The notes under the pieces are model-generated. The model saw only the letters and a list, made by a program, of their open reading frames with translations, was not told the DNA's origin and made no database searches. This document shows positions 1 through 35,057 of a stretch of DNA of 35,057 nucleotides, piece by piece; position 1 is the stretch's first letter, and the number at the start of each line of letters is the position of its first letter. The stretch is from Armatimonadota bacterium (GTDB lineage: Bacteria > Armatimonadota > UBA5829): contig JAPLCU010000074.1 of NCBI GenBank assembly GCA_026392045.1, positions 1 to 35,057 of the forward strand, written 5' to 3'. Made by a program: the position numbers and the translations under genes.

Positions 1-570
1 AGACTTGGCTTCCACTTCGGTATATCCATCGAGCCTGGTAACGAGATAGCCGCCTCTATCTTCATGTCTGAACGGCGAGTATGACCACCAGTATTGATTT
101 GCATAGACCGTAGCCACCACCTGTTGCTGTTCATTGGTGACATCTATAATAATTGGGGCCGTTAGATCCATAGCAGCCAACATGCTATCAACCGACTGCG
201 GCCCGTATATTCCTCCCATTACATCAATGGTAAGCTTAATGGGTATGCCCTTGGTGAGCACTATATATTGAATTTGATAAGTAAGGTTGTTAGCAGCCAG
301 GAAAGACCTGATCGGCTCCTCGATGAGCGTCGTGTAGTTGCCAGGGGATATACTTTCGTTGGCTGAAGAGATGCTCGAATCAATACAGCTGATAGTCACT
401 ACATTGCCGGACGGGATGCGCCTACCCAAGACATAGTGCGCGCATATCCGCTGAGAAATAGGGCTGTTGCCATTTTGGACCACGAGCACATTCTCCGGCC
501 CGCCCAGCCCAAACGCAGAGGTACAAACCAGCGTGAAAAGAATTATTATAACGGTTAAACTGATCCTCAT
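1..570 (-). CDS. TIGR03790-family secreted protein, N-terminal part (runs off left edge)
   Basis: I translated this by hand from the ATG at 568-570; 190 codons are open to the window edge. The protein starts with a signal peptide (charged MRIS, then a hydrophobic stretch to about residue 20). It continues with VLVVQNGNSPIS, a RRIPSGNVV segment, a VLTKGIPIK segment and YLVTRLDGYT. These are the spaced blocks I associate with family TIGR03790, an uncharacterised family known mainly from genomes carrying exosortase/PEP-CTERM sorting. Function is unknown and the C-terminus is missing. No SD precedes the ATG; instead a TATAAT box ends 5 nt upstream, so the mRNA may be leaderless. The family call rests on remembered motif order. 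Confidence 0.72.
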   Translation of the reverse strand, partial: MRISLTVIIILFTLVCTSAFGLGGPENVLVVQNGNSPISQRICAHYVLGRRIPSGNVVTISCIDSSISSANESISPGNYTTLIEEPIRSFLAANNLTYQIQYIVLTKGIPIKLTIDVMGGIYGPQSVDSMLAAMDLTAPIIIDVTNEQQQVVATVYANQYWWSYSPFRHEDRGGYLVTRLDGYTEVEAKS

Positions 571-575
571 ATTTC

Positions 576-581
576 ATTATA
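576..581 (-). promoter_or_regulatory. Extended -10 box of the TIGR03790 gene
   Basis: On the minus strand the sequence reads TGG-TATAAT, an extended -10, ending only 5 nt before the ATG at 570. No -35 box is seen at normal spacing. Transcription would start at or next to the start codon, giving a leaderless message. Confidence 0.45.
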
Positions 582-617
582 CCACCATTTTGACAAATGC
601 TATAACGCCGAAGGTTG

Positions 618-735
618 GAGGTGTTGGGTGTTGGGGGAAAGTTATGAATTATGAATTATGAATTATGAATTATGAATTGGGGAAGGGATATGCGCTCCCT
701 TCATTCAGCATTCATAATTCATAATTCAGCATTTC
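618..735. repeat. Inverted pair of heptamer arrays (TATGAAT / ATTCATA)
   Basis: Five exact copies of TATGAAT run from 643 to 677, preceded by about two GTGTTGG units. The complementary array (CATTCAT, AATTCAT, AATTCAG units) runs from 702 to 733. Between them GAAGGGA and TCCCTTC form the apex of one long hairpin. The right array ends at the stop codon of the Spy-like gene (734-736). Confidence 0.85.
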
Positions 736-1534
736 AAAGCTCTGGGCTCGGTCTGCGATGCTCGCGCCTCTCGCCCATACGCTTAATAATTTCCTGACGC
801 AACGCAGCAAACTGGTCCTGCGTCAAAATTGACCGAATAGTCTGCTGCCTGCTATGCGCATTTCTGGTGAGCGCGAGCTGATCACGATGTATATCGCCAA
901 TAAGCTTACGGGCAGCCGCAGCATCCAGATTAAAGCTGGAATAGAGCTGATTGAGCTGCTCGGTGGCGCGCTTCATATCCTGCATATTCTTCATATTGTT
1001 GCCTGGCCGCAACACCGCCGCAACGCGCTTTTCCTGATCAGGAGTAAGCTTCAGGCTGTCCTTAATACGCCAGATAGCGCCCAGCTCAAATGCCTCGTCC
1101 TCTCTAAAGAACGCCCTTTCCGGCCCGGGACCGTGCATTTTCTTGCTCATCATCTGCTGAAACGTGTTGAACTGATCCTTAGTTAGAATCTGCCTTATCT
1201 TTACCTGATTGCTCAGATGAACACCCAATAGTTGCTGCTGGGCCTTGCCAATTCGATCTATGGCTTTGCTTGCGCGAGCTTCGTCAAGCTTGTATGAGCT
1301 ATATACCGCACCAAGTTCCTCCCTGGCGCTCTTGAGAGCATCGCGCTGAGATTCGGTTCCGCTCCGAGTATTGGCGGCGAATGCCTTCATCTTCTGCTTC
1401 TGCTCAGCCGAAAGTTGCACGTCCTGGGCGTTAGCGGAACTAACAGCCAGGCTCAAAAGCGCCAGCGCCACAAAAGCAGCACGCCATCCACTATTGAATT
1501 GTGATCTGCCAAACAGGCCCAATATCGGTTTCAT
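734..1534 (-). CDS. Spy/CpxP-like periplasmic protein with two repeats
   Basis: The 266-residue protein has a signal peptide (hydrophobic core about 18-34, cleavage near SANA-QD). Two all-helical repeats follow, each ending in an LTxxQ motif: LTKDQFNTF near residue 117 and LTQDQFAAL near residue 238; LTPDQEKR lies between them. LTxxQ is the hallmark of Spy/CpxP periplasmic chaperones and related metal-stress proteins, which are normally single-domain and about 150-170 residues, so this looks like a duplication. The gene starts 6 nt after the anti-sigma gene and probably belongs to the same transcript. A role as periplasmic chaperone or stress sensor is inferred. Confidence 0.7.
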   Translation of the reverse strand: MKPILGLFGRSQFNSGWRAAFVALALLSLAVSSANAQDVQLSAEQKQKMKAFAANTRSGTESQRDALKSAREELGAVYSSYKLDEARASKAIDRIGKAQQQLLGVHLSNQVKIRQILTKDQFNTFQQMMSKKMHGPGPERAFFREDEAFELGAIWRIKDSLKLTPDQEKRVAAVLRPGNNMKNMQDMKRATEQLNQLYSSFNLDAAAARKLIGDIHRDQLALTRNAHSRQQTIRSILTQDQFAALRQEIIKRMGERREHRRPSPEL

Positions 1535-1540
1535 AATTTC

Positions 1541-1978
1541 TTACATTCGCTCCATAATATCAATCATAGTATCTGTTTGCCTGGCTAATGGATCGTCTGA
1601 TGCAACCACCACCAGCGTGCCCTGCGGCCTTGTTGGCTCCGGAACAGGCTGATTGAAACTGCATGCGAATGCCACCACAGCAATCAACACAGCGCCAATA
1701 GCAACCAGCCGTCGCGCCCGTATACCAACAGCATTCCACACAAACCCAAGATACAGGCCGCGCGGTTTAGTCTTGACGCGCACCAGCGCCCACACGTCAT
1801 TCACGGGTTTCTCTTCAGGAATAGCCGCCAGCTTGCAAGCGAACGCCATCTCCTCTTCAAGAATCACCGCGCACTCTACACATTTTTTAGTATGTGCCCT
1901 GATCTCCTCAGACTCAGACCGGCTCAATAGCCCTTTGCTGTAGTCCAGCAGATTCGGCTGAATCGATTCGCACTTCAT
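1541..1978 (-). CDS. Anti-sigma factor with zinc-finger (zf-HC2-like) domain
   Basis: An N-terminal HxxxCxxC motif (HTKKCVEC, about residues 29-36 from the chosen start) is typical of ZAS-type anti-sigma factors. One transmembrane helix follows at about residues 88-108, and the C-terminus should be periplasmic. I chose the ATG at 1978 because AAGGTGG lies 5 nt upstream; in-frame ATGs at 2008 and 1999 lack an SD and add ten residues that family members do not have. The gene overlaps the end of the sigma gene by 65 nt. It should hold the ECF sigma factor at the membrane until an envelope signal releases it. Confidence 0.8.
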   Translation of the reverse strand: MKCESIQPNLLDYSKGLLSRSESEEIRAHTKKCVECAVILEEEMAFACKLAAIPEEKPVNDVWALVRVKTKPRGLYLGFVWNAVGIRARRLVAIGAVLIAVVAFACSFNQPVPEPTRPQGTLVVVASDDPLARQTDTMIDIMERM

Positions 1979-2582
1979 CAGCGCCACCTTCACTTTCATA
2001 CTCGGCACACAGTTTCCTGATTCGCTGCCGAGCCCTGAATAATCTCACTTTTAAGTTAACCGCAGGAATGCCGGTTATTTGACTGATCTGTTCATAATCG
2101 CATTCCTGAAAATGATAAAGAGTCACCAACAATCTTTCTTCTTCATTCATCTCCTGCAAGGCCTGCAATATACGCATCTTGTCATCGGCGAGAATCGCGC
2201 ACTTTTCCGGATTGCCTGTAGTGGAAATCCCGGCCTCGCCCAGGCAGGAATCATCAACCACAATATCATCAAGATAGACTTCCTGCCGCGTTTGACGAGA
2301 CCTGAGCCGGTCGCGCGCCGTATTCGAAGCTATCCGATACAACCAAGTAGTAAACTTGGCATCACCCTTAAAACCTCCGGCCGCGCGCCAAACCTTAACA
2401 AAAACCTCCGCCAAAGTTTCCTCTGCATCTTCATGGCTGCTGAGCATCCTGAACAGCAGGCTGTAAACCGGACGTTCGTGCCTGCGGAACAGTACGCGTA
2501 AAGCTTCCTGATCCTGGCGCTTGCAAAGCTCCAGAAGCTCTTCGTTGCTTGCCGAAAAATCGTAATCCGCAGTTCTACCCAA
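1914..2582 (-). CDS. ECF-type RNA polymerase sigma factor
   Basis: The 222-residue protein has sigma region 2 (about 28-95, with YSLLFRMLSSHEDAEETLAEVFVKVW and the TTWLYRIASNTARD segment) and region 4 (about 140-195, with YEQISQITGIPAVNLKVRLFRAR as the helix-turn-helix). The start is a TTG at 2580-2582 with GGAG 9 nt upstream; the next in-frame ATG would remove region 2. The last 21 codons overlap the anti-sigma gene, so the two are translationally coupled. It should direct RNA polymerase to an envelope-stress regulon including its own operon. No clear autoregulatory promoter could be identified upstream. Confidence 0.9.
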   Translation of the reverse strand: MGRTADYDFSASNEELLELCKRQDQEALRVLFRRHERPVYSLLFRMLSSHEDAEETLAEVFVKVWRAAGGFKGDAKFTTWLYRIASNTARDRLRSRQTRQEVYLDDIVVDDSCLGEAGISTTGNPEKCAILADDKMRILQALQEMNEEERLLVTLYHFQECDYEQISQITGIPAVNLKVRLFRARQRIRKLCAEYESEGGADEVRIDSAESAGLQQRAIEPV

Positions 2583-2734
2583 TAAAAAACTCTCCGATTA
2601 CATGCTTACATTACTATAGACGTATATTTTCTAATCTGGTTTCAACTTCACACACATATTCTATCATACAAAAAGATTATTCCCGGGTTTCGGCAGAAAA
2701 GAGATAAAAGACACTTATTGCATCACGCAGCCAT

Positions 2735-2804
2735 GGGAGGGCGAAGGTCCCCCTGAGCCGTTCTTCTTCGCAGATACAAGGCTCGGCGGGAGCCTCGCCC
2801 TCCC
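2735..2804. repeat. Dispersed palindromic element, full copy
   Basis: Left arm 2735-2759 (begins GGGAGGGCGAAGG) and right arm 2780-2804 (ends CTCGCCCTCCC) pair at 21 of 25 positions around a 20-nt loop. A left-half copy lies at 32668-32704. The element sits in the 285-nt gap between the sigma gene and queG; nothing else is seen in that gap except the queG promoter. Confidence 0.75.
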
Positions 2805-2850
2805 CTTATTAAACCAACACTCCCCTTGTTACCCCTACTTCAGCAGAATC

Positions 2851-2859
2851 TGATATCAT
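2851..2859 (+). promoter_or_regulatory. Extended -10 box before queG
   Basis: TGA-TATCAT (2851-2859) ends 8 nt before the ATG at 2868. Transcription would begin about one or two bases before the start codon, and no SD is present, so a leaderless transcript is plausible. No good -35 box is seen. Confidence 0.35.
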
Positions 2860-2867
2860 GTAGCATC

Positions 2868-3806
2868 ATGATATTAGATCTCCACAATCTGGCAATGGAA
2901 ATCGGCCTTCAAGCGATGGGCATTGCCCCGGCTATAAGTGAAGTGCGCAAGGCTTTTCCTTGGGCCGAATCAGTAATATCCGCAGCCATCTGCTATCTGC
3001 CGCCGGAACAAGCCTGCGAAAACGATGTCCCGAAAGGGCTCATAGCACGGTTCGCTCGATCCAGCGACTATCACACGGTTCTCCGAAAAAAGCTGGATAC
3101 CCTATCCAACGCCATCATGATAACTCATCCATCCGCACAAACCAAGATTTGCGTTGATACATCTCCAATACCAGAGCGCAAAATCGCAGCGCTCGCCGGA
3201 ATTGCAACGAGAGGCAAGCACGGCAATGTCTTCGTCAAAAACTGCGGCTCCTATGCGGCGCTCGGTGAGATCATAACCAATATTCCAATGACTGATTTCC
3301 CAAGAGTCTCAGATAACTTCGATGAATGCGGTTCCTGCAATCGATGCGCCGGGGCTTGCCCGACCGGCGCGATAATCGCCCCCGGAGAAATCGACGCCTC
3401 GAAGTGCATATCTCAATTGACCCAAATGAGCGGAATCATTCCCCCCGAGCTCAGAAAGGCCATGGGGAATCGAATCTACGGCTGCGATATCTGCCAGGAA
3501 AGCTGCCCCAGAAATGCCGACATCCAACCAACCAGCCCTGAGTTTGCCGAAAGTGTCTTTCCAGGCGCATGTCCCGATCTGCTGCCCTTGCTCGAACTGA
3601 CCGCCGCAGACTTCAATAAAACCATAAAAGACAGCTCAATCGGCTGGATTCGCCGAACCCGAATCAGGCGCAACGCCGCAATAGCCGCAGGTAACCTCAA
3701 ATGCCTTGAGGCGGAAGACACTCTCAATTCAATGCTGCAAGACGAAAACCCCATCATCCGAGCACACGCAGCCTGGGCGCTTGGCGAGATCGAACATACC
3801 AAATAA
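2868..3806 (+). CDS. queG: Epoxyqueuosine reductase QueG
   Basis: QueG reduces epoxyqueuosine to queuosine in tRNA, using cobalamin and two 4Fe-4S clusters in the cytoplasm. In the 312 residues from the ATG at 2868 I see the VDTSPIPERKIAALAG segment with the likely catalytic Asp97, a CGSCNRCAGACP cluster motif (154-164), further cluster cysteines C180 and CDICQESCP (206-213), and a C-terminal HEAT-like repeat (about 270-312). An in-frame TTG at 2826 would add 14 residues unlike the family start. The segment after the catalytic loop reads IATRGKHGN where most relatives have GLGWxGKN. It seems to be a single-gene transcript. Confidence 0.9.
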   Translation: MILDLHNLAMEIGLQAMGIAPAISEVRKAFPWAESVISAAICYLPPEQACENDVPKGLIARFARSSDYHTVLRKKLDTLSNAIMITHPSAQTKICVDTSPIPERKIAALAGIATRGKHGNVFVKNCGSYAALGEIITNIPMTDFPRVSDNFDECGSCNRCAGACPTGAIIAPGEIDASKCISQLTQMSGIIPPELRKAMGNRIYGCDICQESCPRNADIQPTSPEFAESVFPGACPDLLPLLELTAADFNKTIKDSSIGWIRRTRIRRNAAIAAGNLKCLEAEDTLNSMLQDENPIIRAHAAWALGEIEHTK

Positions 3807-3915
3807 TTCTGCAAATAACCTCAACAAAAGAAGGAATTTGCGCGATGATGAAATAACAGTCTATTTGTGACGCACGTCAGGAGCGTTTCACCACTACATC
3901 TCTCTGGAGGAGAAC

Positions 3916-5091
3916 ATGAAAGTTTCACGTATTGTATTGCTTGCATCCGCGGCAGCCATGATGGCATCAGCCGCGTATGCAACCGATGTCAACTTCGGCA
4001 GTTATGCCCGTTCAGCCGCTATGGGTGGCGCGGGACTTGCCCTGACTGATGATGCGAGTTCATCTTCAGTCGTCAATCCTGCATCTGCCGCGGCAAGTGG
4101 CGCCAAGCTGCAGTTTATACTGCCAAGTCTTGATTTCCGCACCCGCGGCACATCACTCAGCAACCTGCGCAATAGTTTCGACAACGTAAACGGCGGCGGT
4201 GATGATGACGCTCTAGCTCTTGCCAGAGAGTTTGGCAAGCAGCCTACAACCCTTGCGTTCAGCATGGTTACAGGCGTGGTTGGAGGCATTGGGATAACGG
4301 CCGAAGGCGAAGCTCAAGGCATAATCACCCCAGGCAATAACTTCAGCGAATGGGTAGGCGCAGGCAGTCCACAGACAGCAAGTGAGCTCGAAAGCGCGGT
4401 GAATTTGTTCAGCAACTCCGATTTTCGCAGTTTAGTGAATACAGCTGTGGCTGACGATAATATTACCAATGCTGAAGCGACAGCTCTTGTAGACCAATTC
4501 TTCTCTAGCACCAATGTTCAGGCCAAGACACTCTATGCCTTGCCGTCGATAAACTGGGGCGCCGGCTTCACTAACTCGAAGTCGGGCGGCAAACTCTGGG
4601 TTGGAACCCGCATGCGCTGGCTCAATAGCGAGACCCACTCCTGGGGCGTCAGGCAGAAAGCTGCAACAACGGACCAGGTTGACATTGAAGCATACGAGCT
4701 GCCGGGAACCAAAACCAAAGATACCGGATTTGGCGCGGATCTTGGCTTCATCTATCAGCCCAAAGACTCAATTATCCAGTGGGGCGCGGTCATCAACAAC
4801 TTCATGGATGCCAAGCTCACCGGAATCGAGACCCCAAGAATGCTCAGCATAGGTATGTCCTCACAGCCTCAAGCTCGTTTGCGCTACGCAATCGATCTTG
4901 TAAACATCAACAAGGCCTACGGTGAATCTGCTAAGCTTCGAATGGGAGCTGAGTGGTCCATAACCAATAATCTTCAGCTTAGAGCAGGCAACTCAGGCAA
5001 TGGTTGGACTTATGGCGCTCATATCCTGGGTATGAACTTCGCATTCGCCAAAGACGCTCCGAATATGCTCTCCAGATCATTGAGATTCTAA
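3916..5091 (+). CDS. Outer-membrane beta-barrel protein (PorV/TraF-like)
   Basis: The 391-residue protein has a signal peptide cleaved near AYA-TD. It opens with the block ARSAAMGGAGLALTDDASS, then NPASAA, which I associate with PorV/PorQ and TraF-like (UPF0164-type) outer-membrane proteins. Alternating hydrophobic strands follow, and it ends in Phe as barrels recognised by BAM do. A strong SD (GGAGGAG) lies 5 nt before the ATG. A terminator follows at 5179. Its ligand or partner cannot be told. It is one of the best arguments for a diderm cell. Confidence 0.75.
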   Translation: MKVSRIVLLASAAAMMASAAYATDVNFGSYARSAAMGGAGLALTDDASSSSVVNPASAAASGAKLQFILPSLDFRTRGTSLSNLRNSFDNVNGGGDDDALALAREFGKQPTTLAFSMVTGVVGGIGITAEGEAQGIITPGNNFSEWVGAGSPQTASELESAVNLFSNSDFRSLVNTAVADDNITNAEATALVDQFFSSTNVQAKTLYALPSINWGAGFTNSKSGGKLWVGTRMRWLNSETHSWGVRQKAATTDQVDIEAYELPGTKTKDTGFGADLGFIYQPKDSIIQWGAVINNFMDAKLTGIETPRMLSIGMSSQPQARLRYAIDLVNINKAYGESAKLRMGAEWSITNNLQLRAGNSGNGWTYGAHILGMNFAFAKDAPNMLSRSLRF

Positions 5092-5095
5092 AAAA

Positions 5096-5119
5096 GCTTC
5101 GGTTGCATGCATCCGAAGC
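5096..5119 (+). repeat. Stem-loop just after the barrel gene
   Basis: GCTTCGG (5096-5102) and CCGAAGC (5113-5119) form a perfect 7-bp stem 4 nt after the stop codon. No T-run follows, so it is more likely an mRNA 3' stabiliser than a terminator. Confidence 0.5.
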
Positions 5120-5138
5120 AACAGAAATAACACAGGGA

Positions 5139-5180
5139 CGGCCGGATCGGAGATCCCGGCCGAACAAAGCTGAATCAGGG
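5139..5180. repeat. Dispersed hairpin element, copy 1
   Basis: A 29-nt hairpin (5139-5167) ending in GAACAA, followed by AATCAGGG at 5173-5180. A second copy is at 24391-24453. The 29-nt cores match at 25 of 29 positions, and one pair of differences (positions 4 and 21) preserves base pairing, C-G here and G-C there. Confidence 0.6.
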
Positions 5181-5210
5181 CCGACGGGAGACCGCCGGCC
5201 TTGTTTTTGT
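5179..5210 (+). terminator. Rho-independent terminator of the barrel gene
   Basis: GGCCG-A-CGG-GAGA-CCG-C-CGGCC (5179-5200) is a strong stem closed by a GAGA tetraloop, followed by TTGTTTTTGT. It lies 87 nt after the barrel gene's stop and ahead of the trxB promoter. Confidence 0.85.
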
Positions 5211-5256
5211 TGTGGTGAAGCATCCGAAGCGACAGCCCATGCCGACCACTCCCTTC

Positions 5257-5284
5257 CCTAACACCTAACACCTAGCACCTATCA
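5257..5284. repeat. Heptamer array (CCTAACA-type, four units)
   Basis: CCTAACA, CCTAACA, CCTAGCA, CCTATCA follow one another directly upstream of the trxB promoter region. The same unit occurs in inverted form at 13139-13209. Confidence 0.8.
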
Positions 5285-5293
5285 CACCATTGC

Positions 5294-5325
5294 TGTATAA
5301 TATACGTGTAACCATCAAAAGGAGG
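5294..5325 (+). promoter_or_regulatory. trxB -10 box and strong SD
   Basis: TATAAT lies at 5296-5301 and AAAAGGAGG at 5317-5325. The start of transcription would be near 5308, downstream of an in-frame TTG at 5290, so that TTG cannot be the start. The SD points to the CTG at 5335, 9 nt further on. Confidence 0.6.
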
Positions 5326-5334
5326 TTCAGGAAA

Positions 5335-6276
5335 CTGCTTTACGATGTAATTATACTCGGCGGAGGCCCGGCGGGTCTTACCGCTGCTATATATGCGGCA
5401 AGGGCGAGGATGTCCACACTTCTTGTAGAAAAAGCCTACCCAGGCGGCCAGTTGATAATGTGCGAGAACATTGAGAACTTTCCAGGATTCGCCGAGGTGT
5501 CTTCAGGTTACGAGCTCAGCACGGCTATGCATCAGCAGGCAATAAAGTTTGGAACGCATAGCAAAACTGCCGAAATCGAGCGAATGGATCTGACCGGCGA
5601 CGAGAAAATCCTTTACACTACCGAAGGGGAGGAAATACGAGGCAAGACCATAATTCTTTGCCTGGGAGCGAGGCCCCGAAAATTAGGAGTGCCTGGTGAA
5701 GAGGAGTTCCTCGGCAGAGGCGTATCATACTGCGCGGTATGTGACGGGGCATTCTATCAGGGAAAGAAGCTGGTAGTTGTCGGCGGCGGCGACACTGCCG
5801 TTGAAGACTCGGTCTATCTCACGCATTTTGCCTCCAGCGTTTCAATTATCCACAGGCGAGACAAATTCCGCGCGCAAAAGATCATTCAAGAGCGAGCGCT
5901 TGCGCACCCTATCATTAATGTGCACTGGAACCAGGTGGTAAAGGGAATTGGCGGCGGGGACTCAGTCGACCACATAGTCCTGGAGAACGTCCTTACCCAA
6001 GAAGAAACAAAGGTGCCGGTAGACGGTGTTTTCATACTTATCGGCCTCGATCCGAACACAAAAATGCTGCAAGGCATCATCGATTTGGACGATTTGGGAT
6101 ACATTCTCACCGACGAAAACATGCAGACGAACGTCCCTGGAGTATTTGCAGCAGGAGACGTGCGAAAAAAACTGCTGCGTCAGATTGTGACAGCGTGCGC
6201 TGATGGCGCTATTGCAGCGACGGCGGCGGAAAAATACATCGAAGGCAAGCATTACTCAACAACAGCTCTTAGATGA
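5335..6276 (+). CDS. trxB: Thioredoxin reductase (NADPH), probable CTG start
   Basis: The flavoprotein passes electrons from NADPH through FAD and a redox disulfide to thioredoxin in the cytoplasm. Taking CTG 5335 as start gives 313 residues beginning (M)LYDVIILGGGPAG, the usual length and N-terminus. The FAD motif GGGPAG is at 9-14, the active-site CAVC at 133-136, the NADPH motif GGGDTAVED at about 150-158, then HRRDKFRA, and the second FAD motif GVFAAGDVR near the end. No ATG, GTG or TTG lies between the SD and the first family-conserved residue. The stop overlaps the ATG of the next gene (ATGA). Confidence 0.9.
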   Translation: MLYDVIILGGGPAGLTAAIYAARARMSTLLVEKAYPGGQLIMCENIENFPGFAEVSSGYELSTAMHQQAIKFGTHSKTAEIERMDLTGDEKILYTTEGEEIRGKTIILCLGARPRKLGVPGEEEFLGRGVSYCAVCDGAFYQGKKLVVVGGGDTAVEDSVYLTHFASSVSIIHRRDKFRAQKIIQERALAHPIINVHWNQVVKGIGGGDSVDHIVLENVLTQEETKVPVDGVFILIGLDPNTKMLQGIIDLDDLGYILTDENMQTNVPGVFAAGDVRKKLLRQIVTACADGAIAATAAEKYIEGKHYSTTALR

Positions 6277-7550
6277 AATTCAGAAAAAATGGACAACAGA
6301 TGAATAAAGAACGAAAAATCTTCGGAATGAACAAGAACATTTTCTCGCTCGGATTAGTGAGCTTTTTTACTGATATCTCCAGCGAAATGCTTATTCCGGT
6401 TGTGCCCCAATTTTTGAGGTTTGTGCTCGGCGCATCGATGCCCTTTATTGGCATGATTGAAGGCGTTGCAGAGGCTACGGCATCACTGCTGCGTGTGTTT
6501 TCGGGGTATATTGCCGATAAAACCGGAAAGCCGAAGATACTAACTGTGATCGGCTATGGGCTTTCGGCGCTATCCAAGCCATTCTATTTGTTGGCAACTG
6601 TCTGGCCAACTGTGCTTGCTATCAGATTCGCCGACAGGCTGGGTAAAGGAATTCGGAGCGCGCCGAGGGATGTGCTTCTGGCAGACGCCAGCGACGAAAC
6701 CAACCGTGGGCAGGCTTTCGGATTCCATCGGGCGATGGACACGGCAGGAGCGTCGCTTGGACCTTTGATGGTAATAGCGCTGGTTTGGCTGCTGGCTATT
6801 CGCATCGGCCCGCAAGGCCTTGGTTATAATAGAGATATTTACCACGCAGTATTCCTGGCGGCGGCGATTCCGGCTTTATTGGGTTGGCTGGCGCTTGTGT
6901 TTTTCGTTTCTGAGAAAAGGCACGAGCACGGCGCAGCCAAAGCGCCCGATCTTCACTTCTCAGCTCTAGACCGCCGTTTCAAGATATTTTTGGCAATCGT
7001 AACGTTCTTCTCTATCGGAAACTCCAGCGACGCGTTTCTAGTTTTACGGGCAACTGAGCAAGCAACAAAGGGCGGCATAGGAATGGGGTTTATACAGTTC
7101 CTGTGGGTCTACGCAGTCTTCAATATACTTTCGGCCTTTGTTGCCGCCAGAAGCGGCATTCTCAGTGATAAGATCGGTCGAAAGCCGATAATAATCGCCG
7201 GCTGGCTGGTATTTTCGGTGGTCTATTTTGCTATGGCCCGAATAACAACTTCATCGCAGGTCTGGACGTGGTTTGTTATATATGGCATCTATTATGGCCT
7301 CACGGACGGGATGCTGAGGGCTTTTGCCATCGACCTGGCGCCTGCGCATATGCGGGGAACGGCAGTGGGGGCGTATTTCACTCTCACAGGCTTGGCATTA
7401 CTGCCCGCGAGTATCATAGCGGGACTGCTATGGGACTACGTTGCCCCAGGCGCTCCGTTCTACCTGGGATCGGCTATCGCGCTTCTTTCTGCTATATTAA
7501 TGGCGACGCTGGTCAAATGGCAGCCTCAAGGGCAAGCTCAAGGCCAGTAA
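6273..7550 (+). CDS. MFS transporter (MJ1317-like group)
   Basis: This is a 12-helix major facilitator protein of 425 residues. The signature between helices 2 and 3 (GYIADKTGKPK) and the block RFADRLGKGIRSAPRDVLLAD, followed by GQAFGFHRAMDT, put it in the MJ1317-like group of MFS proteins, whose substrates are mostly unknown. The first ATG overlaps the trxB stop (ATGA), which favours translational coupling; ATGs at 6300 and 6327 are also possible, and none has a strong SD. The last 38 nt overlap the convergent peptidase gene. A redox-linked substrate is suggested only by the neighbour. Confidence 0.85.
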   Translation: MKFRKNGQQMNKERKIFGMNKNIFSLGLVSFFTDISSEMLIPVVPQFLRFVLGASMPFIGMIEGVAEATASLLRVFSGYIADKTGKPKILTVIGYGLSALSKPFYLLATVWPTVLAIRFADRLGKGIRSAPRDVLLADASDETNRGQAFGFHRAMDTAGASLGPLMVIALVWLLAIRIGPQGLGYNRDIYHAVFLAAAIPALLGWLALVFFVSEKRHEHGAAKAPDLHFSALDRRFKIFLAIVTFFSIGNSSDAFLVLRATEQATKGGIGMGFIQFLWVYAVFNILSAFVAARSGILSDKIGRKPIIIAGWLVFSVVYFAMARITTSSQVWTWFVIYGIYYGLTDGMLRAFAIDLAPAHMRGTAVGAYFTLTGLALLPASIIAGLLWDYVAPGAPFYLGSAIALLSAILMATLVKWQPQGQAQGQ

Positions 7551-8283
7551 GTAAGATTTTGACCCTGTCTTCCAATGGCAGAACCGATGCCGGAGGTTCG
7601 AGTGTCAATACGTGGCCGCCGCAGGTGCGATATATGTAAATCGCCTGCGGTACCCGCGTCTTTCGGAACTTGAAAGACTTTCGCCGTATCAGCCCTTCTT
7701 TCGCCGGAAGACCCTCTATGCACTCGCCAGGATTCACTGGGTAACCCATCGCAGCGACTGCATCAATGATCACTTCACCGATGTGATAAGACTCATCTTC
7801 GGCGATCTCGTAGAGATAAAATCCGCGTGCGTCTGTATCCTCATGCATCTCAAAAACCAGATCGAAGCACTCACCTTGCAGCGACTGCATTACTATTTCG
7901 GCTTCAGGCTCTGGTTTACGAGCGGCAAACTCGCGGTTCAGATCGATCCCACGCCAATTCTCGCGGGTATTGCGTTCCCAGCCGGTGGGATTATTGCAGG
8001 GGAATATGGTGAAGACAAACCTGTTCAAGAGTATATCATTGTCTAAGTTTTGCTCAATAAACTTTAACACCGCTTCGACTCCAGCGGGCTCGTCGCCGTG
8101 TATTCCCGAGGCAATCAAGACTCTGACTTTGCCCAGTCCAGGCTCGCCTAAGTGCATTTTCAGTATTGGGCAAGCTCTATCACCAGCCGTAAACTCACCT
8201 ATGAATTGAAGCTCAAGCGATGAGTGGCCAGCCAATTTCTGAACTCGCTGTATAAGATTATCATATTTTCTTATATAAACCAT
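7513..8283 (-). CDS. M14-type zinc carboxypeptidase / AstE-AspA-like hydrolase
   Basis: The 256-residue protein has the zinc motif HGDE (His62, Glu65; SGIHGDEPAGVEA), the substrate-loop motif RGIDLNREF, the third ligand in FEMHED (about His147), and a C-terminal TLEPP segment with the probable general-base Glu. This set fits the M14 superfamily, including succinylglutamate desuccinylase/aspartoacylase and small murein-peptide amidases. No signal peptide is seen, so it probably acts in the cytoplasm, perhaps in peptide or amino-acid recycling. It converges on and overlaps the MFS gene by 38 nt. The exact substrate is not determinable. Confidence 0.82.
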   Translation of the reverse strand: MVYIRKYDNLIQRVQKLAGHSSLELQFIGEFTAGDRACPILKMHLGEPGLGKVRVLIASGIHGDEPAGVEAVLKFIEQNLDNDILLNRFVFTIFPCNNPTGWERNTRENWRGIDLNREFAARKPEPEAEIVMQSLQGECFDLVFEMHEDTDARGFYLYEIAEDESYHIGEVIIDAVAAMGYPVNPGECIEGLPAKEGLIRRKSFKFRKTRVPQAIYIYRTCGGHVLTLEPPASVLPLEDRVKILLTGLELALEAAI

Positions 8284-8434
8284 TACACCAAACCAGCTCT
8301 CTGAACGTATTTATTATCCTTGCTGGCTTACAGTATATTTTCTTCCCATTTCGAAGCTAAAGCAAGCCCCGATGCAAAAAATGAGAAATAATTTAGAATT
8401 CACAACGCCGCTACTGGGTAATCTCCAAATAGGT

Positions 8435-8464
8435 GAGAACGCAAATCGCACCGGCAGCGTTCTC
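8435..8464 (+). promoter_or_regulatory. Perfect 8-bp inverted repeat before a secreted protein's SD
   Basis: GAGAACGC (8435-8442) and GCGTTCTC (8457-8464) flank 14 nt and end one base before the SD GGAGG (8466-8470). It could be an operator or a leader hairpin that hides the SD. The rest of the 8284-8478 gap shows no other clear signal. Confidence 0.4.
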
Positions 8465-8478
8465 TGGAGGTGAAAGAT

Positions 8479-9012
8479 ATGCAACCCAGCAGGGCGACAC
8501 TTATCGCCATAATGATAATAACACTTTGCGCAGTTACAGGCGCCGCCTGGGCCGCGCGCGCAAATATCGAACTCAACTCGCTCCGCGGTCTTGGAGGCGT
8601 GTATTTGATAGTGCAGGCGCCAAGCGATGAAATGGCAGCGGACGGACTCTCCAAAGATATGATCAAGGCAGGGGTCAATAAGCAATTCGAAAAAGCAGGG
8701 ATCAAGCTGCTTTCCGATGCCAAAGACCTTAAAGATAACGATGCTATCTTTTTGATCGCGTTGAGTTCTGTCAAAAGCAAGACGGGCGCTTATGCATGCA
8801 GCGTGGATGCGCAGCTCATACAAATCACAAGCTTGGCTAGGGACCCCAAGGTAATGGTCCCCGCGACCACCTGGACTAACGGCGTGGTGGCTATAGTCGA
8901 CAAAGATAGCCTCACCAAGCTTCGAGAAAAGATAACCTCACTGGTCGACGAGTTCATCAAAGACTATCAATCGGTCAATCTTCCGATATCAGGAGAAACA
9001 AAGTCGACATAA
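8479..9012 (+). CDS. Secreted protein of unknown function
   Basis: The 177-residue protein starts at the ATG at 8479, 8 nt after GGAGG; the GTG at 8470 overlaps the SD itself. A signal peptide spans about 1-26, with cleavage near AWA-AR. The mature part reads LRGLGGVYLIVQ, then LSKDMIKAGVNKQFEKAGIKLL, an alternating beta-alpha pattern seen in small secreted domains that I cannot name. Charged helices near the C-terminus follow. No cysteines suited to metal binding are evident. It stands alone between a convergent gene and a hairpin terminator. Confidence 0.65.
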   Translation: MQPSRATLIAIMIITLCAVTGAAWAARANIELNSLRGLGGVYLIVQAPSDEMAADGLSKDMIKAGVNKQFEKAGIKLLSDAKDLKDNDAIFLIALSSVKSKTGAYACSVDAQLIQITSLARDPKVMVPATTWTNGVVAIVDKDSLTKLREKITSLVDEFIKDYQSVNLPISGETKST

Positions 9013-9039
9013 CAGAGCTATCTAGTGAAAGAATCTAAA

Positions 9040-9069
9040 AAGGTGGCGGATTGTAAAGTCCGTCACCTT
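9040..9069 (+). terminator. Probable terminator hairpin of the secreted-protein gene
   Basis: AAGGTGGCGGA (9040-9050) pairs with TCCGTCACCTT (9059-9069) with one G-T pair. The tail is only moderately T-rich (ACTTATTACTCT). The 335-nt gap 9013-9347 also holds a CATCCT/AGGATG hairpin near 9137-9160 and the heptamer array below. Confidence 0.55.
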
Positions 9070-9204
9070 ACTTATTACTCTCTGACAAATTAGCGCTACA
9101 GATTAGAAGGCTAGATTTGAAGGGTTAGCATGCTGCTCATCCTTCGAGAGCCTCAGGATGGCGAAGTGGAAGATTCATGATGGCGAATTTGCCAGCTCAT
9201 GTTG

Positions 9205-9342
9205 AAAGCGAAAGCATCCCTTCCGGAGCTCTCCGCTTTCCACTTTCCACTTTCCGCTTTCCACTTTCCACTTTCCGCTTTCCGCTTTCCACTTTCCGCT
9301 TTCCACTTTCCACTTTCCGCTTTCCACTTTCAGCTTTCAGCT
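9205..9342. repeat. Fifteen-unit heptamer array (CTTTCCA / CTTTCCG) with inverted prelude
   Basis: Fifteen 7-bp units, CTTTCCA or CTTTCCG with two final CTTTCAG, run from 9236 to 9340. GAAAGCGAAAGC at 9205-9216 is the inverted counterpart, and CATCCCTTCCGG lies in between. The array ends 7 nt from the stop codon of the FlxA-like gene (9348-9350). Shorter versions follow hdrA, the BsuPI-like lipoprotein and hdrC. Confidence 0.9.
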
Positions 9343-9347
9343 GTTTT

Positions 9348-10208
9348 CTAGAATTCCGGCGGAAGTTCCTTGATTTCGGCATAGGAGAAAACGGGGCCAT
9401 CAAGGCATACAAACTTGCTGCCAATGTTGCAACGGCCGCACTTGCCGATTCCGCACTTCATTCGCATTTCAAGAGTGGTGTAAATCTGCTCGCTAGTAAA
9501 ACCAAGATTCGCAAGCTCCACAAGCGCGAACTTGATCATAATCGGTGGTCCGCAGGTGATAGCGATAGTATTATCGGGGCTGGGCGCAAGTTCTTTGAGA
9601 TAACCCGGCACATGCCCGACATGGTCTTTCCAATCGTCATCGCCCTGATCGACCGTCAGATAAAGCTTGCCCTTGGTGTTCCATTCTTCGAACTCATACT
9701 TGAAGCAGAGGTCGCCAGGGGTTCGAGCGCCATAGATCGTGGTGATCTGGCCGTAATCTTCTTTTTTATCCAGGCAGAAGTTCAACAGCGCCCGCATGGG
9801 AGCCATTCCAATTCCGCCGCCGATAAACAGCAGGTTCTTGCCTTTCCAATCTTTGTAAGGGAACCAGTTTCCAAGGGGAGCGCGCACGCCGACAATCGCG
9901 CCTTCGTCGAGCTCATGCAAGGCAGTAGTAACCGAGCCGAACTTCTTCACCGCGAACTCGATATAGCCTTTGCGGGTCGGGCTGGAAGTAAGACAAAAAG
10001 TCGATTCCCCCACCCCAAACACCGAAACCTGCTGGAACTGCCCCGGCTCATAAGTGAAGCTGTCGCGCAGGGCCTCGTCCTGGAACACAGCCCGAAAGGT
10101 CTTAGTATCCCAGCTCTCTTCAATAATTTTCTCCACCACAGCCAGCTTAGGCTCGTAGGGGTTGCACGAACGAACGTGCTCTCTTTCAGTTTGTATTGTT
10201 TCAGGCAT
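9348..10208 (-). CDS. FlxA-like / hydrogenase gamma FAD-NAD(P) reductase subunit
   Basis: This is a ferredoxin-NADP reductase-fold protein of 286 residues, like sulfhydrogenase gamma, AsrB and FlxA. It has the FAD block [10 protein letters not shown] then TSSPTRKG (56-82), the nucleotide-binding motif [15 protein letters not shown] (128-142), a CGPP block, and a C-terminal 2Fe-2S motif with C252, C257, C260 and C268. In the cytoplasm it would take electrons from NAD(P)H and pass them to the Fe-S subunits. It is the last flx-hdr gene of the minus-strand run, but four TA-type genes and an ankyrin gene separate it from flxB. Confidence 0.85.
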
Positions 10209-10276
10209 TATATTTTCACCAACTCAAAATAGTAATGATAACCACGAACTCATAATGACAGGGTAAGCAAAGAGAT

Positions 10277-10831
10277 TTACAATCTGCCCCGCAATTTTGG
10301 AGACGACGCCACTGCACCTAAGATAAACATGAGTCCCACAAATGTACCCAGCTTCCCCCATATTGAGGTAGGACACCACAGAGAAAAAGCTATAACAAAC
10401 CCAATTGCGGTGCTCCTATAATTCGCCTGCTTAGGAGATTGGAGTATAGAGGCCTGCATCCCCTCGTTTATCGATATTAAATATGCTAACTTTTCATGGC
10501 CTGTTGCGTTTGCTAAATCCAGCGGCGTCTGCCCATGAATTGTTCTTGTCGCCAAATCCCCGCCACGCTCGATAAGTAGACAACAAACGTCTTTCTGGCC
10601 TTCTTTCGCGGCATAATGCAACGGCGAATAACTCAAATTATCCAATGCATTCACTTGTGCCCCGCCTTGGATAAGAAGATCAGCCATCTCCGTATTGCCT
10701 GTAGCAGCAGCAAGATGTAGAGGTGTAGCTCCGGTAATATCTGAAACACCAACTGATTCAGGCTCTTCACATAGTAAAACATTTACTTTGTTCAAGTCAC
10801 CATTTCTTACTGCATCCATGATATCAAGCAT
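10277..10831 (-). CDS. Ankyrin-repeat protein with C-terminal membrane anchor
   Basis: The 184-residue protein has about three to four ankyrin repeats from residue 1 to 125 (GATPLHLAAATGNTEMADLL, YSPLHYAAKEGQKDVCCLL, GQTPLDLANATGHEKLA). A C-terminal hydrophobic part (about 140-175) probably forms two membrane helices, so it may be a tail-anchored binding protein facing the cytoplasm. An SD GAGGGG lies about 6 nt before the ATG. It lies between hicA and the FlxA-like gene on the same strand. Ankyrin repeats bind proteins; the target is unknown. Confidence 0.8.
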   Translation of the reverse strand: MLDIMDAVRNGDLNKVNVLLCEEPESVGVSDITGATPLHLAAATGNTEMADLLIQGGAQVNALDNLSYSPLHYAAKEGQKDVCCLLIERGGDLATRTIHGQTPLDLANATGHEKLAYLISINEGMQASILQSPKQANYRSTAIGFVIAFSLWCPTSIWGKLGTFVGLMFILGAVASSPKLRGRL

Positions 10832-10873
10832 ATCTGCCCCTCTTTTTTAGTGTCTCAGACCACTTGTTTGGTA

Positions 10874-10896
10874 TTTCGGGAAACTTGTTCCCGAAA
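10874..10896. repeat. TTTCGGGA palindrome, short copy
   Basis: TTTCGGGAA-ACTTG-TTCCCGAAA, perfect 9-bp arms, 15 nt after the stop of hicA (minus strand). It belongs to a set of five such palindromes in the window. Confidence 0.7.
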
Positions 10897-10911
10897 CGAA
10901 ATCATCAATCG

Positions 10912-11136
10912 CTACTTGCGCTTTAGCTCTAAAAATTCGTCCTCTGTCAGATTAGCCAGCTTGATCTGCGACCGCAGCAGATTTGGAGCGAGTTCCTTGT
11001 GATCAGGAATCACCAGCACGGGCTTACCCGGAGATTGCAAAATAATATGGCTTGCAGATTGCCGCTCGATAAAATATCCAATCTTCCCGAATATGCGAAC
11101 CGCTTCTTTGCCGGAAATATTGCCAAGTCGGCTCAC
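10912..11136 (-). CDS. hicA: HicA-type toxin (mRNA interferase)
   Basis: This 74-residue protein has the HicA double-stranded-RNA-binding-like fold. It reads GKEAVRIFGKIGYFIERQSASHIILQ with the catalytic His at position 30, then the strand PVLVIPDHKELAPNLLRSQIK. HicA cleaves mRNA in the cytoplasm and is held inactive by HicB. It starts with GTG, whose G is the last base of the hicB TAG stop, so translation is coupled. The order hicB-hicA is the reverse of the commonest arrangement but well known. All expected residues are there; it looks intact. Confidence 0.88.
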   Translation of the reverse strand: MSRLGNISGKEAVRIFGKIGYFIERQSASHIILQSPGKPVLVIPDHKELAPNLLRSQIKLANLTEDEFLELKRK

Positions 11137-11360
11137 TATGCAGCTACCTCAACAGTGTACATCTCGACATCGCCCTCGGGAATAGCTTGCCCAGTTTCTT
11201 TGAGGGACTGTAAAAACAAGCTAATCGCGTCCTCAACATTCGCGAGGGCCTCGTGCTCAGTCCTACCCTGGCTCATACACCCGGGCAAGGATGGCACGTT
11301 TGCGACGTAACCCTTGTACTCATTATCGTATTCAAGACGAACCATAAATTTTCTAGTCAT
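11136..11360 (-). CDS. hicB: HicB-like antitoxin
   Basis: The 74-residue HicB-type protein has the partial RNase-H-like fold: MVRLEYDNEYKGYVANVPSLPGCMSQGRTEHEALANVEDAISLFL. It lacks the C-terminal DNA-binding domain present in longer HicB proteins, so it may neutralise HicA without strong autorepression. The SD GAGGAG lies 8-9 nt before the ATG, and the gene starts 12 nt after the HEPN gene. Being first in the pair, antitoxin is made before toxin. Confidence 0.9.
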   Translation of the reverse strand: MTRKFMVRLEYDNEYKGYVANVPSLPGCMSQGRTEHEALANVEDAISLFLQSLKETGQAIPEGDVEMYTVEVAA

Positions 11361-11372
11361 ACGCCATCTCCT

Positions 11373-11762
11373 CTAATCAGATAGAATCGGCCCAATAATC
11401 TCCTGCGCCACGTCCAGAAATCTTTCTGCGCGATTGATTTGTTCTTCAGCACTGGTTGGCTCGACGAAGTTTCGCGGGCCATAGTCTGCCGAATGCCTAA
11501 GTTCCTGAGCCTCTATTAGAAAACCATGAAACTCAGATGGAACTCTACCAGTCATTGCGAATTCTTTACCGAATGCAGAAATTACTGCCGAATGCTTCGA
11601 AAACGCCAAGCCTTCACCCAACAGAAACGCCTCTGCTATGTAAAACATCGCATAGTAAGCCCGCGACGCAGCATAGTCCGGATAATTCTCCGATAACAGA
11701 ACCCTCGCAGCAGAAATGCTATCCCTGGCCTGCAGCAACAAATCAAGTTGGTCTTCGGTCAT
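11373..11762 (-). CDS. HEPN-domain protein of an MNT/HEPN pair
   Basis: The 129-residue all-helical HEPN protein contains RAYYAMFYIAEAFLLGEGL, KHSAVISAFGKEF and LRHSADYG, blocks typical of COG1895-like HEPN proteins. The canonical R-x4-6-H ribonuclease motif of HepT toxins is not evident; the R..ADY type is seen instead, so nuclease activity is uncertain. Its ATG overlaps the stop of the upstream nucleotidyltransferase gene (ATGA). Such pairs act as toxin-antitoxin modules in which the MNT partner modifies or neutralises the HEPN partner. Confidence 0.85.
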   Translation of the reverse strand: MTEDQLDLLLQARDSISAARVLLSENYPDYAASRAYYAMFYIAEAFLLGEGLAFSKHSAVISAFGKEFAMTGRVPSEFHGFLIEAQELRHSADYGPRNFVEPTSAEEQINRAERFLDVAQEIIGPILSD

Positions 11763-12079
11763 ATGCTGATCCCTTCTCTACGGACATTTATCAGCAACGG
11801 AGGATTTCGCTTCACGAAATAATCCTCATCCATAAAGACACAACTAATCAAGGTATCATTCCGCAGACTAAGTTCACTGACCAATGCGCTTGTTCTCTCA
11901 ATTTCGGTGACTGGATTAACTTCACCACGCAAGACAACCAGCACATCGATATCCGAACCGACTTCAGCGTCACCGCGCGCTTGAGAGCCGTATAGGATCA
12001 TCTCAACAAGCCTGTCGCCATAAAGCTCCTGAAATCGAGTCTTCAGTTCGGATAATATGGCTTTTAGAGTCTCGCTCAT
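11759..12079 (-). CDS. MNT-type minimal nucleotidyltransferase (antitoxin partner)
   Basis: The 106-residue protein has the nucleotidyltransferase signature YGSQARGDAEVGSDIDVLVV (residues 30-49), with GS at 31-32 and metal-binding Asp43 and Asp45. MNT proteins in MNT/HEPN modules can AMPylate the HEPN toxin. It starts 4 nt after the stop of the FlxB-like gene and overlaps the HEPN gene by 4 nt. Its spacing shows it is co-transcribed with the electron-transfer genes. Confidence 0.88.
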   Translation of the reverse strand: MSETLKAILSELKTRFQELYGDRLVEMILYGSQARGDAEVGSDIDVLVVLRGEVNPVTEIERTSALVSELSLRNDTLISCVFMDEDYFVKRNPPLLINVRREGISI

Positions 12080-12083
12080 AGCA

Positions 12084-13124
12084 TTAGCTCTCCGCCGGAG
12101 TCTCCTGGTTTTCTACCGAACAAGTGCGCATTAGAACGTCGCGGATGTCCACGTTCACCGGGCAAAGCTCGACGCAGCGTCCGCAGCCGGTGCAGCCGAC
12201 CACCCCGAATTGCTCATGCTGATATTTGAACTTATGCAGCAACCGTTGGCGAACGCGCGGTAGCTGATTGTCGCGCGGGTTGTAGCCGTGACCCATAAGA
12301 GTAAACTCTTCGAACTGGCATGTGTCGCGGCACCTGTAACGCTCCACGCAAGACCCGCAGGTTTCGTCCTGAATGTCGAAACAGGAGCAGCTTGGGCACG
12401 AATAGCTGCAAATTCCGCATGCGATACATTTCTCGGCTATCTCACCCCAAATAGGGTTCTCCCAGGCCAGTTTTTCGTAAAGCCTTTCGTCAGACATCGG
12501 AAGCTTGGTCGCGGTCTTGAAATTATCCCAAATTGCGTCTTTGGCAGCGGAGTCAGCATCGGACGCGTCGGTGAGAAATGAACCCTCGGTGATCACATTG
12601 CCCTTGTCGCTGGTGGGTTCAATGTAGAACTTATCGCCAAGATCATACATGATCGCGTCAACGCTATTTTTCCAGCCCTCAACGTCATCAGTCGCGCTGC
12701 AGAACCAGCTCCAGCGCAGCTTTGCAGGCATCACTGCGACCAGAATAGTGTTTTCCCTGCGCGCAGCGTAATATGGGTCGGTGAACTTCTTGTCCAAAAA
12801 CACTCGGTCAAGGACCTGAATTCCCTGCAAATCAGGCAGCCAGGCGCCAAGCAACACGCGCGGTTTGGCTTCAGGAATTGGTGAATCGAGCTTGACCCCA
12901 TCTTTGCCCATCTGAACATTCACCAGCACCTCGTAGCGCGGCAGGAAGAAGTCCTTGGGCGGCATCATCGGGCTGGAACCGTCAATAATCGGCTGGTCGC
13001 CGGATTTGAGTTCTCTAAACTCCGCAGGCGCATCATGACGCGGCATCGGCGCAACAACGGTGTATTTTGCCATTAAACTATTGAGGAAATCCGATATCTT
13101 ATCTTGTGAAATAACTTTGCTCAT
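12084..13124 (-). CDS. FlxB-like / hydrogenase beta (AsrA-like) 4Fe-4S subunit
   Basis: The 346-residue protein carries the pattern of sulfhydrogenase beta, AsrA and FlxB proteins. The N-terminal domain reads LGAWLPDLQGIQVLDRVF then DPYYAARR. CIACGICSYSCPSCSCFDI follows near residue 233, then YRCRDTCQFEEF and NPRDN, and a second cluster CTGCGRCVELCPVNVDIRDV near 306. It would relay electrons between the flavin subunit and HdrA or ferredoxin in the cytoplasm. AAGGA stands about 7 nt before the ATG. It is followed directly by the MNT gene, with no tandem array at its 3' end, unlike most other genes of the run. Confidence 0.82.
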   Translation of the reverse strand: MSKVISQDKISDFLNSLMAKYTVVAPMPRHDAPAEFRELKSGDQPIIDGSSPMMPPKDFFLPRYEVLVNVQMGKDGVKLDSPIPEAKPRVLLGAWLPDLQGIQVLDRVFLDKKFTDPYYAARRENTILVAVMPAKLRWSWFCSATDDVEGWKNSVDAIMYDLGDKFYIEPTSDKGNVITEGSFLTDASDADSAAKDAIWDNFKTATKLPMSDERLYEKLAWENPIWGEIAEKCIACGICSYSCPSCSCFDIQDETCGSCVERYRCRDTCQFEEFTLMGHGYNPRDNQLPRVRQRLLHKFKYQHEQFGVVGCTGCGRCVELCPVNVDIRDVLMRTCSVENQETPAES

Positions 13125-13138
13125 AATCTGTCCTTTTT

Positions 13139-13209
13139 GGTGTTGGGTGTTAGGTGTTGGGTGTTGGGAAATCTTACCCCATCACCTAACACCCAACATC
13201 TAACACCTA
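13139..13209. repeat. Inverted pair of heptamer arrays (GGTGTTG / CACCTAA)
   Basis: GGTGTTG, GGTGTTA, GGTGTTG, GGTGTTG run from 13139 to 13168, then a GGG...CCCC apex, then the complementary units CACCTAA, CACCCAA, CATCTAA, CACC from about 13183 to 13209. The right arm ends 6 nt from the stop of the FlxC-like gene; the left arm abuts the SD region of the FlxB-like gene. Confidence 0.85.
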
Positions 13210-13215
13210 TATCAC

Positions 13216-14163
13216 CTATCCCCCATGATGTCCGGGGTCGTGGTCGGCGTCTTTGAACTGGCCGAGAAGCGGGGCTTCTTCGTCTGGGTCGCCGGGTTCG
13301 TAGCCGTAACGCTCCTTTGCTATCTTTGCCATTTCGATCTCAAGCTGCATAATTGGGATATTCACAGGGCATACCCGTTCGCACTCGCCGCAGCCGATGC
13401 AGCGGCCTGCCAAGTGCATCGCGCGGGTAGCATGGAACATCCAAGATTCCTCTGGGGTCGCCTTTTTTGCTGTCCATTTTGGCTCTATTCGATCAGCAAA
13501 GCAAGACTCGCAGTAGCAGTTCGGGCATATCTGACGGCACGCGTAGCAGCGAATACACTTAGAAAACTGCTCGCTCCAAAACTTGCGGCGGTCATCCGGC
13601 AGCTCAGGCAAAGCGCAAACTTCGCCCTCTTGCGGTTCCACTGCCTCGCCAAACTTGGCGTCAAATATGGCAGGTTCGCGCTTTTCGCATATAATGCACA
13701 TGTCACGCAGGCAAGCGCCGCACTCAATCACATGATCGCCCGAAGTGGTGATGACATTCAAACCGTCAGCAACCCATTCGAGGCCAGTCACGTCCTGCAA
13801 ATGGAAATCGGCGTTGTCGAGATCGCCTGCATCCACCACCCCACCGCAGCCAAGCCCAATTATATGCAGGTTCTCGCGTTTGACCTGCTTTTCCTGGATG
13901 AGCGCTATGATGCTGCGGATATCACACGGTTTCGCAACTATCCCAATTTTCTTGTCCGATGCCATTTTGGGCAGATAAACAGCCAGGTTGTTCACACAAG
14001 CCGGGTTCCAAACGAGCTTTTCGGCATCCTCGGGCTTATCGATGAATATTGGCGTGGTCTTGAACGGCACGCTTCCCGCGCCCCACCCAATCACCAGGCT
14101 CACATCGCCCGATTCCAGCGCTCTTTTTGCTTCTTCACGAATTTTAGTTTCTATATCAGACAT
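13216..14163 (-). CDS. FlxC-like / FrhB-FdhB-type Fe-S subunit
   Basis: The 315-residue protein from the ATG at 14163 (AAAGG about 8 nt upstream) has an FrhB/FdhB-like core: VIGWGAGSVPF, GIVAKPCDIRSIIALIQEKQV and IIGLGCGGVVD, then CGACLRDMCIICEKREP. Two 4Fe-4S motifs follow, CIRCYACRQICPNCYC and CIGCGECERVCPVNIP. Related subunits feed electrons between flavin and Fe-S centres. An in-frame ATG at 14232 lies inside a tandem array and is unlikely. The C-terminal tail is short, acidic and ends HDPGHHGG. Confidence 0.8.
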   Translation of the reverse strand: MSDIETKIREEAKRALESGDVSLVIGWGAGSVPFKTTPIFIDKPEDAEKLVWNPACVNNLAVYLPKMASDKKIGIVAKPCDIRSIIALIQEKQVKRENLHIIGLGCGGVVDAGDLDNADFHLQDVTGLEWVADGLNVITTSGDHVIECGACLRDMCIICEKREPAIFDAKFGEAVEPQEGEVCALPELPDDRRKFWSEQFSKCIRCYACRQICPNCYCESCFADRIEPKWTAKKATPEESWMFHATRAMHLAGRCIGCGECERVCPVNIPIMQLEIEMAKIAKERYGYEPGDPDEEAPLLGQFKDADHDPGHHGG

Positions 14164-14182
14164 AATATACCTTTTGGTTAAC

Positions 14183-14249
14183 GGTTTATGGTTGGCGGTT
14201 GGCGGTTGGGTTCGATAACTGACAACCGTCAACTGACAACTGTTAACTA
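14183..14249. repeat. Heptamer arrays (GGTTGGC and AACTGAC types)
   Basis: GGTTTAT, GGTTGGC, GGTTGGC, GGTTGGG run from 14183 to 14210. AACTGAC, AACCGTC, AACTGAC, AACTGTT run from 14217 to 14244. The next unit, AACTACG, contains the stop codon of the mvhD-like gene (14247-14249, CTA on the plus strand). Confidence 0.85.
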
Positions 14250-14711
14250 CGGAGTCACGCCGTCAAACGGCCCAATTTTCTTAATTCTTTCGGTCATCTC
14301 AGTCATGAGTTCCGCGAATCTGTTGCCCTCGGATGCCGATACCCACTCAAAGTGGAACCTCTCCCTGGGGACCCCCAGGGTCTCGAGGAGGTCCTGGAGC
14401 ATTGCGATTCGGCGGCGGGCGTAATAGTTGCCCTTGGCATAATGGCAGTCTCCCGGGTGGCACCCGAGCACCATCACGGCGTCAAAGCCCTTTTGGAACC
14501 CTTTAAGCACAAACATCGGGTCCACACGCCCGGAACAGGGCACGCGCACGATGCGTATCGATTCAGGATAATGCAGCCTGGCGCTGCCGGCAAGGTCCGC
14601 CCCGGCGTAGCTGCACCAGTTGCAAAGTATTCCAAGAATAGCCGGCTGCCATTCTTTGGGCTGCTTAATCTCTTCAATTTCCGATTCTATGGTTTTTGTT
14701 TCTTCAGACAT
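14247..14711 (-). CDS. mvhD: MvhD/FlxD-type hydrogenase Fe-S subunit
   Basis: The 154-residue protein from the ATG at 14711 has the MvhD pattern: CNWC (C30, C33), VPCSGRV (C59), GCHPGDCHY (C84, C89). These cysteines bind the 2Fe-2S cluster that passes electrons from the hydrogenase or Flx module to HdrA. About 20 residues of charged N-terminal extension precede the domain. The GTG at 14717 is less likely. In an HdrABC-FlxABCD system this is FlxD. It lies far from hdrA because three unrelated genes intervene. Confidence 0.92.
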   Translation of the reverse strand: MSEETKTIESEIEEIKQPKEWQPAILGILCNWCSYAGADLAGSARLHYPESIRIVRVPCSGRVDPMFVLKGFQKGFDAVMVLGCHPGDCHYAKGNYYARRRIAMLQDLLETLGVPRERFHFEWVSASEGNRFAELMTEMTERIKKIGPFDGVTP

Positions 14712-14723
14712 AATCACTCTCGT

Positions 14724-14833
14724 TTGTAAGTTATAAGTTATAAGTTATAAGTTATAAGTTATAAGTTGTAAGTTGTAAGTTATGATTGCGCAACGCAGAG
14801 TCCTACTTATGACTTATGACCTAAGACTTATGA
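14724..14833. repeat. Inverted pair of heptamer arrays (TTATAAG / CTTATGA)
   Basis: Nine units of TTGTAAG/TTATAAG type run from 14724 to 14786 and four of CTTATGA/CCTAAGA type from 14806 to 14833, on either side of a short centre. The right arm ends 4 nt from the stop of the next gene (14838-14840). Confidence 0.88.
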
Positions 14834-14837
14834 CTGT

Positions 14838-15635
14838 TTACTTTACTATGTATCCAGGTTTAAGTTCGGCAATGGTGCAGGTCGATCCCTCCATCGTAAC
14901 AAACCCGCCGGCTGGGCCGGGAGCCTGCGCTGTGGAGGTGGAAACCTCGAGTTCTTTGACCACGCCGATTCCATCGGCAATCCAATAGACCCCGCGGGTC
15001 TTACCGCCTGTGACGGTAAAGTTTTGGCCCATCATATTGATATTGCCTGACGCGGTATCAGTAATATATATTACTTTCAAACAATCCTTAAATGTGCCCG
15101 CTGGGACCGTAACGCTCTCGCGGCCAATAACCTTAGCGGATAAAGGCTCTTTTGAATCTTCCCCGCGAATAGTGCCCACATCCCAGCTCTTGCCTGGCGC
15201 GGCATCTTTCGCAAAATAGAGAAGCGGCGGATCATAAGACTGCTTATCCGACTTATCTGCGCCTGTATAGGAAGTTTCGGTCGAGAGAATCTTGAGCGCC
15301 TTATTATCGTTTGTAATCCGCATTTCCGATTTCTCAGTGCTTTCCCGACCCTTGACCGAAGACCGGGTGCGGGTGGTCTCCCTATAACTATATACGGGCG
15401 CGGCGGTGCTGTTGTCTACGGAAAAAACTTCGTAAACGACAGTTCCCGAGCTGGTATCGAACATACCAACCATTTTCTGCCCCTTATACTCGACCTTGCC
15501 TTTCATCATCTTCACACATTCCATCTCCCAATGGTTACCAACAGAGCAAGGAATTGGGTCCATAGCAGCCTGGCAAGATGCAGCCGCAGCAAGTAACGAA
15601 CATGATATTAGAATCTTAGCGATTAATCGGGTCAA
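14838..15635 (-). CDS. Exported protein, possible lipoprotein, unknown function
   Basis: I start this 265-residue protein at the TTG at 15633-15635, where GGGAG stands 6-7 nt upstream; upstream in-frame ATGs add an unnatural N-terminus. A signal sequence (MTRLIAKILISCSLLAAAAS) runs into a Cys that could be a weak lipobox or be followed by cleavage after CQA. The mature part begins with a VGNHWEMEC strand, and later has VTVPAGTFKDCLKVIYIT and VYWIADGIGVVKE, typical of a widespread secreted beta-rich family whose role is unknown to me. It overlaps the previous gene by 20 nt, so it is translationally coupled to it. Confidence 0.7.
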   Translation of the reverse strand: MTRLIAKILISCSLLAAAASCQAAMDPIPCSVGNHWEMECVKMMKGKVEYKGQKMVGMFDTSSGTVVYEVFSVDNSTAAPVYSYRETTRTRSSVKGRESTEKSEMRITNDNKALKILSTETSYTGADKSDKQSYDPPLLYFAKDAAPGKSWDVGTIRGEDSKEPLSAKVIGRESVTVPAGTFKDCLKVIYITDTASGNINMMGQNFTVTGGKTRGVYWIADGIGVVKELEVSTSTAQAPGPAGGFVTMEGSTCTIAELKPGYIVK

Positions 15636-16029
15636 TTTTTTCTCCCATCTGCCGAATTGCAATTTGCGCCGCCAAGTCATCGTTCTGAGTATAGACTGGC
15701 GCTTCTTGTCCGTTAACTCTCTGATCAATAAGCCTAATGATCACCAATAACCCCACAGCAATTATTATTGCAAGCAGCGCTCCCCAGCCAAACTTAGCCA
15801 GGCTGCCATAAGGCGCTGTCTGCCACGCTTGATAAATATACTTCAGGCCAGCAATTGCTCCACCAAACGAACCTATTATCCAATGAATATGGCCCAGCCA
15901 GCCAAGACTACTATTAGCCTTTTGCGATCGCTTCTTGTCCTTATCGAGCCAGTTCTGCACCCACATGGCAACCTTGAGCGCGAACCATAAGCAGGCGATT
16001 ACGATTACGATTACAAGCACGACAAACAT
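15616..16029 (-). CDS. Small membrane protein, unknown function
   Basis: The 137-residue protein has three predicted membrane helices (about 2-24, 43-66 and 82-102) and a hydrophilic C-terminus ending in a charged stretch. The SD GAGGAGA lies 8 nt before the ATG. It overlaps the following exported-protein gene by 20 nt. I do not recognise the family. It is the middle of three cargo genes between hdrA and mvhD. Confidence 0.6.
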   Translation of the reverse strand: MFVVLVIVIVIACLWFALKVAMWVQNWLDKDKKRSQKANSSLGWLGHIHWIIGSFGGAIAGLKYIYQAWQTAPYGSLAKFGWGALLAIIIAVGLLVIIRLIDQRVNGQEAPVYTQNDDLAAQIAIRQMGEKIDPINR

Positions 16030-16078
16030 AGAGTCAATCTCCTCTATTCGGAGCCAATGAGTTTAGACTTAACCTAAG

Positions 16079-16123
16079 TTTCGGGATTTCCATTCCGCCT
16101 GCGGCTCCATTCAAATCCCGAAA
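16079..16123. repeat. 45-bp TTTCGGGA palindrome, copy A
   Basis: TTTCGGGATTT (16079-16089) and AAATCCCGAAA (16113-16123) form perfect 11-bp arms around a 23-nt loop that contains CCGCCTGCGG. It is identical over 45 bp to the copy at 16553-16597 and begins 12 nt after the stop of the gene at 16135. Confidence 0.85.
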
Positions 16124-16134
16124 TACCGGTAACT

Positions 16135-16497
16135 TCATTCATTCACACCCACCTGTCTCAAGAACTGATAGCGGCTCTTCATTACCAACCGCATACCTAT
16201 CCTGCTGGCAACTACAATAGCAAGGCCGCTGAGAAATAAAGCCAGCGGGCAGTGGCCGGAGGCCAGAATTACAACAATACACGACAACATGACGAGCTTG
16301 CCAAAACAACCAACGCCGATAGTCCACAAGAAGTGACTCTTATACCTCTGCAACACAACTTGCGCCTCTGGATGGGTTTCGGCCAATTTATCCAGCTTTT
16401 CACGCTCTTCTTCAGCCTTGGCCCAGCTCCATATGCTGTAAGCCATAGAGCCGCCGAACAAGAATAGTAAGACAAAAACGATCACAATCGCCCACAT
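16135..16497 (-). CDS. Small membrane protein, unknown function
   Basis: The 120-residue protein has an N-terminal membrane helix (2-24), a short charged coiled-coil-like linker (WAKAEEEREKLDKLAETHPEAQ), and two further helices (about 57-105). A very good SD (GAGGAGG) lies 7 nt before the ATG. I do not recognise the family. It is flanked on both sides by identical 45-bp palindromes, which suggests it was inserted or duplicated as a unit. Confidence 0.6.
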   Translation of the reverse strand: MWAIVIVFVLLFLFGGSMAYSIWSWAKAEEEREKLDKLAETHPEAQVVLQRYKSHFLWTIGVGCFGKLVMLSCIVVILASGHCPLALFLSGLAIVVASRIGMRLVMKSRYQFLRQVGVNE

Positions 16498-16552
16498 GCT
16501 ATAGCCTCCTCAGTCTGCCGCAGGAACGGCTGAATACGTGCCTAACCGCAGG

Positions 16553-16597
16553 TTTCGGGATTTCCATTCCGCCTGCGGCTCCATTCAAATCCCGAAA
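16553..16597. repeat. 45-bp TTTCGGGA palindrome, copy B
   Basis: Exact duplicate of 16079-16123, 56 nt upstream of the start of the small membrane-protein gene. The remaining gap to hdrA holds a CTCCCCCAGGAGAGGGGG hairpin near 16725-16743, a CCTTCGACAGGCTCAGGATG motif near 16701, and the array below. Confidence 0.85.
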
Positions 16598-16752
16598 GAC
16601 CCTCGAAGCAATCGCGGCTCCTACGGAGCCGACTTCGGCATCAGGATACCGAAGTAACTGGGTTTGTGCGTTGCCGTTAGGCTGCGCCCTCACCCCAGCC
16701 CTCCTTCGACAGGCTCAGGATGCACCTCCCCCAGGAGAGGGGGCAGATATGC

Positions 16753-16797
16753 TTTCCCTTCCGGGCTTTCCGCTTTCCACTTTCAGCTTTCCGCTAT
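16753..16797. repeat. CTTTCCG heptamer array at hdrA stop
   Basis: After TCCCTTCCGGG come CTTTCCG, CTTTCCA, CTTTCAG, CTTTCCG (16766-16793) and then CTATTTC. The CTA (16794-16796) is the hdrA stop codon read on the minus strand. Confidence 0.85.
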
Positions 16798-18800
16798 TTC
16801 CTTCCCTTCACCATATCCGCCAGAGCATCTATTTCGGCCAATATCTGTTTCCCTTCGAAGCCTCGCAGGTTTGCCGACAGGCTTCGGCAGGCGGCGGCGC
16901 AGGTGCCGCATCCTTTGCAGACGCCCTCGTTTACGTTCGCGACGCTCTTCATAACTTTGTTCTCGCGGGTGGACTTTTCCTTGTCCATAACCTCGATAAG
17001 CTCTATCGCGCCATACGGGCAGACATTCACACACAGGCCGCAGCCCGCGCAGGTGTCCTCGTTGATGTTCGCGATCATCGGCTCAGATAGAATCGCTTTC
17101 TTGCTGAAGAGGCCAATAACCTTGCTCGCGGCGGCTGATGCCTGCGCAACCGTATCCGGGATATCCTTGGGATACTGGCACGCGCCCGCAAGGTAGATGC
17201 CATCTGTTAGCACTTCCACCGGTTTGAGCTTCGGGTGAGCCTCTGAGAACCAGTTGTATTGGTCGGTCGATATACCCAGCATGCGGGCGAGATCCTTAGC
17301 ATCGTTCTGCGGCTGCATAGCTGTTGCGAGCACTACCAGGTCAACGCGCACTTCAACTGCCTTGCCAAGGAGCGTATCGGCGCCCTTAATGACCATCTGG
17401 CCGTTGTCGGGATAAATCTTGGATACGCGCCCGCGTATGTAATTCGCGCCAAAGTCCTCAATAGTCCTCTGAACGAACTCTTCGTAGCCCTTGCCGTTTG
17501 CGCGGATATCCATGTAAAAAACGTAAGTTTCAACATCATGCAGCTTGTCCCTGACCAGCAGCGCCTGCTTGGCGTTATACATACAGCAGACCTTGGAACA
17601 ATATGCATGGCCGTGCTCCTGATCGCGGCTTCCGACGCAGCTCAGAAACGCAATCGCCTTGGGCGTTTTGCCATCAGACGGGCGCACGATATGGCCGTCG
17701 GTGGGGCCGGAGGCGTTCATGATGCGTTCAAACTGAATAGCTGAGATAACATCAGGATACTTGCCATAGCCATATTCGCCCATCACGGAATGGTTCCAGA
17801 GGCCAAAGCCCGTGGCGACTACTATTCCTCCAAATTTCTCGGTCAGAACCTCGTCCTCTTGAGCATAATCAATAGCGCCGGTCGGGCAAATTTTCGCGCA
17901 GACGCCGCATTTATCTTCTAAAAACTTTCTGCAGTTTAATCGGTCAATGACGGGCTTGTTCGGGACAGCCTGCGGGAATGGGCGATAGATGGCGCGCCTA
18001 GTACCCATATTTTCATCAAATTCGCTCGGAATCCCCTTCACCGGGCACTTCTCAAGGCATTCGCCGCAGCCGGTGCATTTTTCATCAATAATGCTCTTCG
18101 CGCGCTTGCGAATTTTCACCTCGAAGTTGCCCACGAAGCCCTTGACCTCTTCAACCTCTGAATAGCTCCAGATGTCGATTAGAGGGTGACTGGCGCAGTC
18201 GACCATCTTAGGCGTGAGAATACACGCGGCGCAGTCGAGCGTGGGGAATGTTTTGTCGTATTGGGCCATGTGACCGCCTATGGACGGCGTGCGCTCAACG
18301 AGCACCACGGGGTATCCTGCGTCGGCGATATCGAGCGCGGCCTGTATGCCTGCGATACCTCCGCCGATAACCAAAGCCCTGCGACCGAGCGGGATTTCAT
18401 TGCGCTGAAGAGGGTCGTTCTTTGTGACCTTAGCAACAGCCATGCGAACCAGGTGAATAGCCTTCTCCGTGGTCTCGGGGGTCTTTTCGTGAACCCAGGA
18501 GCAATGCTCGCGGAGGTTCGCCATTTCCACCATATACGCATTCAGGCCGCCATCTGCAATGCAACGCTGGAAAGTGGGCTCATGGAGCCTCGGTGAACAC
18601 GACGCAATCACCACCCTGTCCAGCCGATGCTCTTTGATAGCATCCTTTACCATGTTCTGGCCCGGCTCGGAGCACATATACTTGTAATCCGTGGAATACA
18701 CGACGCCCGGCATATCCCTAGCCGCCTCAGCGACCGCCGCCACATCCACAGTTTTCGCAATATTCGATCCACACCAGCAAACAAAAACGCCAATTCGCAT
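16794..18800 (-). CDS. hdrA: HdrA-like flavin-bifurcating Fe-S subunit
   Basis: HdrA carries the FAD at which electrons bifurcate and links the MvhD/Flx side to HdrBC. The 668-residue protein shows CWCG near residue 8, the FAD motif IGGGIAG (145-151), a CTGCGECLEKCP cluster (C242-C252), a second set including CGVCAKICP (C298-C305), FLSCVGSRD then YCSKVCCMYN (388-408), and two C-terminal clusters, CAGCGLCVNVCP (584-594) and CKGCGTCAAAC (628-638). The last cluster keeps its four cysteines, but the usual Pro-Ser-Gly-Ala after it is replaced by RSLSANLRGF around a small DNA palindrome. The start has AAGGA upstream. Confidence 0.93.
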   Translation of the reverse strand: MRIGVFVCWCGSNIAKTVDVAAVAEAARDMPGVVYSTDYKYMCSEPGQNMVKDAIKEHRLDRVVIASCSPRLHEPTFQRCIADGGLNAYMVEMANLREHCSWVHEKTPETTEKAIHLVRMAVAKVTKNDPLQRNEIPLGRRALVIGGGIAGIQAALDIADAGYPVVLVERTPSIGGHMAQYDKTFPTLDCAACILTPKMVDCASHPLIDIWSYSEVEEVKGFVGNFEVKIRKRAKSIIDEKCTGCGECLEKCPVKGIPSEFDENMGTRRAIYRPFPQAVPNKPVIDRLNCRKFLEDKCGVCAKICPTGAIDYAQEDEVLTEKFGGIVVATGFGLWNHSVMGEYGYGKYPDVISAIQFERIMNASGPTDGHIVRPSDGKTPKAIAFLSCVGSRDQEHGHAYCSKVCCMYNAKQALLVRDKLHDVETYVFYMDIRANGKGYEEFVQRTIEDFGANYIRGRVSKIYPDNGQMVIKGADTLLGKAVEVRVDLVVLATAMQPQNDAKDLARMLGISTDQYNWFSEAHPKLKPVEVLTDGIYLAGACQYPKDIPDTVAQASAAASKVIGLFSKKAILSEPMIANINEDTCAGCGLCVNVCPYGAIELIEVMDKEKSTRENKVMKSVANVNEGVCKGCGTCAAACRSLSANLRGFEGKQILAEIDALADMVKGRK

Positions 18801-18822
18801 AATTTCAAAGTCCTTAGTTTAC

Positions 18823-18901
18823 AGTCGACAGTCGTCAGTCGGGGGACTATCAGCCCCAGTTTTCTAAGCTTTCAGCGGTCAGCTTTCAGCTATCAGCAAT
18901 T
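18823..18901. repeat. Heptamer arrays (AGTCGAC and AGCTTTC types)
   Basis: AGTCGAC, AGTCGTC, AGTCGGG at 18823-18843, then a GGGGACTATCAGCCCC hairpin, then AGCTTTC, AGCGGTC, AGCTTTC, AGCTATC, AGC from 18867. They fill most of the gap between hdrA and the next membrane-protein gene. Confidence 0.8.
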
Positions 18902-18928
18902 CTAACATACACATTATCTAAATCTGCA

Positions 18929-19264
18929 TTAATCGCGCGGCAATTGACCAGCTGTCCAGAGTAATCTGACGCCGCGGCCAAGACCCCACGAGAGCATCAA
19001 AACCACCAATATCAACGCTAGCCCTGCAAGAAAATATGACCTCAAGTCAGGCCAGAGCGCCATCGCATAAATGAAAGCTACAACAGGAAATGCGGCGAAC
19101 AATAATGCTGCTTTCAGCCGCCACCAACTTACGAACGCGCCGCAGAAAAACGCAGTCAAGGGCATACATAACGCCAGGCCGGAATGCGCTATTACTGAAT
19201 ACCACATGTAAAACATCGCTGCGATGCTGCAAATCGTTACCACTGCATATCTGGCTTTATTCAC
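18929..19264 (-). CDS. Four-helix membrane protein, unknown function
   Basis: The 111-residue very hydrophobic protein has about four membrane helices (8-26, 29-48, 51-72, 76-98) and short loops. It starts with GTG at 19262-19264 behind a strong SD (GAGGAGGA, about 6 nt). No family is recognised. It sits between the DUF2442 gene and hdrA and is probably co-transcribed with them. Confidence 0.6.
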   Translation of the reverse strand: MNKARYAVVTICSIAAMFYMWYSVIAHSGLALCMPLTAFFCGAFVSWWRLKAALLFAAFPVVAFIYAMALWPDLRSYFLAGLALILVVLMLSWGLGRGVRLLWTAGQLPRD

Positions 19265-19320
19265 GGCCTGTCCTCCTCATCGGAGCATTATGAAACCTGA
19301 TCTAGAGTATGCCGTGTCAT

Positions 19321-19572
19321 CTAAGCAGCCTTCTGCTGACTCAGCACATCCTGATACAACGAATCAGGACACAAATCGATTCCTCCGGGCCATGCCACCG
19401 TATGGGTTTCCTCATCAACATAAACTTTAGCGAACTCATCAGGATTGGCGAGGACTTCAAAAACGCCCTTGCCCACCATCTCAGACAAATCCACTTCGCC
19501 GACCAGCCCGTCAGTAAACGAAATCCTCAGACGGCAATTCTCAATTGGTTCAACCGACGCAACTCTGTGCAT
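19321..19572 (-). CDS. DUF2442-family protein
   Basis: The 83-residue protein has the DUF2442 pattern: RLRISFTDGLVGEVDLSEM, FAKVYVDEETHTVAWPGGIDLCPDSLY. DUF2442 genes usually sit next to DUF4160 genes as a possible toxin-antitoxin pair; no DUF4160 gene is seen on either side, so this is an orphan. AGGTG precedes the ATG. It is the third toxin-antitoxin-type gene set within the hdr-flx run. Confidence 0.85.
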   Translation of the reverse strand: MHRVASVEPIENCRLRISFTDGLVGEVDLSEMVGKGVFEVLANPDEFAKVYVDEETHTVAWPGGIDLCPDSLYQDVLSQQKAA

Positions 19573-19600
19573 ATCATCACCTACTTCAATGGCTCGATCC

Positions 19601-19648
19601 GACCATCAAACTATCAGACCATCCGACTATCCAACCATCGCGCCATCG
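19601..19648. repeat. Octamer array overlapping the 3' end of hdrB
   Basis: Six 8-bp units (GACCATCA, AACTATCA, GACCATCC, GACTATCC, AACCATCG, CGCCATCG). The hdrB stop codon (CTA at 19627-19629) lies in the fourth unit, so the last six codons of hdrB are array-encoded. An inverted-orientation array of the same type lies upstream of hdrB at 20581-20628. Confidence 0.85.
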
Positions 19649-20511
19649 GCCGTTATCGCATCCAGCGCCGAGTTCACATCCACCAAATGGCTTGCGAAGC
19701 ACTTCTTAATGCCGCGAACCTCCATTGCGAGGCCCATAAGCTCGGTGAAGTAGAAAACAGGCATGGTCAGGTCTTCGCCTCGGAGCTTGCCTGCGGCGGC
19801 CTGGCGCATTTCGAGGTTGGTCATGCACAGCGGACACGCGGTCACGATGCAGTTTGCGCCGTGCTTTTTCGCGTTTGAAATGATGTCGCCAACCAGCTTA
19901 ACCACAATCTCGCTCTTGGAAAGGCCGAAGCTCGCGCCGCAGCACTCGTTCTTGAAATACCATTCAACAGGCTCCGCGCCGATGGTTTCCATCGCCTTAT
20001 CGAGGCTTTGGGGATTTTCAGGGTCATCAAAACCGAGCACTTTCGGCGGGCGCACGAGCAGGCAGCCATAATAACACGCGGGCTTGAGACCGGTGAGCTT
20101 CTTGCGGATACCATCAGATACTTTTGCGAGCGCCTCGGAGGTCGTGAAGACCTCAAGGCTGGATTTCACGGATATTGCGCCGGTAAACGGCTTTTCGAGG
20201 TCCGCATTGATATCATCACGCAGCTTGACGTTTGCTTTAAGCTCGACCTCGGCGGAGCGCATGCGGTTGTAGCACGCCGCGCACGGGGCGACAACATCCA
20301 TCCCCATCCCCTCGGCGATTCCGAGATTTCTTGCCGGCAGCGCCACGCTCAGCCTGTGATCGAGATTATGCGCAGAGGTAGCCCCGCAGCAGTTCCAGTC
20401 ATCAATATGAACCAGCTCAACGCCGATGGCATCGCCAACCAATTGAGTCGATTCCTGAAACTCCTTAGCGGTCGATTCTAAGCTGCAGCCGGGAAAATAT
20501 GCGTATTTCAT
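19627..20511 (-). CDS. hdrB: HdrB-like heterodisulfide reductase subunit
   Basis: HdrB holds the non-cubane Fe-S clusters where the disulfide substrate is reduced. The 294 residues contain two full CCG domains: C9, CC41-42, CAAC77-80 and C146/C150, CC190-191, CPLC226-229. The first residues (MKYAYFPGCSLE) match the family start. In bacteria without methanogenesis such subunits serve DsrC-like or unknown disulfides; no dsr gene is in view. The C-terminal tail is encoded by an octamer array. The gene is separated from hdrC by a lipoprotein gene and from hdrA by two unrelated genes. Confidence 0.93.
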   Translation of the reverse strand: MKYAYFPGCSLESTAKEFQESTQLVGDAIGVELVHIDDWNCCGATSAHNLDHRLSVALPARNLGIAEGMGMDVVAPCAACYNRMRSAEVELKANVKLRDDINADLEKPFTGAISVKSSLEVFTTSEALAKVSDGIRKKLTGLKPACYYGCLLVRPPKVLGFDDPENPQSLDKAMETIGAEPVEWYFKNECCGASFGLSKSEIVVKLVGDIISNAKKHGANCIVTACPLCMTNLEMRQAAAGKLRGEDLTMPVFYFTELMGLAMEVRGIKKCFASHLVDVNSALDAITADGAMVG

Positions 20512-20520
20512 TTGTTTATT

Positions 20521-20562
20521 AGTCCTCAGTCGTCAGTCGACAGTCGACAGTCCTTAGTCGAT
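20521..20562. repeat. AGTCGAC-type heptamer array upstream of hdrB
   Basis: AGTCCTC, AGTCGTC, AGTCGAC, AGTCGAC, AGTCCTT, AGTCGAT: six units starting 10 nt upstream of the hdrB ATG. The same unit type is used upstream of hdrA (18823). Confidence 0.85.
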
Positions 20563-20580
20563 TCAAAGTCAAAAAGTGTC

Positions 20581-20628
20581 GGATGGTTTGATGGTCAGAT
20601 AGTCCGATGGCCAGATAGTCCGATGGCC
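20581..20628. repeat. Octamer array upstream of hdrB
   Basis: GGATGGTT, TGATGGTC, AGATAGTC, CGATGGCC, AGATAGTC, CGATGGCC. It is the reverse complement type of the array at the 3' end of hdrB, so hdrB is bracketed by inverted octamer arrays. Confidence 0.85.
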
Positions 20629-20676
20629 TGTCCCTTCCGGGCTCTCTGCTTTCCGCTTTCCACTCTCCACTCCTCA
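20629..20676. repeat. CTTTCCA heptamer array at the lipoprotein stop
   Basis: TGTCCCTTCCGGG, then CTCTCTG, CTTTCCG, CTTTCCA, CTCTCCA, CTCCTCA. The TCA of the last unit (20674-20676) is the stop codon of the BsuPI-like gene on the minus strand. Confidence 0.85.
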
Positions 20677-21123
20677 CGGTACCGGAACAACAATCACGGT
20701 AAGCGGATCAAGGTCTTTAGTTACCAGACCGGCGCGCACCTCGTATTTAGTACCTGCCTCGTAAGCGCCGGGTTCTAAGCTCAGCTTCCAGATTGTCTTA
20801 AACTCTTTTTTCTCGCCGGGCTGCAGAGTCAACTGGGTCAGAGCCTGCGTATACATTTTGCCGCTGCTCTCCCTGAAAACCTCTTTGCCATCGAGCATTA
20901 CCCAGGCATCCCACTGCTTCGAAGAATTAAACCTGACCGTCACCGGGTTCTTGTCGGGGTTAGAGACCGTGTATATTATCTCAACATCAGCGCTTCCGTT
21001 ATTGAACGTTACGGGGTTGACGCTGAGCTCCTGACGCGGGTCCTTAACAGTCAATTGTCCTTTACATCCCGCAAAAACAAACACCGCTGCCATAGTAACC
21101 ATCACCAATACTAAACATTTCAT
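20674..21123 (-). CDS. BsuPI-like lipoprotein
   Basis: The 149-residue protein has a lipoprotein signal (MKCLVLVMVTMAAVFVFAGC, lipobox FAGC, Cys20). One Ig-like/BsuPI-type beta-sandwich follows: IIYTVSNPDKNPVTVRFNSSKQWDAWVMLDG, then KEVFRESSGKMYTQALTQL and LEPGAYEAGTKY. BsuPI-like domains are named after a Bacillus intracellular protease inhibitor, but most exported members are uncharacterised. It is clearly paralogous to the protein at 22006-22851. It lies between hdrC and hdrB, with AAGGG before its ATG. Confidence 0.78.
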   Translation of the reverse strand: MKCLVLVMVTMAAVFVFAGCKGQLTVKDPRQELSVNPVTFNNGSADVEIIYTVSNPDKNPVTVRFNSSKQWDAWVMLDGKEVFRESSGKMYTQALTQLTLQPGEKKEFKTIWKLSLEPGAYEAGTKYEVRAGLVTKDLDPLTVIVVPVP

Positions 21124-21174
21124 ATTCCCTTACCTCACTGCGGGCAAGATTGCAAATCTGCCCGAACAAGACAT

Positions 21175-21228
21175 ATCCCTTCCGGGCTCTCTGCTTTCCG
21201 CTTTCCACTTTCCACTCTCCACTATTTC
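21175..21228. repeat. CTTTCCA heptamer array at hdrC stop
   Basis: ATCCCTTCCGGG, then CTCTCTG, CTTTCCG, CTTTCCA, CTTTCCA, CTCTCCA, CTATTTC. The CTA (21222-21224) is the hdrC stop on the minus strand. The arrangement matches those at hdrA and at the BsuPI-like gene. Confidence 0.88.
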
Positions 21229-21764
21229 CTAAACAGCCCCTTAACTTCTCTGCGGCCTTTGATAATGCTCGGAATCAGGCCGAGTTTGCCCTTGAGGAAC
21301 ATTTGCCCGCCTGCAAGGACGTCGTCAACAAATTTTCGGCTGCGCATTTTGTAGAGGGCGATGAGAGTTATCTCATGCACCCGCCCGAACATCTGCACCT
21401 GGCGCAGGAACTCTTCATGGAACTTGACCACATTCGGCTCAGCGCAGGTTTTGCCGGATTTGACGGCTATCTGGCGGCTGGCATCCATCACCTTGGAAAG
21501 AGCGACGCCGCGCGGGCATCTTGTGGCGCAAGTCTCGCAACCGGCACAAAGCCAGATCGATTTAGACTCCAGCACCTCGTCTTTAAGGCCAAGCTGCGCC
21601 ATCCGCATAATCTGGTTCGGGGTGATATCCATGGCAAACGCCGCCGGGCATCCCGCGGTGCATTCGCCGCACTGGTAGCAGCTCATAACATTCTCGCCGC
21701 ACAATTCCTGAATCTCCCGTTTGAACTCAGGGCTAACAGGACAACCGCTAACAATCACTCCCAT
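21222..21764 (-). CDS. hdrC: HdrC-like Fe-S subunit
   Basis: HdrC passes electrons from HdrA to HdrB through two 4Fe-4S clusters. With the ATG at 21764 it is 180 residues: CYQCGECTAGCP (C29-C39), then FAMDITPNQIMRMAQLGL and CAGCETCATRCP (C73-C83), a standard HdrC. The upstream in-frame ATG at 21860 lies before the predicted transcription start, so I exclude it; the start at 21764 fits relatives (a short tail before PEFKREI) although its SD is weak. It is the first gene of the flx-hdr run. Confidence 0.9.
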   Translation of the reverse strand: MGVIVSGCPVSPEFKREIQELCGENVMSCYQCGECTAGCPAAFAMDITPNQIMRMAQLGLKDEVLESKSIWLCAGCETCATRCPRGVALSKVMDASRQIAVKSGKTCAEPNVVKFHEEFLRQVQMFGRVHEITLIALYKMRSRKFVDDVLAGGQMFLKGKLGLIPSIIKGRREVKGLFRK

Positions 21765-21850
21765 ACATTCTTGGGTTTTCTCGTCAGATATCAACGTATA
21801 TCTCCATTCGGCGCTCAACAGACATTTGTGAAAAACTTCACTACATGCAT

Positions 21851-21879
21851 ATGGTAACATTACACGAGGGAATGGTCAA
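21851..21879 (-). promoter_or_regulatory. Promoter of the hdrC-led gene run
   Basis: On the minus strand TTGACC (21879-21874) and TACCAT (21856-21851) are 17 nt apart, with a TGn extension before the -10. Transcription should start near 21845, giving a leader of about 80 nt before the hdrC ATG. Confidence 0.6.
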
Positions 21880-21933
21880 GTTTTCGCAGGCAAGTTTGCG
21901 AGTTCGAGGGCTATTTTCTGCAAGAGTCAAAGA

Positions 21934-21975
21934 ATAAAAAAATATCTTGGGCGGCCAAAGACCATCCAAGATATT
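21934..21975 (-). terminator. Rho-independent terminator of the second BsuPI-like gene
   Basis: AATATCTTGG and CCAAGATATT (21941-21950 and 21966-21975) form a 10-bp stem. Read on the minus strand it is followed by a run of seven T. It separates the upstream gene from the hdrC promoter. Confidence 0.92.
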
Positions 21976-22005
21976 AAAATCACGATTAAATTTAAATCCA
22001 AGCCG

Positions 22006-22851
22006 CTATTGAGGCTTTCGACGCCCGCCAAGAACAGAACCACGCAAGCTCTTCTCGATAATCAGGCTTTCCACGCGTGGAGCCGTCTGGGTTTCTACCG
22101 AAAGATAAACCTGCCCGGTAGATGACTTGCAGAGTTTGCCGCTCAAAGTAACTTTTTCGTCGCTGCCAATCTGCTTCGGGTCGATTCCTGAGACATCTAT
22201 GCTGCCTGTGGAATCGGACAAGATCATTTTCAATTGCGAAGGCATAGCTGTGCCTATCGATCGGCTTCCCTGAGCCTGCATCCTCTCTTCTTTCAAATTA
22301 CCGGACATGGTCACCGTTTTTCCTGCCAATTCGAATGAGCGTTTCATAGCTTCGCCCACCTGAAGCGTCAAAGGCCCAACAACAACCGGCGTCAATTCGC
22401 CGATCCATATCCTCGAGCTAACTTCATAAGGCTTCTCACGCATAGATTCGAGCTGTGCATGCACCGTATACCATCCCGTGCCAACAGCGTTGCCTTGAGT
22501 GTCTTTTTGGTTCCAGGTCACTCGAAATTCCTTGGTCTGGCCAGAGCCAATAGTCAGATTGGTAAATGATTGAATATACATCATACCACTGCTGGCTCTA
22601 TAGACCTCTTTGCCGCCGAATGTAACCCAAATATCGTATTGCTTGCCCGAGCGAAAATCGTAAGCAATGGACTGAGCGCCGGTGTTCTTCAGCGTGTAAA
22701 CAAAGGGCACTTGCTCGCCAAGCGGATACCATTCCTCACAGGCTTGCACCGTCTGCACCAGATTCGCGCTTGCAGCGCAAGGCGCCAAGCCGCCTAATAA
22801 GACTCCACCAAGGATTATTGCAATAATACTACTCATCAAAAGGTTCTTCAT
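22006..22851 (-). CDS. Exported BsuPI-like protein with extra C-terminal domain
   Basis: The 281-residue protein has a signal peptide (about 1-29, ending CAASA-N) and a BsuPI-like beta-sandwich (about 35-150: FVYTLKNTGAQSIAYDFRSGKQYDIWV, KEVYRASSGMMYIQSF). A second domain (about 190-265) looks like an OB-fold (KTVTMSGNLKEER, IDVSGIDPKQIGSDEKVTLSGKL). The BsuPI part is paralogous to the lipoprotein between hdrC and hdrB. A very good SD (AGGAGG, 5 nt) and a GAAGCTG/CAGCTTC leader hairpin precede it. The role is unknown. Confidence 0.72.
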   Translation of the reverse strand: MKNLLMSSIIAIILGGVLLGGLAPCAASANLVQTVQACEEWYPLGEQVPFVYTLKNTGAQSIAYDFRSGKQYDIWVTFGGKEVYRASSGMMYIQSFTNLTIGSGQTKEFRVTWNQKDTQGNAVGTGWYTVHAQLESMREKPYEVSSRIWIGELTPVVVGPLTLQVGEAMKRSFELAGKTVTMSGNLKEERMQAQGSRSIGTAMPSQLKMILSDSTGSIDVSGIDPKQIGSDEKVTLSGKLCKSSTGQVYLSVETQTAPRVESLIIEKSLRGSVLGGRRKPQ

Positions 22852-22991
22852 GTGATCCTCCTGTAATAGAAGCTGATTTATGCCAGCTTCAGGACGCTCA
22901 TGGATATGTTACACTCCATCCACACGTAATACAGACGTTCCAACCGATATCTTATCGCCATGTGCAAGCACATGTAACTAACAATTTGATG

Positions 22992-23048
22992 TTTCGGGAT
23001 TTTGGTCTTAGCATATCCTGCAAGCTCGATCTAACCGAAATCCCGAAA
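22992..23048. repeat. TTTCGGGA palindrome, long copy
   Basis: TTTCGGGATTTTGGT pairs with ACCGAAATCCCGAAA (one mismatch in 15) around a 27-nt loop, starting 16 nt after the stop of the FHA gene. It is the same family as 16079-16123. Confidence 0.75.
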
Positions 23049-23064
23049 TATCTCATTTGCAGCG

Positions 23065-24363
23065 TTATAAGGAATCCACACGAAAAACGCTCTGCCCTAC
23101 CCCTATCTGATCACCAATGGACAGCAGACGATACGCAACGCGCACACCATTTACCCATAGACCATTGGAGCTATTCAGATCGCGAACCGACCAGTTTGCG
23201 CCGTCCCATTGGATATCCGCGTGGGTGCGGCTGAGCTTAACGTCCTGCGGCAGGCCAATGGTGCAGCCCGCATCGCGCCCGATGCGCAGAATCCCCGGCC
23301 CCGATTGGTAAGATTGATTGGCATAAGGCCCCGCGACCACCGCCAGAATGATTGTCCCGGTGCATACCGCAATCGGCTGCGCCACACCAGGAGCGCTAAA
23401 TGTCTGCGATGTTGGGAACTGTGGATGTGAGTGTGCGAGCGCATCGAACGGCTTCTTGTATGTCGCCGAGGCGTAGTATCCGGCTTTCTGGTTTATGCGC
23501 AGCGCCATTCGCCCGATTCCGATTATATCTCCATCCTTGAGCTCAGCCCCCGTGGTAGATTGTGATCCATTTACCATTACAGGCCCGCCCACAGGCTGCA
23601 GAATTACCAGATGGCGATCTATTTTCAGAAGCGCGTGTTGTTTGGCTATGCTTGGATCGCCAAAAAGAGGAATGTCGGCAAGTTCATCGCGGCCAAGGCT
23701 GGTCGTGGATTTGGTCAGGATATAGCTCTTGCCCTCCCTGGCCCCCGTCAGAACAGTTACCCAGCTCTGCTTGGCAACCTCCTCAGCCATCGCCACAGCC
23801 GCGCCGGTCGCCGCGCCCATAATGATAAATCCGATGAAACGGCTGGCAGATCCGCCGCCGGAAACCAAGGCAACCACATCAAAAAACATGCCGCCGACTC
23901 CGCCGCCGATCAACCCGCCAAGCATGGACATTTTGGCGCGCGGCCAGCCTCCGAGAACATAGCCGACACCCACTCCCGCGCCAGCGCCTAGAATCGCCCA
24001 ACCAACTGTGCGGCCAATGACCAGACCTCCAGCGAAGACCAATACAAGAAACACGGCCTCGGCAACCAGCCCAGCTATCGTGCCCGCCAAAGCCCCAATG
24101 GCGATAGCGCCGATTGTTCGGATTGCCATCCGTCTAAAATGCATTCCGAGTTCGTTCGCGAGCGCCAGCATGCCGCCGATGGCAGAAGCCAAAGCAAACC
24201 CGAGAATGGCTCCAGAACTGAACAGTTCGCCGATGCCTGAAGGGCCGTGTCCTGTAAGTTCTTCCCGAGCCATCGATGGGTCAACTATCGCGAATATTAT
24301 CAAACCCGCCACAGCTCCCGCGAGCGCGAGGAGTATCAAACGAGGTGTGTTTATGTTGCTCAA
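23065..24363 (-). CDS. Membrane protein with two FHA domains
   Basis: The 432-residue protein starts with TTG (24361-24363; GGGTGGGTG upstream). Residues 8-195 form several glycine-rich membrane helices (GLIGGGVGGMFF, GAGAGVGVGYVLGG). Two cytoplasmic FHA domains follow. The first (about 200-290) has TSLGRDELADIPLFGDPSIAKQHALL; the second (about 350-430) has LRIGRDAGCTIGLPQDVKLSRTHADI and LNSSNGLWVNG. FHA domains bind phosphothreonine peptides, so a Ser/Thr kinase partner is expected; none is in the window. Similar proteins occur beside Ser/Thr kinases or secretion systems. Confidence 0.85.
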   Translation of the reverse strand: MSNINTPRLILLALAGAVAGLIIFAIVDPSMAREELTGHGPSGIGELFSSGAILGFALASAIGGMLALANELGMHFRRMAIRTIGAIAIGALAGTIAGLVAEAVFLVLVFAGGLVIGRTVGWAILGAGAGVGVGYVLGGWPRAKMSMLGGLIGGGVGGMFFDVVALVSGGGSASRFIGFIIMGAATGAAVAMAEEVAKQSWVTVLTGAREGKSYILTKSTTSLGRDELADIPLFGDPSIAKQHALLKIDRHLVILQPVGGPVMVNGSQSTTGAELKDGDIIGIGRMALRINQKAGYYASATYKKPFDALAHSHPQFPTSQTFSAPGVAQPIAVCTGTIILAVVAGPYANQSYQSGPGILRIGRDAGCTIGLPQDVKLSRTHADIQWDGANWSVRDLNSSNGLWVNGVRVAYRLLSIGDQIGVGQSVFRVDSL

Positions 24364-24390
24364 GACTTTTCACCCACCCAAGTTCTAATA

Positions 24391-24453
24391 CGGGCGGATC
24401 AGAGATTCCGCCCGAACAATCTATTTGTCGCGGACAGAAAGGCGGAATCAGGG
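24391..24453. repeat. Dispersed hairpin element, copy 2
   Basis: A 29-nt hairpin core (24391-24419) ending in GAACAA, with AATCAGGG at 24446-24453. It matches copy 1 at 5139-5180 (25 of 29 in the core), with a compensatory change in the stem. Confidence 0.6.
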
Positions 24454-24680
24454 AACGTTTTGGCCCAAGCAATGCTGCCGCTTGCTATACTTTGCGCACT
24501 TCCAGAAAAGTCGCCTGTTTGCCAATTCGGACCGGAGTCGACCTCTATCCAGTAGTTATCGCCGGCGTCTTTTTGGATAGCGCCGATGATTTTATTGATT
24601 CTTCCACTCAGACTTGCCGAACCAGAATGATATACAGTTATACTGTCAGTTAGGTCATCTTGACCAAGAGTGAGATATGA
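24399..24680 (-). pseudogene. In-frame coding-like remnant after the TIR-STAND stop codon
   Basis: Directly after the TGA of the TIR-STAND gene the same frame stays open for 93 codons, to a TGA at 24399-24401. It contains no ATG, GTG or TTG before its last few codons. The translation looks protein-like (SLSGRINKIIGAIQKDAGDN, YWIEVDSGPNWQTGDF, GSIAWAKTFPDSAF). The final 17 or so codons lie in the dispersed hairpin element. I read it as the 3' remnant of a decayed gene, or a former extension of the TIR gene. No family is recognised. It accounts for most of the 317-nt gap 24364-24680. Confidence 0.4.
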
Positions 24681-27452
24681 TCAGTTTAGTTGGTTGTTTA
24701 GGTCTTCGAGTTCGGGGAGGCGGCGGTTGTAGCCGGTTTGCTCTATTAGCTTTTTTGCGGCGTTAAGGTGTGTGCGGGAGTCTGTTTTGTTGCCTTGGGC
24801 CAGGCAGAGGCGGGCGGCTTCCAGGTGGTAATTTGTGAGGTGGAGCTTCATTTCGCCGCGTTGCGCTATTTCTTTCGCTTCGTTCAGGTCGCGCCAAGCT
24901 TCTTCGTAGTCAGCTGTTATGCGGTGGAATTCTGCGCGCGCCAACAGGCCGCAGAATAGGAATTCCTGCTGCCCCGCTTCCCTCAAACGCTGCACGGCCT
25001 GATTCATGCTTTCATCGGCTGCTTTCTTTAGCTCTGAGTAAATGCCTTCTTTTTGAAGTTGTAGCACGGTGGCGCGGCCCAGACAAAGATGATTCAGGGC
25101 GATGTCCAAGAGCAATCCCTCTTTGGTGCCCCATTGGAGCGTCAATACAGCGCGTTTTTGCACTTGCTGGAAATGACCCTGGCTCAGCAGCAGGTTACAG
25201 AACCAAAAGCCCCACACGGAATAGAGGAATTGATATTCAGGCTGGCGTTTCTTTTGCATAGTCTCTGCTTCAACAAAAAGGTCATGGGCCTCTGAGGTCT
25301 TACCTGCCTGATGCAGAGCGTCTGCCAAGGCCGCGCGATCACTCATTCGCTGAAAATCATCCCCGCTACGGTCGGCGTAGGCGACGCTTTGGCGGGCATA
25401 ATCTACTGCTTCGCTCACATCTCCCAGGGTCAGCGAGAGTTCGCTCAGGTTGCCAGCTCCTCTTGCGTCGTTTTTCCAGTCCTTCTGCTTTATGCCCATT
25501 TCCAACGCAGCCTGCATTGGCGCAAGCGCTTCGCGCAATCGGCCCAGCGCGCGAAGGTGGAAGCCAGCCAGATTAAGAATTATCGCTTTGGCTGAGTCAG
25601 AAAGCGCGGCGACTGGCTGAGACCAAAGTTCTTCAAAGAAGCCGGACAGAGCTGCCAGGTCTGCGCCGAATGCGCCGAGTTTCTTTGTGCTGTAGTATTG
25701 GTTTCCGCGGCAAATCCGCGCCCAATATACTTCATCTAGCGCTTCCTGATAGCGCCCCGCGCGGCAGCCGTGAGCAACTGCGCGATATAGAGGCTCCATT
25801 TCATCCAGCGTATCCGGCAAGTCCTTCTTGGGGAGGGATTTGAAGTATTCATAGAGACGGTTATTAGCTTCTTTCCATGCCGCAGGTTTCTCTTTCTTTA
25901 GAGCCTCGCCAAAATGCTCACGGATGAGCGGGTGGCAATCTATTTCGTGCTGATACAATGCATCTTTCTGATCTAAGAGGCGCAAATCGCGCAGGCCCTT
26001 TAGCGCAAATTGCCACTGGGCATGTGTGAGGCTGCATAGAGAATCCGTCAGGCCTTTGATTTTTGGTTTCGCCCGCAGAACTTTCATTGCTCCACTATCC
26101 GCAGGGCGGTCGAAGAGGCCCATTAGATAGAGAATATCGAGTTCTGGTGTGCCTTTAAGGAATTTGATGTAAGATTTCATTACTCGGCGGGCTTGTCGGC
26201 CATTCTCATCGGGCACCTGCAATAGATCAGGAATTTCGCCTCTCTTGCGTATATCCCCGTCGTGAACTGCAGCGATATAACTGCCCAGAAGAGTTAGAGC
26301 CAGTGCGTGGCCTTGGAAGTCACGAGAAGCCTCACGGAGTTCTTCATCTGTGCATTCTTTAGCCACCCCGCGTTCCCTGAGAAGCTGTGCGCCTGCTTCA
26401 TCTGAAAGGTTATCGAGAGGCACGTTGAACTCCAGGAGATCAGGCACAGGTAGGCGGGTGCTGATTATGCACAGGCCCCAGTCTGAGCCAGCACGCGCTA
26501 GCCCGTTCAGGAGGGCTTCCATTCCTTGGTCACGCAAGCGGCCAGTTGGGTATTGGACAGGCTCTAGGCCATCGAGTATAAGAAGGGTGTGGCGTTTCAT
26601 TATGAGACCGGCAAGCCGCTCCCCTTTTTCCCACGGTGAGACTTTTGTGGGGTCGGGGTCGCCGAACCAATCTAAAGCATGGGCGAAGAACTCGTCCGCG
26701 CCTGCCTGGCGGTCTTCACCTGTCCCCTGGCTATAGAAGCTCCACCCATATACGCGCTCTGCGCCGCGATAGCTGTCGTGTTGCAGTTTTTTCAGCCAAT
26801 GGTCAACGAGTGAACTCTTGCCAACCCCACCCCAGGCTGAGAGCATTATAATGTGTTTGTGCGGGTCTTCCCAAACCTCATCCAGCATTTTCAGCTCACC
26901 ATCACGGCCAAAAAGTTTGGGGGTGGTGGATGGGAGTTTTGATAGGAATATTCTTGGTGGCGCGCTAGTTCCAACGCTGGGCCCTGCGCCGTTTTTGACT
27001 ATTTCGGCGACATCCAGCGCTATTTGTTTGAGCTCTTTCTCCTGTTTATACTTGGACATGCCCATGAGGGGACTAGCATCCTTAGGTCTGAGTTTCATGC
27101 TCGAAAGCCACGTGATCGGTTCCCACGTACACGGTTTGCAGATCACTGGAAACACAGTGACGCCTTCGTCGCTACGACGCTGCAAAAGCTTTGGCACTTC
27201 TTTTGACCGAATGAATCCAGAGGTTAGGAAATCCACAGTTACAAGGAGAATGGCGACCCTGCAAGTGGTCAGGGCTTGTTCTATTTCAGGGGACAAGTCG
27301 TCGCCCGTTTTGATGCGCGTATCGACCCAGATATCGAGCATGTCCTCCATCTCCAAGACGCGTAGATGTTTGCAAAGGCGTTCCATCCATGCCTTATCTT
27401 TGTGGGAGTAACTTATGAAGACTTTTTTGCCTGAGATTGCCCCGTCTGCCAT
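24681..27452 (-). CDS. TIR-STAND NTPase-TPR protein (NLR-like, putative defence)
   Basis: This 923-residue protein has three parts. A TIR domain (about 9-150: KVFISYSHKD, WVDTRIKTGDDL, then SGFIRSKE with Glu85 as likely NADase residue). An NB-ARC/STAND ATPase (about 180-540) with Walker A GGVGKSS (208-214), Walker B LLILD (290-294), ISTRLPVPD, and a winged-helix part. A C-terminal tetratricopeptide region (about 560-915). This architecture is that of bacterial TIR-NLR proteins, in which the TPR end senses an invader and the TIR end depletes NAD+. No partner defence gene is adjacent. A weak SD (AGGG) precedes the ATG. Confidence 0.88.
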   Translation of the reverse strand: MADGAISGKKVFISYSHKDKAWMERLCKHLRVLEMEDMLDIWVDTRIKTGDDLSPEIEQALTTCRVAILLVTVDFLTSGFIRSKEVPKLLQRRSDEGVTVFPVICKPCTWEPITWLSSMKLRPKDASPLMGMSKYKQEKELKQIALDVAEIVKNGAGPSVGTSAPPRIFLSKLPSTTPKLFGRDGELKMLDEVWEDPHKHIIMLSAWGGVGKSSLVDHWLKKLQHDSYRGAERVYGWSFYSQGTGEDRQAGADEFFAHALDWFGDPDPTKVSPWEKGERLAGLIMKRHTLLILDGLEPVQYPTGRLRDQGMEALLNGLARAGSDWGLCIISTRLPVPDLLEFNVPLDNLSDEAGAQLLRERGVAKECTDEELREASRDFQGHALALTLLGSYIAAVHDGDIRKRGEIPDLLQVPDENGRQARRVMKSYIKFLKGTPELDILYLMGLFDRPADSGAMKVLRAKPKIKGLTDSLCSLTHAQWQFALKGLRDLRLLDQKDALYQHEIDCHPLIREHFGEALKKEKPAAWKEANNRLYEYFKSLPKKDLPDTLDEMEPLYRAVAHGCRAGRYQEALDEVYWARICRGNQYYSTKKLGAFGADLAALSGFFEELWSQPVAALSDSAKAIILNLAGFHLRALGRLREALAPMQAALEMGIKQKDWKNDARGAGNLSELSLTLGDVSEAVDYARQSVAYADRSGDDFQRMSDRAALADALHQAGKTSEAHDLFVEAETMQKKRQPEYQFLYSVWGFWFCNLLLSQGHFQQVQKRAVLTLQWGTKEGLLLDIALNHLCLGRATVLQLQKEGIYSELKKAADESMNQAVQRLREAGQQEFLFCGLLARAEFHRITADYEEAWRDLNEAKEIAQRGEMKLHLTNYHLEAARLCLAQGNKTDSRTHLNAAKKLIEQTGYNRRLPELEDLNNQLN

Positions 27453-27635
27453 ACGAATTCGCCCTATTCATCACTAGTTGATTAAGCTGCCTAGCTTAGT
27501 ATACGACACCAGCCAGCTAATCTCCTTCTTTGAGGTTGACTGGCTTGTTTGAGCATTAGGCCCTGAACCACTGAGACACTGAAGGGAGTGAATGGATGAA
27601 ACTAGATTTGAAGGGTTTATCTATAGGCGGGGGGG

Positions 27636-27657
27636 TTCGGGAAAAGGGTTTCCCGAA
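27636..27657. repeat. TTTCGGGA palindrome near a G-run
   Basis: TTCGGGAAA-AGGG-TTTCCCGAA, perfect 9-bp arms, directly after a run of seven or more G, with a partial second copy at 27668-27684. The gap 27453-27746 also has CTAGATTTGAAGGGTT (27602-27617), which recurs at 9111-9126. Confidence 0.7.
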
Positions 27658-27746
27658 ACAAATAAAGCGGGGGGTTCTCGAAACAATTAATATCTGAGGA
27701 TTTGTATATATGTAGCCGATAATCAACTTTAGAGGTGTGTGGAATT

Positions 27747-27923
27747 ATGTGGATTACAGCGTTTGGGGTAGCTTGGATAGTCGGGTGTGTTGCTCTCTAT
27801 GGTTTTCTTATGCGCAGCGCAAGAGAACCGCAACAAGCAGAGTGCATGGATTGTCGGAAAACCCAGTGCATAGATTGTCCATACATCGAGAATACGAATG
27901 TGAAACTTAGACACGCCGCTTAA
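27747..27923 (+). CDS. Small single-span membrane protein with two CxxC motifs
   Basis: The 58-residue protein from the ATG at 27747 (GAGGTG 10 nt upstream; the in-frame GTG at 27735 overlaps the SD) has one membrane helix (WITAFGVAWIVGCVALYGFLM) and then a cysteine-rich tail ECMDCRKTQCIDCPYI. CxxC-x4-CxxC could bind zinc or a small Fe-S cluster, or be a redox relay. The gene is followed by an excellent terminator. I do not recognise a named family. It is divergent in strand from its neighbours on both sides. Confidence 0.6.
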   Translation: MWITAFGVAWIVGCVALYGFLMRSAREPQQAECMDCRKTQCIDCPYIENTNVKLRHAA

Positions 27924-27949
27924 AGCGCGCGTTTCTTACTAAAGCAATT

Positions 27950-27985
27950 GCCCGTGAACCAGATCGATTCACGGGCTATATTTTT
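27950..27985 (+). terminator. Rho-independent terminator (small gene; perhaps also secG)
   Basis: GCCCGTGAA (27950-27958) and TTCACGGGC (27968-27976) form a perfect 9-bp stem, followed by TATATTTTT. It lies between the convergent small gene and secG; read towards secG's 3' end the tail is less T-rich. Confidence 0.9.
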
Positions 27986-28008
27986 GCGCGTTGTGCCAGC
28001 GGTTACTA

Positions 28009-28248
28009 TTAATGAACAGCGTAAGCCAGGATAGCGCTCATGACCATGAAGCCAATGGCAGCCCACTTCGTAATCTCGCCAAGTCTCTCATCAAAACCGG
28101 GTTTTCCCTGGAATGCCGATTCAGATTTACCGCCGATAGTCCCTTGCAAGCCCTCGCTCTTGGTAGCCTGAGACATAACAACACCTATTAGAATCAATGA
28201 ACTTAAAACCTGCAAAGTAATAAACAGGTATTTCCAAAAACCTACCAT
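28009..28248 (-). CDS. secG: Preprotein translocase subunit SecG
   Basis: The 79-residue SecG assists SecYE and SecA in moving proteins across the inner membrane. Two helices (about 4-22 and 56-76) flank a glycine-rich loop with GGKSESAFQGKPGFDERLGEITKW, typical of SecG. The ATG at 28248 has a good SD (GAGGTGG, 7-8 nt), so the upstream ATG at 28335 in the same frame is not used. Confidence 0.9.
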   Translation of the reverse strand: MVGFWKYLFITLQVLSSLILIGVVMSQATKSEGLQGTIGGKSESAFQGKPGFDERLGEITKWAAIGFMVMSAILAYAVH

Positions 28249-28392
28249 TATATAGTCCACCTCGATTGATAAGCTGGGTACGGCAAACTGCCATAACAAC
28301 ACAATAATATTATCAGAAAGTATAGCTCTCGTCAATAGTGAATTTCAGGCAGGATATTTGATATGCTTAAAAGAATGCAGACTTAGAGCGCT

Positions 28393-29319
28393 ATGGAGGG
28401 TGAATTGGAGCGAATTGATCTACAAGGGCAACCATTAGACCTTGATATTACTCTGGGCTGCGGGCAGGCGTTTCGATGGAGGAAGTGTGATGATGGGCTG
28501 TGGCGCGGAGTTGTGCGAGATAAGCTGGTGGAGTTAGCCACAGATGATGGATCGCTCCTTTGGCGAACCTATCCTGATGGCGGCCCAGGCTTGGTGAATG
28601 ACTATTTGCGGCTCTCGGAGGATATTAACGGCATCTATGAGAAGATGTCTGAGCGAGACCCGCTTATGAAAGAACTCTCAATGCGCTTGCGTGGCCTTCG
28701 TTTACTCCGGCAAGACCCTACCGAGGCGCTAATCTCCTTTGTGTGTTCAGCGGCTAATAGCATACCACGCATCATGGCTGCAATCGAGGGCCTGGCGGAG
28801 CATTACGGTGATTTAGTCTGCGAAAAGGATAATCTTTGCTACTTCGCTTTTCCGACACTCAACCACTTGATAAAGGAAGTTAGTTTGCCCGCGGAGCTGT
28901 CCCGCGCTTTGGGTTTCAGAGGGCGAACCATTCGTCAAGTTGCGCGGCATATCATAGAGCAGGGCGATGGCTGGCTGCTATCCCTGAGAAACGTCAGCTA
29001 TCCCGAAGCCAGAGACTCTCTCATGCAGATTATGGGCGTCGGCAGGAAAATTGCAGATTGCGTCTGCTTGTTTTCGTTGGACAAAGACGAGGCCGTTCCT
29101 GTAGACACGCATGTAAGGCAGCTTGCTCATAAATACTTTTTGCCTGACCTTAAAGCAAAAACCGTAACAGATGCAGTCTACAAACAAGTGGTTGATGCTT
29201 TTACGCAGAGATACGGCGAAAATGCCGGTTGGGCGCAGGAGTTTCTATTTTACGAAGATCTACTGCGAACCCGTGCGCTGGGGCGTGGTATTAAATGGGA
29301 AAAGAAAATCATGAGCTGA
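28393..29319 (+). CDS. OGG1-type 8-oxoguanine DNA glycosylase/lyase
   Basis: The 308-residue protein has the two-part OGG1 layout: an N-terminal TBP-like domain with DLDITLGCGQAFRWRK (as in the OGG1 TLxxGQxFRW motif) and a helix-hairpin-helix GPD domain with LISFVCSAANSIPRI, MGVGRKIADCVCLFSLDK and VPVDTHV. The Lys of GVGRKIADC is the Schiff-base residue and the Asp of PVDTH the catalytic acid. It should remove 8-oxoG and cut the strand. OGG1-type enzymes are common in eukaryotes and found in scattered bacteria. It overlaps the convergent transporter gene by 11 bp. The start has no strong SD. Confidence 0.88.
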   Translation: MEGELERIDLQGQPLDLDITLGCGQAFRWRKCDDGLWRGVVRDKLVELATDDGSLLWRTYPDGGPGLVNDYLRLSEDINGIYEKMSERDPLMKELSMRLRGLRLLRQDPTEALISFVCSAANSIPRIMAAIEGLAEHYGDLVCEKDNLCYFAFPTLNHLIKEVSLPAELSRALGFRGRTIRQVARHIIEQGDGWLLSLRNVSYPEARDSLMQIMGVGRKIADCVCLFSLDKDEAVPVDTHVRQLAHKYFLPDLKAKTVTDAVYKQVVDAFTQRYGENAGWAQEFLFYEDLLRTRALGRGIKWEKKIMS

Positions 29320-29686
29320 GGCCTACGAAAATTGCTCCGATTGTCACAAGCAGAATTCCAGCAGCTCTTTGCAAACTCACCGTCTCTTTCAAAACCAGCA
29401 GCGCGTATAGTGAGACAATAAGATAACTCAATGCAGTCATTGGGTTTGCCACACTGACATCCACCCAAGCTAATGCGGCAATATACGAGGCGAAATGAAA
29501 AGCCATCGAGAGCACCCCTAGAAGCACAAACGGATTAGCAAGCGCCTGCCGTATTGCAGATATTACATCTTGTGAATTTCTTACTATAATCCCGCCAGAC
29601 ATCTTCATGCCCACACTAAGCAGAATATCTCCTACGGAGGCAAAAATTATTGCCAATCCAAGCGCAACCGTCAGCTTTACGTCCAT
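29309..29686 (-). CDS. Half-size EamA/SMR-type membrane protein B
   Basis: The 125-residue protein has four membrane helices with ASVGDILLSVGMKMSG in the first helix and loop, and NPMTALSYLIVSLYALLVLKE then GILLVTIGAIFVG in helices 3-4, the pattern of small DMT proteins (SMR/ArnE-ArnF-like halves). The ATG at 29686 has GAGG 7 nt upstream; a TTG at 29701 is less likely. It aligns along its length with the protein at 29714-30112, and the two probably form a heterodimer. Substrate unknown; the radical-SAM neighbour suggests a modified lipid or metabolite. Confidence 0.78.
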   Translation of the reverse strand: MDVKLTVALGLAIIFASVGDILLSVGMKMSGGIIVRNSQDVISAIRQALANPFVLLGVLSMAFHFASYIAALAWVDVSVANPMTALSYLIVSLYALLVLKETVSLQRAAGILLVTIGAIFVGLSS

Positions 29687-29713
29687 TTGAAAGCCTCGCA
29701 AATAGTATGATTT

Positions 29714-30112
29714 TCATGTTCTGGCAACGAGCATGACGCCGGCTGCAACCAATAAACTGCCAACCCAACGCAATGGCGACACATCTTCACCCAACAATAC
29801 AAACGCAAGAAGCGTTACGAGCACATAATCAGCCGCCGCGAGAGGAAGCACAAAACTGAGGTCTTCCCAGGAAAGAGAAGCAAGATATAAGCATAAAAAA
29901 GCGATCAGTAAGCCTACCCCAGCAAGCACATAAGGATTGGCGAGCGCAAAGGAGAACGTGTCGATGAATGTTTGGCGCTCGGCAGCGGCCCCAACCTGCT
30001 TCATACCTTTACTCAGGGAGACGTCACCAAATGCAGCCAGGGTTGTGGCAATTGACATAACCGCAAGCACCTTGACCTTGCTTTGGCATATCTTTACAGT
30101 CCTTTGATCCAA
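29714..30112 (-). CDS. Half-size EamA/SMR-type membrane protein A
   Basis: The 132-residue protein has four membrane helices with AAFGDVSLSKGMKQVG in the first, LASLSWEDLSFVLPLAAADYVL in the third and LRWVGSLLVAAGVMLV in the last. It starts with TTG at 30110-30112 behind GGAGG (7 nt), and overlaps the end of the radical-SAM gene by 19 nt. It is the paralogous partner of the next gene. Pairs such as ArnE/ArnF flip lipid-linked sugars across the inner membrane; a similar role here is inference. Confidence 0.78.
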   Translation of the reverse strand: MDQRTVKICQSKVKVLAVMSIATTLAAFGDVSLSKGMKQVGAAAERQTFIDTFSFALANPYVLAGVGLLIAFLCLYLASLSWEDLSFVLPLAAADYVLVTLLAFVLLGEDVSPLRWVGSLLVAAGVMLVART

Positions 30113-32586
30113 ACACGTTCCTCCAATACCGATTTGGCCGATTCATACACGCCGCGATTGATAAGCTTTTTCAATGCTTTTCCCACATGCCAATTTCGTA
30201 AGTCTTTACCGGCATCGTTCAATGCGATAGCGATATGTTGAAGCACACTCGCATCGCGATAACAATCGATCATACATTGAGTGCAGCCGTCTCTTAGCGT
30301 TTTGGATTGATCAAAATCCCAGATAGAACAAATGGGCTCGTGCCAGGCGTGGCAGCGATACAGGTCGAATTTCCAATCCAAGTAGAAGTATTTATAGCCT
30401 GCGAGGCATGGGAATATTTGCTTTTCTCCCCTCACAAACCGCTGCATCTCCTGCAGCGAAGCCTTGGGATTGACCACTGTGAAGCTTCGTTTGAGCCTGA
30501 TAATGTCCTGAAACGCCAGAAATAGCTCGTCCGGAGTGTATTGCACAAGCTCAGATTCCGCACAACCTCTGAAGCTTGAATCAAGGGTTCGCAATGGATA
30601 AGAAAATGTGACCCGCGAAAAACCTAATGATGTAAGGAAACTGGGTAACTGAGCAATGTTGCCGAGAAGCTTGCTGAGTGTTACGGAGGCGGTTGTGGGT
30701 ATTCCCGCTTTCTTAAGAGACGTGTTCGCGTCTGCAATACGCCTGCACAGATTCTTCAGGCCTCTATTAGCCTCGTGAGATTCGATAGTTGGCGCGTCCA
30801 CAGATATAATGCAGCTATCTAAACCCGCATTCGCATATTCGTCTATGCGCTCGGGCGTAAGCAGCCAGCCGTTTGTGCAGATTATTGTGTGCATTTTATG
30901 AAGCTTCGCGTGCGAAATCATGTCCGGCAGTCCAGAATGGAGGGTGGGTTCCCCTCCAATAAACGAAATATATTCAATTCCATTTGCCGCCATTATGTCT
31001 ATTGCAGCGCAACTTTCATGCAAATCTACAAACAAACGCTGCTTGCCTGTGTCATATTCTTTTCTGAAATTGCAGAATGTGCAGCTTGCATTGCATGCAT
31101 CCGTCACGGCAAACTGGCAGAAACCCGGCCCGCCATCCTTGAGTATTCGCTTGATACCGACGGATTGCCGATCATTAGAATGCTCACTTCGATGTAGAAA
31201 TGAGACAAATTCCCTACCCTCTCGCAGCCGTCGCTTTCTAAGATCGGAATTTGCAAGCATTTGCCCGCCCATACGCATCATCACGCGTGGCCTAAAGTAA
31301 AATTGACGATAAAACCTGTCGATGGAAGCCAGCGCTTCCTGGCTATCGAGACCCTCAAGAGTCATCGCGCAAGTCTGCATGCCATTTTTATTGACCATTT
31401 TAGCTTCGTTTAGCCAGCCGTTGTCTGTTGCTTGTTTATATAGCTCTGTGCCGGGATACGGAGCAGCAATTGACACCTGGATGGTGTCCGGGTCGATTTC
31501 GCGGGCGAAGTCGATTGTCTGCTGAATGGTATTGCTGTTTTCGCCTGGTAAGCCAAGCATAAAAGTGCCGTGAACTGAGATTCCGAGGGCTTTGCAGTCG
31601 CGCATGAACCGGCGAGCCATTTCAGTATTGGCGCCCTTTCGGCAGTTCCTGAGAATGTCATCGCTGCCGGATTCAAAACCTACCATCAGAAGGCGCAGGC
31701 CGCTTTCTTTCAGCGCCTTGAGAGTCTGATATGACGCGCTTACTCGGCTGCTTGTTGACCATGTTATTCCCAGGTCCCTGATCAGCGCACCGATCCCTGC
31801 TGCGCGCCTGGGGTTGGCTGTGAATGTGTCATCATCTATGAAGTATTCTTTCACCTGTGGGAACAGTTTCTTAGCCAGCGCGAGTTCGTTGTAGACTAGC
31901 TCTGAACTGCGAACTCGATATTCGTGCCCGGACATCGTCTGCGGCCACAGGCAAAAGCTGCACTGCGAAGGACAACCACGGCCCGTGTAAATGGACAAAT
32001 ACGGATGCATTAAGTAGCCGATATAGTAGTTTTCAATAGTAAGGTCACGTTTATAAATATCCACGACATACGGCAAGCTGTTGAGGTCTGTAAGAACAGG
32101 CGCATCGGGATTATGTGTGATTGTATCTCCGCTGCGCCAACTCAGCCCTTCTATCTTTGCGATAGATTCCCCCTGAGCAACATGCGCCACGGGTATTTCA
32201 AACTCTCTGCGCGCCACAAAATCAACTGCAGGAGCGGTTCTTAGCGATTCCTCCGGCAGCACACTGACATGCGGCCCGACGAAACCAATAATCGTATCAG
32301 GGCATCGTTTCTTGATAAGCGTGGCAGTGGAAGCATCGTTTGTGAAAGAGGGAGTGCTTGTGTAGATTATAACAAGCTCATAGCTGCGCGCAATTTCCAG
32401 CACGTCCATAATGCCCAAATCATCAGCCGGGGCATCAACAACTCTACTTGAATCAACAAGCGCGGCCGCTTGAGCCAGCCACGTTGGATACCAGAATGAG
32501 CGTATTTCACGTCTGGCTTGATATCGAGAACCCGCGCCGCCATCGTAGCCGCGAAATGAAGGGGGATTGAGAAAAAGTGTATTCAT
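30094..32586 (-). CDS. Tandem radical-SAM protein: HpnJ-like N-half fused to a second radical-SAM half
   Basis: This 830-residue protein holds two radical-SAM enzymes. The N-half begins MNTLFLNPPSFRGYDGGAG, YQARREIRSFWYPTWLAQ, the pattern of HpnJ (hopanoid-associated, B12-binding type), with its cluster motif CPSQCSFC (C205, C209, C212), then a DDDTFT block and FMLGLPGE. The second half (about 485-800) has CNASCTFC (C498, C502, C505), FIGGEPTLHSG, then a SPASM-like Cys region (PCLAGYKYFY, YRCHAWHEPIC, GCTQCMIDC). HpnJ acts in forming a cyclitol headgroup on hopanoids. The fused partner and linked transporters suggest a two-step modification. No hopanoid cyclase gene is in view. Confidence 0.85.
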   Translation of the reverse strand: MNTLFLNPPSFRGYDGGAGSRYQARREIRSFWYPTWLAQAAALVDSSRVVDAPADDLGIMDVLEIARSYELVIIYTSTPSFTNDASTATLIKKRCPDTIIGFVGPHVSVLPEESLRTAPAVDFVARREFEIPVAHVAQGESIAKIEGLSWRSGDTITHNPDAPVLTDLNSLPYVVDIYKRDLTIENYYIGYLMHPYLSIYTGRGCPSQCSFCLWPQTMSGHEYRVRSSELVYNELALAKKLFPQVKEYFIDDDTFTANPRRAAGIGALIRDLGITWSTSSRVSASYQTLKALKESGLRLLMVGFESGSDDILRNCRKGANTEMARRFMRDCKALGISVHGTFMLGLPGENSNTIQQTIDFAREIDPDTIQVSIAAPYPGTELYKQATDNGWLNEAKMVNKNGMQTCAMTLEGLDSQEALASIDRFYRQFYFRPRVMMRMGGQMLANSDLRKRRLREGREFVSFLHRSEHSNDRQSVGIKRILKDGGPGFCQFAVTDACNASCTFCNFRKEYDTGKQRLFVDLHESCAAIDIMAANGIEYISFIGGEPTLHSGLPDMISHAKLHKMHTIICTNGWLLTPERIDEYANAGLDSCIISVDAPTIESHEANRGLKNLCRRIADANTSLKKAGIPTTASVTLSKLLGNIAQLPSFLTSLGFSRVTFSYPLRTLDSSFRGCAESELVQYTPDELFLAFQDIIRLKRSFTVVNPKASLQEMQRFVRGEKQIFPCLAGYKYFYLDWKFDLYRCHAWHEPICSIWDFDQSKTLRDGCTQCMIDCYRDASVLQHIAIALNDAGKDLRNWHVGKALKKLINRGVYESAKSVLEERVWIKGL

Positions 32587-32667
32587 ACCGCTTCATATTT
32601 GCCCTCGCTCCCTATCTTCCAAACTACGTGAAAAGTCCAGAAACGATGATTATGATACTACAACGAG

Positions 32668-32704
32668 GGGAGGGCGAAGGTCCCCCTGAGCCGTTTTTCT
32701 TAGA
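32668..32704. repeat. Dispersed palindromic element, left-half copy at lexA stop
   Basis: GGGAGGGCGAAGG and the following bases match 2735-2771 with two mismatches over 37 nt, but the complementary right arm is absent. The lexA stop codon (TTA at 32700-32702) lies inside this sequence. Confidence 0.75.
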
Positions 32705-33317
32705 AATCTACTGAACGAATTAATCCAACAATTCTGCCCAGTAATATAGAATCCTGCGAATCGAACGCAATAGGCTCATAGTTTGCGTTAGACGGAAGCA
32801 GGCGCGGCGGCTGGGAATTAAGATCCAATCGCTTAACCGTAGCCTCTTCACCAATTAACGCAGCCACTATCTGGCCGTGTTTGGCGCTGTTTTGTTTATG
32901 CACAACGATAATGTCACCGTCCATGATGTGATCATCAATCATACTGTCGCCGCGCACTTTCAGCGCAAATAAGCTCCCAGAGTCGCCAACCATCTGATGA
33001 GAGACAGATATGTAGGACTCTATATTTTCTACCGCCAACAGCGGAACACCAGCGGCTATGGTTCCAAGAAGCGGTACGCGGCGGGAGCGCACGTCATCAG
33101 CCGACGGGGCCAACACGCGTATCGCCCGTGACTTGCTATTTCGCGTGATCCAACCTTTTCGCTGCAACGCATCCAAATGAATGGTCACACCACGCAGGCT
33201 CGAAATCCCCAGCATTGGTCCGAGTTCTCGAATAGATGGGCAGTAGCCATTTGCGCTAATAAAACTCTGTATTGTATCCAATACTTCTCTTTGCCGTGCT
33301 GTAAGTTGCTTTGCCAA
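32700..33317 (-). CDS. lexA: LexA SOS repressor
   Basis: LexA represses DNA-repair genes and self-cleaves when RecA filaments form. The 205-residue protein has the winged-helix N-domain (QREVLDTIQSFISANGYCPSIREL, ISSLRGVTIHLDAL), a linker, the cleavage site TIAAGVPL with Ala89-Gly90, the catalytic Ser125 in GDSM and Lys162 in ATVKRL. The start is a TTG (33315-33317) with AAGGAGG upstream and GGAGG 9 nt away. It has its own strong promoter with an embedded palindrome. The 3' end falls in a dispersed repeat. Confidence 0.95.
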   Translation of the reverse strand: MAKQLTARQREVLDTIQSFISANGYCPSIRELGPMLGISSLRGVTIHLDALQRKGWITRNSKSRAIRVLAPSADDVRSRRVPLLGTIAAGVPLLAVENIESYISVSHQMVGDSGSLFALKVRGDSMIDDHIMDGDIIVVHKQNSAKHGQIVAALIGEEATVKRLDLNSQPPRLLPSNANYEPIAFDSQDSILLGRIVGLIRSVDF

Positions 33318-33346
33318 GGTGATTATCCTCCTTGCGAAGTAGACAA

Positions 33347-33376
33347 ATTGTACACCAGACGCAAGTCTACTGTCAA
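33347..33376 (-). promoter_or_regulatory. lexA promoter with embedded palindrome
   Basis: On the minus strand TTGACA (33376-33371) and TACAAT (33352-33347) are 18 nt apart. Between them lies AGAC-N4-GTCT (33357-33368), a perfect 4+4 palindrome, and AGTAGAC/GTCTACT (33338-33344 and 33365-33371) form a wider inverted repeat across the -10. One of these may be the LexA operator; both differ from the GAAC-N4-GTTC and CTGT-N8-ACAG types. Confidence 0.75.
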
Positions 33377-33386
33377 ATTGTTGTGA

Positions 33387-33589
33387 GGGTGCACGCCATA
33401 TTTGTGACTATCAACTACTTTAATCACGGAAGCACGGAATTTATGAATCACGGAAGGGAGATAGTCCTAAAATATCTAGTTTAGCGGGACGTTCCCTCTT
33501 GATCCAATTGTCAAATATACCATTTCTGTGTTTCCCTTATTCCGTGTTTCCGTGATCGCATTTTCTGACCATTAATTTGGCGTGCACCC
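33387..33589. repeat. MITE-like 203-bp inverted repeat
   Basis: GGGTGCACGCCA (33387-33398) and TGGCGTGCACCC (33578-33589) are perfect 12-bp terminal repeats. Inside, ATCACGGAAGCACGGAAT near 33423 and ATTCCGTGTTTCCGTGAT near 33539 pair with one mismatch. No ORF is contained. It fills most of the 330-nt gap between lexA and tRNA-Gln. Confidence 0.7.
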
Positions 33590-33606
33590 TTGTTGGGATG
33601 ACGGAA

Positions 33607-33636
33607 TTGACTACTTCGCTATTTTCAGATTATAAT
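33607..33636 (+). promoter_or_regulatory. Promoter of tRNA-Gln
   Basis: TTGACT (33607-33612) and TATAAT (33631-33636) are 18 nt apart; transcription would begin near 33643, 5 nt before the mature tRNA. Confidence 0.85.
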
Positions 33637-33647
33637 ATTACGGTTGA

Positions 33648-33721
33648 TCCGGGGTCGTCCAATGGCAGGACAACGGTTTTTGGTGCCGTTGATCGGGGTT
33701 CGAATCCCTGCCCCGGAACCA
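33648..33721 (+). tRNA. tRNA-Gln (anticodon TTG)
   Basis: Acceptor stem TCCGGGG/CCCCGGA (33648-33654 and 33711-33717), D stem GTCC/GGAC, anticodon stem ACGGT/GCCGT with loop TTTTGGT (anticodon TTG, reads CAA), T-loop TTCGAAT, discriminator A and an encoded CCA at 33719-33721. The 74-nt molecule is complete. The near-consensus promoter sits just upstream. Confidence 0.96.
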
Positions 33722-33802
33722 GTTCCCCTGCCCTATCCAGCAAGATATTTCTTCATTCACAAGCATTTTACATCTTTTCATAGCTAACAAGGAGTCATCG
33801 AA

Positions 33803-35057
33803 ATGACTAAAGACGTTAATTCATTTTTGTATACAGGCCGTAAGACCAATGAGATTTCTTTTCCATTGGGGGGCATTGGCGCCGGCTGCATCGGCCTTGC
33901 AGGTAATGGACGTCTAATCGACTGGGAGATATTCAATAAACCCAACAAGGGCGGTCTCAACGGCTTTTCGCACTTTGCAATTAAGGCAGAGTGTAATGAT
34001 GAACTGATTGACGCCAGAGTCTTGAATGGCGACCTGCCTCCACCATATACCGGCACAGGCGATGGCAAGGGAGATTGCAGCGGGTTTGGATTTGGCCCAT
34101 CACGCAGTTTTCTAGCTGGTTTACCTCATTTCGAAAGTGTTGATTTCCTTGGCGAGTTCCCCATTGCCAAGCTTGATTTCAAGGGCGCTCCATTATTTCC
34201 AGGAAAAGTTACTCTGACCGCATTTAACCCTTTCATCCCTCTGAATGATATAGACTCCGGCATTCCCGGCGCTTTTTTCGATTTTGAAGTAACAAATACA
34301 TCAGCAAAAACAATCAAATACTCTCTCATTGGAGCGCTTGGAAATCCATTACCTGCAAACAATATAAATATCATTGAGAATGAGAATGGCCTCACTCTAT
34401 TGCATCTGACATCGGCCGGCATAAATGCTTCTGAGACAAACTATGGCGATTTATCCCTGGCTACAGATGCTCATGATACAAGTTATCAGCGCTATTGGTA
34501 TGAAGGAGCATGGTTTGATCAGCTGGAGGTCTATTGGCGAGATATGATAAAACCGGGCAAGCTTCTGAATCGAGATGTTCATAAAGATAAAGCCGGAGCA
34601 AACCGTCAGGGTATGATCGCGGCGCATTTTGAGCTTGCTCCCGGCGAATCGAAAAACACAAGATTCTTGATAACCTGGAACTTCCCGAATTGCGAGAATT
34701 ACTGGAACTCAAATGCTTGTGATTGTGCTGAAAAATGCAATATCAAAGAAACCTGGAAAAACTATTACGCAACCATCTGGAAAGATTCCAAAGAGAGCGC
34801 GAAGTATGCTTTTAAGAGCTGGGAAAGGCTGTTTTCTGAAACCCTTCTATTTAAGAATGCTCTGTTTGAATCAGATATTCCTATAGCTGCATTGGATGCA
34901 GTATCGGCAAATATATCAATTCTAAAAACCCCTACTGTTTTGAGACTTGAAGACGGCGCTTTCTATGCTTGGGAGGGATGCCTATCGTCGAGCGGATGTT
35001 GCGAAGGATCATGCACACATGTCTGGAACTATGCTCAAGCTCTGCCGTTTTTGTTCC
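33803..35057 (+). CDS. GH116 glycosidase (GBA2-like), N-terminal part (runs off right edge)
   Basis: I translated this from the ATG at 33803 (AAGGAG 8 nt upstream); 418 codons are open to the edge. The N-terminal domain starts ISFPLGGIGAGCIGLAGNG then RLIDWEIFNKP, as in non-lysosomal glucosylceramidase / GH116 enzymes. The last visible block has YAWEGC, CCEGSCTHVWNYAQALPFLF, the conserved entry to the (alpha/alpha)6 catalytic domain. No signal peptide is seen, so it is probably cytoplasmic. The catalytic residues lie beyond the window. GH116 enzymes cleave beta-glucosides or beta-xylosides. Confidence 0.9.
   Translation, partial: MTKDVNSFLYTGRKTNEISFPLGGIGAGCIGLAGNGRLIDWEIFNKPNKGGLNGFSHFAIKAECNDELIDARVLNGDLPPPYTGTGDGKGDCSGFGFGPSRSFLAGLPHFESVDFLGEFPIAKLDFKGAPLFPGKVTLTAFNPFIPLNDIDSGIPGAFFDFEVTNTSAKTIKYSLIGALGNPLPANNINIIENENGLTLLHLTSAGINASETNYGDLSLATDAHDTSYQRYWYEGAWFDQLEVYWRDMIKPGKLLNRDVHKDKAGANRQGMIAAHFELAPGESKNTRFLITWNFPNCENYWNSNACDCAEKCNIKETWKNYYATIWKDSKESAKYAFKSWERLFSETLLFKNALFESDIPIAALDAVSANISILKTPTVLRLEDGAFYAWEGCLSSSGCCEGSCTHVWNYAQALPFLF

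Follow-up and report, generated by a model that had tools for sequence, protein, structure and literature searches.

On the reverse strand of the analyzed 35,057-nt stretch of Armatimonadota DNA (contig JAPLCU010000074.1, the window), an operon of three genes extends over positions 29309-32586, with a gene for a fusion protein followed by two four-helix DMT halves. The fusion ORF (30094-32586) encodes 830 residues with two radical-SAM domains, recovered as two Radical_SAM stretches in a Pfam search, and two CxxxCxxC sites (C205/C209/C212 and C498/C502/C505), as read in a preliminary description of this DNA. Its N-terminal HpnJ half (residues 1-466; 31189-32586), a putatively B12-type radical-SAM enzyme matching TIGR03471 and Radical_SAM, is joined by a linker (residues 467-477; 31156-31188), variable in the alignment and with pLDDT <50 at residues 467-475, to a partner radical-SAM half (residues 478-830 plus stop; 30094-31155) that carries the second CxxxCxxC site and a GGEP motif. 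DMT half A (29714-30112; 132 aa, TTG start, predicted N-in) shares exactly 19 nt with the fusion gene, and the same overlap and the MDQ N-terminus recur in loci L012 and L014. DMT half B was listed among the ORFs as 29309-29701 with a TTG start at 29701, but comparison with relatives suggests ATG 29686 as its true start, giving 125 aa (29309-29686; predicted N-out). Both halves match EamA (PF00892; 31.4 bits for A and 36.3 bits for B, Pfam gathering cut-off 28.2) and have four predicted helices each, in line with the two DMT halves already recognized in the preliminary description.

The unit of fusion gene and DMT genes recurs at ~60% identity in five other genomes of the family, all from another genus. 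Four of these relatives have an intact frame, with 63-64% identity between the fusion proteins; in the fifth, G240, runs of N mask the fused frame, which is still recognizable. The junction of the two halves is aligned in all family fusions, and the intact fused frames measure ~830 aa. The host assembly is a 206-contig draft, but a frameshift from sequencing or assembly that joins two genes, the artefact against which the preliminary description had cautioned, can be dismissed with near certainty because four other, independent genomes hold intact fusions. On this sequence evidence, chance and a frameshift are both excluded as sources of the fusion. The preliminary description had named a second weak point, namely that the fusion might be common in loci lacking transporters; instead, one or both DMT genes were present at every fusion locus seen. 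Half A is kept in all six family genomes, half B is its conserved partner in the alignment, and no contig of sufficient length lacks either of them (host included, six genomes from two genera). G234, of the same family, encodes an HpnJ without partner and without adjacent DMT genes.

The proposed HpnJ identity held up. Residues 1-466 scored 691.1 bits against TIGR03471 (692 in the genome scan), over the equivalog cut-off of 577.6, and by this measure the N-terminal half is a genuine HpnJ. C205, C209 and C212 are invariant in an alignment of 37 HpnJ sequences, while the B12-binding domain PF02310 reached 32.0 bits versus a cut-off of 32.1. In a model of the full-length fusion (pTM 0.62), which does not fix the mutual placement of the two domains, the N-terminal half matched AprD4 (Z 32.5), OxsB (26.5) and TsrM (25.1). 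Its fold resembles the B12 enzymes OxsB, CysS and TsrM but also AprD4, here matched as a complex with paromamine. HpnJ is the bacteriohopanetetrol (BHT) cyclitol ether synthase, on the basis of genetics by Schmerk et al. 2015 as cited in PMC12583986 and PMC13142503. The host also encodes HpnI, HpnK, HpnH and SHC. Unlike the described HpnJ proteins, which are single enzymes, this one carries a second radical-SAM domain as a fusion and has a DMT pair encoded behind it.

In the host genome, SHC (748 bits), HpnH (411), HpnA (439) and HpnK (241) all scored above cut-off and HpnI slightly under it (296 versus 310), from which a BHT cyclitol-ether pathway is predicted. SHC, HpnH and HpnA form one cluster; HpnK-HpnI form another, on a different contig from the fusion. 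Within the family, one set of seven genomes carries SHC, HpnH and an HpnJ gene, and the remaining eight carry none of the three; HpnJ scores above cut-off in six of the seven, while the G240 gene is interrupted by N runs. HpnK follows the same distribution, its G240 copy likewise broken. The link to hopanoid head groups made in the preliminary description is thus supported by both the HpnJ identity and the whole pathway in the host.

The partner half matched no NCBIfam equivalog model at cut-off (best, GeoRSP with 67 of 400 bits), nor any named SPASM/Twitch subfamily of that collection. Among 51 homologues, the radical-SAM cysteines (C21/C25/C28 in partner numbering), GGEP (67-70) and six further cysteines are invariant, the latter arranged as C250-x17-C268-x7-C276-x14-C291-x2-C294-x3-C298 (C727, C745, C753, C768, C771 and C775 of the fusion protein). 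Together, these motifs agree with the definition of the SPASM/Twitch class, and the C-terminal set could hold an extra [4Fe-4S] cluster, making it a candidate site; the catalytic motifs of both fusion halves are intact. An AlphaFold2 model of the partner half (pLDDT 89.7, pTM 0.89) found its best solved match in BlsE (Z 25.3, rmsd 3.3, 290 residues), which acts on a sugar carbon. BlsE is a cytosylglucuronate decarboxylase (PDB 7vob; PMC3715490) and shares with the partner half the radical-SAM fold across almost the entire domain, CxxxCxxC, GGEP and the candidate second Fe-S site. It differs in sequence (19% identity; TIGR04466 57.6 bits versus a cut-off of 400) and cysteine spacing, and no common substrate is known. 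We did not count fold likeness to BlsE, viperin or others as function, as fold alone gives no reaction. The structural neighbors of both halves act on sugars, AprD4 with paromamine for the N-terminal half and BlsE for the C-terminal one. The core of the partner half also resembles the adenosylhopane synthase HpnH (TIGR03470; hhalign probability 96.5% over 149 columns), but a second HpnH was ruled out by a score of 28.7 bits versus 225.05 and by the missing C-terminal DUF3463 domain, which the host's separate, true HpnH possesses. Replacement of HpnK was likewise rejected as a general rule, since the host and several other genomes also carry HpnK.

As a stand-alone gene, the partner is found in Cyanobacteria, Verrucomicrobia, Planctomycetes, Nitrospirae, Methylomirabilota, Proteobacteria and others. 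HpnJ is encoded in 47 of the 50 genomes with a partner (42 over cut-off, five partial), compared to 31 of 385 Alphaproteobacteria at large. The two genes are often adjacent, in either order, and translationally coupled HpnJ>partner pairs were identified in Methylomirabilota, Planctomycetota and Verrucomicrobia; in the partner tree, the sister group of the fusions has this HpnJ>partner order. Taken together, these sequence data give good support to membership of the partner in the hopanoid pathway. Because 28 of the 31 alphaproteobacterial HpnJ genomes lack it, the partner is optional and dispensable for the ordinary cyclitol ether. One alphaproteobacterium, G452, has a partner without HpnJ, and in several cyanobacteria the partner adjoins HpnA/HpnH instead of HpnJ. 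Within the open-access literature, we found no paper describing the partner or the DMT pair in hopanoid clusters, and this protein, which travels with HpnJ in many phyla, seems never to have been described before. The preliminary description had pointed to no described system with this combination, which proved incomplete: the combination is not restricted to the present system, the second radical-SAM protein is widespread as a separately encoded companion of HpnJ, and hpnJ has the DMT pair as its neighbor in other phyla too. The suggestion, in that description, of two successive radical steps on one head group gained strength from the fusion, the HpnJ>partner order elsewhere and the 47/50 co-occurrence, with the reaction itself inferred.

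Glycolipid flipping is known for ArnE/ArnF, to which the preliminary description had likened the DMT halves. Membership in these families was ruled out at 21-25 bits versus cut-offs of 92-99, as was membership in SMR (PF00893), and the halves are nearer to EamA. The arrangement is nonetheless similar to that of ArnE/ArnF and paired SMR transporters (PMC9574504), with two small four-helix proteins side by side and opposite Arg/Lys bias; unlike arn operon members, they are linked to hpnJ, making them a candidate flippase by gene context. Half A carries five Arg/Lys in its N terminus, loop 2 and C terminus versus three in loops 1 and 3, and half B one versus four. In a simple hydropathy and charge count, seven of seven A-type proteins from pairs were biased N-in (+2 to +7) and six of six B-type proteins N-out (-3 to -10), while the single DMT protein of L204 was near balance (7:6). 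Opposite charge bias is a feature of antiparallel SMR heterodimers (PMC9574504), and the bias observed here predicts the same assembly for the DMT halves.

Hopanoids are among the most-used molecular fossils, yet to our knowledge much of the diversity of their head groups has no assigned genes. As the best explanation of the locus as a whole, we propose a hopanoid head-group operon of HpnJ, partner and DMT flippase, to which we assign a probability of roughly 55%. In this operon, the HpnJ half would use a B12/radical-SAM ring contraction to turn BHT glucosamine, supplied by HpnI and HpnK encoded at another site of the genome, into the five-membered aminocyclitol found in BHT cyclitol ether. 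The fused partner with its candidate extra Fe-S cluster site would act on the same lipid just before or after this step, most likely oxidizing or epimerizing a hydroxyl-bearing carbon of the sugar or cyclitol or of the adjacent polyol; BtrN- and BlsE-type enzymes oxidize or epimerize such carbons. The DMT halves, as an antiparallel heterodimer, would then flip the completed amphiphile from one leaflet of the inner membrane to the other. Action on the same molecule as HpnJ, the probably oxidative partner reaction and the cargo and direction of the DMT pair are inferred. The partner tracks HpnJ across many phyla and in one family forms a fusion with it, which makes it a strong candidate for a head-group step, with the fusion supplying its functional link. 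Beyond the HpnN system, the DMT pair is a first candidate for a flippase dedicated to composite hopanoids. More tentatively, and with odds we place below even, HpnJ and partner may together produce, in Cyanobacteria, Verrucomicrobia, Planctomycetes, Armatimonadota and others, a head group distinct from the ordinary BHT cyclitol ether, with a dedicated DMT heterodimer flipping it on one side of the HpnJ tree. If true, some composite bacteriohopanepolyols of these phyla have been wrongly assigned or overlooked. Anabaena and its relatives are accessible knockout hosts.

In proteobacterial hpn clusters, membrane proteins are also encoded beside HpnJ or HpnK: HpnN, which moves hopanoids to the outer membrane, and HpnL, a putative flippase-like protein following HpnJ-HpnK. 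The DMT pair belongs to unrelated families but might be a functional substitute for HpnL, which we consider rather doubtful. The eight hopanoid-positive Armatimonadota genomes gave no HpnL hit, and neither did G330 and G340, both with DMT genes beside hpnJ/hpnK, while all sampled alphaproteobacterial HpnJ genomes gave a match. A strict replacement was not borne out, as the pattern is unclean: Nitrospirae genome G301 has both the DMT pair and an HpnL-like protein (165.7 bits, below cut-off), and among the genomes tested, Cyanobacteria and most Verrucomicrobia lack HpnL as well as a DMT pair close to hpnJ. HpnL itself is without proven function (PMC12583986).

The location of several cyanobacterial partners directly behind HpnA and HpnH, core side-chain genes, rather than beside HpnJ would agree equally with a hopanoid enzyme that modifies the polyol side chain, for example by the oxidation proposed to open the route from BHT to bacteriohopanepentol, with the fusion reflecting co-regulation or channeling only. 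For bacteriohopanepentol, the genes are unknown and the proposed route is a 32-oxo oxidation (PMC12583986); Cyanobacteria make both this compound and BHT cyclitol ether (PMC5642901), and an additional cluster of the twitch type would be suited to oxidizing an alcohol. However, pentols need no HpnJ, with which the partner co-occurs in 47/50 genomes, and the fusion and coupled pairs involve HpnJ and not HpnH. We judge a side-chain role unlikely.

Lastly, the DMT pair of the proposed head-group operon could be an ordinary metabolite or drug transporter, unrelated to hopanoids, that joined the operon by chance. Proteins of the DMT/EamA type are abundant and serve diverse functions, even the strongest curated matches of the two halves are weak, and unfused HpnJ and partner loci mostly lack a DMT pair nearby. 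Against this explanation, which we find improbable, stands the retention of the pair behind the fusion in both genera. The pair also adjoins hpnJ in Nitrospirae and lies between hpnJ and hpnI in Bryobacteraceae, bearing out the earlier view that it belongs with HpnJ. In the HpnJ tree, a well-supported branch (98) has all these DMT-linked HpnJ proteins on the same side.

The minus strand of the window carries a compact operon, consisting of an 830-aa ORF (30094–32586) and two genes for four-helix DMT transporter halves, DMT A (29714–30112, overlapping the ORF by 19 nt) and DMT B (listed at 29309–29701, 12 nt beyond DMT A), correctly located and described in the preliminary description. Related loci point to the ATG at 29686 as the probable true start of DMT B. 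Upstream, on the same strand, lies lexA. A convergent gene for an OGG-type 8-oxoguanine glycosylase (28393–29319, plus strand) overlaps the end of DMT B by 11 nt; in the sister genus, three genomes (L012, L014 and L016) likewise have this gene beside the DMT pair. The ORF fuses HpnJ (residues 1–466) to a second radical-SAM enzyme (residues 478–830), here termed the partner. When the partner half was searched against 291 genomes from the phylum, full-length relatives turned up in five more, all belonging to a single second genus within the family. All five share the arrangement of fusion gene followed by DMT halves, although one contig (L013) stops just past DMT A and runs of N mask the N-terminal part of the G240 fusion. 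This recurrence rules out a frameshift artefact joining two genes. Identities to the window proteins were 63–64% for the fusion, 53–57% for DMT A and 50–54% for DMT B.

A hopanoid role for the window HpnJ is well supported by its score, the pathway genes of the host and their distribution in the family. Residues 1–466 scored 691 bits against the HpnJ model (cut-off 577.6), with the B12-binding domain at the border of detection (32.0 versus 32.1 bits). The closest solved structure to the model of this half was that of the radical-SAM diol dehydratase AprD4 with bound paromamine, an aminoglycoside (Z 32.5), followed by MgmA, CysS and the ring-contracting OxsB (Z 26.5). In the host, one contig carries the genes for SHC, HpnH and HpnA as a group, and another has HpnK and, after it, HpnI (296 bits, just below the cut-off of 310). 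Seven genomes of the family have SHC, HpnH and an HpnJ gene, and the eight others have none of the three; HpnK shows the same pattern; in G240, HpnJ and HpnK are both broken and fall under their cut-offs. In the described pathway, HpnI places N-acetylglucosamine on bacteriohopanetetrol, HpnK deacetylates it and HpnJ yields the cyclitol ether (PMC12583986; PMC5462960), a role of HpnJ established by prior genetics and predicted for the window protein. The close relative G234 (L053) has an unfused HpnJ and lacks the partner and adjacent DMT genes, yet retains SHC, HpnH and HpnK, making it a natural strain against which lipids could be compared. Two HpnJ-like genes each were found in G295, G297, G300 and G307; the second copies in the first three scored 366–394 bits, below the HpnJ cut-off, and possibly represent a divergent subfamily.

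Broader and of greater interest is the HpnJ partner itself, which is widespread and apparently undescribed. It reached the cut-off of no NCBIfam model, and identification of the C-terminal half as HpnH was rejected on profile and domain comparison. Its CxxxCxxC and GGEP motifs and six more cysteines (C-x17-C-x7-C-x14-C-x2-C-x3-C) were invariant in 51 sequences; the partner is therefore expected to be catalytically active as a radical-SAM enzyme and to have space for an additional Fe-S cluster, a feature of Twitch/SPASM enzymes. The best solved match to its AlphaFold2 model (pLDDT 89.7, pTM 0.89) was BlsE (Z 25.3, r.m.s.d. 3.3 over 290 residues; second-best Z 22.0), whose substrate site is the glucuronosyl ring of cytosylglucuronate (PMC3715490).

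Of 200 relatives obtained when 84,980 species genomes were scanned with the C-half alignment, the best 80 were retained; as the scan is seeded by two short peptide patterns that must match exactly, more distant relatives are expected to have been missed, and phylum counts are approximate because many of the records come from metagenome assembly and some may be misnamed. Among these 80, the partner outside Armatimonadota is a separate gene of about 370–400 aa, and hpnJ lay inside the fetched stretch (≤13 kb) in 20 of 77 loci. The order hpnJ>partner occurs in Planctomycetota (L095, L099), Methylomirabilota (L115), Verrucomicrobia (L121, L146) and L107, and the reverse in L102, L116, L119, L124, L125, L130 and L155, while cyanobacterial clusters (L092, L094, L097, L100, L122) combine the partner with HpnA, HpnH, HpnI, HpnK and HpnJ. 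Of 50 genomes outside the family that carry the partner, 47 had HpnJ (42 above the cut-off; the other five were partial, in most cases at the end of a contig), whereas HpnJ was not found in G314, G326 and G339. Among 385 Alphaproteobacteria, 31 had HpnJ, four the partner and three both (Fisher P = 0.0018); the converse fails, as most of these 31 HpnJ-bearing genomes lack the partner. This pattern ties the partner to HpnJ, but as an optional companion. One alphaproteobacterial partner gene (L270:8139–9449, genome G452) had no adjoining hpn genes and no HpnJ match in its genome, which carries an HpnL match (293 bits). Two partner-bearing hopanoid clusters encode a 289-aa protein between HpnK and HpnN (L124:1603–2469, L155:1653–2519), by eye of the phytanoyl-CoA-dioxygenase type and with no NCBIfam match, a possible hopanoid hydroxylase.

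The fusions form one clade in both the HpnJ tree (support 99; sister to the unfused, partnerless G234) and the partner tree (100), where the sister group (86) has the order hpnJ>partner. On the simple reading, the fusion would have arisen from neighboring, translationally coupled genes.

In fetched hpnJ neighborhoods, a DMT pair directly follows hpnJ in Nitrospirae L220, Bryobacteraceae L209 (1629–5013) has an operon hpnJ-DMT-DMT-hpnI with genes adjoining or overlapping by ≤4 nt, and L204 has a single DMT gene after hpnJ-hpnK. Because these HpnJ proteins and those of Armatimonadota share one side of a branch (support 98), the DMT-hpnJ linkage may be old. The partner gene from the L209 genome (L152) groups with Verrucomicrobia, reflecting transfer or bin contamination. 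Positive-charge counts give A-type halves as N-in and B-type as N-out, with the single L204 protein almost balanced. SMR transporters that occur as pairs of opposite bias form antiparallel heterodimers, with glycolipid flipping known for the ArnE/ArnF subtype (PMC9574504); the window halves, by comparison, fall outside ArnE/ArnF. HpnL was not found in any of the eight hopanoid-positive Armatimonadota genomes, and mutual exclusion between DMT and HpnL is not strict.

Fusion, coupling and co-occurrence suggest that the partner and HpnJ share a substrate. Most likely, HpnJ would contract the glucosamine ring, the partner would subject the same lipid to another radical reaction, probably two-electron oxidation or epimerization adjacent to a hydroxyl, and the product would be flipped by the DMT heterodimer. 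As most alphaproteobacterial HpnJ genomes lack the partner, it is expected to alter cyclitol-ether formation, not to make it possible. The main rival places its action on the polyol side chain; the genes for bacteriohopanepentol are still unknown, and an oxidation has been proposed as the first step towards it (PMC12583986). Two successive radical steps with a linked transporter, as put forward in the preliminary description, remain plausible and have gained support from the fusion, the coupling, the co-occurrence and the DMT-hpnJ linkage, while we infer the reaction of the partner and the DMT cargo.

Elsewhere on the minus strand, a long gene run (9348–21860) with, by eye, Fe-S proteins, a CCG-domain protein and a FAD-binding HdrA-like protein has hdr/mvh-like features and looks like a heterodisulfide-reductase-type electron-bifurcation cluster. 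A 923-aa protein (24681–27452) with a TIR-like N terminus, an NB-ARC-like ATPase stretch and TPR-like repeats, recognized by eye, is possibly a defence or signaling protein.
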